Part shown: in pieces, positions 1 through 64,000 of the stretch
How the letters are laid out: each line of letters starts with the position of its first letter
How positions within the stretch are numbered: the first letter of the stretch is position 1
Source of the DNA: Isoetes taiwanensis
Lineage: Eukaryota; Streptophyta; Lycopodiopsida; Isoetales; Isoetaceae
Length of the DNA stretch: 64,000 nt
Direction: 5' to 3'
NCBI GenBank assembly: GCA_021234155.1
Contig: JAJEKV010000010.1
Span: forward strand, 20,732,833 to 20,796,832
The notes under the pieces: model-generated
The model's input: the letters and a program-made list of their open reading frames with translations, nothing else
Told to the model about the DNA's origin: nothing
The model's database searches: none
Program-made: the position numbers and the translations under genes

Positions 1-87
1 CTCCGTGATGCCTTCTTCTAACGCATCTTTGCCGCTTTAGGGCGTGGCATAATCCTTTAAGGTCCCGCAGAGTTGTTCCATCCAAGA

Positions 88-505
88 TTACGCCTTGCGG
101 GTCAAGCGTTTCTTTGTCCGTGAGGCCCTCAGATCCTCTTCATGAACCGCTTTGTCAAACAACTTGGGGTCCGGCACGGATGGAAATTCTCCATTGCCGT
201 CCCTTCGCCTTGCCTCTTGTCCATTGAGCCCATATCTCAGTCCATTTCTCCCGGCCGCCTCCTTGGTGCTAAGAATGAGGTCATATTGGTCTGAGAGAGA
301 CTCCCTGCCTTTCCTTGGTGTTCTCTTCTTCTTCTCCTCTTCATCCTCTCCCTCATCATCTTCCTGGCCCTCCAGCAGAACATATCTGCATAGTTTCTCA
401 AAGGTCTTCCACTTATCCGAGGGAGCCCTGTTTCCTTTAGGACGCTGAGGACAACCCAATGCTTTCCACTGTTGCCTAGCGTGTATGATCTGGTCAGGAT
501 AAGGG
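88..505 (-). CDS. Downstream exon of the copy A ParB-like gene, unknown domain
   Basis: This open stretch on the minus strand starts after a good acceptor (GAATGCAG at 513-506) and ends at a stop at 88-90. It joins in phase to the upstream ParB-like exon: that exon ends with two bases of a codon (AG) and this one supplies the third. It encodes an N-terminal part rich in W, K and R, then an acidic run (D/E-rich, about residues 45-60 of the exon) followed by a KKKRTPRKG basic patch that could be a nuclear localisation signal. The C-terminal end is again very basic. I do not recognise a domain. No equivalent was found at the matching place in copy B. Confidence 0.45.
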
Positions 506-1471
506 CTGCATTCAGTCAATGTCAGTGATGATTTTAGTGGCGAATATTCGCCAAAAAGCGAATTTTTAGGGATTTTTGAAAATTGCATACGAATGTTGAG
601 TAGTGTACGTGGCCCATTTATTTTTGGCATATTCGCCCCGAGTTGATAGGAGGCCATCCCGCCAAGAACGTATTCGCCCTGTAATCTAACCTTGATTGGA
701 GTGGATTCGCCTCCATTCTACACCTTCTTGCCCCAGAGGTATAGTATTCGCCCAAATCAATCCAAGCAAGTGGTTGGAGATGAACTTAAGGTCATTGCAA
801 AACTTTATGTTATATATTATCTATGTCCAAGATCTTTATTCTTTACTAATTAGTACTTAATATTGTTTTGTGGTTGAAAATTGAGTTTTAAACTAATATG
901 AGTAGAAGCAAAACAAATAACAAATATGATTTATATTGTGTTTTACTGCCAGTATAATAGTGGTATTTGCCTATAATTCTAGATTATAAAGCTTCAGCAA
1001 GCCTATATTTCTAAACTTTAAAGCTTCAACAACAAACAAATTCGCCAAATAGTTATTAAAAAAAATGGGTAGTTTAGCATATTCGCCACTAAAACTAATC
1101 TAATTCTCCTTAGATTCGCCAACCATTCTATATAATTTGCATTGGGAAAATAAATAAAAGCATCCCTGGTCAATGTACCAATGTCAGAGCATGATAGTAT
1201 CTACAAACACCCGAAATAAACAGTAAATAGTAGCCCCGGGGTTTCTCGACTCGCGAGTCGAGAAAGTCCCTTGAATGTCTAATTTTCTTTTACTTCTCTA
1301 GGTTTTCTCGACTCGCGAGTCGAGAAAGCTCTGCATCCTTTGATTTTCTGTGTTCCCCTGGCTTTCTCGACTCGCGAGTCGAGAAACCCCAGTGATAATC
1401 GGGAAATGTTAGGATGGTAGGGCTTTCTCGACTCGCGAGTCGAGAATGGAAAGAATCAGAGAGTTATTTAC
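506..1471 (-). other. Intron with a regular palindrome array
   Basis: Canonical minus-strand intron (GTAAAT donor at 1471, ...GCAG acceptor at 506) between two in-phase exons of the ParB-like gene. It holds four copies of the palindrome TCTCGACTCGCGAGTCGAGA with flanking T and A, at 1242-1265, 1304-1327, 1363-1386 and 1424-1446. Their starts are 62, 59 and 61 bases apart and the DNA between them is unrelated. The rest of the intron is AT-rich with no ORF. Confidence 0.7.
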
Positions 1472-1656
1472 CTTACGTAGCTGGCACTCGCTGCTATTGT
1501 GTTCTGGCAGTGGCTAATGCTGGCCAGTTCGGTTGCTGGCGTCTCCGCTGAAAGAACTCTGCACTCTCGCTTGGCATATCTATCCTTGATCCTTTGCGGC
1601 ACCTCCTTCTCCGTCTGCAATACTTGCGCCGCCCTCACTGAATGCTGACCGTCCAC
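1472..1656 (-). pseudogene. ParB/DGQHR-like exon, 3' piece (copy A)
   Basis: C-terminal piece of the ParB-like exon. The reading starts at the V-D-G-Q-H-S motif (about 1,636-1,656) and continues through an A-A-Q-V-L helix, a basic stretch and a V-L-S-A-E-T segment to A-S-Y-V, where a GTAAAT donor ends the exon. ParB and DGQHR domains use such a G-Q-H/H-R loop near the catalytic or nucleotide-binding site; here the usual R is replaced by S. The 5' piece of the same exon is at 6,676-7,310, separated by an inserted DNA transposon, so this copy cannot make the normal protein. The matching region in copy B shows the uninterrupted order. Confidence 0.5.
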
Positions 1657-2539
1657 GTGGCACAAGGCACCCAAAATTATAACACTGCATGGTTTTTCCC
1701 ATGGTTATGACTAGAAAACTATTCTAGAAAACCAAGGCATGTTTGTGGGTTGATATCATTAAAAACCATATGTGACTAAACTAATGGATTTTCTTGTAAG
1801 GTTTGTTATGATGGTATTATGACATGGTAATTGCAAATAGTGTGTTTGTAGAGTTTGTCAAAGTGGTATTACATGTTGGTAAGTTGATGTGGTATATTAT
1901 AGTGTTTTAAGGGTATAGCTTGTGCATGTGGAATAATAAGATGGTTGTGGATGTGGTTTAATATAGTGCTCTATTTATGTGATTTTATAAAGTGGTTGAT
2001 TGTTGTGGTATATTAGCATGGCTAAATGTCATGGTAAATGCACATGGTTCGCAATGTATTAGATGCAAATTATGATTATTTATAGTAATTGTTTGTCCTA
2101 AATGTGTATGGTTTTATTATGTATTAGCTTCATGGTTATCATTAATAAACCAGTATGATAACCAACAATGTTTTGTTGTTTGAAGCATTTCATGTTTAAT
2201 AATGATAGCTAACAACGTTTTGTTGCTTGAAGCATTTCGCGTTTAGTAAACTGAAACTAATAAAGACTGTGAATGGTTTCTTTTATATATTGTAGTACAT
2301 ATTCCAGCTATGTCACTATATTTGCTTTCCTCAACTACTCCTCAATAGCAACACAAATCAGGTAGCAAGGGGATTTGAACCCCAACCATTCCAAAACTCA
2401 TATAAACAAAACAATGACAAATCTATTTTCAAAAAGAAATATGTACAATGTAAATTTAGATCAAATAGCAAACATCCAGCATTGGAAGAAAGTAACAATC
2501 TTGCATTTGTATTTAAGTACTTAAACATCAAACATATAT

Positions 2540-2710
2540 ATATATTTTTTTTTTTTTTATTTTTTTTTTTTTGAAGAAACGGCAGAGGTTGTATTAATAT
2601 ATGAAAAGTTACATGATCATACATACAAAAAAACCATTGTAGGAATCAACCTTGCAATGGAAAAATGGTGATGGCTAGAGGACCACCACAAACCTTTTTT
2701 AGGGGAAGGA
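2540..2710 (-). mobile_element. SINE-like retroposon with 22-bp target duplication
   Basis: About 170 bp lie between two identical 22-bp direct repeats (2518-2539 and 2711-2732, both containing ACTTAAACATCAAACATAT). One end is a long T run (2550-2571), which is a poly(A) tail on the minus strand. A tail plus a long target duplication is the signature of L1-type retroposition. No coding capacity is present. It could be a SINE or a very short 5'-truncated LINE; no tRNA-like A/B boxes were confidently seen. Confidence 0.65.
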
Positions 2711-5319
2711 TACTTAAACATCAAACATATATTAATATAGCTTAAATGGCAATTTAAATAGATCACCTCTAGTTGGATCACCTCTAGTTCCCTGTGGTGA
2801 TGCGACACGGCCCTGCAGATTACATCTACTGTATTCGACGTGGATACCCTTGATGCAGGCAGTGTTTGCCTATTGCAATAGCTGGAAGAGTAGAAAAGAG
2901 AAAAAATAGTATGTCAAAAAACAAGGGTCTGGCTTAGCGTTGAAGTAGCAAAATATGGCGTCAATGAAATTTTACCAGACCTGCTGACTTTAGATGTATC
3001 TGCTCCTATTGGTAGACAATGGCATTTGAAGCATTCCACTCTAACCACAAGCTACCAAGCATTGTTCGTAGTCTGGCTCCAGATGCCGACTAAGATCTCC
3101 TGCATAAGAAACAAAGCACCCCTACTTATAAACATTAGCTAAATAAATGGCATAACAAACAGAGCTAGACTTAGAAGGTCCTACCTGCCAAAATCAGCAT
3201 GAGTTTTTATTCGCCAGAACTGTAGTTCCACAAGTTGGTGCTGGATTTCCTTCTTATATATCTCTGCAATATAAAAGAGCCAGTAAAAGGAAAATAAAAG
3301 AGAAGAACCAAATAGCAAGAGCAGTAAGGATAACCTCAAGGTAAAGTTGCAGATCGATTTAGCAAGCCCAAAGTAGCTGCATCACAAAATGAGGCCCATT
3401 TACAGTTGGATGTATTTACAGTTGAATCTAAATCATAGCCAAAGGAGAATTAAACCTAGATAGCATTACCTTATTGAAACGAAATCCCTACTCCAGTCTA
3501 ATCCCGATGAAAACGCCGCAGACTATCTTTCACCCTGTTTTTACGTTGTTTGAATGAGTTAGGCAGTGAACGAAAAAGGGTGAAAATCCCCCAAATCATC
3601 AATGGCAGCATCTACGGAAGCAAGAAACGGATTTCTTACGTGCAATTTCTGACCAAAATAAGCCAAACATAGCAAGAATGAAGGAACACTATACCTGATT
3701 GAATAAGAGGGGGCTAGGCAGCTTTATATTCCCCTGTTTGAAGCAAGGATCCACTGTTTGGTCGATGCGTAAAGCAGAGAGATGGATCCTTCTGGCGAGG
3801 ATGAAGAAATGAAGCAGGACAGTGCCAAGCTCTGTTGAAGCAAAGATGAAATGGCTTCTTGGGAATGCTAAGTCCGGTAGAAAAGACTAAGTTTCAGGGC
3901 GGAATGCTTCTCCATTTGCAAGATTCAGGACCACCTACATCGCAGATGGAGCAATTTTGTAAAGATACATAGCCAGATTTGCACATAGACGAACTTAGAA
4001 ACAATACCTAAGGCAATTCGGCCGCCTGCTTCTTGAATCCCCCCAACTGCCCTGCGGTGCTCCACCATAGCCTAAGCCTCCAACCATTCTATGCATCTTG
4101 GGGCACCTTTGTTCTTGTTGTAAAAGGGCTAAGCAGAATCGCCATAGTGCTAGTGCTGGAAACGCCATAGTTGCTGGAAACGCCATAGCTAGAATGGACA
4201 GTCTGTACCAAATGGAGAGTATGTACCAACCGGAGGCATGTACCAAAATTTTCAAATTTCAAATGGTTACGAGGAGTGGCACATAATTATGATGGCAGAC
4301 ATAGCAAAAATCCGACTATAGCATATTACACTATTTTGTTCTGAAAGTTTCTTTTAGAATCACCTTTCTTTGCTCCTAAGCCGCTCAGAATCACTTTGCA
4401 GATGGTTGGTGAGAGGTGAAGCGGCTTCAGAATCCACAATAGTCGATCGGAGAAATGAAATAAAATCAAAGGAGACATCAAGAAAGGAGGTAAGACTTAC
4501 CTTGGTACAAATCGCGTAGCCTCCGAGGGTGCAATGGATTTTTATTTTACAAACTCTAGGCTCTGTGTAGTCTGTTGCTGGTTGGACTTGGCTGTGCATC
4601 CGGTTTCTATCTCCTTTGGTAGCATCCTGCAGTCTACTTTTCTGGGTTCTTTCATGTATGAAAAATCTTTTGTTGACCCTTGGAGCATGCTTTTTGTTCT
4701 TGCCATTTTTCTTCCAATTGTGACATCATAAGCATTTTTTGCTCATGAAGCATGTTAGAACTAGGATTTTCTACCTAAAGCCATATAAACATTGTTTTCT
4801 ATGAGTTATTCTTGCATGATAGTTTTTTCTTCTCTCAATTATCATTTTCTATGTGCCTATTGTTTGGCTATTGCTTTCAAGAGTTAAGCTCTCCTGTGTT
4901 GCTCAGAAATTGAAAGATGATTTGGTGTACGAAGCAAAGCTACATTTGTGAAATTTGTCTTAACAATGGCCTGCATCATAAAAGCCCCATTCTGAAGGCG
5001 CCCTTAATGCCCAATCAAAGCTCAGTCTATGGAGGTTCTTTAGAAGGTTGAGCTGGATCATAAATTTACTCATCAAAAGCACATGTAGTACAGATGCGAA
5101 GAATGTGAATTGACAGGCATAGCGAAGCCATTCATGAGGGTTTGAAAAAACATGTGAGGGACACCATCGATAAATAAAACAACAGAATATGCCTAGGGAC
5201 CTAGAATATGCCCATCCAGCAAGTGGAGCGAGCACGTGTCTTGGTAAAAGCTATGGATTTCAAAGTCATGTTGCCAGATATTGCTTATTATCTATAAGAG
5301 CTTTAGGGCTGAGAATAGA

Positions 5320-5755
5320 CTTACCCTGGTTTGGGTTGATCTTGCCCTTCGAGATCTCCAAATGGGATCCTCTCCTCCGGGATCCCCACGCAAGATACCC
5401 TCCCCCAGGATCCAATAGATAACTGCGCAGTTAACGCCTTACTACGAAGTTTTGGCTGTTTTTTTGGCCAGATTAGAGCGAGGCCTGTGCAGTGGCACTC
5501 GCCCTGATTCCTCCTCCACATCTACCTGCTCCCCTTGCCCTACCGATTCTGACCAGCTACGGACCGATCTGATGTGATTTGGTGTCAGATCGAGAGAGAA
5601 AATCCCACAGCAAGCTTGCCTCAAAAATTCCTCTATGGGCCAGGATTTTTGTGCAGTAACTGCGCAGTAACCGGGGATCCCGTCCTCCGAGATCACACCC
5701 CTTGGGGATCCCATCCTTCAGTATCACCCCTCCGGATCCCCAAAACTAGGGTAAG
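5320..5755. mobile_element. MITE of about 436 bp
   Basis: The ends are inverted: CTTACCCTGGTTTGGG at 5320-5335 and CCCAAAACTAGGGTAAG ending at 5755. The interior is also partly inverted, with several GGATCC-containing blocks and an ACTGCGCAGT palindrome in each half (near 5,415 and 5,657). It has no coding potential. It is GC-rich compared with its AT-rich surroundings. No clear target duplication was seen. Confidence 0.55.
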
Positions 5756-6675
5756 ACAATCCCGCACTGAGCTTTAGATGCAAGAGTCTTGAATCGTCAT
5801 TCTTGTGGCCTTGAAGTCAATAAAACAATCACCCATGCCATTATCTAGCATTACCACATCTACTTGCAAATGTGCCTAAAAAAGAAAGAAATGTCAAATG
5901 AAAAGAAATACTTCTTTTGCAAAAATGAACAGACATGTGTCTTCTACAAAGAGTTTGAACTATGAATTACAAATTATAAATTGCAAAAGACACCTTTTGT
6001 ATTTTCTTACGTACTGGTTTGCTTGATATTTGAAAAAAGTCTAACGTGCTTCGGAGCCTTCGGAAAACAAAAATTACAAAAGATCATATCTATTATGGTT
6101 TGATGGTGGTTAATTAAGACATTTTTTGGGTGCTTATGAGTAACCACTATGAATGGCTACATTCTTTTAGATGATACCTATGAGAACGATGACAATTAAC
6201 TCGATAGTGAAACTATGCTATAAACCACAACCATTTTATAAAAAAACACTGTGATAATCGAAAACTAGCAAAATAACCACCATAGCATTTAAATTAACAT
6301 AGAAAAGCATGCCATAACTAATTTCAATTTTGTGGCAATAGAAAATCAACTAAACAACCATTGCTGTCTTTATTGTGGTGTTGAAAAACCATGCCACAAA
6401 CCATTGTCCATTTAATAACCCTTCTTGAACCCTTCTATATTAGAAAACAAACATGAATGACCACTATTTTTGCTACAAATCATGTAATAAACTAACATGG
6501 GTTCTAATAAACCACGCTATACCAAAAAAGCAGCATGAATAACCATGTACTAGATATTAAAACCACTACGTTATGTGGTTTTGATTAAGAATGAAATTTT
6601 TGGCATAAAAAACCACATGTATAGTGGTTTTTCAGTGGTTTATTATAGTGGTTAAAGTTTTGGGTGCCTTGTGCA

Positions 6676-7790
6676 CTACCCAGAACCGGACGTCTTTTCC
6701 CTTCAGGTCTTCCTCAGACTTCCAGCTGAACAACTGACCGGTCGATCTGCTAAAAGGTATGACATCCGCAGGCATTGGATCTGCAACAGGATGTCGCACC
6801 ATCAGGTTCAGAATCTCCAGCATGTGTGCTGGATTAAATTCCCTGTGGTTGAACAAGACGGATCTCCCGTGCAAACCTTCACCGTCTAATGTCCAAAGCG
6901 GCGGCTTGTGTGATATTCCCAACGGATATCTTGAGCGGTAGCTCCATTTTACGTGCCCCTCTCGGTGAAATCCTGATCGATCATGCGGATCCATTATTGG
7001 GGAGTCGACCATATCTTCGTCTCCTTCATCATCTGATTCCTCCCGTGTGGTGTCATCTTCTCCATCTTTGGTCTTTGGCGGACTTTTTTTCTCGTATGAA
7101 CCACAACTTCATTCCCCCACTGCTGAGAGTGTTGTAGAGTCTTCAACACGGTAGAAGTGAAGCTCCCGTATTGAGCAGTTTTCCCTCGACTCGGAAATCT
7201 CCATTCCAAGCTCCACGGATGTTAGGGTTCCGCCTCCTTCATCCCTTCCGGATCCTTCCACCCAAAGGTTACGACAATTTAAAAGCCGCCTTTTTTCGAT
7301 GCCCTTCGCCTTGCTCATGGAAGAGTGAGAATAATTTGAAACCCGATATTTTTGGTGTGATAGAACTTACTCTTACGGCGGGTCCTCGACATGTAGTGTT
7401 AAATGCTTGAATCTGGCCGGACGGAGAGCACAACACCGATTTTCTTGTACTTGTCTCCGGAGCTCTTCTTGTCCCTTTGGTGGAGAAACAGATCTTTCTC
7501 CTTCCCACTTGTTGATACCTCGACATACCACCAAGAATCTGCTGGTGTGTCAAGAAGCTATGTCTCCAGTCCCTCGATGACGAAGAACGGAGTTCGCCCG
7601 CTGATCACTAGTGAGTCCGCGGTGAATCTTTGCAAGAAGAAAGGATGGATCGGGTTAAGGTATTCCGACAAAAGATAAACCTCGAGCTCACCCGGGTGTT
7701 TGTCTTCTTCTTCTTGGTGCCGCTAGAACTAGCATCCCCTCGGCCTAAGCTTCTTGGGCCAGAGTCGCCATGTCTGTATGCCCCCTCATC
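6676..7790 (-). pseudogene. ParB-like gene, 5' exons (copy A)
   Basis: This is the 5' part of the minus-strand gene. The start at 7790 reads M-R-G-H-T-D as in copy B but soon hits a stop. A second exon near 7,370-7,620 matches the copy B segment around P-A-D-C-W-W-Y-V-E-V; it has a TAG where copy B has a Glu codon. The third exon (about 7,310 to 6,676) contains L-F-N-H-R-E-F-N-P-A-H-M-L and ends at F-W-V-V, where the DNA transposon begins. Frameshifts relative to copy B occur in the third exon. The gene is dead in this copy. Confidence 0.5.
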
Positions 7791-8080
7791 CTCTTCCTGA
7801 TCGGACCCCTCTGTAAATTAAGTTTCCTCCGCGCGTTGTAAGTTTTAGGACTGCATGTAAAAAAGATCGGGCGTGTTCTTTAGTTTGAATTTAAGGACAT
7901 GCAATCATTTATGAAAAAAAGCGGGCTAAGGGTACAGCACGGTCGCCTTTAGCCCGCCCAAACACTATTTCGAAATTTAATCACATCAAGGGACTTAGTG
8001 AGCGGAGCGTAGTTTATCTTGACTGCGGCATTGGCGACCTTGAGTTTGGAGGCGAGCATCGGCTGTAAGCGACTTCCGGA
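7791..8080. promoter_or_regulatory. Divergent intergenic region (copy A)
   Basis: About 290 bp separate the ATG of the minus-strand ParB-like gene from the ATG of the plus-strand small gene. The sequence is alignable to 48,578-48,875 in copy B, including an AGCGGGCTAAGGGTACAGCA-like block that forms a hairpin with TTTAGCCCGC (about 7,919-7,957). Promoter function for both genes is inferred from position. No clear TATA box was assigned. Confidence 0.4.
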
Positions 8081-8530
8081 ATGGTGACGCGACGCGGTAA
8101 GCTGCTAACAGCGCCTTGCATATGTGTGTTTTTCCTGACCGCGCGTCCTATTGCAAGCAGTTGATTTGATCGATGAGCACGAAGCTAAGGTAGGAAGCGG
8201 AGAGGAGCTGCCAGACACGGGAACTCTACACTGCTGCGCCATGGAACGGGGATACGCGAGAATCGTAGTGACACAAGTATTAGATGCGAATACACTCTTG
8301 ATGAGACCGACAGAAGAAGCAAAGACTCTAGGTGAGGCTGCGGGATCCGTGATACAGTGGCCCAAGGAATTACTGCGTGAAGAGGTGAGTTTCAGAGATG
8401 CCTATGTTATTTCGCTTGTAGAACATGCCGTCTGTGTTTAAATAATGGAACTGCTGATAAGCTCGATGGATTCATCGTTTCCTTGTCCAACATTTTTCAG
8501 CTTCGAGAGATGATTTACTCTCTGGGTTGA
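8081..8530 (+). CDS. Small three-exon gene, DUF8039-like domain (copy A)
   Basis: Three exons are inferred: 8081-8096 (ATG, GTAAGC donor), 8161-8384 (GCAAGCAG acceptor, GTGAGT donor) and 8501-8530 (TTTTTCAG acceptor, TGA). All phases agree and give a protein of about 89 aa. The middle exon runs from V-D-L-I-D through L-L-M-R-P-T to A-G-S-V-I-Q-W-P-K, a pattern like the DUF8039 domain found beside plant En/Spm-type transposases. Copy B has the same structure and no stops, so the frame is maintained in both copies. The C-terminus here is shorter (ends S-L-G). The function of the domain is unknown. Confidence 0.55.
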
Positions 8531-8689
8531 GAGATGCTCGGCGAGGAAACAATGGATCGGGGGTAAAGAACAGTTCCGTTTTAGATGTATTTTTTCATGG
8601 ACTGTTTTCTTGGAATGTTGTACATAGATCAGGCTAGGTCTAAGGCCCAGGAGATGCGGTTCAAATGCATCCTCTTGTAGTTAGTCGGA

Positions 8690-9995
8690 GGGGCCTCCAC
8701 CCAGTCGGAACCACTCCCGCAATAATATTCGAGGAAGATGGTTCGAAGGAGAGTGGCTCGAGGGGCAGGGCTAGGCACTTGGGACTAAAAAAGGGAGAAC
8801 AGAAAGTGCGGTAGTTGTAGAGAATGCAAGCCTTGGCTTCCTCTCACGTGGTTTCCACGTGGTTGGTTGTAGAGGCCTCCACCCAGTCGGAGCCCCTTCC
8901 CTTCGCAATATTCGACGAAGATGGTTCGAAGGAGAGTGACTCTGACCGGGTCGAGGCCACCGCTACGCCGGACACAGGAATTGGTATAAGGGATTCTCTT
9001 TGCGAGTCGAGAATGCTTATTTCTGTCTACATTCTCGACTTCGCAAAGTCGAGAATGCCGAGGCCAGCAAGCTCTGTGGTTTCCCTGTGGTTAGTTGTAG
9101 AGGCCTCCACCCAGTCCGAGCCCCTCCCCTTCGATATTAGGTGAAGATGGTTCGGGGAGAGTGGCTCACCGGGTAGAGGCCAGCTGCGACCACCTACGGG
9201 GAGAATTGGTGGCTAGAGGATTCTCGACTAGCGAGTCGAGAATCATTGTTAACCGATGTCTACATTCTCGACTTCGCAAGTCGAGAATGCCTTAGCCATC
9301 GAGAACTCCGGATGGTACACATGGAGTGCCGGGTTGGGTAAGGCATTCCCGACTGCGGCCGAGGAAATGCATCTGGCAAGTTTCTGTGGTTTCCACAATG
9401 GTTAGTTGTAGAGGCCTCCACCCAATCAGAGCCCATCACCTTCGCAATATTCGACGAAGATGGTTCGAAGGAGACGGTCTTTGATTGGGTAGAGCCCTGC
9501 TGCGACCACACAATACGAGGAGAATTGGGTTGCTAAGAGTTGGCTGCGGAGGCAGTCAAAACCACTTCCCTTCGCAATGTCCGAGGAAGATAGAAGGAGA
9601 GTGGTTAAGATCGCTGCTGTGCCAGCTCTAGAGTGCACTAGAGCCTGCGTTTTCTCGACTCCGAAGTCGAGAAAGTCGGTTAGTCGCCGAGGCCTTCACC
9701 CAGTCGGAGCCAGTCCTCTTCGCAATATTCGATGAGCATGGTTCGAAGGAGAGTGACTCAGACTGGGTGGAGGCACCTGCGACTGCACAAAGGGCCATTG
9801 ACAGGGTATGACATTCTCGACTCACGAGTCGAGAAGGCTGCAGCAGGCTTAAAAAGAATGTGAAGACATTGGGTAGTCAGATGCAATCCGAATCGCGCGA
9901 AGTCGAGAATCCCTCAACCCATTAATGATCCGTAGTGTACACTCCCTCTTCTCGCCTCGCGAGTCGAGAAGTTCTCGACTCGCGAGTCGAGAAGA
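8690..9995. repeat. Foldback-unit and palindrome array (copy A)
   Basis: At least six related units of 70-90 bp lie at 8692-8760, 8874-8958, 9103-9180, 9413-9495, 9547-9603 (partial) and 9691-9774. Each begins GCCTCCACCCAGTCGGAGCC, passes a core containing AATATTCGA and GATGGTTCGAAGGAGAGTG, and ends with the near reverse complement of its start, so each can fold into a stem of about 25-31 bp. Between units lie palindromes of the TTCTCGACTCGCGAGTCGAG type, for example near 9,220-9,243, 9,265-9,290, 9,813-9,836 and a tandem pair at 9,949-9,994. No ORF in the region looks real. Confidence 0.75.
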
Positions 9996-10471
9996 AGGCC
10001 TGTACTTCCTGGACTGTTGGCAAGCTGAAGTATTCTCAACTCGCCACTCCTGCATGTCTCCTGCAGTGGAGGATATGCTGTGAGTTAGAAATGCAGATTC
10101 TGTGAAGCAATTCCTATTCTTAGTTCTTACTGGGAGAAAAACATTCCTAGTTATGTTCTGTTATGAAACATCTTTTGTGAATCTCTTCTGTTAATGCTCT
10201 GCAATATCTTACTTCCTAACACCTGTCTCTGATGAGTGACATCTCGGTTGCTTGCTACTACTCTAACCACTATTCTCACTTGTGCCTGTACAATGTATTC
10301 AATTCAACCACAAGCAAGAAAAAGATAACAAAAACAGAAAACAATACAAAAGGAAAACAGATAACAGAGAGATTAGTGAGATTAATGAGAAAACAAATGA
10401 GATTAATGAGAAAACAGAGAACAGTACAGAGAAATGAGATTAAAAAAGGGTATGATATTACAAAAACATAC

Positions 10472-10518
10472 CTGGAAGATTTGCTGGATGAGGAGGAGGC
10501 TTCCGTGTTCGATTCCAT
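10472..10518 (-). CDS. Short first exon M-E-S-N-T-E-A (copy A)
   Basis: On the minus strand an ATG at 10518 opens 47 nt coding for a Ser-rich peptide starting M-E-S-N-T-E-A-S, ending in a good donor (CCAG|GTATGT). The same short exon, with the same start and a CCAG|GTTTGC donor, is at 51,282-51,327 in copy B, so it is conserved in both position and frame. No downstream exon could be identified; the array at 8.7-10 kb lies in the direction of transcription. It may be the first exon of a longer transcript or belong to a degenerate gene. Confidence 0.4.
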
Positions 10519-10894
10519 GTGGGTATAGTCGTTCGCAAAGCGTGAATAAGGATTTGTCGGGCTGTAAATTGTATCAGGGATTAATAAGAGCCTCTAACAA
10601 CAGAATATAAGTAAAAATGCAGTAAAGGACTTACAGAAAACTAAAAAGCAGCACTAAAAAGGGCCTCACTTTCTTCTCAGGCAGTAACGCCCGCTCGAAC
10701 ACTCAATCTGCGCGAGAACTTCGGCGCTGGAAGCGTCCCGATCCGTCGACCAAGCTGCTGTCATAAGATGGCCTTGGAATGGCTCGGTTCGATCGATCGC
10801 CTGATCGGAAAAGCGGGCGCTTAAGGAAAATACAGAGCTCGAAGAGTGATCAGAGAAAACAGGGGAGGAAGAATGGTCGGGGGGGAGAGGAAGA

Positions 10895-10920
10895 GGGTGC
10901 AGTTAATTCTGGCTGCACCC
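10895..10920. repeat. Hairpin near the right end of copy A
   Basis: GGGTGCAG and CTGCACCC form a perfect 8-bp stem around a 10-base loop. The same hairpin is at 51,714-51,739 in copy B with a changed loop. The GC-rich segment from about 10,680 to 11,040 is conserved between the copies and then both run into ATGGTT-rich DNA. Confidence 0.6.
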
Positions 10921-11334
10921 TCGAACCTCGTAAAAGTGCAATAATAAACTTCTGTCACGTGTGGGCCATGCCCTCCATGACGTGGCAGTGCGGGTTGCTG
11001 ACATGGCCACGCTTTCAGCCTCTGAGGAGGCGCCACGTGGCCATGACAAGATATGAAAGGTTAGGTTATATGTTTATATATGTTACCTTATATATTTAAT
11101 ATGGTTTCAATGGTTGAATAGTTTCAATGGTTATATATGGTTACAATGTTTACATATGGTTTAGAATGAGTATGGTTGTATGGTTTAATATGGTTATATG
11201 ATTTTAGTTAATATGGTTGTATGATTTAATATGGTTATATTTAATATGTTTGTATGGTTTTATATGGTTCATATGGTCATATTTGTGGTGTTTGGGGCTA
11301 TATGGTTTTAATGTGAGCTTTTTCATTCAGGGAG

Positions 11335-14249
11335 CATGTGAGATGAGTAAAATGGAGCCAAGGAAGTCCAGCAGAGGCCATTGCCCTAGGCTCCAATGGA
11401 GGAAGAAGGGTTGCCTTTTGTTGCACCCTTGCAACCAGACGGTATTTGCAGAGGGCATAATAACTGCAGTTGATCCATTTGATAGTGTGAATGATGAGAG
11501 GTCGGGAGATGAACATCTTGGAGTTGGCATTGTGAAGCTTCTTATCGAAGTTGATACAATCATGTCCCGTGGAAGCTCTAGTGATTGCATTGTGTGCTCG
11601 GGGGCTCTTGGAGTCCCAAGCTTCGATTGAGATGGCCAATTAGATATATTACACACAAGAATGGTGATACTCTAGAATGCCCTCTTGAACTACACACCCC
11701 AAGGCCCACCCAAGGCCATGTGGAAGATTTGGTGGTCGATGAGCATCCTTTGATCACAAGGAAGAGACGCTATGTCTTTCATAAAAGGCAGCCAAGGGTG
11801 CCCAAGAGGCCTAGAAGTGACAAATATTTAGAAAGGATGGAAAGTATGGCACCAACCGGAGAAAACACGGAGGCAATTAGGGGACAAGAGTGTTGCAACC
11901 TAGATTGCACAAAGTCTGCATTACAATGTGGATGACCTCGTGCAGATAAGGTCCCAATACATTGGACAGCTTCAAAAAGATAGGATTAATTTCATTTACT
12001 CCTTGTGTAGGAATTCCAGCTATGATGAAAACACAGGACGGCTACTATATCAATTGAGGGGCATGAAGGTATGTATGAGAGCATTGAGATGGATTCTTGG
12101 GGTGAGCAAGTCTTCATTTTACAGATACTGGGAGCAGGTTAGAAAGGGCACGTTTGTTCCAACATGGTAATGCACTCACTTTGAAACCTAGAGCAAATAC
12201 TCTCAAGGCCATTGCAGTCTTCGAGAGCTTTGTGAGATACATGTCGCAATCTATGCCCCACAAGTCGAAGGTGAACGAGCACGGTGTGCGAGTGGTGCAA
12301 AGAGTGTTGCCACAACACTATATCCAAAAGGAGTGCCTTAAGGAGGTCAACTCCATCCTGGAAACTACTGGAGGTAGGCCTCCTTCTCAATCACATTTCA
12401 GCAAGTTATGGAGCACTCACTTCTCAGACGTGAGTGTCCTACAACACATGCCATTCTCAAAGTGCAACACTTGCATTCAACTCAAGGATACACTTGCATC
12501 AACTGCAATAGAGAAAGAAAGAATGGCAATTAGGGAGCAATTTGCAGATCACCAAAGGGACCAAATATCATGTAGACAGTTGTATTGGCAGTGGAGAACA
12601 TTTTCTGAGATGCAGCCAGACAAATTTTTGTGTATAATTCATGATAAGATGGACCAACACAAGACTTTCTTGCCAAAGCTAGATCCTTTACCCAAGCGTT
12701 GTCAAAACGCTTTTGAAAGTAAGTCCGGCGGGTGTATTAACATATGGTCATGGAACTGGAACATATGGTCATTTTGTGCTTGATCTATGGAGAGATGATC
12801 CAAACTTCCATGTGAGCTCTATTTTCAAGTGCCCGAGAACACTAGAGAAAGGATCGATAGAAGGGAGGAGGTATTCCCCTTGAAAGACCCATTTTGAGGC
12901 TTTGATGGATGATCAACCGCTTTGTTACCAAAGGCGGATAAAAAGCTCACATCCAAGGTGTCTAGTGAATCAAGGAGGACTTGGGATGATTTCCCCTTAC
13001 TTGAGAAATCACCGCCGAGGAGCTATGTGTTCGGTTGGACAACCGTTGGAAAGAAAACAAGAATAGATGGATGTTTGGGGCTATGTCATACTTGGCAAGC
13101 CAGGGGAGTATTCAAAGTTGTGAAAGTGGGATTCATGATGGTTGGGCATACGCATGATGATATAGATGGATTCTTTGGAACTTTCTCCACCAAGCTCAAG
13201 AGAGAAAAACGTGACCACTCTCCCCGAACTAATGAATGTGTTTGAGAGTCGCATTGACCCCAACCCAATGGCTTTCTTGATGGATGAGGTTGCGATTGGA
13301 AATCATTTGTAGAAGGATACTTGCTAGATGGTAAGGACCAGTTGACAGGACACACAAAGCCACTTTAGTTCAAGTTTTGGGTTAGGGATGGAATACCAAT
13401 CATGCAATATAAGTGGAGACCAGGTGACAAGTTGTGGATGCCTGTACAAGGTATCGAGTTGTGGCAAAGGGGTGCTGCTGGTGAAGTTCTCATTCCTAAA
13501 AGGCAGCCAAAACCACTACCTCCCTTCAAGACAGGTCAAAGACTCTAGCCAACCGGTGAAGGGCATCAAGGATTACATAACGCACTCTGGGATGATGTTC
13601 GAAATGGAAAGCACACCTCCACTCTTAAGAAAAATCAAATGGACTCCCTAATCAAGTACTGGGAGAAAGTTGTGACATGCTTAGAAACTGAACAGCCATG
13701 TGGAAGGGAGCTAAGAGACGGGTTCTTGCCAGAGTCAAGATGGGAGGGTTCTCAAGGTGCAAGCACGTCTAAGAATGCTCACTTGGGTCCCAACAAGGGT
13801 TCCAAGTGGTTTGTGGGAAGTAAGGCCTCAAAGCCGAAGTGGTTTGATCTTCCTGAGTGGGATCCCTTTGAGGACATCAAGGAAGGATACTTTGTGCTAG
13901 TAAGGCCTGATGATGAGGACTGTCCAATATGGTTAGGGGTGGCACTCTCTGATGCAACCACCACTATGCCTGATGGAGAGGAGTTGCGTCCTGGATTCCA
14001 AATTCAATATTGGGAGCCCATTGGGAGACACAAGAAGGGCAACTTGAAGGAGCAATACAATCATTTGGCTTTGGGAAGAAGTGGAGGGCAAATTATGCTG
14101 ACCCTCAAAGGAGGGAATTGTTGGAGTGTGTGGTATGGTCATATCCAAGTTCTCACGTTGCAAAGGACAACACACACAAGATCCCAAGAAGGGAGATGGA
14201 CAAGGCCATGAGCAACCTCCATGCTATATCATTGTATGAGGGTACATAA
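11335..14249 (+). pseudogene. DUF7869-type transposase-like gene, degenerate
   Basis: Successive plus-strand reading frames together resemble one long gene. The first part (11,343-11,660) follows a CATTCAG acceptor and has F-A-E-G-I-I-T-A-V-D-P and later R-W-P-I-R-Y-I, like a DUF8039-type domain. Next come a C-C-N-L-D-C segment (11,900), a helical region, K-C-N-T-C (12,460), I-I-H-D-K-M-D-Q-H (12,635) and the DUF7869 signature V-G-H-T-H-D-D-I-D-G-F-F (13,142). The C-terminal part (13,639-14,211) reads E-G-Y-F-V-L-V-R-P. Frames change near 11,600, 11,915, 12,150, 12,750 and 13,215 and there are in-frame stops. The family is widespread in eukaryotes and suspected to be transposase-derived; the function is unproven. 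A divergent copy is at 58.3-60.8 kb. Confidence 0.6.
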
Positions 14250-15660
14250 TATTGAGAAGTTTGAAAACTTTCTCAACTAGTGGTTTGTAAAATTTATGAG
14301 GAAAACAAGTAACCCAATTCTATGTGTGTCATGTGTAATTCTATTCAAGCAATCAATTCAGAAATTTCTTTTATGGTGTGTGAGTCCCATTTTCAGTCCG
14401 AGTCCCAAAATTCAAGATTTGTCCCACTTTAATTAAATACGACTTAATAGTCATCAAAAAAAAGTTAAACAAGCATCGAGGACGCTCATATTAGGGCTGT
14501 AATAGGGTTTGAAGAATCGACCAGGGCGGCAGCAATCGGGTTTGAAGAATCGACCATAGCAGATTATGGCAGCATTAGGGTTGAATATGCGAGAATGGCA
14601 GCTGGAGTCGAAGGCCATATGCAATGCTAATCTAACTGCTGAACATGATCTGAATGCAATGAAATTAACAGAATGCATGCTTGATTTTGCAACAAGGTTC
14701 CGGAATTGGCCAAAGCTCCCTGTATTTACATAAGACGGTTTCTTTTTCCACAGATGTAGGTGAGGCACATGAACTTTGAAAGGAACTGGAAGATCTACAG
14801 CATCTGGTGAGATATAGGTTAGGAAAATGATCTTAGAAAAGAACTGAAAGATCTGGCTATGGCAGCGCAGATTCTGGCGTTTGACGAGGTAAACTCATGG
14901 CCTGGTAGGGCGAGCTTAGAGGCGAATCGAACTGTGGTTTTGCTAGATATTCAAAATAAATCATGTCAGCATGCTACGTATTACAAGTAGGTTCTGGAAT
15001 TGTTAGATAAAACAGTCTCCTTTGTTAGAGCAATAGCAAATCTGAAATCTACCAATCCAATTTGATACCAATAACATGAACATCTGCTATCAAATATCTA
15101 GCACAAAAAATAGGGAAAGACAATAAGCCTTACATGAACTTTGTACAATGTTAAAAAGAATGAGAAATGAATATCTGTAAAACAGAATCAAGAATGAATG
15201 AGGAATGAATGCTTCTTCGCCATAATGCTAGATATTCATGTTACATCCAAATATGAATATCTAGAATAAAACAAGAAACATTGTTATCAAAGAAGACGTC
15301 AATATCTGGCATACCAAATAATCTGTTGAGTGAACGGATCTACAACAACACCACCAAAACTTTCCAGAGAAAAGAACTTTTCTTGTTTCATGCATATGAA
15401 TGAAGAGCTCAGAATAGCAACCGTTAGATTATTGAAGGTAATCCAGATCAACGCTCCAAAAAAGCCACACTCTAGAAATACTATTTAATATGGCCCAACG
15501 AATACAACACTAAAATCATAGGAAAACCATGCCAAAAAGCATACAAAATTACAAAAAAAAAACCCCTGTTATAATGCTAGATATTTGTGAGCAATCAATT
15601 GAAAAAGAGCGTTCCATGGAAGTAGTAGTAATAGAAGAGGAGGATGAACCTCTAGGCTTG
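14250..15660. other. Noncoding stretch with small repeats
   Basis: No convincing gene. A GGGTTTGAAGAATCGACCA motif occurs twice 33 bp apart (14,505 and 14,538). A perfect 11-bp inverted repeat (TAGATATTCAT / ATGAATATCTA, 12-base loop) lies at 15,229-15,262. ATCTAG/TAGATATT words recur from 14,945 to 15,585, suggesting an old MITE-rich region. Confidence 0.4.
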
Positions 15661-15722
15661 TTTTTTTTTTTTTTTTTTTTTTTTGAGGGAATGAAGCTTT
15701 TTAATCATAATTATGGAGAATA
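15661..15722 (-). mobile_element. Retroposon 3' tail (poly-T on plus strand)
   Basis: A run of more than 20 T is followed by GAGGGAATGAAGCTTTTTAA, which on the minus strand reads as a plant LINE/SINE-like 3' end with a poly(A) tail. The extent and target duplication were not determined. Confidence 0.35.
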
Positions 15723-16043
15723 AGTACAAAATAAGGGTATTGCATGACAATTGATGTCAGCAACATTTAGAAGTAGCAATTGGACTTAAGAAAAGCCCAT
15801 ATAAAACATAAGGTTCGACCAATAATAACATAGTTTAGGACAGGAACAACTATATAATACTGTTCAGATAAATTTAAGAACATAATATCCTGCAAGTATG
15901 AAAAAGATGTTGCTGTCCAGGACAACAGCATTTTCTGGAGTAGCATAAGCTGTAATCATTCTACTGATGAAGCCAACAACATTTCATGTAGATTCCTTGA
16001 GCCAGTAATCTGCAAAAAGAGCTAATGAAAAGTGAAGCAGATA

Positions 16044-16695
16044 TCAGAAATTATAAGTGTCAATATAGTGAAAGTGGTCCCTGAACTGAGGAAACAGAAT
16101 TGGTGCAAAATTCTTCCCCCAGTCAACAATCTCAAGCAGCCTGTTCGAGTTACATGTGGAATACAGATGGATTAGAGTGCCATAGCAGTCTGCTCTACCT
16201 CTATGATAGTAATAACACTCCCTATAGAATTCAAATTGCCTATCTGTCATGTCCATACTGTTGGCATTCATGAACCACCACAGCACATACATAAGCTGAG
16301 TTTCCCTGCAGAATTCCTTTGCCCACTCAACCTCCCGCCTGGGGATCTCATTAATGTTCTCACACAGCTTCCCCTTGGCATGACCTGTCCAAAAACTGTA
16401 ATCGACCTGTGTTTGCACCTGATCCTGCACCCTTTGCTGCTCTGACAGTGGCTGGCCAATATACTTTGATGCTTCAATATCATCAAATTGCAGATCAAGC
16501 TTGTACTTGCAATTTCAGAGATAATCTAGCAAGATCAGACTCAGTGTTAGTAATGTCTTCATGACAGTTCAGTTTAAATAAATTAAAATAACCAACAAAT
16601 TGTCTAAAAGAATTCCAATGCTGGTCAAAATGTGCATCATCATATTTATTTCTTTGAGCAGTTGTTGTAAGCTGTATATCAAATATAACCTGCAA
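16044..16695 (-). CDS. Unrecognised protein, partial or broken
   Basis: A minus-strand frame at 16,044-16,430 gives up to 128 aa rich in aromatic residues and Cys (Q-L-M-Y-V-L-W-W-F-M, Y-Y-Y-H-R-G-R). It stays open upstream to about 16,510. A second frame at 16,495-16,695 lies immediately upstream in another phase, so either a short intron or a frameshift links them. The composition looks like a real helical protein rather than random translation, but I recognise no family. It could be part of a transposable element. Flanking sequence gives no operon or domain clue. Confidence 0.3.
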
Positions 16696-18001
16696 TTTTA
16701 TCCAGAAAGTAGCCAGGTTGTGACCACCATGTAAGCATCTATTCCTGTGTTTCCATATGTTCCATAGAGCAATAAAGCATATATTGTAAGAGCATTATTA
16801 TTCATCATAAAATCCAGAATTGTATAATGCAGTTTGCTTTTTTGTGTTAGGATGAAACTGTTTGATCAATCTGGCTGTGAATATTTTGCCTAATATGACA
16901 ACAAGGAAGCACAATACTAAGTACAAGCTAGATTCTTCATAGTAGGAATATCCAATATACATTAAACACTGTAATAAGCTTGTTTTAGCTTCTGCACAAC
17001 ATTGCACTAGAATGGCAGATCGCAATTCAATCTTTGGGCACCCCCAATTGAGGAATTTGTAGCTTCGAATCGGAGATCTTAGAATTTAATGCCATGTAAA
17101 AAAGCAAGAAGAGCGAGATTGTCTGCAAGAAGAAATGAAGAGAGAAAAATTGAAAGGACAAACCCAGGCCCTGTGAATGCAGAGCAAAAGCCCAGAAGAA
17201 CAGGGTATCTAGTCCAAATCATTCATGGTAGATTTGATGCATTAACAGTTCCAAGCATTGCTAGGATGTGAAGCTGCAAGAAAAATACTCACCGAATGAA
17301 GCATCCTCTAGCTTTAGTTTTAGTATATATGGTAAGCAGGCAGATCGAAAGGTAGCATCTAAAAAATGGGTATGGGATTTTTTTGCCAGTCCATTGACAC
17401 AAATAGGCTGCAAACCATAGCCTATACTAGAAAAAGGTCCCGTTTCCCTCAAACCTCATGGCAAAACGGCCTTTAAGAATACTCCTGTACACGCCAAAAT
17501 AAAGAAACCCCAATTTCGTGGAAAAAAATGCTGAGCACCGACACTAACCTCATATCGGCCTGCAAATCTTCGAATCTTCACAAACACTGGAAAAATGCTC
17601 TTAAGCATCAAACTACAAAGGGTAGGACTTGGTAAAAGATGTGTGAAAATAGGGCATGGTTAACATGAGAAATAATGGAATTCGTTTTGGCTAAAAAACA
17701 CTAACGAATTTTACAGGAAATTTTGGACGAATTTTTTTACGGCAAATGAAATGCTGGCTTTTCTGAGAGTGATGAAGCACAACAGCGAACATCGTGATGA
17801 TTTGGCAAGATCACAGATGGATGCAACTGCCTGTTAAGGTATGATCCGAAACTTTCTAGAACTGTCGGTACTAAGGGTAGATGCCAATAAGTCTATAAAA
17901 GATAGAGTAGACAGCCGTGTATCTCATTTCATCCATGATGCAGTAGGATTAGATCCATGTTTAGGCCTCTTAGCCGAACCATGGCAAGATAGAAAGGGGA
18001 T

Positions 18002-18340
18002 TTGAATCATGCCACACGAAAAAGAATTGCTGAGGGAAAAAAGAGTGCCGGTTCCAGCAAGAAGATCTACCAATATCATAAATCAGTGAGGGATCCGGTC
18101 TTAATAGCTTGCCAGAGTGAGAAGACTGCCAGAGATGATTTGAGCAGTGGCAAATGCATGGTGCAGGCAGCAGAAGGGGTAGAAATACCTAAATCTTGCA
18201 AGGAGGTTAATGCTCAAGAGGTTGGGGAGGCCTCCACAGATGAAGCATGCCTGATCATCTACAAAAATGATGAAGCTACCAGATCTGAAGAAAGCACCAA
18301 GGAGAAGCCCATGGGCAACACACGAAATTCTAAGGTTTGA
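18002..18340 (+). CDS. Weak ORF, possible exon
   Basis: An open frame of about 112 aa rich in K, E, S and D with no in-frame ATG at its beginning. It ends in A-R-N-S-K followed by GTTTGA, a possible but poor donor. The low-complexity charged composition resembles the first exon of the retroelement at 20.2 kb, but no residue-level match was seen. It may be a remnant or chance. Confidence 0.2.
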   Translation: MNHATRKRIAEGKKSAGSSKKIYQYHKSVRDPVLIACQSEKTARDDLSSGKCMVQAAEGVEIPKSCKEVNAQEVGEASTDEACLIIYKNDEATRSEESTKEKPMGNTRNSKV

Positions 18341-19523
18341 TAATTGTTGTAAGAAAAAGGGTGATAGATAGCTTAAACTAGAGATCCATATTTTTATTAA
18401 ATGGGGTGTCCAATCTATAAATTACGAAAATCTCTTACTGATTTAAAGAACATCTATGAAACATAGGATTTAGCAGTTTATTCTTTGTGATTTTTATCTG
18501 CTTAATGTGTGATGCTGGAAATAATCTCTATCATAGTGTGGCAGCAATTTTATAAGTATGTTACCAGATAACTAGGGAAATAATTATGCAAGTTCGATTG
18601 CATTTTCTGACCTTCTGAAAATCTGGACAGGAGTACACTAGGTGGTTATAGTAATTATCCAGTATGAAGAAATGTTGTCTAAGTTTCCAAACTGTTTATT
18701 TAAGCAGCTACTGATTATAGATTTAGCTTGCCTTGGTTTGGGAACATTTTGAAATTCTTTTTGTGGCTTTGCAGCGAGAATATTAGCAGGGTGAAATGGG
18801 ATAACCTCAAGGAAACCCATGACACCTGCTACCCAGTGCATGACAACCATGACTAATGCTTGTTTTTTGCTCTTGTGGTGCAGGTAACAGGTTTCCTTGC
18901 TCTCTGTTTGATATTTTCTTATGAAGTGAAGGAAGATCTAAGTGGTTCCAAGTTCTGGAGTTGATGTATATCAAGGATATTCTGAGTTTATAGCTTAAAT
19001 TCTTGTATTTTTACACGAAGATCTGGTAAATATTCTGAAACTATTTAATGTAGTTCTGGCTATTAGGGATTAGTCTATCCATACGACAAGGGATGCAAAA
19101 ATGTATCTCTATCTTTTGATCCTAGCTGGAATTTTGTACATGAACTTAGCCTGATCATAAAATGTATTTATGAATAAGATGGTTTTATAATTATGCCTAA
19201 ATGTTTTAGGCAATTTTGTATGATTGTATGGGAAGTGTCTTAGAGTTCTGACTCTTTCAATATTCGAATATATTAATGGTCCCTTGTAGATCTTAAATAA
19301 GATATCCTTACTGGATTTTTTTTGACATATGTCTTTCTATTTCATGTTGTACATGTTATTATGGATGGTAGAATTTGAAAATGGTTTTGATTTTGAAATC
19401 TGAAAGAAACCAGGTCTATGGCCTGAACATAAGTTGGCCTTCTTATGTTTAGGACTGTTAATTGAAACTGTCTTTGTTTAGGCAGTTTGTAATTGTTCTA
19501 GTTGTCTAGAACAGTTTAAAAGG
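18341..19523. other. AT-rich stretch without a gene
   Basis: No supported coding region, RNA gene or repeat was found between the weak ORF and the start of the retroelement at 19,524. Confidence 0.5.
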
Positions 19524-21944
19524 TTTTTTTTTTTTTTTTAATTAAGTAAATACCTAGTTATGCACTAGGAAAAATTGTAGTATAAGATAAAGTTAAAAAC
19601 CAGGGTGACCATAGGTTTTCACCCCACTAAAGCTAAAGGAAAAAAAGTAAGACGATAAGTATAAAAATAGAAAGGGAGATGGCTTTAACACCTTAGCAGT
19701 AGTTGAAGCTTGTTTTACTCATATAAACTGCATTTTTAAGGAAGGAACAAATATTTGGTACAAAGATTAAATAGCATAAACATATCTAGGACAGTGTCCC
19801 AGTATAAAGTAAATATAAGGGCAATATGAGATTAAAGAACACCATATTAATCGTATCGTATGACTAAGGGAATATACGGGAAATGAAAAACAAATACAAG
19901 TAAGGAAAAAACCATTACCTAAGTTAGTAACAGGGCTGCATGAAATCGAGGAGCAGTTAAGAGAAATCCGGCGCCACCTAACTCAAGCTACAGATTGGGA
20001 TGTCTGGCAGCTACACTGGTAACCACATGCCGAAAACCTGAATGTGCAGTCTGGCACCAAGGCAAAAGGTAAGCAAAATCGTCCTTTGGAGATTATGCTT
20101 TAGGGAAATGTAGGTCAAAACCTAAGATTTAAGCATGAGCATATGGCTGTAAAGTAAGACATTCGGCACATTCGGCACATGGCAAAGCACAGGCAAACGT
20201 TATTGAAGGAGTGGTATTAAAACCATAAGATCCCCATTTAGAATGGAAGGTGAATTCGATTCAGACGGCCGCCCTTGTGGCTCCAGTTCAGAAGAAGAGT
20301 TTCTTGAGGAAAAGTGGTTGGAGCAAGAATTCCAAGCTTGTTTATCTGTATCTGATCATACTCAGATGTCCAATAGGATGGAAGACCAGAAAAAAGAAGC
20401 TAACCTTAAGAGGGATGCAAGCCATACTAAAGGATCGTTTGCAAACAAGAAAGGAAACTATGGAGGCAAGACAGCATACAACAACAGTTCATGTTCTAAT
20501 GACAAAAGTGAAGCCAGCATCCCTGAAACACAGCATGCTGAAGAATGCAATTCAGACCAAGACGAAATTAAGGTACATTTAGGTCTTATGTAGACAATAA
20601 AAAGTGATAAGCTGATTTAGGATGCACAAAATGACATTGAGACTTCCAATAGCAGGTTTGAAATCATTATATGAACCATCATTTACATTTTATGAATGAT
20701 AAATTACAGATCTACTGTATTGAACTAACAGGGCAGAAGGATACAAGGGCTGATCGGTTATAAACCGAGAGGCTCCATTGTACCTTTTGGCCCTTCAATC
20801 TTTACCATTTTCATGCTAAAGTTTTGTTGATTGGCTGCAGGTACCGGACCTCTCCTGCCCTTGTCTTTTTTCTTGCTTTCTGTTGGATGGATGTAGTGGA
20901 TCTGGAACCGGATTTGAGCAAATTTTTGGAAGATATACAAGCTGAAGATGCACTTTGTGTTAAAAACTGTATCATGCTCTTCCCAGTATTAAAAACAGGT
21001 TTTATAAACTTAGTTTTACTGTGATAAACATATGAAAATGAAGCTATATCCGAAATAGAGGTAACTACTTGGCTTTTTGCGTTTAATTAAAGCATGGTTG
21101 CTGGCATCCAAAGTGGGAAAACTGAGATACAATACTTAGTATTTTGACTGTATGTTCACGTTTATTATATTCAATGGAAGTTTATGTTCTGAAATCTCAT
21201 TTATAGTGACCCTAAATGTCTAGGAAATGGTCTGCATAAAGCACTGTTTAAAGAAAAGGCAGGATTAAAAGGCTATTAAAAGAAATATGGTAAAAGAAAT
21301 ACTAATCATGTAAAGGGTAGTTGACTGCAGCATGATTGCATATTCTTTAAGAAAAGTGCCCATATTTCCGGGATTCCCTGCAGAGATGTGTAGAACATGT
21401 TGAACCTGTGATAGGCTTCCTACTCACTATTGGCAGCAATAAACCACTATGATTAGACGTTTGTGGATGCTTTAAAAATATGTACCCGGTATTTAGCTAA
21501 CAATATAGTAATATCATGATTTCTGAGCATAGGCAGATCTCAATATAACTATTGCTGGCCCTGCCTTCCAATTTGGCTTTGCTACATTCTCCTGCCACCT
21601 TAGTATTAGATCACGTGGCTACAATCTGTATTTGTGTAATGAGTATGCATGAGCATTTAAATTAAATGATAGATATCGAATCCAGATTACATAGGCAGTT
21701 GGATTCATTGGTAAAGACCTAGATATCGAACTTTGGCTTAAAGGTTTAAAACACATGGGTTTGCATAGACATTGATGTACAAAAGATTATGGTTTATTGT
21801 ATAAGGATACAAAGATCAAAAGCTAAGGGATGTTAAGTACCAATGACTTACATGAAAATGAAGTCTGGATTGATAATACAACCCGTGGGATTGACCAGGG
21901 GTTGATGTCAGACCTAGGATCCTAGGTTTGGCTGGGTTTTTTTT
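19524..21944 (+). repeat. 5' terminal direct repeat (2.42 kb)
   Basis: Left copy of the direct repeat. It starts with T16 then AATTAAGTAAATACCTAG and ends with the palindrome CCTAGGATCCTAGG, GTTTGGCTGGG-like sequence and T8. It contains ORF1 exon 1 (20,243-20,572) and the 5' part of the intron. Promoter activity is expected upstream of 20,243; no TATA box was assigned with confidence. Confidence 0.85.
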
Positions 21945-23577
21945 AGAGACTTCAATTCCTTGGTACAACCTGGGAGACTTAACTCCTCTGGCTTTGATTA
22001 TACGTATCTGACAAACATGTGCATGTGCAGGAAGAAAACAAATATATTGAGGAAGTGGAATTTGAGGTCAATCCACCTACATGGAACAGTGAGTTAACAG
22101 AATTAGGATATGCTGCCAGCAAGATGGAATGTCCAAATAGAGCAGTGCAGACCATTCTCAGCTGCATTAAAAACATGGATGCGCATGAGCTTATACACGA
22201 AAAAGAGGCACTCCGAAAACCAGGTGAATATTCAGCAGTAGCGCAATGGGATGCAGTGAATGGATCAAGATATTTCCATATATTAACAAGGCAAAAAATG
22301 AAGAAGTTAGTGCGGTGATCAATAGCATCTATGAGACACTGCCAGAAAAAATATATCAATGGACGATGGAAGAGGATAAGTACAGAACAGAGTATTTAAA
22401 AGGGATGAATGCCCTCAAAACTGCAAACAATATCAAAGATGACAGCGGGAAAGAAAATACTATGCAATTTGCACAGGAAAGCAAAGAGGATGATCCTTTT
22501 GGAGACGCCTTACTCTCAGAACAAGACAAAGAGACGCTGAAACTTACAGCCAGCAGGTCTGAAAATAATGAGAGTGAATATCAATTTACTCTTAATAATT
22601 GTCTCCTGTATCCAATTATTCCTGAAAGGCTGGTCGAATGCCAAAGTATGTTGTACAACCAAGGAATATGGCGCTCCAAAAATTTCGGGGCTTTAGCACC
22701 GATCAGCAAAGAGGTCTGGATTATGCTTGGGGATATTACACCAGCCCAACTAGCTGCCACAAAAATAGCTGCTGAAAAAATGGAAAAGTTGGTGAAGAAG
22801 GACAAGATCAAAATAATGATAGATTGCAGGTTTTTTGATAAAACTTGCAGCAAGGAACCCTTCATCTATATTAGTCAAAAAAGCCATATGGCTTATCCTA
22901 CAGAGACACGGGACGATTTTTACCTGAAAAAGATATGGAGGACTATGTGCCCATATCTAAAGTGTGCATGTGAAAAGCCAAGAGGAGGCAATAAGGCTGG
23001 CAGAAACAAGGAAAATGGATGCAATGATAACATGACCTGGCTCGACCACGCCGTCTGGTATATGTTTAACAACCTGGATTCCTTATTTCCTAACATGTCT
23101 AGTGCTATGCAAATGTACTCTTTCAGAAACATGCTCAAGACCACTTTTAAGAAGGGCATTATGGCATATCTGTCCTATTTAGAAATCAGAGGGTCCCTAA
23201 TGGACATGGCCATATTTTTAGCAGCAGACCCCTGGGCCGACTTCATGGTTACAAAGCCAAGAAATAAAATGAATGACATATGTGAAAAAACTATCAAACC
23301 TATCAGCTTCATGAAGACTCCAAGGATTACATACAGCAACCATACCAGGTCAGCAAGGAAAACAAATACAAATACAAGCAGCAGCTCCCAGAGCAAAGTG
23401 GTGCAGCCTCCTAGACTCATTGTGGACCCAAGTACAGGCTTAGTCAAGCCATGTGAAAGTGCAACCGTGGAAAGTTTGAACACACCAGATCCTGTTGGGC
23501 ACTCAGTTACAAAAGGAGTAGCAAATATCGACCGAAAGGATATGACTGAAGGACAATCACTCAAATTCAACACCTGA
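20243..23577 (+). CDS. Retroelement ORF1, two exons, frameshifted
   Basis: Exon 1 (20,243-20,572) starts at an ATG (M-E-G-E-F-D-S-D-G) and ends at AAG|GTACAT. Exon 2 starts at 22,031 after TGCATGTGCAG and continues in the same phase with E-E-N-K-Y-I. The 1,458-bp intron crosses the junction between terminal repeat and internal region. Exon 1 encodes about 110 residues, acidic and Ser-rich. Exon 2 runs open to 22,318 in one frame and from about 22,228 to 23,577 in another, so a one-base shift has occurred in the overlap. The 443-residue downstream frame has a Cys-containing segment (C-P-Y-L-K-C-A-C) and a Ser/Thr-rich tail. No known domain was recognised; a nucleic-acid-binding ORF1 role is only inferred from position. 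Confidence 0.55.
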
Positions 23578-24017
23578 AAAAGGTTAGCAGATTTTGAAAA
23601 TTTTCTCCTGTTTTGGAAAAAAAAGTAAGTACTTTCCAATTTCGAAATCTATACTACATGTATTATTTCTTCAATTTTGTTCCTTTTTGGTTTTAGGAAA
23701 AACAGTATAAATTGTGAATGATAGTCACTAATGAATAATATAAATACATTCCATTTGGAAAATATATTTTTCTTTAAAGAGATTGGAGATCTCAAATGCC
23801 ATTCGGCCAGGAAAATCAAAAGCCAAAAGAAAATGGCCTCAAATCCATGATCAGTAAAAAAAGAGGTTTGATATCTCAAAATGCCATTCGGCTATGAAAA
23901 TCAAAAGCCAAATTCAAAAGCTTCAAATCCAAGATCAATGTTACTGGGTAAAACCAGCTGAAGTATTAAATAATTAGAGCTCTGTTTATTTGTATCACAG
24001 ATTAGAAAAATCATTAG
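23578..24017 (+). other. Spacer between ORF1 and RT
   Basis: About 440 AT-rich bases between the ORF1 stop and the open RT frame. A GTAAGTAC donor-like site is at 23,624 and an acceptor-like AG at 24,016-24,017, which would place the RT frame immediately after an intron. The inverted words ATGCCATTCGGC and ATCAAAAGCCAAA occur twice (23,797-23,825 and 23,880-23,911), a short tandem duplication. Confidence 0.4.
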
Positions 24018-26069
24018 CAAGGACAGTCTGGGACGAGTTCATTTGGGATACATTGGGAAGAAGGACAAGAAGAAAATTGTCCATGGGACTTTTTTATCGA
24101 AAATATTAGACAGCATTTGCTCCCTAAGATCATTTCGGAATCTGTTAAGGCAGTACTAGGGGACATTGGAAAGAACATAATGGAAGATACCATGTTCAGC
24201 TGGAAATACACTGAGAATCTTCGGGATATGTGCTATAAGCCATACCTAGTATTTGCCACTGACCGTGAGGTAAAATGCCCATGCAAAAACCCTTCACTTA
24301 ATCGATTTGTGGACAGCAAAATGGGGCATATATGCACCACAGACCTGGGCATAATACATAACACAACATTGAGGGGGATGTTCAATAAAGGATTAAACCA
24401 TATCCCTAATAGAATGCTGGAATGTGAAGCATTCAAGGAGGAAATCATCACCATATGTGATACACTTTTTGATCTGCACAAATACACATACATTGTGCAT
24501 GAAAATGACAGAAATGACATTAAAAACAAAACTGTTGACAGGACTATGGCAGAAATTAAAAAAGCATACAGCAATGATCGAATAAGAAAATTTGAGCTTA
24601 AAGATAAAGCTGTTACTAGCAACTTGGAATGGTTATTCAGGAACTTCTACATATCTGGTATTGATAAAGCATCTAATAACCCAGCATTTATATGTCCAAG
24701 CTTTATCAGGAATTTAGCTCTCAAAAGGCTATCCAGCAAGGATTTCCTCATGATGGAAATAGAACCTGAGAAAATCAAATGCAAGATAAAAGAGAAAATA
24801 CAGGAAATTATAGAAAATGTGGACTTTGAATTTGATAGTCTACCTTACCTACTGGGCATCTTTAAAGCCCATAAAAAAGAATTTCGATGGATAACCAATG
24901 CGCACGGCACAGTGTATACTGAGATCTCCCATATAATAACAGCAGTTCTTAACAATATCCTGGAACTGTGGCCGGATATATCCAAAACGATTTGTGCAAA
25001 AGTATGCACACTATTTCCTGGAAAAACAATGCCATGCTGGGTAGTTCAATCAATTTATGATGTAGTACTGAATTTACCAGCAAAAATTGAGCAGGTGTTC
25101 GTAGCTGATATTACAAGATGCTATGAAAATATTCCACTATCTGGTGAAAACGGAATATGTCAAATTATGAGACATGTGTGCAGAGCTACATGGGAACATA
25201 TGAAAGGGGTCAACAAGCACCATGAGTTGTGGATTAAAAAGGAAAATGGAAATGAATACTCTGCCAAGTGGTTCAAATACAACCCGCAAGGAAAATGTTG
25301 GAGCAGAATGGACTTGAACAGATTTTCCACCATCAATGAATGGCTCCTAACTAATTGCTTCATATTTATGGGAGATGGGGCATGGCAACAAGTCTGTGGT
25401 ATCCCTATGGGATTTTCCTGCAGCCCTTGTTGGTGCAATCTATACCTCGTTTGGTTTGAGGTATCCTTCATAAAAGACCTTGCAAAACAAGGCAAATACA
25501 AGGACATTGAAATGTTTAAACATGCTTTTCGATACATGGATGATCTGCTAGTAATCAACTGTCCTAATATCAGGGATTATCTCAGCCTCTCACAGGTCAA
25601 TGACACGAGAACATTACAAATCTATGATATGCAGACATTAGGAATTAAGGAGGAAACAGTGTATAATTTCAGGGATGATCCAAATAAATGCTATGGGTAC
25701 AAGGCAAATTTCTTAAATATGACAATTGAAGTTATGAGTAAAGAGATGGGACTGTACAGAACCTACAAATTTGACAAAAGGGACCACCTGCCCTTTAAGG
25801 TCATGAGATATGTTCATGCTGACAGTTGCAGACCTTATTACCAAGCTAGAAACGTGATATTGTCCCAAATCATGCCTTATTTATACATTAATTCCTGCCC
25901 CATAATGGCAGCAAAAGATATTATTAGCATCATCAACAAATTTGTTAAAAATGGCTTCGACAGCTACGGATGTAAAAAGAAAGTGTTGCAGTATCTGAGA
26001 AACGGCGAATTCCCAGCACTCAAGTACGATGTGCAAACTCTCATTCAAGTGATCAGCAACCAATATTAA
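24018..26069 (+). CDS. Reverse transcriptase (Penelope-like type)
   Basis: Copies element RNA into DNA. The frame is open from 24,018; no early ATG exists and the first in-frame ATG is near 24,180, so the true start may be spliced on from upstream. Motifs in order: R-F-V-D-S-K-M-G-H (about 24,302) typical of the N-terminal part of this RT group, I-F-K-A-H-K-K-E-F-R-W (24,858), the first catalytic Asp in V-A-D-I-T-R-C-Y-E-N-I-P (Asp 25,107), G-I-P-M-G-F-S-C-S-P (25,398) and the catalytic R-Y-M-D-D box (Asp codons 25,539-25,544). All three metal-binding Asp are present. The protein of up to 683 aa ends without GIY-YIG, APE, RNase H or integrase signatures. Frame is intact. Exact clade (Penelope-like or a related unclassified RT) is not settled. 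Confidence 0.8.
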   Translation, partial: QGQSGTSSFGIHWEEGQEENCPWDFFIENIRQHLLPKIISESVKAVLGDIGKNIMEDTMFSWKYTENLRDMCYKPYLVFATDREVKCPCKNPSLNRFVDSKMGHICTTDLGIIHNTTLRGMFNKGLNHIPNRMLECEAFKEEIITICDTLFDLHKYTYIVHENDRNDIKNKTVDRTMAEIKKAYSNDRIRKFELKDKAVTSNLEWLFRNFYISGIDKASNNPAFICPSFIRNLALKRLSSKDFLMMEIEPEKIKCKIKEKIQEIIENVDFEFDSLPYLLGIFKAHKKEFRWITNAHGTVYTEISHIITAVLNNILELWPDISKTICAKVCTLFPGKTMPCWVVQSIYDVVLNLPAKIEQVFVADITRCYENIPLSGENGICQIMRHVCRATWEHMKGVNKHHELWIKKENGNEYSAKWFKYNPQGKCWSRMDLNRFSTINEWLLTNCFIFMGDGAWQQVCGIPMGFSCSPCWCNLYLVWFEVSFIKDLAKQGKYKDIEMFKHAFRYMDDLLVINCPNIRDYLSLSQVNDTRTLQIYDMQTLGIKEETVYNFRDDPNKCYGYKANFLNMTIEVMSKEMGLYRTYKFDKRDHLPFKVMRYVHADSCRPYYQARNVILSQIMPYLYINSCPIMAAKDIISIINKFVKNGFDSYGCKKKVLQYLRNGEFPALKYDVQTLIQVISNQY

Positions 26070-26150
26070 AAATGGTACGTCTTAAAATCTGCATATTTTC
26101 CATATTGAAAGAGTCAATAGGGTTTAAAATCAAGTAATTAAAAATAGGAT

Positions 26151-26236
26151 GGGCAGGACCTCTACTGTACAGTAGGGGTCTGCCCTCCCCTATGGTACAG
26201 AATATCTAAATGAGGTCAGCCCAATCCTACGGTAGG
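26151..26236 (+). repeat. Two hairpins ahead of the 3' repeat
   Basis: At 26,151-26,185 GGGCAGGACC and GGGTCTGCCC flank the palindrome CTACTGTACAGTAG, giving a long near-perfect stem. At 26,226-26,236 CCTACGGTAGG forms a second small palindrome inside GCC/GGC flanks. They lie between the RT stop and the 3' terminal repeat, a place where RNA recognition or processing signals could be expected. Confidence 0.65.
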
Positions 26237-26244
26237 AGGCAGGC

Positions 26245-28662
26245 TTTTTTTAATTAAGTAAATACCTAGTTATGCACTAGGAAAAATTGTAGTATAAGAT
26301 AAAGTTAAAAACCAGGGTGACCATAGGTTTTCACCCCACTAAAGCTAAAGGAAAAAAAGTAAGACGATAAGTATAAAAATAGAAAGGGAGATGGCTTTAA
26401 CACCTTAGCAGTAGTTGAAGCTTGTTTTACTCATATAAACTGCATTTTTAAGGAAGGAACAAATATTTGGTACAAAGATTAAATAGCATAAACATATCTA
26501 GGACAGTGTCCCAGTATAAAGTAAATATAAGGGCAATATGAGATTAAAGAACACCATATTAATCGTATCGTATGACTAAGGGAATATACGGGAAATGAAA
26601 AACAAATACAAGTAAGGAAAAAACCATTACCTAAGTTAGTAACAGGGCTGCATGAAATCGAGGAGCAGTTAAGAGAAATCCGGCGCCACCTAACTCAAGC
26701 TACAGATTGGGATGTCTGGCAGCTACACTGGTAACCACATGCCGAAAACCTGAATGTGCAGTCTGGCACCAAGGCAAAAGGTAAGCAAATCGTCCTTTGG
26801 AGATTATGCTTTAGGGAAATGTAGGTCAAAACCTAAGATTTAAGCATGAGCATATGGCTGTAAAGTAAGACATTCGGCACATTCGGCACATGGCAAAGCA
26901 CAGGCAAACGTTACTGAAGGAGTGGTATTAAAACCATAAGATCCCCATTTAGAATGGAAGGTGAATTCGATTCAGACGGCCGCCCTTGTGGCTCCAGTTC
27001 AGAAGAAGAGTTTCTTGAGGAAAAGTGGTTGGAGCAAGAATTCCAAGCTTATTTATCTGTATCTGATCATACTCAGATGTCCAATAGGATGGGAGACCAG
27101 AAAAAAGAAGCTAACCTTAAGAGGGATGCAAGCCATACTAAAGGATCGTTTGCAAACAAGAAAGGAAACTATGGAGGCAAGACAGCATACAACAACAGTT
27201 CATGTTCTAATGACAAAAGTGAAGCCAGCATCCCTGAAACACAGCATGCTGAAGAATGCAATTCAGACCAAGACGAAATTAAGGTACATTTAGGTCTTAT
27301 GTAGACAATAAAAAGTGATAAGCTGATTTAGGATGCACAAAATGACATTGAGACTTCCAATAGCAGGTTTGAAATCATTATATGAACCATCATTTACATT
27401 TTATGAATGATAAATTACAGATCTACTGTATTGAACTAACAGGGCAGAAGGATACAAGGGCTGATCGGTTATAAACCGAGAGGCTCCATTGTACCTTTTG
27501 GCCCTTCAATCTTTACCATTTTCATGCTAAAGTTTTGTTGATTGGCTGCAGGTACCGGACCTCTCCTGCCCTTGTCTTTTTTCTTGCTTTCTGTTGGATG
27601 GATGTAGTGGATCTGGAACCGGATTTGAGCAAATTTTTGGAAGATATACAAGTTTGAAGATGCACTTTGTGTTAAAAAGCAGATCATGCTCTTCCCAGTA
27701 TTAAAAACAGGTTTTATAAACTTAGTTTTACTGTGATAAACATATGAAAATGAAGCTATATCCGAAATAGAGGTAACTACTTGGCTTTTTGCGTTTAATT
27801 AAAGCATGGTTGGCTGGCATCCAAAGTGGGAAAACTGAGATACAATACTTAGTATTTTGACTGTATGTTCACGTTTATTATATTCAATGGAAGTTTATGT
27901 TCTGAAATCTCATTTATAGTGACCCTAAATGTCTAGGAAATGGTCTGCATAAAGCACTGTTTAAAGAAAAGGCAGGATTAAAAGGCTATTAAAAGAAATA
28001 TGGTAAAAGAAATACTAATCATGTAAAGGGTAGTTGACTGCAGCATGATTGCATATTCTTTAAGAAAAGTGCCCATATTTCCGGGATTCCCTGCAGAGAT
28101 GTGTAGAACATGTTGAACCTGTGATAGGCTTCCTACTCACTATTGGCAGCAATAAACCACTATGATTAGACGTTTGTGGATGCTTTAAAAATATGTACCC
28201 GGTATTTAGCTAACAATATAGTAATATCATGATTTCTGAGCATAGGCAGATCTCAATATAACTATTGCTGGCCCTGCCTTCCAATTTGGCTTTGCTACAT
28301 TCTCCTGCCACCTTAGTATTAGATCACGTGGCTACAATCTGTATTTGTGTAATGAGTATGCATGAGCATTTAAATTAAATGATAGATATCGAATCCAGAT
28401 TACATAGGCAGTTGGATTCATTGGTAAAGACCTAGATATCGAACTTTGGCTTAAAGGTTTAAAACACATGGGTTTGCATAGACATTGATGTACAAAAGAT
28501 TATGGTTTATTGTATAAGGATACAAAGATCAAAAGCTAAGGGATGTTAAGTACCAATGACTTACATGAAAATGAAGTCTGGATTGATAATACAACCCGTG
28601 GGATTGACCAGGGGTTGATGTCAGACCTAGGATCCTAGGTTTGGCTGGGTTTTTTTTTTTTT
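26245..28662 (+). repeat. 3' terminal direct repeat (2.42 kb)
   Basis: Right copy of the direct repeat, nearly identical to 19,524-21,944. Differences include single substitutions near 27,052 and 27,093, a one-base deletion near 26,787, and a small cluster near 27,652-27,680. It carries a duplicate of ORF1 exon 1 at 26,954-27,283 with the same GTACAT donor, which here has no cognate exon 2 downstream. Confidence 0.85.
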
Positions 28663-29542
28663 AAACATAGAAAAGAATACGTGTTAACTTGAGAGCCCTT
28701 TGGTGGAAATATTAGAAAACTATTTTCCTCAGACAAAAAATCACACTGACTTATATATGTTGTGATGGTTAGTAAAGTGAGCTTTTAGTTTAAGTGCATC
28801 AAAAAGTAGGTAAGTCTTCTAACAAGGTACACTAAGGCCCCTAATATTCATCTAACAACAACCAAAGCATATACGACAAAGCAAAGATAGCTCAAAGACA
28901 TTTCTAATCACTACGAGTTCTAGAACTTACTTTCCTAGTCATCCTTTACTTTTCCAGTCTTTAGATTCTAAAGGCACTTTAGTTGCATGTCAACGTTGTC
29001 TTTCGCTGAAGTTGCGATATATAATCTCTGTCGTTGTTTAAGCAAATTGTGTCTCTTTGACGCAACGTTCTCTCAAGATATGATATTTTTTTCGATGGCA
29101 TGCAAAACAATAGTCAACTAAATTTATTGTTGGTTGAAGTGGTAATATCCAATGGCTTGTTGTGTACCTACTGATGCTTTGACTTTGCCAATCTTACGTG
29201 TATAGGCTTGACTTAACAACAGACTATAAGCTTGCTTGACTTAACAAGACAGACTATATATGCGCGTCTATAGGCGTGACGTGGCGCCCATCTATAGGCT
29301 TGACTTAACAAATTAAAGACTTAATATTCTACAATATAAGGAGCAGCCTTCTAGAATGGCTAGCATCTCCGGCTACACATCTGTCTATTCCTTCTTTGCG
29401 ATTATTTGCATTCTATATGTTGAAGAAGGCATCCAAACAGAATCCTAAATTTGGTGCCGCATGGAAGATTGTTTCTTGTCTTTCTCAAGAGCTCTTGGTA
29501 CTATCTGGGATTATGATATGTCAGTGTGATGCTTACAACTAT
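28663..29542. promoter_or_regulatory. Upstream region of the U-box gene
   Basis: AT-rich region without ORFs. A short phrase related to TATAGGCTTGACTTAACA recurs three times between 29,200 and 29,310. TATA-like words (ACTATATATGCG near 29,254 and CAATATAAGG near 29,333) lie 200-300 bp before the ATG and are candidates for the core promoter. Confidence 0.35.
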
Positions 29543-29548
29543 ATGAAA

Positions 29549-30700
29549 ATGGAAAAAGATAGTGTCGTTCCTTCATATTTTCTCTGCCCAATTTCGTTGG
29601 AACCAATGAAAGATCCTGTCATTGTATCCTCAGGTATCACTTATGATAGAAAAAGCATTGAGAAGTGGATAGAAGATGGGCATTTTACTTGTCCAATTAC
29701 TAGACAAGAGATCAGAAGAGAAGATATTATACCTAACCACGCACTTGCGCGCCTTATCTACTCTCATAGCTCCTCTGATCAGCAGCAGAATCTGCAGATT
29801 TCTCAGGTTAAATCTATTCTTAAAACATACTTTGAAGATTCTGTGCCACGAGATTGTCAGCATCAAATCAGTACATTCATACAGGGTCTCAAAAAATTGA
29901 AATTGTTGGCCAACAAGAGCCAATATAACAGGAGCATGATCAGCAAAGCAGGTGCACTTCCATTCATAGCTGCAACCTTATCATTCAGATCATCTGAAAC
30001 CACCTGCCCAAGTTCTGGCTTATTAAAAGTTTATGAAGCAGCTATTCAGCTTTTGGTCTTATTTGATTTGGAGCATGACATGTTGAGATATAGGCATGGT
30101 TTGAGCATTCTGTGGCTGATTTATGTTGGAAATATGGAGTCAAAAGTTGCTGCTGCAACAATTGTACATAGGTTACAACTAGCTGACATAAATCCCCCTC
30201 CAATTTTACTGCATAGCGCGCTCGCATCTCTGGTAAACCTGCTAGCAGAGGATACTGCTTCAAATGATATTCTAAAGGCTATTCTTACAATTTCTTCAGC
30301 ACCTGCAAACAAGAGGAAGGTAGTGAAGACAGGTTTGATGGGAATTCTTATAGAAATGCTTTCAAAAGGTTCATCAAGCAATGCAGAGATTATTTTAGAG
30401 GTTATAGATAGTCTGTGCAACTGTGCAGAAGGAAGAGAAGCATTGAAACTTGACACTTCTGCCATTCCAATGATAGTAGCAAATATTCCAGCACAATCTG
30501 AAATTAGGACCAGGCATGCAATTAACACTCTCATTTCAATCTGCAAGCATGTTACAGGCATGCAAGTCCAACAGACTATGATTCATCTTGGAATTGTTGA
30601 GAGGCTTTTGTGTGTAGTGCAAATGCATTCCTCAATTAACTTGAAACAACAGGCTCTGCTGCTGCTTAAGCTCTGCTCCCACTCTGTTACTTGGCGTTAG
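29549..30700 (+). CDS. Plant U-box E3 ubiquitin ligase (PUB-like), intact
   Basis: Transfers ubiquitin from an E2 to target proteins, probably in the cytoplasm. The chosen ATG (29,549, or 29,543 two codons earlier) reads M-E-K-D-S-V-V-P and sits just before the U-box. U-box at about residues 8-78: F-L-C-P-I-S-L-E-P-M-K-D-P-V, then S-G-I-T-Y-D-R-K-S-I-E-K-W, then C-P-I-T-R-Q and I-P-N-H-A-L-A-R-L-I, all hallmark positions. The remaining 300 residues are Leu-rich helices consistent with ARM-like repeats, as in the PUB21/22/23 group. The protein is 383 aa, slightly shorter than typical members, and intronless as in that group. No frame damage was seen, so this is the most gene-like locus of the window. 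Confidence 0.88.
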   Translation: MEKDSVVPSYFLCPISLEPMKDPVIVSSGITYDRKSIEKWIEDGHFTCPITRQEIRREDIIPNHALARLIYSHSSSDQQQNLQISQVKSILKTYFEDSVPRDCQHQISTFIQGLKKLKLLANKSQYNRSMISKAGALPFIAATLSFRSSETTCPSSGLLKVYEAAIQLLVLFDLEHDMLRYRHGLSILWLIYVGNMESKVAAATIVHRLQLADINPPPILLHSALASLVNLLAEDTASNDILKAILTISSAPANKRKVVKTGLMGILIEMLSKGSSSNAEIILEVIDSLCNCAEGREALKLDTSAIPMIVANIPAQSEIRTRHAINTLISICKHVTGMQVQQTMIHLGIVERLLCVVQMHSSINLKQQALLLLKLCSHSVTWR

Positions 30701-31402
30701 CTCCAATACAGAGCTCATATGCATTCAAACAGAGTATAACTCATGATTCGTCATGATGCAGTTTAATTTCTATTCAATGTTTTCTTGCTGCGACGAAGAA
30801 ATGGTCCGCCAGATATTAAAACGACAGTGATATTTTGGATCCCATTTGCTGCATAAGTTAAAAAACTTGGCACAATTTGGTAAAGTCTTCTGTTTGAGGT
30901 GACATCTAAGAAATAATCTACAATACATATGAAGATGATAATTCCTGGACCTTGGTCACAAACTGTAGCATCTTATAATAAATTACGAGCTAACCTACGC
31001 ATTGCATGGAGTAATGGAGGAAGTTTCACTATCACATGTTATCAAGGGTTATCATTTTTCTTTAGCATTAAGATAAAAAAATGATTTGGTCATGCTTGGT
31101 TTGATTTAGGGTTCAAATGCAAAATCCAAGCTTCATTGAAAGTGGATATCTTGAAACAGCTTTGGCTTGAAGTGCATGCAATGTGACGTTGAGATCTTTG
31201 AGTGAGCGGGCCTAACTTTTTGGGTCCAATATGTTCTGCGGTGCTTCAAGTATCTCCATATAAATGCAGGCCAAGAAATTGTTAATAGGAAAGTATTAAT
31301 TGTAATCTCTTATCTATCATGGTCTTGTGCAAGGCTTTTAAGATTGTATAATTTACAATTTTTAGATTTTAATTACCTGACCCTTTTCGTTGATTTTAAC
31401 AG
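30701..31402. other. Gap between U-box gene and RING exon
   Basis: No ORF or RNA gene supported. The 3' part would be intron if the RING exon belongs to a gene with exons further upstream; TTAACAG at 31,396-31,402 is a good acceptor. Confidence 0.4.
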
Positions 31403-31609
31403 GTTTTGTTGGACTGCTCTCATATGTGCTGTTGCAGTACTTGTGCTTCTAGGCTTCTCTTGTGTCCTGTTTGTAATTCTCCTGTCAAGCAGGTTGTTCA
31501 GGTCAGGCCATTTGACAATCAGGTACAGCAACATGACAATGTGCTTAAAGAGGACTTCCCATTTGATTCTTTTATTCCCTCACATTCAGTTGATAAAAAA
31601 GAGCCTTGA
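31403..31609 (+). CDS. Terminal exon with second half of a RING-HC finger
   Basis: After a TTGATTTTAACAG acceptor the phase-0 exon reads V-L-L-D-C-S-H-M-C-C-C-S-T-C-A-S-R-L then C-P-V-C-N-S-P-V, and ends at a TGA (31,607-31,609). The spacing C-x-H-x3-C-x2-C...C-P-x-C is the second half of a C3HC4 RING. The H-M-C-C-C phrase is typical of the SP1/MUL1-like membrane E3 ligases. The first half of the RING (C-x2-C) must lie in an earlier exon, which I could not find nearby. Either the gene has long introns and starts elsewhere, or this is a stray fragment carried in by rearrangement. Confidence 0.55.
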   Translation, partial: VLLDCSHMCCCSTCASRLLLCPVCNSPVKQVVQVRPFDNQVQQHDNVLKEDFPFDSFIPSHSVDKKEP

Positions 31610-32635
31610 GCAAACTGTATTTTAATTGCTGCCTCTGCCTCTCCATTAGTACATATGGATATAGTAACAATATCTTTGGTTTTTTGTTATTCCAATTTAG
31701 TTAGTTCTCTCTTCCCCTTTCTTTGCAGATCATGTGTTCAACTCTGTTTTGTTGATATCCATTTAGACCTAAACCCCTTCTGAGCAAGTTGTTTCCATTT
31801 TTTTGGTGTTGCATTTCCATGTTTGCTAGCAGAATAATCTTCAGGGGCTGAAACTAGACAAAGTTCCCAGCACATCACTTATATCTTCAAATCCAACTAA
31901 ATTTGAATGGCAGGACATTCCTAGTGGATCTCCTTTTTTAGTCTGATTTTGATCATTTTTACGCAGTCGGGAGCATTCACCATAATATGTCGTTGCAACG
32001 GGAAAGCTTATGACGTCTTCATTGGCAAAAGACGAAACACGAAAAGGTCTTATGAAGTGCAATTGGTCTTGCCATTTTTGCTGCCTTAACTGCAACTTTT
32101 CTGGATTGCAATTATCAGATGTTACTGAAAATAAGATGTAATCCTGGTGCTTGTATCTGCAAAGGCTGGTTACTTTTGCAGCTTTGCATGGAGTGATAAC
32201 TTTGCATGGAGTGATTCCTGGAATCCTGCAAAATGGCCTAATGTTTCTCGGCAAGCAATTTCGTCTCCATATCCAAATCAAGGTTTTTTCTTCTCCATCC
32301 CTTGCTGGTGCAATAGAAGAATGCCTCCTGTTCAACTGCCTCCAGCAATGGATCATCTACTAAAAGTGAAGGTGCAGAAGCAATTTTGTGAATAATAGTG
32401 AAGAGGGTGGAGGAAGTCATTTGAGTTCCCCAAGGGCTTCTTCGTTTGAGTGTATCTAAGCAGGCACTCAGTTTGAATATATGTATTTTTTACTGTAGTA
32501 TACATGACCTTTATGTTAATTTAAGGTAATTCTGATACTCAAAATTCTGTATTATAATTCTGTATTCTGAAATAATGAGAAATCTTATCTATTTCCTACT
32601 GATCAATTGTGATCAATTTGTCATTTATCAACTTG
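31610..32635. other. No supported gene
   Basis: Short open frames at 32,147-32,395 and on the opposite strand at 31,841-32,356 overlap and neither shows a domain or splice signals. A direct repeat, TTTGCATGGAGTGAT, occurs twice at 32,183-32,215. Confidence 0.4.
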
Positions 32636-33055
32636 TTGGAAATGAGTATTATCTTACAAATAATAACAGGGTATTCTTTTATGAATGATGATAACAGGGT
32701 ATTATTTGAAATAGGGTATTATCTTACAAATGATAACGGGTATGTTATTTCAATGTTATTTCAGGGTATTATTTGAAACAGGGTATTAGCTTAGTATTAT
32801 CTAAAATAGGGTATTATCTGAAAGAGGGTATTATATAACAAATGATAACGGGGGATGATTTTACATCTTTTGAAAGGGGGATTGCAACACCAATGTAACG
32901 GGGTATTATCTTACAATTGAGGAAAATGGGGATTGTGGCCAAATACCCCAATTCCAAAAACTCATTTTATCCCCCGTTGTTTGAGAGAAAAGGGGGATCT
33001 TATAGGCATTTTTTAGGGGTATTTTCCAGGGTATTGAAGCACGTTTTTCGTAGTG
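32636..33055. mobile_element. CACTA-like terminus with subterminal repeats
   Basis: A GGGTATTATC-type motif recurs about ten times between 32,668 and 32,910, some as TTACAAATGATAACGGG variants. The stretch ends in GCACGTTTTTCGTAGTG at 33,039-33,055, whose reverse complement begins CACTACGAAAAACG, a typical CACTA (En/Spm) end. This looks like the right terminus plus subterminal repeats of a CACTA-type element lying to the left. No matching left end was recognised in the window, so it may be a solo or truncated end. Confidence 0.45.
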
Positions 33056-34123
33056 TAAGTTGAAGTTGTCTCTAGTGAAGCAGGTACAATAGTAATGCAC
33101 ACATCAAATGCATGTAAAGTTATACTGTGTGATTGAGTAGTTATATGGTGGGGACATAGTAAATAACATCTGTTTGGTGGTAGCAATTTGTTTGAACATA
33201 GCAATTTGCGAGCTTGGTGGTTTATTGTTTGTGAGATTCCATATTGTTTGGCTAAAAGAAGTGACGAAGGTAATAGTTTGAAGTACATGCATTCACACTG
33301 AATAATATGCAATAACATAATTTAATATCCATCAAATTGAATTCCAACTTTGCATTATGTTATAGCTTTCAGAGAACTCAAGCTCTATATTATGCTTAAT
33401 TGAAGAACTTTATCTTGAGTTTAAACACAACCATGATACACATATGTTTACGTAAACCACACAAATATTATATCTCATATAGATAGATAAAACATTTAAA
33501 GTCCACCATAGTAAAGTTCCTAACATATAGAACAACTAAATGTCATATTTTTAGCAATTTAGATGTCGGGTCCCTCAACAACTTTGATTAACTTTGTCAT
33601 ACATCCAAGTCAAACTATATAGAATGCTTTTTTCCTTGGCATTATCTTTGTTTGTTTTAAAAGTCACTAGTGGGGAGACGAGTAGCTTCCCAAAACAACT
33701 TACTTTCAATCCGAATGCTATACAATTGTAGGGACCTCTTTGTAGAATCATGTCAAACTCTTACATAGTCAACACTGTTGCAAATTAAATGGGAGTGTTG
33801 CAGCACTCCCGTTTCGTAGATTCCCTTTTAAAAAACACCATGTTTCTAAAATTGGCCTTTTTTGAAATTTATTGAGAATTTGTAGAGGTTCGGTGTTTTT
33901 TTCCTTTCATTTAGGGCCATCATTGGGCGACAACTTTGTATTTATGGAAAGAAAATTAAAAAAAAAGGCGAAATTTAGGCATGAATTTGAAAAGACTGAA
34001 ATTAAGACAAAAAAAAAACACCAAAATAGGAAGGAGAAAATAATTTTATTTGTCTAATAAAATTCTGTACATCAATATTGGCAATCCATTGTAGTAAATA
34101 ATAATTAATTTAGCATAAAGTAG
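33056..34123. other. AT-rich stretch without a gene
   Basis: No convincing ORF. A 7-bp stem GGGAGTG/CACTCCC sits at 33,791-33,809. The left boundary of large block copy B probably lies in or just before this stretch. Confidence 0.4.
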
Positions 34124-35348
34124 TCAAAGATCTACATCATAGTCCTCATCATTTTTTCTGCTGGTCTCAGCACTATCTTTCTCTGTCGTCTGCTCCTTTG
34201 CTGGAGACTTACCTTTTGCTTCTGCCTTGTCCTCTGGAATGGTAGCCAAAGCTACTTCTTTAAGCTCTGCAAAGGTGGCCTCGTCGTCTAGTGAGCTTGA
34301 GAAAAGAGGTTGTATCTCTGAGGACGTCAGCTTAGCATAATCAGATGAAGACTTGGCCCTTAACTCTTGATTTTCATCTGGTAAAGTAGGTAAGGCAGCC
34401 AATCCTCATCCTCACAAAATTCACAGCCTTCTTATCAATATCCACGGCTACACATTTGCGGCCCTTCTTAAGTGCACAAGCAATGGTAGTACCAGAACAA
34501 AAAAAAGCATCAAGCACCCAATCTCCTGGACGCGAGAACATGTCCAGGAGATGATTGATGAGCTTTTGTGGTTTCTGATAGTGATTTACAATCATGCCTT
34601 GTGCACTTGGGTCCTGCAATTTCTGTAAGTCTAGGATGTTTGAAAAATTTTGGCAGGCGGCAGTGTTGAAGTGCTCCATGGTTCTCTTCCCGTCAAAACT
34701 CCAGTAAGCAACATGAAGGTACTCCACCTTGCTGAGTAACCTTGGTCCTCCACCATGATAATTGATGTTCGTTTTGTACCTAGTAAAGTATTAGAAGTGA
34801 AGTTAGCAAAAACAAGAAAACATCGAAAACTAGAACCAAAGTAATCCTATTCTGGAATATGAAACATAATTGAAGAGGTTAGTAACTGTATTCTGGAATA
34901 AGACTTACCAGACCAGGTTTTCATATCCTGCCTGAACTGGAGAACCGAAGTGGTATTTAAAAGCCAGCCTGCCTGCCTGCCTGCGTGCTAGAATGGAACA
35001 CAACTAGACGCCAATGCTTGGCCGTTGTGATCTGCTTGATGCCATCAATAAATGCATTGAACTCGGAAAATTTGAAGGACTGGTCGTCATAGCTGCTATC
35101 TTTTAGCTTAAAGCCGTAGGGAAGGTCTGTAAGAACCAAAGTAAAGTCATGCGGTTAACAGTTCCGACTAGGTTCGTGCAATCGCCATGAATGATCAAAA
35201 ATAGGTTGTTTTGATCAAACATGCAAAATCTTTCATAGTCGGAAGGTTCTGCATCAACAGTCCTCCTTTTAGCTGACGACCTCTCTTCCCATGCCGTTCT
35301 TACCAAGTGCATGAAGCCCTCGGGAAGGTCTTTGTTCTTTTTCTTGCT
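34124..35348 (-). pseudogene. N6/N4 DNA methyltransferase domain, degenerate
   Basis: Beta-class amino-methyltransferases methylate adenine N6 or cytosine N4 in DNA. On the minus strand an exon beginning after TCTTACAG (35,348) leads to I-I-H-G-D-C (35,190) and then V-L-T-D-L-P-Y-G-F (about 35,135), the catalytic motif IV in a DLPY form. A later exon (34,766-34,390) has the SAM-binding motif G-D-W-V-L-D-A-F-F-C-S-G-T-T and C-V-A-V-D-I-D. Motif IV before motif I is the order of the Pfam N6_N4_Mtase family. A frameshift lies near 35,145 and another near 34,395, after which a K/E/S-rich tail runs to a stop at 34,124. The introns carry TATTCCGGAATA-type palindromes. The Cys in place of the second usual Gly-adjacent residue and the frameshifts suggest loss of activity in this copy. 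Confidence 0.65.
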
Positions 35349-36900
35349 CTGTAAGAGAAAACAAAACTACAACTGTTAACACATCGCAGGTGAAGAGGAA
35401 AGGTATCGAGCGTACTTACCTAGCCCTCAAAATTTGGTGCGTATTGTACAATGTGCTCGTCAGAGGTGGCTATAGGGTAGAGCTCCTTGCACCTGTCCCA
35501 AGTTTCAACAATTAGTTGCTCCATCAAACATGTTTGACATGTTATGACGTTCTTCTGGCTGCAAGACATTAAGGAAACACTGTGTTAGGAAGTAAGTGAA
35601 ACAATACAAGACACAAGGAAAATAATTCGAAATAAAGCGAGTTATATTCTGGAATACAAAACTGATCCATGGTGTTGCAATCTTGAAAAGAAATATGCTG
35701 CCTCTAGGAAATCATTTTGTATTCCGGAATACTGTTTTTATTTGTCGAGTGAGTGAGTGTCTATTCTAAGACACAAATTTTAAGTTTTAAAAGCTTTTTC
35801 TGCTCGAAGACACTATTGCGTATTCCGGAATACACATTGCTCGTCTACAAGAAAGCATGTGTATTCCGGAATACACAGTCTACACCGATGCTACTAGGAC
35901 AACAACAGCCAAATAGCAAAGCTTATCAGAGGACTTAATTGTGCAATTCCTTTGACATTTCTTCGAGGCTGAACTCCTTGTCGACAACTTTTTAGAGCAG
36001 CCGCTCTAGTAGTTCGGTATCAGAGAAGCCCTGCATTTCCCTCCAGATGGTAATAGTCATTTCTTTTTTAGGCATGTCTGAGGTTTTCTTCTTGGCTGTC
36101 TCCTTGCCTTTGCTCTTCAACTCCCCGAGTTCGAACATAATAAATATTTCGTCCTGGAGTTCCCATATCTGTTCAAGAAAATTTTACGTCACCTAGCGGA
36201 CAAGTAAACCTAGACACAAAAAAATCTAAACAAAACATTAGCACGACTTGTTATTCCGGAATACGTTATGTGTACCTTGCCATCTCGGAAAGCCAATTGG
36301 AACTAGTTGTCGTGGCCAATGAGTGACTGCCTTTTGATAGCTTCGTCATATTTCAGGCAGCATTCAATGGCGCACGCTTCCTTAAGCTCCAAGAATACGC
36401 TGGCTTCTTCAGGTCCTCACTGTATTTTTCCTTAAAATTAACGTATTCCCTATGCATAAACCTGATCTTATCGACAAAGCTCATCTTCAATTTGTACTCG
36501 TTGTCAGCATTGTGGGTGTTGGCAACGATGTTTGCTTCTTCATCGGTAAGACCACAGTAAACAGCACACAGGACGGAGAGGTACCTTGGGTTCTTCTTCT
36601 CTTTGTAGAGTTTCCTTCTTGCCTTGAAGCTCTGATACTACCTCCCAAGACACAGTGTGTAAGTCGTATTTAATTAAAGTGGGTCTCATTCTATTCCCAC
36701 TTTTTTTTCGGAACTCTGTTATTTTACACAAAAAGTAGAGCTCCGACTCGAAAACTGTCCATAATTCGAATATTTGTCTCTTAGTGTGGGTTCGAGCTTT
36801 CTCCCCGTTTTCTCGGATAGCGAGTCGAGAACAAGAACAATACAACTCAAACAAAGGAAATTCATTAAAGATCAAAGATTCAGTAAAGAGGAAGTTCTAG
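35349..36900 (-). pseudogene. Second ParB-like segment upstream of the methyltransferase
   Basis: Several minus-strand exons are readable. One (about 36,640-36,290) contains G-L-T-D-E-E-A-N-I-V-A-N-T-H-N-A-D-N-E-Y followed by S-F-V-D-K-I-R-F-M-H-R-E-Y, a pattern like the helical region behind a ParB/DGQHR core and comparable to E-L-A-S-I-S-H-C-Q-N in the first ParB-like gene; it has a frameshift and a stop and ends at AAG|GTACAC. The next (36,172-35,945) has F-S-D-T-E-L-L-E-R-L-L then a TAA and F-S-L-E-E-M-S-K-E. A third (35,563-35,420) starts after TCTTGCAG. Introns contain TATTCCGGAATA palindromes at 35,719, 35,820, 35,858 and 36,251. Order ParB-like then methylase mirrors known phage fusions. 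Confidence 0.45.
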
Positions 36901-37268
36901 TTGAAAAAGAATTTTTATTAATAAATTGAATAGGTACAATGTATTTTACATCGGACGCAGAGACCCATGGGGGATTCACACAGAAGACCCGTATAAACCT
37001 AGTGAGTGCATGGAAGGGGGTTTTTTCTCGACGTTTTCGTACGTATACTAGGGGTTTAAATCCTCCTCTTACTGACATTCTAGTGTGTTTTTTCCACGGA
37101 AGGGGTTTTTTCCAACACTTTTGCGTACGTATATAGGGGTGTTTCTTCTCATCTTAAGCACGCAGGTGGCATATGCTCATGTGATAAAGGTGAACCCCCC
37201 GTGCAGAGACCATGGCGGTCTTGCTGTCACTACAGTTACATCATCGTGGTAGGTGGTCCACCTTAGGG

Positions 37269-37703
37269 GATTAACTTGCGGGGCTTCTTCATGCCGTCTG
37301 TAAGCCTTGGGGGCAACCTGAAGAGCGTGGAATGCCTCACGAGGAGGTGCCTCGGGAGCCACCGGCTGACCTTCCACCCGACTTCTCCACTCTCCTCTCG
37401 CAGCTTTTCATCGAATATGCTCCTTCCCCAACCTCCGTGGATGTTATGCAATGCTTGCAAGATGCTTTGAGCTTTCTGGACTGTCTCAAATTTCTTCCCC
37501 TCTTCTTTATCCCGAGCGTGTGCATGGCGTCTGCATTCACGAGCAACCTTATCCCAAAGGCCGAGTAAGAGTGTAGCGTGAGCGGGATCTGTGCCAGAAT
37601 GGTATCTCTTCCGCCTTGAGCGGGATCTATGCCGCCTTGAGTGGTCTCTGTGATGCCTGAACGGGATCTGTGCTGCTGCGGGATCAGTGCCTGAACCACC
37701 TGG
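37269..37703 (-). CDS. RS-rich exon of the copy B block
   Basis: After a CTTGCTCCAG acceptor the minus strand reads an arginine/serine/histidine-rich segment (H-R-D-H-S-R-R-H-R-S-R-S-R-R-K-R) made of imperfect 15-20-bp DNA repeats of the GGGATCTGTGCC type, then a helical segment with K-F-E-T-V-Q-K-A-Q-S-I-L-Q and G-W-G-R-S-I-F-D-E-K-L-R-E-E. A stop occurs at about 37,267. The basic RS-like run could be a nuclear or RNA-binding linker. No family was recognised. It lies between the phosphatase-like and second ParB-like segments. Confidence 0.4.
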
Positions 37704-37799
37704 AGCAAGGAGAGTCTATGGTATCATTAGTCAAAATGAAGAAAAGAATGGTGAATTCAAAGTACAATGGAGAACATTCATTCCATATAACTGCATCCA

Positions 37800-38045
37800 A
37801 ACACGTGGCAAGTAGTGCCTTTAGTCGAGAAAGGCCCGGAAAAGTCAAAGTACAACCATTCTCAACGAGACGTCAACGAGACAAGCAGTGCCTTTCTCGA
37901 CTCGCGAGTCGAGAAAGGCCCAGGAAACCCAATGTACAACCATTATCATTACAGAATATGGCCACATCCAGTCACACAAACAAACATACAAATGGTTTCA
38001 TCAATAGGACAAGCATGCCTTTCTCGACTCGCGAGTCGAGAAAGC
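37800..38045. repeat. 127-bp tandem repeat with palindromes
   Basis: Two and a partial third copies of a unit of about 127 bp. Full copies of the palindrome TCTCGACTCGCGAGTCGAGA are at 37,893-37,916 and 38,020-38,043, and a decayed one at 37,818-37,835. Words such as TCAATGTACAA and TTCATTACA follow each palindrome. The repeat lies in the inferred intron between the HAD-domain exon and the RS-rich exon. Confidence 0.65.
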
Positions 38046-38146
38046 CAGCGAAAACTCAATGTACAAGTATATTCATTACAAAATATAGTACATTTCTTCA
38101 CGTTTCTTTACAAGATTCACACAATTCGACTATCTGAAAACAGAGG

Positions 38147-38976
38147 TCACTCTTCTTGTTCACCAAAATATTTGTCGTCCATAGCTTTCATGATCGCGCT
38201 GCTCTCTGGATCGACCTCCTTGAGGTTCAGATAGTTCCTAATCACATCGGCCACAAGTATGGCAAACAGGGATTCCGCCAAGACAGGAACGAGATTGAAA
38301 TACAACCACCTATCCGTTTCATACACTTCTGGTCGATAACTCTTGGCAATGGTTGTATTGTGCGAGTTATGATAGCTCTTGTAGGCGGAGTCGTCTATGA
38401 TCAGCGTGGTGTGTTTGTTGAAGTCCTGGTATGCTTCATAAACCCTGTCCAGCCTTTTCACCATAATAGGCTTCCCCTTTATGATGGCTGGATTGAGGCC
38501 TGACACATGCTCGACCCTTTCGTTTCCCCAAACAAACTTGAACATCAAAACTGGAAGGCCGAGAAGACCAAGGACATTGATAATATTTTTCTTTGCCATA
38601 CAAGACCATATGGCCACTTGGAATCCCCGTTCCACGCACCACTCAATAATCTCCTTTGCTTTAGGTCGAGGATACACGATTTTAGACCCCGTTGTTGTCG
38701 GGATCTGTGAGGTTAAGAAGCTCAGGGACTCCATTGACATCAAATATTATAAGCTTGGTGGGACCCGCTGGATCCCAGTTAGAGTTTGGCTCTGACCAGA
38801 TTTCTGATTGATCGGGATCCATATGCAGGATCATTATTTTTTCAGGTCCTTTCTTGTTGCCCGCACTGTTTTGCTCTTGACTGCCTTTCTTGGATCCAGT
38901 ATCCTCCACGTGATGTGAACTGCCAGCAGATTCGTGTGATATTGTCAATGATCCCGATTCGTTGCGATCGATGTCC
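38147..38976 (-). pseudogene. FCP1/NIF-type HAD phosphatase domain
   Basis: This family dephosphorylates Ser/Thr, classically on the RNA polymerase II C-terminal domain. The exon begins after ATCATTCCAG at 38,976, passes a polar linker and reads L-I-I-F-D-V-N-G-V-P-E-L-L (motif I, near 38,750), V-A-I-W-S-C-M-A-K-K-N-I (motif II), M-V-K-R-L-D-R-V (motif III Lys) and T-L-I-I-D-D-S-A-Y-K (motif IV), then Y-R-P-E-V-Y-E-T-D. The canonical D-x-D-G-T is D-V-N-G-V: the nucleophile Asp is kept but the second, acid/base Asp is Asn. A one-base shift near 38,690 separates motif I from the rest. The frame ends at 38,147, possibly spliced on. Likely inactive or binding-only. Confidence 0.65.
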
Positions 38977-39099
38977 CTGGAATGATGAAAGACGTCAGAT
39001 AGGAAACGTTTTCTCGACTCACGAGTCGAGAAAAGAAAAAGCTAAAGACTCGGAGGGTTTCTCGACTCGAGAAACACTCCGAGAGCAAAGTGAACTCAC
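38977..39099 (-). other. 123-bp intron with palindromes
   Basis: Minus-strand intron with GTGAGT donor (39,099) and TTCCAG acceptor (38,977). It contains TCTCGACTCACGAGTCGAGA at 39,011-39,032 and the shorter TTTCTCGACTCGAGAAA at 39,058-39,074. Palindromes therefore fill a large part of a very short intron. Confidence 0.65.
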
Positions 39100-40020
39100 C
39101 TCAATCTCAGACTCTCCAGAATTAGTTCGGCAGCATTGTCGTCTAAACCTTGGACATTCTCGTCTCCGTCACCTTTCTCTCCCTGGCTGTCAGGTTTGTC
39201 TTCGTCATCATCATCCTTACTGCTTCCATTTGTCTTCCTCCCTTTGAAATGCTCATGAAGCAGGTCCAAGTATGACCGAATGGTTTCAACCATGTCCTTA
39301 TTTCCAACCACGGATATTGGTTTCATTCCATACAGCATAGCCCCCTGAGAGAACAGGCCATTCATGTACCACTCGCATACAATATGATCTTCCACGACCA
39401 AGCTGGTTATGAAGTACTTGATAACTCTTGGCTAGATAGGAATTCTATGTATTGGACCTGTCGCACCATCAGTGCTGACTTTGTCCATCGATGGCACATC
39501 CTCCATAAATTTGCCGCCCTTCCAGGGTTCTATCTGCTCTTGAGAAATCATGAACTTGTCGAGATAGTGGTGTTCGCTAGACCACCACTTGTCCAGGTCT
39601 GCAGCCGATCTTGAAACCAAAACCAAAACTACATTGGCAAAACTTGGTGCCTTCGGCAGGCCAAGTCTACACTCATGTTCCAGTTCGTATATGGAATACA
39701 AGATCTTGTTGATGAAGTTAATATCGGTACCCCATTGTGACACAAATTTATTGTCGATTGCCCGCATACAAAAGATAAAAGAAACCGAAAGTATCCAGCT
39801 TCGGTCATGTCGGACCGTCTTGTACCACCGCTCAATGTCGGCTTTTTCATAAAATAGGGTGGGGTCTTGATCATATTCATGGCAAATAGTGCCCACGGGC
39901 CCAAAGTGCCAGTTCGGACCACCAAACCCCTTGTGTCCCAAGGTTACCGGAATGGAGGGAGCTATCATCCGTCTTAAATGGGACCACCCGAATCCAAGCT
40001 TCCTCTTCCAAATTGCCATA
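39100..40020 (-). CDS. Exons of unknown function (copy B block)
   Basis: Two minus-strand frames. The first (40,019-39,432) encodes up to 195 aa with W-K-R-K-L-G-F-G-W, W-H-F-G-P-V-G, Y-K-T-V-R-H-D-R-S-W and L-V-S-R-S-A-A-D-L-D-K-W-W. The second (39,401-39,100) has M-V-E-T-I-R-S-Y-L-D-L-L followed by a D/E-rich linker and ends at GATTGAG|GTGAGT. They are separated by a stop and change of frame near 39,420. I do not recognise the fold. Position places them between the first ParB-like domain and the phosphatase-like domain, so they may be a middle domain of one long protein. Confidence 0.4.
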
Positions 40021-40213
40021 GCACGTTCGGGGAAGGGAGGGTTTTGTTCTCACGGGGTTTCGACTCGCGGAAGTCGAAAGCCCCGCATCTTCTAGGAAAT
40101 CGGAAGATCGCGGGGGCTTTCGACTTCAACAACTCGAAAACCCTAGAAATCACGAGGTTGCGGGGCTTTCGACTTCGCGAAATCGAGAAACCCCGAATCG
40201 AGCGATAATTTAC
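40021..40213 (-). other. Intron with decayed palindromes
   Basis: Starts at a CATAAG|GTAAAT donor identical in place to that in copy A. It carries three or four decayed palindromes of the GGGGTTTCGACTTCGCGAAGTC type flanked by runs of G and C, at about 40,058-40,088, 40,115-40,140 and 40,163-40,197. The acceptor was not fixed. Confidence 0.45.
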
Positions 40214-40293
40214 CTTATGTAGCTGGCACTTGCTGCTATTGTGTTCTGGCAGTGGCTAATGCTGGCGAGCTCCGTTGGTGGCGTGTCTGCTGA
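40214..40293 (-). pseudogene. ParB-like exon, 3' end beyond the gypsy element (copy B)
   Basis: Continues the ParB-like exon that starts on the other side of the Ty3/gypsy insertion. It reads E-L-A-S-I-S-H-C-Q-N and A-S-Y-V before a CATAAG|GTAAAT donor, as in copy A at 1,472. The insertion splits the codon region immediately after V-L-S-A. Confidence 0.55.
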
Positions 40294-40657
40294 TGTTGGA
40301 GTGATCACCACTCACCACACTCATCACCACACTCGTCACCACTCACCACACTTGTCACCACTCACCACACTTGTCACCACTCACCACACTCATCATATAC
40401 CATATATAGAGTGATATACGCGCATGCACGCGTGCAGGATATTTGCACGCATGCATTGAGGAGGCAGGATCATCACAGTATTATCTGAGCAGAGAGAGGA
40501 GAACAGAGAGACGGTGTATTGAGAGTGAGGATTTTTGCTTTGATCTAGCTATGGAGATGATGATTCTTTGTCTTGTGCATTGCCTTGATCTGATAGATTG
40601 AGCTTGGATTGTTGGGTTTTTCGTCCTTCTTGCAAGGTTAGAGTTCAGGCTCTAACA
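40294..40657 (+). repeat. 5' LTR (364 bp)
   Basis: TGTTGGAGTGATC...CTCTAACA. It is 50 bp longer than the 3' LTR because it holds extra copies of a CACCACTCACCACACTTGT-type minisatellite near its left end (40,307-40,392). ATATATAGAGTG near 40,403 is a candidate TATA region. The remainder differs from the 3' LTR at about six positions, all transitions. Confidence 0.93.
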
Positions 40658-40680
40658 ATTTGGCGACCACGGTGCTCGAC
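40658..40680 (+). promoter_or_regulatory. Primer binding site candidate
   Basis: TTTGGCGACCACGGTGC starts two bases after the 5' LTR, at the position and with the TGG start expected of a tRNA primer binding site. The tRNA was not identified. Confidence 0.6.
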
Positions 40681-41107
40681 AGACCATTAATCGGCAAGAA
40701 TTTCCATTGAAAAAGGAGTTGTTACCATTGGTATTGGTGATCGTCGGTAAAGAACGGCACCATTGAGAAAGGAGCAATTTCTTGTGTGAAGGGATTTTGC
40801 CGTAATTGATTTGTGGGGTAGAATTTGACAAGGGGAGCATAGTTTTATGCCCAAGAGAAGTAAGAAGGATATCCCACCAAGCTCTATCGTAACAAGAAGG
40901 GGACCGGTGAATCAATCTTTGGGCTCAAAATTGCATCAAGATTCAATTTCGTTTTCAGACTTGGGAGCAGATCTGGGGTCTAATTCTCAGATCCAGGAGG
41001 TTTTGATTCCATTTACTGATCTAGAAGGTAATCCAATTTCGTTTTTCAAATTGAAGGGAGATTGAATTTCGTTTTTCCAATTTCAAGAAACCCAAGAAGA
41101 GGCAGAG

Positions 41108-42307
41108 ATGGCTGTATTACCACCTATGGTATGGGGTTTTCAGACAATGGGCATTCCAAAGTTTGATGATCTGGTGGATCGGGATCCTTTGAAGCATATT
41201 GTGAAGTTTGAGAGGTATTGCCAGCAATGTAAGTTACCTGCTGCTGATTACTTGCTTTGGTTTCATAGTTCTTTGCAAGATTCAGTGGAGGAATGGGCAC
41301 AAACCCAGCCAGATACCATGACATATCAGGAATTAAAGGAAGCTTTCATTGCTAATTATCAAGAAGTCCATGGTAAGGATAAGACTATGGAAAGGTGGAC
41401 CAATTTCACACAAAAGGAAGATGAATCAATTAGAGAGTATAATCAGAGGTACATTGCGGTTCTCAAAGCCGTGGTTCATTGGAAGATTGCAAGGAGTGAT
41501 GAAATGGATATCCAATGGTATGTGAAGGGGCTGAAACGAGCTATTGCTCATAAGGTGAAGGCTAAACAGCCTACAACATTGCTAGAGGCACAAAAATATG
41601 CTCTCAAGGCTGAAGATAAGTTGGGATACATTCATGAAGTTGCTGCTCTAGAGCATAAAACAGAGGATGTTGCAGCCAAGATTTCTAAGCTTACAATTGG
41701 TGAGGAGTCAAGGGAGGTGCAGTTTATTACTTGTGAGTATTGTGGGTCTATTGGACATTCTGATGCTACATGTAGATTGCTGAAATTCTGCTCAAGATGC
41801 CAAATCAAAGGCCATAATAATCAAGAATGTAGGGAGAGGAGAATCTTTGAGAGGGCCAATCCGGTATTTGCTGTTATGCAACAAGCACCATCTATTCCTA
41901 TTCAACCAATGCAGGTAGCACCTATCATACCACAAGTTCCAATGATGCCACAACCTCCAATTGCCCAACAAGTTCCAATGGGTTCCACACCAATGGTGCA
42001 GCCAAAACAGGGATGGTATCCAAGTAAGGCTCATTTATATTGCAAGTTATGTGATAAATTCAAGCATGATGAGACTACTTGTTGGAAAATCCATGGGAAA
42101 CCAGAATGGGCAACCAACAAGTATCCACCAAAGCAGCAAGTGTTTGAATCAGTACCTCTTCCTAATAATGATGTTCGCATTCAAGATGCAAAGTACATTG
42201 ATAATCCTCAAGTTAAGGCTCTTATTGAGGAGCTTAAGAAGCAAGAGAAGGCAAAATCAGTAGTAAATTGTGGATTTGTTGAGGTGGAGCATGACCCATT
42301 TCAGTAA
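41108..42307 (+). CDS. Gag polyprotein
   Basis: Forms the virus-like particle that packages element RNA. The 399-aa frame starts at an ATG in good context. A retrotransposon gag domain occupies roughly residues 25-140 (W-F-H-S-S-L-Q-D-S, E-W-A-Q-T, T-N-F-T-Q-K-E-D-E-S-I-R-E-Y). Three CCHC knuckles of C-x2-C-x4-H-x4-C type lie near 41,732, 41,790 and 42,041; three is more than the usual one or two. A P/Q/M-rich spacer separates the second and third. It ends at TAA (42,305), beyond which the same frame continues into pol-like sequence. Confidence 0.88.
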   Translation: MAVLPPMVWGFQTMGIPKFDDLVDRDPLKHIVKFERYCQQCKLPAADYLLWFHSSLQDSVEEWAQTQPDTMTYQELKEAFIANYQEVHGKDKTMERWTNFTQKEDESIREYNQRYIAVLKAVVHWKIARSDEMDIQWYVKGLKRAIAHKVKAKQPTTLLEAQKYALKAEDKLGYIHEVAALEHKTEDVAAKISKLTIGEESREVQFITCEYCGSIGHSDATCRLLKFCSRCQIKGHNNQECRERRIFERANPVFAVMQQAPSIPIQPMQVAPIIPQVPMMPQPPIAQQVPMGSTPMVQPKQGWYPSKAHLYCKLCDKFKHDETTCWKIHGKPEWATNKYPPKQQVFESVPLPNNDVRIQDAKYIDNPQVKALIEELKKQEKAKSVVNCGFVEVEHDPFQ

Positions 42308-44809
42308 GAAGAAGAGATTGGAGAAGTAAATGCAGTTACAAGATCACAAAGGGTGGTTCAAGAACCAAGAGTAGTGCCAATTGCGGAGAAGACTAAGACC
42401 TCTTTTCCAAAGGCTTTGAAGGAACAAGCTTTGAAGGTATCAGCACCTAAGAAGGTGCAATTTAATGTGCTGCCCACAGAACAATTTCAGTCTATAGAAG
42501 AAAATCAGCCCATAGTGATGCCTCCTATGGTGGATGAGGAAATTCAAAATGAAGATGATGTGATCAGCCAAGTTTTGGCCACGAAAGTTACACTTACTCT
42601 TGAGCAATTGATGCATTATTCTCCAAATTTGTTGCAAGAGTTAGGGGGAAGAACAAAATCAGAAATTTCAGTCCAACAAATCATATCAAATGATACCGAC
42701 AAGAGGAGAATGGAGCCACCAGCCCGGTAATCCAAGGATCCTGGGCCATTTCTTTGTGATGTGAGTATTAATGGATATCTAATCAAAGAGGCCAACATAG
42801 ATACCGGCAGTGGAGTGAATGTAATGCCTTACCACATAATGCTTCAAGTTGGGTTGAAAATGATGGAACCGACAACTATGATGCTCAAAGCATTCAATCA
42901 AATGAAGGTGCAGCCTATGGGAGTGATAAGAAATGTTTTATGCAAGGTTTATGAGGTGGAAGCAATCTTGGATTTCATGGTTTTGAAATTTCCAGAGAGT
43001 GTGCATGCTGAAACTTATACTTTGTTGCTGAGTCGTACATGGTTAGATGCCGTACAAGCTGAGACTTCATGGAGGAAGCGTGAAATGAACATCTTTCAAG
43101 GGGAACACAAGGTTACTATAGATCATCCTCTGAAATCAGCAAAAGGTACCTTTCTTTGCAATCCTTCTTTGAGCAGCCCGCAGTTAGAAATCAGCAAAGA
43201 GAATGCTATGGTGTCAGGGCAGCAAGGTCTTAGTTGTTTTCATGTCTTGGAAGTGGGTGACAGGGAAGATAAGACTTTGTACAAGTGGTTAAAAGATACC
43301 CAAATTTCAGAAATATGTCATTTACAGCAGCAAGTTGCAGATAAGTATCTCCAAAGACTTGAAAGTATTGGTGAAGCTGAGTTACAAGAGATTCTTGTGA
43401 ACATGCAGGAAGAGTCCATTCAAAGACCCATTGGGGAGAGTTTATTTCAGCAAGAAATTGATCAAGATCAAGTAGAGATGCTGATTTTGACATCAAGCAT
43501 GGATGGGGTAAACAGAAATCAGCCCACTATACAAGGACAAGCAGCTTGGTACATTCTGGCGGATGAGGTAAATCAGATCAGTCCATATTCACCACAGTCA
43601 TCACAATCACCACATACACCAAATTCATCACAATCATCACATCCACCACATCCATTACAGTCACCACAGTCATCACACGTACCACATTCATCACTGTCAC
43701 CACATTCACCACAATCACCACATTCACCACATTCGTCACCACACTCACCACCTTCATTACATTCACCACATTCGTCACCACACTCACCACCTTCATTACA
43801 GTCACCACATTCAGTCAAGAACATCAATATTTCTCAAGGAAATCAAGAAGAATTGGTTACTATTGGAGGCGATCTTACTCAAGAGGAGGAACGTGACTTG
43901 ATATCTTTGTTAAGAGAATTCAGGGATGTTTTGGCAAGAAATTACAAAGAATTGAAAGGCATTCCAACAGAGGTTGTGGTTCATACCATTGATTTGAAAC
44001 AAGGATCAAAACCAGTCCAACAAGCTCAAAGGAGAATGAGTCCAGCAATAAAGGAGCAAGTAAAAGTTGAAGTCATGAAGCTTTTGGAGGCCGGATTTAT
44101 TGTACCAGTGCCAAATTCAGATAGGATCAGTTCTATTGTACCAGTGAGAAAGCCAAATAACTCAATCCAAGTATGCATTGATTACAGGGATCTCAATAAA
44201 GCTACCAAAAGAGATCATTTTCCTACACCATTCATAGACACTTTATTGGACATTGTTGCAGGAAATCAGGCCTATTCTTTCTTGGATGGGTACTCAGGAT
44301 ATAATCAGATCCAAATCTATCCACCACATCAAGCAATGACGGCTTTTCGAACACCTTTTGGCATCTATGCTTACAAGGTCTTACCTTTTGGCCTTACAAA
44401 TGCTCCAGCCACATTTCAGCGAGCTATGACATATGCTTTTCATGATATTTTAGACTTTTTGAGAGTCTTTATAGATGATTTAACAGTGTTTTCGAATCCA
44501 AGAAGGGATCACTTGGATCACCTCAGAAAAGTTCTTGAAAGATGCCGATTGTATGGCATAAGTTTGAATCCTGCTAAGTGTATTTTCTTCACTAAAGGAG
44601 GAAAACTATTGGGCAATTATGTTTCAGAAAAGGGATTACAAGTGGATCACGGTAAGATTGCAGCCTTGGAGAAGGTCAAACCACCTACAAATGTATCACA
44701 AGTGAGAAGCTTATATGGCCAACTCAGTTTTAGTAGGAGGTATTTGCACAATTTTGCTAAAGTAACCCAACCAACTTGTGGATTGTATGAAGCCAGGGCA
44801 GAATTTTAG
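42308..44809 (+). pseudogene. Pol: protease and reverse transcriptase
   Basis: Same reading frame as gag, broken by TAA at 42,305 and 42,728. Protease: D-T-G-S-G-V-N-V-M at about 42,800. Then a linker with a long S/P/H-rich tract (43,580-43,810) encoded by CACCACATTCATCACA-type repeats. RT: V-C-I-D-Y-R-D-L-N-K-A, D-G-Y-S-G-Y-N-Q-I, L-P-F-G-L-T-N-A-P-A-T-F-Q and the catalytic F-I-D-D (44,468-44,479), then G-K-L-L-G-N-Y-V-S. The frame stops at 44,807 because of one extra T in a T run. Confidence 0.85.
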
Positions 44810-46635
44810 ATGGAAGGAGGATGCTCAAGAAGCATTTGAATGGTGCCTTGGACAATTGAAAGAGAGAACTTTGCTGATTCCTCCAAGAATGAGTGAGCCA
44901 TTTCATTTATTCTTTACAGTTTGGGAGCAAGCTTTGGCTGTCACACTATGTCAGAAAAATCAGCAAAAGCATTATGATGTGAATTACTATGCTAGCAGAT
45001 TGTTAACTCCACAAGAGCAGAAATGGACTCATGTGGAGCATCTTGGGTTGGCATTGAGTGGGCCTTGAACAAATTTAGACATTATCTTCTTCCTTCACAA
45101 TGGAATTCAGCAAATGTACAGTATGTTTACATTCATATGGATGTGAACCCATTGCCATGCATTTACAATAAGACCGTTCAAGATCCTAAGTTTACAAGAT
45201 GGGCTCTTATCATACAAGAATTTGAGTTGAAGTATGTTAAGATGGCTCAAGGAGCTCATAATCCAAGTGCCTATTTGAGTAGTGGTGCTGAAATAGAAGA
45301 GGAAACAGACCAGCCAGTAGCAGTTCCGGATAATGGCGTATTACAAGGGTTCATTGAAACCGTGGATCTTTGGTATGCCAATATATACAGGTATTTACAA
45401 GATCAGACTTATCCCTCATCATTTTCAAAGCAACAAAAGCATGCTCTTAGAGTACAAGCAGCTGGTTATGTGGTGCATGAAGCTATTCTTTATAAGAGGA
45501 CTATGGAAGGTCTCTTATTAAGATGTGTTGCTGGTCAACAAACTCATGATTTGTTGCAGCAAACACATGATTGTCAAGGGCATTTTTGCAGCCAGAACCA
45601 CAGCTAGGAAGATCCTTCATTGGGGATATTATTGGCCAACTCTTTACAAGGATACTAGAGACTTCGTTAGCAAATGTGAGAAGTGTCAAAGGCATAAACA
45701 ATTAACAGGCCACAATAATATGCCATTCCATCCTATTTTGAGCGTTGGCCCGTTTCATATGTGGGGATTGGATTACATTGGGCCTATCAATCCTCCATCT
45801 TCTAAAGGTCATAAGTATATCTTGGCAGCCACATGTACGTTTACAAAGTGGGTAGAAGCAATTCCAGCAAAGCATGCTACAGAAAATACCACAGTAAGCT
45901 TTCTTTATCATCATTTGATTTCACGGTTTGGTGTTCCAACCATTCTTTTGTCGGATCGGGGAACTCATTTCATGGGGAAAGTAGTAGCTCAGTTAACAGA
46001 AAAGATTGGTGTTCAACATGTGCAAGCTTCTGCTTCCACAGGGAAATGGGCAAGCTGAGTCTACTAACAAAATTCTGAAAGCTATCTTGGCCAAAACAGT
46101 GAAGGATAATCAAAGAAATTGGCATGAAGCCTTGACAGGTGCCTTATGGAGTTTCAGGTGTACTTACAAGTTGGCTACAGGATTTACACCATTTGAATTG
46201 GTTTATGGAGTGCAAGCTGTCATGCCTATTCATTTGGACATTCCTTTGTGTTCCTTTGTGGAGCTACCTTATTATGAGAATTTGGGAGAAGTTCCAATTC
46301 CAAATCAAGTGCATAATAGGATGGATGATTTGCTGCAATTGCAAGAGATGAGACAAGAAGCAGCAGACTTCAATATGAGGCATAAACAGAAAGTAAAGCT
46401 TATCAAAGACAAGTTACAGGTTGTCAATCCATTTGAGGAAGGGCAATTGGTGTTGTGCAGGACCACTAAGCAGCATCTATCCAAATTTCAAAGCCCATGG
46501 GAAGGCCCATTTCTGATTGATAAAGAGGTACCAGGTGGGGCTTTCTACTTGATGACTCCAGAAGGGGAATTGTTGCCTAATCCCAGAAATGGCAAGGATC
46601 TCAGGCCTTATTTTGAAAGAGAAGTGCTATTCTAA
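44810..46635 (+). pseudogene. Pol: RNase H and integrase
   Basis: RNase H-like sequence continues at 44,810-45,300 with one frame change near 45,055 (T-H-V-E-H-L then L-N-K-F-R-H-Y-L-L). Integrase follows: zinc-binding H-D-C-Q-G-H-F and C-E-K-C-Q-R-H-K, split by an extra T near 45,587; core Asp in G-L-D-Y-I-G (about 45,770) and L-S-D-R-G-T-H-F (45,952), and Glu in G-N-G-Q-A-E-S-T (46,050), with a further frameshift near 46,035. The C-terminus ends R-P-Y-F-E-R-E-V-L-F. No chromodomain is visible. Confidence 0.85.
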
Positions 46636-47029
46636 GGGATTCAGATTTGGTATAGCTCCAATTACAGAGAATTTGTGGAGAACTTTTGGGTTACAGCAGG
46701 TCATTTTTCTGTAAAAACAGATGGTGACAGTTCCATAATACACAATCTATCCTACATCAAAAGATGTATTTCGGCGATACGAATCCAACTAGCTATGGTG
46801 CAGGTCAAACGGAGGTCTGGAACTCAAGATATCAGCTTTCAAAGTTTGCCACAGTTACAGAGGCTCTGTTTCGTCACTGTCATTTTGGACCAGGTTGTTT
46901 GTATTAGTCATTTGGATTTGAGGAGGGTGTAAATGTGTCATTTGGGGACATGTCCCAAGGACCATATGAGTACTTTTTGTTGTGGGTTCTCCGCCACGGC
47001 GTGGCATATTTTCCCACTGTGGTCGCCAC
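46636..47029 (+). other. Gypsy 3' untranslated region
   Basis: About 390 bp between the pol stop and 3' LTR. A purine tract GAGGAGGGTG at 46,920-46,929 could be the polypurine tract but is 100 bp from the LTR instead of adjacent to it. Small palindromes GGGGACATGTCCC (46,945) and CCACGGCGTGG (46,993) follow. Confidence 0.5.
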
Positions 47030-47343
47030 TGTTGGGGTGATCACCACTCACCACACTTGTCACCACTCACCACACTCATCATATACCGTATATAGAGTGA
47101 TATACGTGCATGCACGCGTGCAGGATATTTGCACGTATGCATTGAGGAGGCAGGATCATCACAGTATTATCTGAGCAGAGAGAGGAGAACAGAGAGACGG
47201 TGTATTGAGAGTGAGGATTTTTGCTTTGATCTAGCTATGGAGATGATGATTCTTTGTCTTGTGCATTGCCTTGATCTGATAGATTGAGCTTGGACTGTTG
47301 GGTTTTTCATCCTTCTTGCAAGGTTAGAGTTCAGGCTCTAACA
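47030..47343 (+). repeat. 3' LTR (314 bp)
   Basis: TGTTGGGGTGATC...CTCTAACA, followed directly by the GCTGA target duplication. Shorter minisatellite than the 5' LTR. Confidence 0.93.
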
Positions 47344-48577
47344 GCTGAAAGAACTCTGCACTCTCGTTTGGAATATCTGTCCTTGATCCTTTGCGGCACT
47401 TCCTTTTCCGTCTGTAATACTTTTGCTGCCCTCACTGAATGCTGGCCGTCCACAACCCAAAACCTAACGTCTTTTCCGTTCAGCTCTTCCTCAGACTTCC
47501 AGCTGAACAACTCACCGGTCGATCTGCTGAATGGTATGACAACCGCAGGCATTGGATCTGCAACAGGATGCCGCACCATCAAGTTCAGAATCTCCAGCAT
47601 GTGTGCTGGATTAAATTCCCTGTGGTTGAACAAGACGGCATCTCCTGTGCAAACCTTCAGGCGTCTGATGTCCAGCAGCAGCTTGTGTGATATCCCCAAT
47701 GGATAATACTGAGCCAGCCGCTCCATTTTCTGGGCCCCTCTCTATGATTTCCTAATCTGCTCATCTGGATCCAAGAATTGGGAGTCGACCATATCTTCCT
47801 CATCTTCAGTATCTGAATCCTCCCGTGTACTCTCATCTGCTTCATCTGCAGTCTTGTCCAGAGTTTTTTCAGGGTTCTGAACTACAACATCCTTGGTAAC
47901 TGCCGAGTGCTTTAGAGTCTTTAGCACGCTGGACGTAAAGCTCCCGGTGTTGAACAGCTTCTCCCTCATCCTGGAAATCTCCATTCCAAGCTCCTTGGAT
48001 GTCAGGGTTTCGGCCTCCTTCATCCCTTCCAGATCCTTCCACCCAAGGTTCTGACAATTTAAAGGCACCGGCCTTTTGTCGGTCCTCTTCGACTTGCTCA
48101 TTGAAGAGTGAGAGTAATTAGATAATGATAACTTCTTCGTGTGGTAGAACTTACCCTTCAGGCAGTCTTCCACATACAATGTAAGATGCTTTGAATCTGG
48201 CGCAGAGACGGAGAGCACAACACCGACCTTCTTGTACTTGTCGCCGGAGCTCTTCTTATCCATTTGCCACAGAAACAGATCTTTCTCCTTCCCACTTGTT
48301 GATACTTCGACATACCACCAACAATCTGCTGGTGTATCAAGTAGCTCTGTCTCCAATCCCTCGATAACGAAGAACGGAGTTCGGCCAGTGATCACTAGCA
48401 TCTCCACAGTGAATGCTGCGAGACAGAAGGATGGATCAGTAAATGTATCCTGACCGAACACAAAACTGAAAGCTCACCTGGAGTCATGGTCTTTCTTTTC
48501 TTGGTGCCGCTTGAACCAGCTTCCGCTCCGGTGCCTCGCTTCGTCGATGGAGTCGCCCTATCTGTATGCCCCCGCAT
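47344..48577 (-). pseudogene. ParB/DGQHR-like gene, 5' exons (copy B)
   Basis: Exon 1 (48,577-48,478) starts M-R-G-H-T-D and has a K-K-R-K basic patch. Exon 2 (48,415-48,155) joins in phase (G|CA) and contains G-R-T-P-F-F-V-I-E-G and D-C-W-W-Y-V-E-V, ending AAGG|GTAAGT. Exon 3 runs from about 48,110 to the gypsy insertion: a K/E-rich helical part, an acidic run (E-D-S-D-T-E-D-E-E-D), one frameshift near 47,740, then L-F-N-H-R-E-F-N-P-A-H-M, P-A-V-V-I-P-F and F-W-V-V-D-G-Q-H-S-V-R-A-A. The G-Q-H loop followed by a helix is characteristic of ParB/Srx/DGQHR folds, which bind or cut DNA or hydrolyse CTP. The last conserved Arg is Ser here. The gypsy element and the frameshift inactivate it. Confidence 0.55.
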
Positions 48578-48875
48578 CTTCTTGCTGCTCGAATTCCCTT
48601 GTAAATTGAGCCTCTTCCATGCCTTGGAGGTTTTAGGACTACACGTAAAAAAGGTCGGGCGTGTTCTTAAATTTGAAATTAAGGACACACAATCATTCAA
48701 GGAAAAAAAGCGGGCTAAGGGTACAGCACGGCCAGCTTTAGCCCGCCCAAACACCAATTCTAAATTCATTCATTTCCGGGGGACTTAATGGCGCGGATGG
48801 AGATTTTAGAGCTTAGTTGGCGAAATGAGCACAAATGACCCGGGAGGCGGAGATCGATTGCTCGCGAGTTCACGG
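48578..48875. promoter_or_regulatory. Divergent intergenic region (copy B)
   Basis: About 300 bp between opposite ATGs of the ParB-like gene and the small gene, alignable to 7,791-8,080. An AGCGGGCTAAGG...CTTTAGCCCGC inverted repeat lies at 48,707-48,748 and is shared with copy A. Confidence 0.4.
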
Positions 48876-49348
48876 ATGGCGCCACGACGCTGTAAGCTCC
48901 TAACAGCGCCTTACTCTGTCTATTTCTAACTGCATGTCTTTTTGCAAATAGTTGATTTGATCGATGTGCACGGGGCTAAGGTAGCAAGCGGATATGAGCT
49001 ACAAGACACGGGAACACTTCACTGCAGCGCCATGGAAGAGGGATACGCGAGAATCGCTTTGATACAAGTATTTGATGGGGATGCATTGTTGATGAGGCCA
49101 ACAGAAGAAGCAAAGACTCTCGTTGAGGCTGCGGGATCTGTGATACAATGGCCCAAGGAGTTCTTGCGAGAAGAGGTGAGTTTCAGAGATTCCTGTTTCA
49201 TTATGTGTGTAGAACATGCCAGATGTGTATAGAATATGGAACTGCTCGAAAGCTCGACGGATTTATTGTTTCCTTGTCCAACATATTTCAGCGTCGAGAG
49301 ATGAAATATACTCTCTGGGTTGAGAGATGCTGGGCACGGAAACAATAG
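48876..49348 (+). CDS. Small three-exon gene, DUF8039-like domain (copy B)
   Basis: Exons 48,876-48,891 (donor GTAAGC), 48,952-49,175 (acceptor GCAAATAG, donor GTGAGT) and 49,292-49,348 (acceptor TATTTCAG, TAG stop) join without phase breaks to give about 98 aa. The middle exon has V-D-L-I-D-V-H-G-A-K-V-A-S-G, D-A-L-L-M-R-P-T-E-E and A-G-S-V-I-Q-W-P-K-E-F-L. Exon 2 has exactly the same length (224 nt) as in copy A and no stop in either copy, in contrast to the decayed ParB-like gene beside it. A related domain seems to start the DUF7869 gene at 11.3 kb. Role unknown; a DNA-binding or regulatory accessory of the block is a guess. Confidence 0.55.
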
Positions 49349-49604
49349 ATCAGAGTAACACGCGAACAACTCCCTGTTTTGATCATGGAACTGTTCGACA
49401 GCTCGCCCGATTTATGGTTTCCTTGTTGAGCATATTTCAGCGTCGAGATACTCTCTAGGTTGAGAGATGCTCAGCAAGGGAACTATAAATAGGACCAACT
49501 AGCGAACAGTTTCATATGTCTGTATTTTTGCTTGGAATGCCTTCCATTCTGTTTAGAAGCATCAGTCCGAGTATCTATTAGGCATGCTAGTTGTGTATAG
49601 ATAA

Positions 49605-50880
49605 TGCTAGGTCTAGGTCCTTAGGGATGCAGTTCCAATGCATCCCCCTGTGGTTAGTCCCAGAGGCCTCCACCCAGTCCGGGCCACTCCCCTTCGCAAT
49701 ATTCGAGGAAGATGGTTCGAAGGAGAGTGGCTCAGACAGGCTAGAGGCACCTAAGACTAAACCTAGGACTAGAGGCACAGGAGAATTGGATGGCTAAGGG
49801 ATTCTCGACTTGCGAGTCGAGAATCCCAGTGTTGGCTTGATGCCTGCATTCTCGACTTCTCGACTTGCGAGTCGAGAATCCCAGTGTTGGCTTGATGCGC
49901 ATTCTCCCTTCGCAAATCGAGAATCCGATGTTAACCCGATGCACGCATTCTCGACTTCGCAAGTCGAGAATGCCTTAACCAGCGAAAACTCCGGTGGTAC
50001 TCACGGGTCTTTGGGTTAAAACTTCAGCAGTCGAGAATGCGGGCAACAAGCCAACCTATGGCATTATCAAGTCTTGATGAGAATAAACTTGTTGGGTGGT
50101 GAGGCCTTAAGGATGCATTTCCACGCGGTTGGTTAGTGAGGCCTCCACCCGGTCAGAACCCCACCTCTTCGCCATATTCGGGGAAGATGGTTCGAAGGAG
50201 AGTGGCTCGGTAGGTCGAGACCTACGACCGGACCGCAGAATAATTGGTGGCTAAAGAGTTCGACTTGCGGTCGAGAATGCGAAAAACATGTCGAAAGCCC
50301 CACGTGGTTTGACCAGAGGCTGCTGGCAGATCGAGGGCCACTTCCGCCATAATACCGAGGAAGATAATTTGAAGGAGAGTGGCTAAGGCTGTCTGGGAGC
50401 ACACAGGACAAACCTGGGGGAATAATGCCTTGGGATTCCTTCGACTAAGCGGGTCTTCACCGACTCCGCGAGTGAGAAAGGCGGCCATTCTACGTCTACG
50501 GTTAGTCGTTGAGGCCTCCCACCCGGTCCGGACCGGTCCCGCCGCAATATTCAACGAAGATGGTTGAAAGTGCTTCAATTTGAATGGAAGACCTTACCTT
50601 GACCGATTTCTGACCATTGGTACGTGTATGACATTCACCGACTTCATGAGTCGAGAATGCACAAAAACATTAGGCGGCATTCGAGGGACTAGAAAAGGCG
50701 TTGGTGTTCAATGCGCATTCTCGACTCGTGATTGGATTGCCTCAACCAACCAACAATCCGGGTGTACACTCCCTGTTCTCGACTTCCTTGAGTCGAGAAG
50801 AAACTTTAACCACTTCTGGATTGTTGTAGCGAGAGGCATTCTCAACTTCGAGTCGAAAGCCGAGTGTAATCTGCACCTTT
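49605..50880. repeat. Foldback-unit and palindrome array (copy B)
   Basis: Units matching those of copy A at 49,665-49,748, 50,141-50,220, about 50,317-50,395 (decayed) and 50,513-50,575 (partial). Palindromes of the ATTCTCGACTTGCGAGTCGA type lie at 49,801-49,826, 49,857-49,882, 49,947-49,971 and more decayed ones to 50,870. A GGATGCAGTTCCAATGCATCC-like hairpin precedes the first unit (49,626). Copy B is more eroded and has fewer units than copy A. Confidence 0.7.
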
Positions 50881-51281
50881 CTTTTGCAAGGGGGAGGATA
50901 TTACGTGAGTTAGAAAGATTTACATTTCTTTGTAAAAGCAAATCCTGTTCTTAGATCATAGTTAAAAACATTCATTCATAGTTAAGTTCTGTTATGAAAC
51001 ATTCATAGAAAGTTTTGCAATTTCTGTTGTGAATCATTCATAGTAATGTTCTGTTACTGTTTTGTAGTTTTTTTCTTCCTATCACCTGTCTTTGAGGATT
51101 CCTAGTTCGGTTGCTTGCCACTAGTCTTACTTATGCCTGTACAAGGTATTCAATTAAACAAAAACTAAGAAGAAGAAAACAAAAACAGAAAACAAAATAA
51201 AAGCAAAACAGAAAACAGTGAAAATATGTGAAATAGAGTGAAACAGTGGAGACAAAAGAGAACATATTAAAAAAGCAAACC

Positions 51282-51327
51282 TGGTAGATTTGTTGGATGC
51301 AGAGGAAGCTCCCGTGTTTGATTCCAT
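51282..51327 (-). CDS. Short first exon M-E-S-N-T-G-A (copy B)
   Basis: Minus-strand ATG at 51,327, a short Ser-rich coding stretch and a CCAG|GTTTGC donor; matches the exon at 10,472-10,518. The partner exon is unknown. Confidence 0.4.
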
Positions 51328-51713
51328 GTTTGAACAGGCGTTTGCAAAGCGAGAATAGGGATTTGTCGGGCTGGAAATTGAAACAGGGGATAGTAAGAAC
51401 CTCTGATAAAAGAATATAAGTAAGAATGCAGTAAAGGACTTACAGAAAACTAAAAAGAAGAAATAAAAAAAGCTATAAACTTACAGAGAAGAACCTCACT
51501 TTCTTCTTAGGCAGTAACGCCCGCTCGAACACTCAAACTGCGCAAAAACCTTGGCGCTAGATGCGTCCCGATCCGTCGACCAGGCTGCTGTCATAAGAAG
51601 ACGTCGGAATTGAGAGATTGGAAGGATCGCCAAGGGCGGAGCTCCAGAGAAGGAATGAAAAAATAGAACAGAGAAAGAATGAATGGATGAATGGGTCGCG
51701 GGGGAAGAGGAAG

Positions 51714-51739
51714 AGGGTGCAGTTATTTCGGGCTGCACC
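51714..51739. repeat. Hairpin near the right end of copy B
   Basis: GGGTGCAG/CTGCACCC stem as at 10,895-10,920. The conserved block ends about 125 bp further on, followed by TTAATGGTTTTAATGGTT repeats. Confidence 0.6.
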
Positions 51740-51865
51740 CTCGAACCTCGATAAAGTGCCATTATGACACCCTGTCACATGTGGGCCATGCGGTCCGTGA
51801 CCTGGGTGTCCGGATTGCTGACGTGGCAATGTCAGCAGTCGCTGACGAGGCGCCATGTGGGCCAT

Positions 51866-54008
51866 GTTTTTAATGGTTATAATGTTTATAAAGGTTAATG
51901 GTTTTAATGGTTAATGGTTTTAATGTTTTTAATGGTTAATGGTTAATGGTTCTAATGGTTATATAGTTACTAGTTACGGTGCCCAGCGTTGCTGGGATAA
52001 GTAACATGTAAATGTTTCCGCTTCAATATTCGCATCCATAAGTAATTACTTATATTTCTTAAACCTCTAATGTAGACAAATTAACAACACATATTTCCAC
52101 ACTTTAAAATTTCATCATGTGCTTTCCAAATAAAGGGCAAATGAAGATAAATTAGAACATGATATAATATGGGATGTTCACCCTATCACTTTTAATAATG
52201 TAACACGTTACAATTACAGTCACATTATGAAGGTTGTTTTTCGTTTGACAATATTTATCTTGATGCTTGTACGAAGGAAAGAGGTAGTTAAAAAAGCCAT
52301 TGGGTCTATGAGACCAAATAATACTTCAATTACGGGTATATATATTGGAACTCATAGTAACAATGTTGGAACTTCATAAATTGCGGTATGCTATTGGAAC
52401 ATTATAGTAACATTGTAGAAATGCTATTAAAATTAATATGGTGCATACGCATTCTCTTTCCATCCAACAAAAATTGTTGTATCCTCCCACAGAAATTGCT
52501 CCAATTTTTCAAGAAATATCAAGTTACTCCTACAATAAAAATCTAAGCAGTCCACTATGGAAATGATGGGTATGGGTGATATGCAGAGCTGCCTAGCTCT
52601 AGTATCAAAACGGTGATCTTTGACAATGGATGTCATCAATCCGTCTTAGTTTTATAGCTTGGATTACAACATGATACCCAAACTGGTGTAGAAATTTTTT
52701 ATTTACTCTAGGCCTCGGCCCTATTTGCATCAGCCCACATCCTTCCTTCTGTGAGGATTGTGACATATGCTTGCTAGTTAAAGCATCCATAAATGCCCAA
52801 CTCCAACCAACATTCCAAGAGAATAATGCTAATCCTCACCACCACATTTGCTCATAACTTTAAATTAGCATAACTACATAAATTTCCGCTTTAACAAAGG
52901 ACGAAAGAAATAATGAAGCACAATCTTATTAAGATTTGCAAGAGATTGCTTGGGCAATCGTATCATTCAAAATACTTGGCAAAGGAGATGTTTTACTCAG
53001 TTTTCATAAATGCCTATTGAAAGTTTGCTTGTGATTTTATGCTATTACGTTACTGCCTCACTACTTCTACTCCCATGGACGTATTCCCTATGTTAGTTCC
53101 TTTCTTTCCATAGACCTCTGCACATCGATAAAACAAAATGTGATCATCTAACCAAAATTACAGCTATCAACAAAGAACGTTGTCTATTCTGACTTCATAA
53201 CATGTGTAATACTATAAAACCAGCCATTCTATGATGAATTATTTTGTAACACATGGCATATTGCAAAGTACGTTTCTTACATTTAGGTTCCAAAACTGCA
53301 GCTTGTGTTTTGACAAATATGGATGCTTTACAGCAAAAACATAGTTTATAAAACATTGCCAACCTTCATAAAGAGATTTGTACCCAATTAAAGCGGCAAA
53401 AGGATGAAATTACCAGACGTCTTTGATTGCTAAGCATCTTTGATTTTCTGTTGCGGGTAATTCCAACTACCCGAAGGGAAAAAGAAGCATCTACTTATTA
53501 CAGAGATGGTCGATTACTTCTGACATTTGTTGTGGCTTTCCATTACCATGGCTGCTCATAGTTTTTAAATTACTCCAACTTCTAGAGTCAACGGTCGAAA
53601 CACGCAAATGATCAACATAAGATGGCAATGATCAACATGGTTTTAGCTCAATCAGCAAATAAGGAGCAAAAGAAATCTTACTTTAGAGCATTAATGTCAT
53701 TATTTCAGTTACTTCTAGTTGTGGAAAATGGCAATGGTTACTGCAAGGGAACAAAAAGTCAAAATCTTTCAAAACAAACAATGCAATAAACAGAAGAAGA
53801 AAGAAAGCGCAGAAAGCAAGATAACAACTAACGATAGCCGCAGACCGATTATAACTTATACTTTTTTGGCTACTCAATGATTAAGCTTACAAAATAATTT
53901 GTAACGCCGCCATTTACACCTATGACAATTCAACCATGAAAGATGAGCAATGGGAATTCACGTACTGACATGGTAAACAGAATATCTATTTGCGATAAGA
54001 AAATGCAC
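51866..54008. other. Stretch without a supported gene
   Basis: AT-rich; starts with a TAATGGTT-type simple repeat (51,868-51,965). No ORF, splice pattern or repeat family was recognised. Confidence 0.45.
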
Positions 54009-54595
54009 AGATTTAAAAAAAAGATGTGGTAAAACGCATGCACACTGAGAAAGGCATTTACGTTGCGTAGCCAGATTTATATCTTACTGTTCTTTGCATC
54101 TTTGCATCAAGCTAAAGGCTAGCTCTCCAGAATTTGTAAATCCTTGAGAATGAACCTGAGTAGAAACTGAAAGGAAAAAAGGATTGAGAGTGAGAATACC
54201 TGAGTTGATGTTATGCCTGAGCCCCAGATATGCCCCAGCCATGGTCCTTTTCTCCTCCTTGCTCTGATAATTCTGAATGGGTACAGGACCAGGCTCAAAA
54301 TTAAACCTAAAGCTGCACGACCATGGACTAATCTAAAGCAGTCTCTTTATCTCTTATTTCCAGGCACGGGTTTTTTTCACAAGCTGAAGGCATGGGTTTA
54401 AACCTGCTCACTGGATCATATTCAAGCAGTCTCCTCGAAATTGCGCAGATTTATAGAAAAAGATCTGGTAAAATGCATGCATACAGAGAAAGGCATTTAC
54501 ATTTGCCTACCCAATTGTTCTTTGCATCAAGCTAAAGGCTAGCTCTCCGGAATTTAAAAATCCTTGAGAATGAACCTGAGTAGAAACTGAAAAAA
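54009..54595. repeat. Imperfect duplication
   Basis: 54,009-54,172 and 54,448-54,590 are related (GAGAAAGGCATTTAC, TTCTTTGCATCAAGCTAAAG, AATCCTTGAGAATGAACCTG in both). A third partial relative is near 57,880-57,970, on the far side of the tubulin pseudogene, sharing TCTTATTTCCAGGCA with 54,350. Confidence 0.55.
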
Positions 54596-54960
54596 AAAAT
54601 ACGCCCCAACTATGGTCCTTTTCAACTGTAAAAATAAGAACCCAAATCATCAGGACACCATAAACTTCAGTATAATGAAAGAAACTATAAAAATAAGAAC
54701 CCTAATCATCAACACAGCATAGACTTCAGTATGATGAAAGGAAAGGGAGGTTTAGGTCTTACTGGTATAATGGCCACGGGCAAAGTTGTTTGCTGCATCC
54801 TCTTTGCTGCTGATAAGCTGCTCCGGATGGAATAGCTGCCTGTATGTTCCGGTCCTCACTTCATCTATCACAGTTGGTTCCAAATCGATGAAAACCACCC
54901 TAGGGACATGCTTTCCGGCTCCAGTTTCGTTGATGAAGGTATTGAATGCATCATCCCCTC

Positions 54961-57546
54961 TAGACTGTGTCAACTGGGGCTCCCGCTGCCTGTGCAGAAT
55001 GCCATATACAGGTTGTATGAGAGTTGTTTTGGCAGGATGCAGCCGACGGGCCAAGCATTCACCAGTAGTATCGGGGTCCGGCAGGGTTGCCCCCTCTCGC
55101 CAACACTTTTTGGCCTCTACATTGATCAGTTAGAGCCCTGGCTTACTGAGCATGGGGGGGATGGCATACAGCTTTTGCACCAGGTCATCCGCCAGCTCAT
55201 CTATGCGGACGATGTTGGCCTGCTGGCCCACACCCCAGAAGCTATGCAGTCTCACCTGGATGCCCTAGACACATTTTGTCAGGCTACAGACATGCGCGTG
55301 AATCTGGCCAAGACCAGGGTGGTTCTCATATCCTCTTCACGTCACCCCATGCCTCCTGCACTCACATATCGGGGACAGCCTGTGGACGTCACGCCCACCT
55401 ACAAGTATCTAGGGGTGGAGTTCCCCTCCTCGCTCTGCTGGGAGGCGTCTATCCGCTTGCGGGTGACAGCAGGCTGGAAAGCGCTTTATGCCATGCAGAA
55501 CAACAGTCACCAGGCAGAGCTCTATGATTGGGGCCATCAGTCACATCTGTTCCGGGCACTGGTCGAGCCTGTCCTTCTGTACGGGGTCGAGGTTTGGGGC
55601 CCGGTCCCCGGGGGGTTCACCTATACTATAGGTGGATATGCCATCTGCGTTACTCATGTAACCCAAAAACCTATTGTATACGACACATTTATATCAAAAA
55701 CCCCTTGTAATACGACTAGTCAATGGTAAGGAAATGCAACCCATATCATACATTTACATGCCAAAAATGCATTACAAAGTAGTCCTTTTCTTATACATAC
55801 GTTTTTTTTTTTTTTCCCAATCTTATTTGTATTATTACTACTATATCCTTATTAACAATAAATATTTATGATCTAACGAACATGAACTTGGTGATAGAAC
55901 ATAAATGCATCTAGTAAACTATATGCACAATACGAAGCACAAACTTCAAGCTTGAAACATAAAATATCAAAGCCAGTATATTCTAGTGTCTTAATTCCAT
56001 GTCACTAACTTTTAAAGTAGCACCAAATCACCAAAGCAACAACTCATACAAGTTTTCGTTTCCCTTTCTGCTCTGCAAAAGTAAACTGGATTGGGGTGAA
56101 GGTTAGGGGGCTATAGGGTGAGGGTATGAATTTGAGTGCGCGCCTGGTATAATTCTTCCACGTCCTCAAGTACATAAGCATTTTTTAGAGGTGTTACGTA
56201 GGTTTCTTATTGTTCGGTGGATACGCCTGGATCTGCTAGTGCCTCACGTCAGTGGGACAAGAAGGTTCCAACATCTAGCAAAGCTCATCAACATTCTAGC
56301 AATTTAAAAATGAATCCTCTGCGTCTAGAGCCCTAGTCATATGATACGAAGATCAAACTAGCCTCCCCACAATGCTTGTCGTATCCGTACGACTTTCAAA
56401 ACCAACTTCCTTATTTTTTTGGTAAGTATACGATACGACTAAACTAATAAAAAAACCCATATAGTTCACGCAGATGGTTCATACGACATATACTTGGTGC
56501 ACCCCCATTGGCCCGGTCGTTTCTTTGGCGACATGGAATGACTTGGAGCAGGTGCAGAAGGCATTTTTGGCACGGGCACTTGTTCAGTTCCCTATCAGAT
56601 TCTGCTGCAGGAAACTGGATTCTTGCCGCTTCAGCGGGCAGCCCTTGATAGACACATCGTCTATTTTCAGAAAGTGGTTACTATGGGTGATGCTCGGCTC
56701 CCGCACCTGGCTTACACTGTGGCAATGAGTCCGCAATGCTTCGGGCTTTGTTGGAGGGTAAGAGAGATCGATGGTTACGCCCGGATGGAACGCGTCGCGA
56801 GAAATGTGAATGCGTCGCAGTGGGACCACGGCGGCCCGATCGTGGCGACTGCGGGAGTACCCTAGGCGCTTGTTTCCTTGGCAAGCTCACGGGACCCGGT
56901 GCTCTAGAGCCCGGTCAAAGCGGCCCATTACAAGGAGCACATCAACCCGTGTTAGCGGGGCCCACAGGCTCTACCTGCGTTCCCGGTTGCCCACGAAAAG
57001 CGCGGACTCATTGCCTCCATTACATACGAGGTGCCCACCATCTTCGCGCCGAGGCGGGCGGCGGTGGATTGGGGCGCCGCCCGGGGCGGAGCTCTGTCGG
57101 TCTTTGTCAAGCGGGTGCCATTGAGGATGAGCCTCACACTTTCGAGTTGCCCGGCGTTCCCGGTCGATCCGGGCGGATCACGCCCCTTAGTGCGGCCGGA
57201 CTTGCCCTTACATTTGCTGATGAACACACCGGTCGATGCGTGCCACAGGGTCATACATTCGGGAGGTCTTGGACTGCGAGGTCACCTTTGCCCCGCTTGT
57301 TGCTGCTGATTAGGCTTCGCGGGTCGCGGTGCATGATTTGTATATTTGGGTGTTTCTGCATTTTGTATGTTAGTTTGTCAGCAGGCTGATTGCTGCCACG
57401 GTTTTTCCCTCAAAAACCCTTCAGGGCGGGGATTTTTTAATCCGGGCAGTAATCCGCTTGCTGCGTTTTTGTATTGGGTCCCATAGACCGATTGGTCTCC
57501 ATGGACGATAAAAGTACCTTCCTTCCTTCCTTCCTTCCTTCCTTCC
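54961..57546 (+). mobile_element. 5'-truncated LINE inserted in the tubulin exon
   Basis: Non-LTR retrotransposon remnant in the plus direction. It starts inside the RT domain and ends with a CCTT microsatellite tail (57,517-57,546), a known LINE 3' end type. RT motifs: [17 protein letters not shown] (about 55,068) and the catalytic L-I-Y-A-D-D-V-G-L-L-A (55,196-55,228). After the MITE at 55,607-56,509 the frame resumes with A-T-W-N-D-L-E-Q-V-Q-K-A-F. The 3' part is frame-broken. It is clearly more GC-rich than the flanking DNA. Target duplication is at most about 4 bp. The clade was not determined. Confidence 0.82.
55607..56509. mobile_element. Mutator-like MITE with 9-bp target duplication
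   Basis: About 0.9 kb of AT-rich noncoding DNA inside the GC-rich LINE. GGCCCGGTC occurs on both sides (55,598-55,606 and 56,510-56,518). Ends are imperfect inverted repeats of about 50 bp sharing GGGGTT/GCACC and CCATCTGCGT. A 9-bp duplication with long inverted ends fits a non-autonomous Mutator-like element. Confidence 0.7.
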
Positions 57547-57849
57547 TCCACCAACCGTTTTATCGCTGGGCACATGCCCATCAGGCTGCAAAATCGAAAA
57601 TAGAGTTAAATCTATTACACAATAAGACTCTATCCATCAGACCTAAATAGGGTATTTCAGAAAAGAAAACATATATGTCCTCCAAACGAAACTCAAGTAA
57701 AAAACAGGCAGATTTCTCCAAATTTAACAAAGAGACGAAAGAAAAGGAACAATGAAAGAGTTTTTACCTGGATTCCATGCTCAAGGCAATAGAGCTCCAA
57801 CAGGCATTGCCGACCTGAATACCGGACCGGCCTGACCAATGTGGAGTGA

Positions 57850-58305
57850 GGAAGCTCGATGGTTGCCGTCTCTTATTTCCAGGCATGGGTTTTTTCACAA
57901 GCTGCAAACAGAGTATCTATTTGTGATAAGATGTGGTAGAAATGCATGTTTGAGAATGAATCCGAGTAGGGTCGACTCTGAACATCCTAATTTGTCAAAT
58001 CTACTCGCCCTGTTCATGACGAAGCTGCTCCTATTCGTGATGAAGCTGCTCCCGTTAAAAAAAGCCCTAAAAGAAAGATAAGATCGGAATAAAGGTGCAA
58101 GATGAAACCATCATTCAATTAAATTGGGTTTATGTCTTAATTTTGGGACAAATTTCATATTGCATGTTTTTAGTAGCATATTCAAATTCACACATTTCAC
58201 CTCAAAATTATGAAAACGTAATATCATGTTATTTACAAAATAGTCAATATTTCACAATATAGCACCATATCATAAAAACGTGATAACAAAAATTTACATA
58301 GTTAT
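57850..58305. other. Gap without a supported gene
   Basis: Contains the partial relative of the 54-kb duplication and AT-rich sequence; no ORF with support. Confidence 0.4.
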
Positions 58306-60760
58306 TCAACTTTCTTCAAGCACCCCCAATGATATCATAGCCTTCTTTCTGACATCCTGAGGTATTGTAATTCTCGCATTTCTAGCTGGAATAGTGTTTA
58401 GAGTCCATGAGTACAAAACACTTTCATAGTCTAGCCAAAGATCGGGGATCACTTTCGGTTTCTCCTCCATCTCTTTGTCCAACAATCGAGTACCTTTCTT
58501 TATCCGATCGTTGGTCAACCGATGCACCGGACACCACCATTCCACCCGCACATGGTTGAAGTTAATATTACCTTCTTCTTTGCAAATATCGAGATAGTGA
58601 ACCCCAACCACCTTTGGATATGTATCTAAATTTGATGGCTTTACTACCACAAATTGGTGGCATTCCAAGTCGAGTGGAAGGTTCATAAGCATCCATGCCT
58701 AGAAACTTTGGCCTATTGTTCTTAGGACCAACATAGTGTTTGTCGGAAGGAGGAGGAGCATATTGCTTTAAATGCTACTTACGGTGTCATCAAAATCCTC
58801 GGCACACTGCTAAGGTCTTCCACCTAGTCTTAGGCAACCACCCTTCTTTCAATTCATCCGAGGATGTGTCTATCTCCCCAACAGGTTAATCACCTTCTTC
58901 CAATTAAGCCACCAAGGCACGGTTGGTGTCATCTGGATTGGTTTGCCAATGCTTTATATAGTCTTGGATTCCTTCCTTAGTCAATCCCAATTGCTTCACT
59001 TCTTGATGGGTTTTAAAGCTTTTGGTTGACCTAGAGGTATCATAGGCTTGCCATTCTCATCTCTACGCCATATTTCCTCCCCTCCTCTCCACTCATCCTC
59101 TGAAGGTCTCATCTTCCATTGGAAGATTGGAATCCCATCTCTCACCCAAAAGTGAACTGCAGAGGCACGGAATGACCTTCAAGATCCAATGTATAACCAT
59201 CCACAAAGCTCTTCCAATCGAGCACTTCTTCTATGAGAGAAGCTATAGGGTTTGGAGTAGTGCATTCATGCAAGATTTCCATTAGCCTAGGAAAGTTGGT
59301 CCTTTGTTTTGCTACTTCAAGATACAACTATATTTGCCAAATAATGCATCCACATCCTCATGGGTATGCCCGGGCATAAGAAACCCTAAATTAACTCTTT
59401 CAAATATCCCCACGGTTTGTTAAGTAGGATAGGAAAGAAAACATCCACTGTTCTTATTTTGGCCACACAATTATCAAGTTGCAAGAGAAACCTTTTGGGT
59501 AGATCTTGAGGTTTAGCACGTGAAGTTGAAGCTCCAACATGTTCATTAGACCCATGCTTCCTAAACCTTGCCTTGCTGAACTTTTCAATATTGTTAGGGT
59601 TTCCATCTAACAATGCTCTATGTAGTGCCCGGCTAGTCAGAAGGTCTTGGAGGTGACCATTGTATCCATTTTCATAGTTTCTCAAACACCTCATGATACT
59701 CCCAATATGAAAATCTGGACCATCACTCCACAACTCCAAACTAAAATGGCCATAGTAGGTTTGATTACGCCCATGCAAGATTGCCCCAGTCATTGAGATC
59801 TGTAAAGGGTATGATCTTCCACATGACTTTGGTATGTACTTGAATTGTGGAAGACAAGTCTTTTTGCTGGTCCATCTTGTCATGTATAATACATAAATAG
59901 TTATTGGGTTCCAATGCGGATAAAGTCCTCCACATCCAATAACATGATCTACATGATAGTTGGTCAGTCATATGGTCCTTCATATGCTCCCTTATCCTAG
60001 CCCTTTGACTAGGTTGCACAGTCTTATCAAGAGTCTCCTTCAACTTAGCACATAAATTGCACTTTGCAAAGTTGTTTGAAGTTGCTATGGTGACATGATT
60101 GAAATGCTTCTTCCATAACCTACTAAAGCTAGGTTGGGATATTGGAAGAATTCCCAATTCTCAGTAGGGAATTCACTTCTTCAAAATACTCTTTTGAGTA
60201 CAATGTGATGGCAACCTTTTCTCAACAACTGCTCTTCCCTTTTCATCCCTTCTGCTTTTGTGTGGGCATAGACTCGCATTGAAATCAATATATTTTTCAA
60301 ATATCTCCCGGCAGCCGGGGGTCCTAGCTGTTGGTCTCAACAAACCATTATTTCCATGTAAAAGCAATCTGTTCCCCTCTGCTGTTTTTGCCAATTATGC
60401 CATGAAGAAGTTGGAATTGCATGGATACTCTGCCATGCTTTTGCACATATCCATTTGCCTAGCAAAGGGTATCTTTTTTCTGTTTGGGTTTCTTTCATCT
60501 TGAAGTGCATGCTCGAAGATTGTGTACATGTAGGTGCTCCTCTCATCAACAAAGTACTCTTGAAAAGTGGCTCTTGCTTCCACCAATTGTTCTATTGTGA
60601 AGAATTGCATACAATCACTCCAACAACAATCGAGGCCCCTAACCTTCACCATTGTCTCACGTTTGGTGTCACTAATCAACTTGGCTCTTTTGCTAGGATA
60701 ATGTCGGCAAGCAACCGATACTTCTCCCCTTTTGCCTAGGTTTAGAGTTCCAACCGCCAA
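58306..60760 (-). pseudogene. Second DUF7869-type transposase-like gene, degenerate
   Basis: Minus-strand frames in order: 60,760-60,395 with G-L-D-C-C-W-S-D-C and I-E-Q-L-V-E-A-R; 60,394-60,173 with C-P-H-K-S-R-R-D-E-K-G; 60,157-59,765 with F-A-K-C-N-L-C-A-K-L-K-E-T-L and I-I-H-D-K-M-D-Q-Q; 59,883-59,386 with F-L-L-Q-L-D-N-C; and 58,692-58,306 with V-K-P-S-N-L-D-T-Y-P and H-R-L-T-N-D-R. These correspond to the order in the plus-strand gene at 11.3-14.2 kb. The V-G-H-T-H-D-D-I-D core is only partly preserved near 59,340 (G-H-T-H-E-D-V-D in another frame). Several frameshifts make it a pseudogene. Sequence to about 61,190 may be its N-terminal part. Confidence 0.55.
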
Positions 60761-61566
60761 TGGATCAATATCAAGACAATCATTGTCCCCAACAACCTCG
60801 GGCTACGGAAAAATATAATCCTCCACAAATTGAACACTACTTATAGGCCATGCCATGATGCAAGGAACCTCCAATTGCTTGACACAACCAAAACATTCCT
60901 TGTCACCCAAACCTTTACCTTTCCAGTTGTCTTCCAACATCGAAATTGCAATACCAATATTGTCTTCCCCTAGCCTTTCATCATTAATGACTTGACCGGA
61001 TATCTGCTAGCACAATGACTCCTTGGCCTACTATTTCCTTGTTGCACTTGTGCATGATTCTCACCTTCTTGTTCCTCCATTGCACCCTACTATAGAGGAC
61101 TAATTGTTTTTCTTCAACATTCTTGCTAGGAGTTGGTTTTTCATTGATATTGCTCTTTTCACCATCTTGAGTTGGAGGGGCACCATTGACCTAGGAAAAT
61201 TGCACCCTTTTTAGTCAATGAGTAAGAAAAAATTATTACACCATAAGATAAAAAAAGTACGTACATTTATGGAATATGTAGAGGTAAATCAAATTTTTTT
61301 AAAAGCAAGAAATTCCTTGGAAATAGGTTTAATATAATAATAACAATGGGCGTAAACGAAATCATTTAAAACAAGAATTTTCATGGCAACAACAAGGAAA
61401 TGACATTTATATAAATATATCCAAATTTTAATTATCGAAAATTTGGATATATGATTACGAAAAGACATATAACTAATAGACGTGAGAATTTATTATCCAT
61501 AATAATATACCCTAGACTAGATAATATAGCTGGCGGGAATTTCGTACGCCTGGCGTGTTATTGGAG

Positions 61567-61640
61567 GCAATAAATTATTCACGCTAATTTCTAATTAACC
61601 CTATATAAATCCGGTTCACGCTCTCAAGACCTCCATTACA
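61567..61640 (+). promoter_or_regulatory. Promoter-like segment 1
   Basis: AATAAATTATTCACGCTAAT, then a CTATATAAAT TATA box at 61,601-61,610 and CACGCTCTCAA 9-20 bases after it. The same arrangement recurs at 62,991-63,060. The plus-strand frame with the GGA run (ATG 61,813) begins about 200 bp downstream. Confidence 0.5.
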
Positions 61641-61948
61641 TCCCAATTTTTTTTCTGCCCCGCCATGAAGCGTTCACCTCGGCTTCGACCTTCATGAAGA
61701 ACCCGAGGTCTCCTCAAAGAGACGTCGGGTTGAAGAACTCGCTCAATTCCCCCCCTCATTGATTTTCTTTCCCAATTCTCCTCTGATTCCGATTCGAGCA
61801 TGATTCTTCGTTATGGAAGAGGAGGAGGAGTTGAGCTCCTCCATTCTTGATTACAAGAGGGAGGAAGAGGAGGAGTTGGAGGAAGAGGGAGGAGATGTCC
61901 TCCCAAGAGCACATGACCTCGGCTTGAGGGGTTGGCTTGACCTCAAAA

Positions 61949-62215
61949 CAGAGGAGGAGGAAGAGGAGGAGGAGGAGGAGGAGGAGGAGGAGGAGGAGGA
62001 GGAGGAGGAGGAGGAGGAGGAGGAGGAGGAGGAGGAGGAGGAGGAGGAGGAGGAGGAGGAGGAGGGAGGAGGAGGGAGGAGGAGGAGGAGGAGGAGGAGG
62101 AGGAGGAGGAGGAGGAGGAGGAGGAGGAGGAGGAGGAGGAGGAGGAGGAGGAGGAGGAGGAGGAGGAGGAGGAGGAGGAGGAGGAGGAGGAGGAGGAGGA
62201 GGAGGAGGAGGAGGA
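61949..62215 (+). repeat. Long GGA/GAG microsatellite
   Basis: About 265 bp of nearly pure GGA repeats with a short GGAGGGAGGAGGGAGG interruption at 62,063-62,080 that shifts the repeat phase. It is translated in three long low-complexity frames (poly-E, poly-R, poly-G), none of which is convincing. An ATG at 61,813 (M-E-E-E-E-E-L-S-S-S) runs into it and could be the N-terminus of a gene disrupted by expansion. Confidence 0.9.
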
Positions 62216-62264
62216 CAATTGACCAGTTTTTGGAGTGGTTAAAAGAGATGAACCAGGTTTGCAT

Positions 62265-64000
62265 GTGATTTCTTTTTGTTTTTTTTTTTGCACCTTTCTT
62301 TCTTTTCTAACACCTTTCTTTCTTCTTTGTTGCGGTGGAAGAAGAGTGATCACGATCCCTATGCCCATTTTTTGTTTCCATTCTTCTGAAGTTTTGGACA
62401 CGCCTCCGGGCATTTTTTTTCAGAATTGTGTGAAAAGCCTTGAACTGGCTGCTTCCAAGCCTTCGGGCATCTATACATACAACCTGTTTTTAATGAAATC
62501 AAACAGTTTTCTTCATAAACTTTGTTTTCAAACGGTTTTCTTCAAACAGCATTTTTACGTACATAAATTTTTTGGATAAAATCAAACTGTATTCTCCAAT
62601 TATTTTGGCTCCAAGTCATTTTTCTCTAAAATTTTGTCTCTCTAGAATTTTGTATCTGCAAATTTTGTCTCAACAAAGTCTCGGGAACACTATAAATCAA
62701 CCACATGAGAAATCTACGATTAGTCCAAGAACCATAGGAAATTTTCCTATATCGACCTAAAACAATTCCCCAACCTTACAAGTCATTTTTTTTAGCCTTC
62801 ATAATTTTGCCTTTAAAATCATTTTTAATGTAGCCTATATAAAATTTCTAAATTCTATTTTTTCAATGCAATAAATGGAATAAAATGTCATGGATGAATT
62901 TTATTGCATGAAATGCAATATTCTCCATATATACCATATACATGTCATGTCCGGGCGGGAAGACCAGACGCATGGGTGTTAATCAAGCAATCAATTATTC
63001 ACGCTAACTTTTTTCTAATTGTGCCTATATAAATCCATTTTACGCTCTCAAAGTTCCTACATTTTCTTCCTTCCTTCATCACGATTTGCGGTTTGCCCTG
63101 GCGTGTTTGGATCCGCCGTCCAAAATCTTGGTGAGCAGATTTATATTCATCAATGTTAGATGTTTGGTTTCGCAATTCCTAACTTACTAAAAGACTCCGC
63201 CTTTTGTTCTCAGTAGCATCATGCGAAGCAGAGGAAATCGGAGACTTCGAATTAAAACCAAAAGCGGAGGACTAAGGTGCATAATCGAAAAACCTCGAAT
63301 TAAAACCACAAGCATAGTCCTCCGTTCTTGAATCCTTCCGGCCTCGAGAACTCAAGGTTAGTTTTCATTTAGTTTTAAGTTGCATCTCAATGGCGGGTTT
63401 AATCCAAGAAGACAAGCTTTTGCATTTGCTCGAGGGCAGGAAGCGGATGATGTTTATGAAAACCGAATAGTTTTTATAAACTTCATCCGCTTCTTTGTTC
63501 AGAAAATTCTTGAGTTCCTCTTCTGAATTAATCATGCTATTGCATGCAAGTTTCTATTATGAATAAGTGTAGTAGAAAGCATTAGAAAAATCTGAAAGAT
63601 AATATTTGAAACACGCTAAAGCGTGTTTTATGGTAACCTTTGCCTTCAACATGAATACACGCTTCAAGGCATTCAGCGAGGGAGGAGAAAAAAAAAACAT
63701 GTACGAGATAGATAAGTAAATAGATAAAGGCCAGGCAATTATTTACATGCTTTGTCGGCGAATGCACGAAGCGTGTATAGTTTTTCCTATATAGCGGTTT
63801 ACGAAATGCAAACAATTGTATCCCTACTTTCAACTTTTACGCTAAACACGCCGGTCTCTCTTAGTTTCTAAGTTTATAAATAAAGAAATATAACCGCCCG
63901 GTGAATCACGATACTCAAGCTCACTTCCTATTGATAGATGCGGGTTACATTAATCACCCGGTTGGTGGCGAAGATGGATTGGAATTACATTTGGGCCAGC
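62265..64000. promoter_or_regulatory. Noncoding stretch with promoter-like segment 2
   Basis: No supported ORF. 62,991-63,060 repeats the promoter-like segment of 61,567-61,640: AATTATTCACGCTAACT, CTATATAAAT at 63,025-63,034, then TACGCTCTCAA. AATTAAAACCA-containing words repeat at 63,250 and 63,297 (CGAATTAAAACCA twice), indicating a short tandem duplication in the presumed 5' leader. Confidence 0.45.

Follow-up and report, generated by a model that had tools for sequence, protein, structure and literature searches.

What brings a ParB-like domain, a phosphatase-like domain and a DNA methyltransferase together on one strand of a plant genome? The question was raised by an earlier note on a 64,000-nucleotide stretch of Isoetes taiwanensis (contig JAJEKV010000010.1; hereafter the window), which listed a VVDGQHS domain, a NIF/FCP1-type HAD domain, a helical segment and an N6/N4 methyltransferase on the minus strand. 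It suggested that they might be linked into one protein, belonging either to a self-marking mobile element of eukaryotes or to a domesticated prokaryotic module. All four modules are present at about the places proposed (Table 1). However, they come from two nested DNA transposons that fill the studied stretch, with element A sitting within element B.

Table 1. Features of the window. L numbers denote other copies of the two elements; TIR, terminal inverted repeat; TSD, target-site duplication.
Feature	Position	Strand	Evidence
Element A copy 1, running off the window start, with ~5-kb insertion at 1657-6670	1-14445	-	Main pieces 85-90% to L029/L032; left TIR 14423-14445
DUF7869-type transposase gene in A copy 1, oriented divergently to gene A	11208-14246	+	tblastn 1e-14; corresponding ORFs in L029/L031
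Element B right TIR	33771-33795	-	Alignment to B_L027 end stops at 33771
Element B remnant (right part), pseudogene: ParB-like domain end, helical region, N6/N4 methyltransferase exons	33771-36660	-	Alignment to L023/L027, complete copies of B
Methyltransferase exon with motif I	34377-34790	-	PF01555 4e-15
Exon of the methyltransferase carrying motif IV (DLPYG), with a frameshift in the window	34960-35366	-	Reading frames; open in most of 20 related loci
Family-B palindromes GTATTCCGGAATAC in gene B introns	35719, 35820, about 35861; one with mismatch near 36251 (span 35719-36265)		Sequence matches
Helical segment after gene B ParB-like domain (second ParB-like segment of the earlier note)	36356-36637	-	tblastn 93% to ParB-like exon of other B copies
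Element A copy 2 right TIR, marking insertion into B's ParB-like exon	36661-36683	+	TIR matched exactly; 100 shuffles give an expectation of 0
Element A copy 2, with gene A and inserted LTR retrotransposon	36661-51974	-	Aligns to complete A copies L029/L032
Family-A palindromes TTCTCGACTCGCGAGTCGAGAA	37890-38044; also 1242, 1304, 1363, 1425, 9972		Sequence matches
NIF/FCP1-like HAD exon of gene A	38150-38746	-	PF03031 6.2e-6, 26.4 bits vs cut-off 21.8
Gene A unassigned domain (A2/A3)	39099-40049	-	Scanned parts without Pfam or PHROG match; hhalign to B methyltransferase E 0.29
Gene A ParB exon, distal part severed by LTR element	40208-40293	-	91% to 1466-1551 of copy 1
LTR retrotransposon in gene A ParB exon, Ty3-like (called by eye), TSD GCTGA (5 bp)	40294-47343	+	LTRs 98.35% over 303 bp; absent from copy 1
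VVDGQHS segment	47334-47741	-	Location agrees with earlier note
First exons of gene A, covering the N-terminal region and the ParB-like domain with VVDGQHS	47344-48577	-	PHROG ParB-like 6.4e-4; single open exon in L032

The insertion point of element A copy 2 is the ParB-like exon of element B, and the sequence past the TIR is gene B. The order of the genes in the window is a result of the insertion of element A into element B. The other end of the remnant was placed by alignment, the 11-base pattern of the B right TIR not being significant by itself (2 matches against 0.81 expected). Both genes are broken in the window, where they are pseudogenes with in-frame stops, frameshifts and inserts, and the transposase part was not found in element A copy 2. 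The duplicated block described earlier is real and consists of the two copies of element A (79.8% over the longest piece), but it covers the DGQHS/NIF element only and leaves the methyltransferase outside.

The modules do follow one another on one strand of the window, as they would in one domesticated host protein or in an operon-like block joining ParB, FCP1-like and methyltransferase modules. Against this, the TIR at 36661 lies between the NIF gene and the methyltransferase gene, the ParB exon of gene A is interrupted by the LTR element, parts of gene A are absent at E <= 1e-3 from all 20 B loci (10 kb each), and each family has numerous dispersed copies. The one-protein model was rejected because the transposons are nested, and a host gene family because of the TIRs, TSDs and dispersed copies. 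The suggested linkage falls with them, a host-domesticated module is not supported, and we consider that such a protein or block is almost certainly not the explanation.

In complete copies, the product of the DUF7869 gene has a predicted RNase H-like, DDE-type fold that matches retroviral integrases and transposases; 1 of 449 Foldseek matches with the transposase core reached E <= 0.001. Among the loci fetched (20 of B, 4 of A), the majority do not show the two ends together. Where both were found, the short TIRs are accompanied by matching 4-bp TSDs, in 4 of 4 copies of B (CTAA, TAAG, ATAA, ATAT) and 2 of 2 of A (AGAA, ATAC). A and B are thus named as families of DNA transposons of the cut-and-paste kind, related to each other and each dispersed in many copies; the 1.66-Gb genome holds at least 150 methyltransferase matches and at least 121 gene A exon matches. 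The TSD length differs from the 8 bp of Zisupton, and 4-bp TSDs also occur in Sola and other superfamilies. DUF7869 proteins of Riccia, Ceratopteris, Adiantum, Branchiostoma, Strongylocentrotus and Cymbomonas (28-83% identity to the B core; 57 aligned), compared as proteins, have the transposase domain in common with the elements described here. DUF7869, a widespread family, gains a likely role as a transposase.

Gene B is intron-bearing and divergent from the DUF7869 gene of its element. In its product a ParB-like domain and a helical region are joined to a DNA methyltransferase of the beta class (N6-adenine/N4-cytosine), for which the joined exons of L021 score 71.0 bits against PF01555 (curated cut-off 26.7). 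Motif IV precedes motif I, as had been noted from the window; the order is seen directly in the exons, that of motif IV (35.1 kb) being read ahead of that of motif I. Canonical motif IV is (D/N/S)PP(Y/F/W). The 20 B loci were selected for stop-free methyltransferase matches, which biases motif counts and dN/dS to intact copies; in this sample, 17 of 19 copies depart from the canonical motif IV, having DLPY or DIPY, and the core has a dN/dS of 0.03-0.08, indicating that among stop-free copies the methyltransferase is kept under purifying selection. Outside the core, the values are 0.169 for the N-terminal region (3 of 10 pairs) and 0.173 for the acidic tail. Phage relatives were looked for and set aside: 444 of 50,697 phage records match; among the 20 records listed, the match spans the methyltransferase part only, at an identity of at most 27.1%. 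None of 7 pattern matches was confirmed in a scan of viral contigs, and a protein search with gene B shortened by its ParB-like N-terminal part gave 4 matches among 4,487 candidates: a fern protein and three unnamed methyltransferases.

Gene A, likewise intron-bearing and divergent from the DUF7869 gene in its family, encodes a ParB-like (DGQHS) domain different from that of B, the A2/A3 domain and a NIF/FCP1-like domain. The curated cut-off of PF03031 (21.8) is exceeded twice, at 26.4 and 24.9 bits. FCP1/NIF phosphatases have the catalytic signature DxDx(T/V); the three A copies read (L029, L031, L032) have DVNGV or DINGV instead, which makes phosphatase activity uncertain. The scanned parts of A2/A3 gave zero matches in Pfam and PHROG, and a PDB search with profile A3 gave two chance matches only. 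By eye, the C-terminal part of A2/A3 lines up as a degenerate methyltransferase might, but hhalign to the B methyltransferase gave E 0.29. A methyltransferase was not recognisable in family A using Pfam, PHROG and hhalign. In a protein search with gene A residues 200-970, 0 of 7,993 scored candidates had E <= 1e-3. The dN/dS of gene A, from few pairs, is 0.22-0.44, above that of gene B.

For both proteins the ParB-like name is tentative, with profile matches between 1e-4 and 1e-2. For the ParB/DGQHR-like identity proposed earlier there is a weak match of the DGQHS part, at 6.4e-4, to one PHROG named ParB-like partition protein; its other matches are sub-threshold Pfam entries (DUF6371, DUF6551). 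The gene B part matches an unnamed PHROG (5.8e-4) and, in L023, DUF6551 at 0.0026, below the cut-off; the corresponding part of L022 had zero Pfam matches. Comparison of the two domains using hhalign was not significant (E 0.063 over 16 columns). The AF2 model of the B domain has a pLDDT of 46 and is without a useful PDB match; at this uninformative quality, 0 of 79 Foldseek matches had E <= 0.001. ParB was absent among the matches of a PDB sequence search up to E 10.

A palindrome of about 22-26 bp, different in the two families, recurs in noncoding arrays: GTATTCCGGAATAC in B and TTCTCGACTCGCGAGTCGAGAA in A. Across the 20 B loci there are 243 sites, spaced mostly at 41/42 bp, these counts not being independent as the copies share ancestry. 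The arrays may be structural or slippage products that bind no protein, the second gene being a passenger with an unrelated activity: the B unit is a near-constant 42 bp and its number varies between copies, as from tandem duplication, and the A arrays are not phased, their sites lacking a 10.5-bp periodicity. We find this improbable, because the palindrome is conserved while the spacers are poorly so, gene-B exons hold 0 of 61 sites, and the palindrome is specific to each family.

Palindrome-studded families, one of them with a methyltransferase, suggest transposons able to recognise their own DNA and mark it chemically. A dimer of the ParB-like part would bind the palindromes and keep an effector attached to the DNA of its own element. 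In family B this effector would methylate the element and so maintain expression against host silencing; in family A the FCP1-like domain may act on transcription instead, since methylation cannot be the function common to both families when A has no recognisable methyltransferase. We give this reading, in which the ParB-like parts bind the palindromes and B methylates its own element as an anti-silencing measure, about an even chance. The fuller version, a self-marking system of a plant DNA transposon whose parS-like array is read by its own ParB-like protein placing 6mA or 4mC against silencing, with a phosphatase-like effector on the tether of the sister family, is one we hold tentatively and with rather more doubt than belief. 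Of the earlier guesses, that of a self-marking eukaryotic mobile element is the best-supported: the element is there, with TIRs, TSDs, a DDE-type fold and a conserved methyltransferase, and the marking is its predicted activity.

The palindromes and the ParB-like protein might instead serve transposition, in transpososome assembly or by using methylation to time it, which is what Dam does for some bacterial transposons. Accessory proteins that bind DNA are a common feature of two-gene transposons, which counts for such a role, as does the presence of a ParB-like domain and palindromes in both families when a methyltransferase is undetectable in A; the transposase itself could be what binds the palindromes. 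However, the sites of all 7 B copies examined are internal, within the gene B span or up to 1.5 kb upstream and not subterminal, and the methyltransferase motifs are under strong constraint, so we regard a transposition role as unlikely, if deserving of some weight. An addiction or restriction-modification-like system, pairing a ParB-like nickase with a protecting methyltransferase, has a bacterial precedent in the ParB-methylase Bce_0392, described as nicking (PMC5512222). We judge it very improbable here, as a nuclease family was not found in the Pfam scans and family A is without a recognisable methyltransferase.

If self-marking is true, this would be an instance of a cut-and-paste plant transposon that carries a bacterial-type DNA methyltransferase together with matched palindromic sites, and having both in one element would make the enzyme and its target testable together. 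Such elements would further provide a defined origin, open to testing, for 6mA or 4mC, marks that are disputed in plant genomes. How transposons protect themselves through marks on their own DNA is a current question, with described cases in the cytosine methyltransferases of retroelements (PMC5890265), TET/JBP in fungal transposons (PMC12730594) and VANC in Arabidopsis (PMC5735166).

A comparable element was not found in the open-licence literature searched, although its absence is not proven. Bce_0392 of Bacillus cereus, likened here by description, is similar in fusing a ParB domain to an adenine methylase (PMC5512222), but it is prokaryotic, whereas plant gene B contains introns and lies within a transposon. 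A DNA methyltransferase is also encoded by retrotransposons bearing a DNMT and by DIRS elements with a Dam-like enzyme; as described, the enzymes of these retroelements are C5 DNMT or Dam-like, whereas the present enzyme is beta-class, has a ParB-like domain and belongs to a cut-and-paste transposon (PMC5890265). The TET/JBP transposons of fungi (KDZ, Plavaka and others) share a DNA-modifying enzyme thought to aid escape from silencing, but it is a dioxygenase, the Zisupton TSD is 8 bp, and neither DUF7869 nor ParB appears in the portion of that account available to us (PMC12730594). VANDAL elements of Arabidopsis (Mutator superfamily), described as using VANC for anti-silencing, resemble ours in coding for a further protein and in having family-specific noncoding motif arrays, in introns and upstream, whose number varies between copies (PMC5735166; PMC10398659). 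The elements of Isoetes differ in their transposase domain and 4-bp TSD, in a motif that is a palindrome of ~22-26 bp, and in a second protein that joins a ParB-like domain to a methyltransferase or to NIF.

We found that the ParB-like, FCP1-like and methyltransferase motifs recognized earlier from the sequence alone belong to two related families of cut-and-paste DNA transposons, elements A and B, with the second A copy in the window nested in B. The earlier note had inferred linkage into a single protein, in a duplicated block. Its motifs are indeed present (Pfam NIF/FCP1 and N6_N4_Mtase, and a ParB-like PHROG), but they are divided between gene A and gene B, one in each element. The duplicated block was borne out by self-comparison, in which pieces of 1466-11156 align with 40208-51965 in equal orientation, the longest at 79.8%. 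The gene copies in the window are disrupted by stops, frameshifts and inserts. The VVDGQHS segment hits a PHROG annotated as ParB-like partition protein (6.4e-4), which weakly suggests ParB membership; for the gene B domain an AF2 model failed (pLDDT 46), and searching folds with it was uninformative.

Features located in the window
Feature	Position	Strand	Match or remark
NIF/FCP1-like	38150-38746	minus	Pfam PF03031, 6.2e-6
N6_N4_Mtase	34377-34790	minus	Pfam PF01555, 4e-15
VVDGQHS segment	47334-47741		Pfam sub-threshold: DUF6371 0.0093, DUF6551 0.045
LTR retrotransposon	40294-47343		In DGQHS exon of second block copy; TSD GCTGA
Insertion, ~5 kb	1657-6670		Within ParB exon of element A copy 1
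Third, diverged DUF7869-type transposase	58309-60802	minus	Region continued in locus L039
Reverse transcriptase ORF	24018-26066	plus	Penelope-like by eye; within 19533-28657; flanked by 2.4-kb direct repeats, 99.5% identity
Second reverse-transcriptase-like ORF	54836-55726	plus	Non-LTR type by eye
Long ORF	29309-30700	plus	Resembles U-box/ARM plant gene (by eye)
Long simple repeat	61804-62265		Poly-Glu and poly-Arg frames

The nesting can be read from the element ends. The A terminal inverted repeat (TIR) occurs at 14423-14445 and 36661-36683, so that copy 1 extends from 14445 past the start of the window and 36661 marks the end of copy 2. Past 36661 the sequence is that of gene B, inside its ParB-like exon, and alignment to other B copies reaches 33771; A therefore inserted into B. 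The LTR retrotransposon, lying in an A exon, in turn inserted into A; its LTR pair is 98.35% identical over 303 bp, and block copy 1 represents the empty site. Neither the transposase end of A copy 2 nor the left part of B was found in the window.

Both families are widespread in the searched assembly (1.66 Gb, 1,110 contigs, including the window). All 150 scored candidates for PF01555, from 1,443 at first look, exceeded the curated cut-off, and for gene A, 71 of the 8,868 candidates at first look were scored and yielded at least 121 exon matches; both counts are lower bounds. Twenty of the 150 methyltransferase loci were fetched, and because each was chosen for a stop-free matched exon, this sample leans to intact copies. 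All-against-all comparison revealed a common unit whose right boundary is sharp in most of them. Four loci, L013, L015, L023 and L027, show both ends, giving lengths of 7,475-8,189 bp, a left TIR AACAAGATTGCGTATTAAACGGGAG (up to 2 mismatches) with its inverted counterpart at the other end, and identical 4-bp flanks (CTAA, TAAG, ATAA and ATAT). Gene B is divergent from the predicted DUF7869 transposase gene, and its introns end GT-AG in the copies inspected. Its product has an N-terminal region and a ParB-like domain (VLGGNHSFKARR), with a helical region between the latter and the methyltransferase. In one locus (L022) exon blocks 1-4 are whole and stop-free and the fifth is shortened. No gene A part was detected in any of the 20 loci (E <= 1e-3, 10 kb per locus).

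Element A was examined at four fetched gene A loci, three of them with flanks. Two copies are complete (L029, 12,404 bp, TSD AGAA; L032, 11,883 bp, TSD ATAC), with the TIR AAGTCGTATTTAATTAAAGTGGGAC; L030 and L031 each showed a single end. The layout equals that of B, a DUF7869-type transposase followed by a divergent second gene, which here encodes the DGQHS ParB-like domain after an N-terminal region, then an unassigned domain (A2/A3) and a NIF-like domain with the HAD signature DVNGV or DINGV. Separately, some 9-10 kb past the third transposase of the window lies a NIF-like sequence (31% identity, 6e-7), with a further A-type transposase-like ORF beyond it; this region contains no recurring palindrome of 10 or more bases.

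The core of gene B shows strong constraint among the stop-free copies compared. Its motifs are largely retained: HGDC and DAFSGSGTT in 19/20 copies each, HYQKPQ in 20/20, DLPYG/DIPYG in 17/19 and GGNHSFKARR in 12/15. Gene A dN/dS values are less extreme: 0.44 for the ParB-like domain (3 pairs), 0.22 for A2/A3 and 0.36 for NIF (6 pairs each).

Nei-Gojobori median dN/dS of gene B among stop-free copies (pairs dropped for synonymous saturation, dS <=0.02 or <50 shared codons)
Part	dN/dS	Copies	Pairs kept
N-terminal region	0.169	5	3/10
ParB-helical part	0.042	5	10/10
E2	0.043	14	64/91
Motif IV exon	0.076	11	19/55
Motif I part	0.028	18	119/153
Acidic tail	0.173	16	113/120

Each family carries its own palindrome array. 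Allowing up to 2 mismatches, the four complete B copies contain 6, 10, 15 and 21 sites of the B palindrome, GTATTCCGGAATAC (extended form AAAGTGTATTCCGGAATACACTTT), and their flanks (1.8-2.5 kb each) contain none. The A palindrome, TTCTCGACTCGCGAGTCGAGAA, has 7 and 12 sites in the complete A elements (up to 4 mismatches) and none in the A flanks (2.6 and 3.1 kb). At these thresholds neither family contains the other's palindrome. The 20 B loci hold 243 sites, where one-locus Markov simulations (n=200) gave 0.025 on average and at most 1; four A loci and the window hold 54 A sites (up to 5 mismatches). While 14 core positions of the B palindrome were fixed by the search itself, conservation of the extension is independent of it; information beyond the palindrome is at most 0.6 bit, mostly 0.1-0.3. 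In seven copies, every B site is located inside the span of gene B or in the 1.5 kb upstream of it, and none of 61 (four loci) falls in a gene B exon. B sites are 41 or 42 bp apart in 108 of 188 intervals shorter than 150 bp, and the 66 outside 38-45 bp still tend towards a 10.5 bp periodicity (R 0.36, nominal p ~2e-4, the copies being related); phasing is absent from 27 A spacings (R 0.12). Among at least 174 centres in the 20 B loci, 90 are CCGG, 28 CTGG and 25 CCAG, the last two (53) forming the pattern that decay of methylated CpG would give.

The palindrome dyads suit a dimer and a spacing of 42 bp corresponds to roughly four helical turns, from which we infer that the ParB-like part may bind the palindromes. 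The methyltransferase would then methylate the element in cis, with anti-silencing as the possible outcome. Family A has no recognizable methyltransferase, and the theme common to both families would therefore be a tether plus an effector.

Among the relatives found for gene B, the sole named one is a protein of the fern Adiantum nelumboides (6.8e-26; 45% across 19% of the query), and by sequence the closest solved structure is CcrM (2e-8). Those of the transposase that carry names come from Ceratopteris, Adiantum and Riccia, among others, which like the fern protein point to a plant genome, although animals and a green alga are represented too. Excerpts of published accounts describe retroelements bearing DNMT or Dam-like enzymes (PMC5890265), TET/JBP transposons (PMC12730594) and the bacterial ParB-methylase Bce_0392 (PMC5512222); these supply separate parts, whereas no B-like combination appeared in the excerpts searched. 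VANC is the closest analogue, being reported to bind noncoding motif arrays (PMC5735166; PMC10398659).
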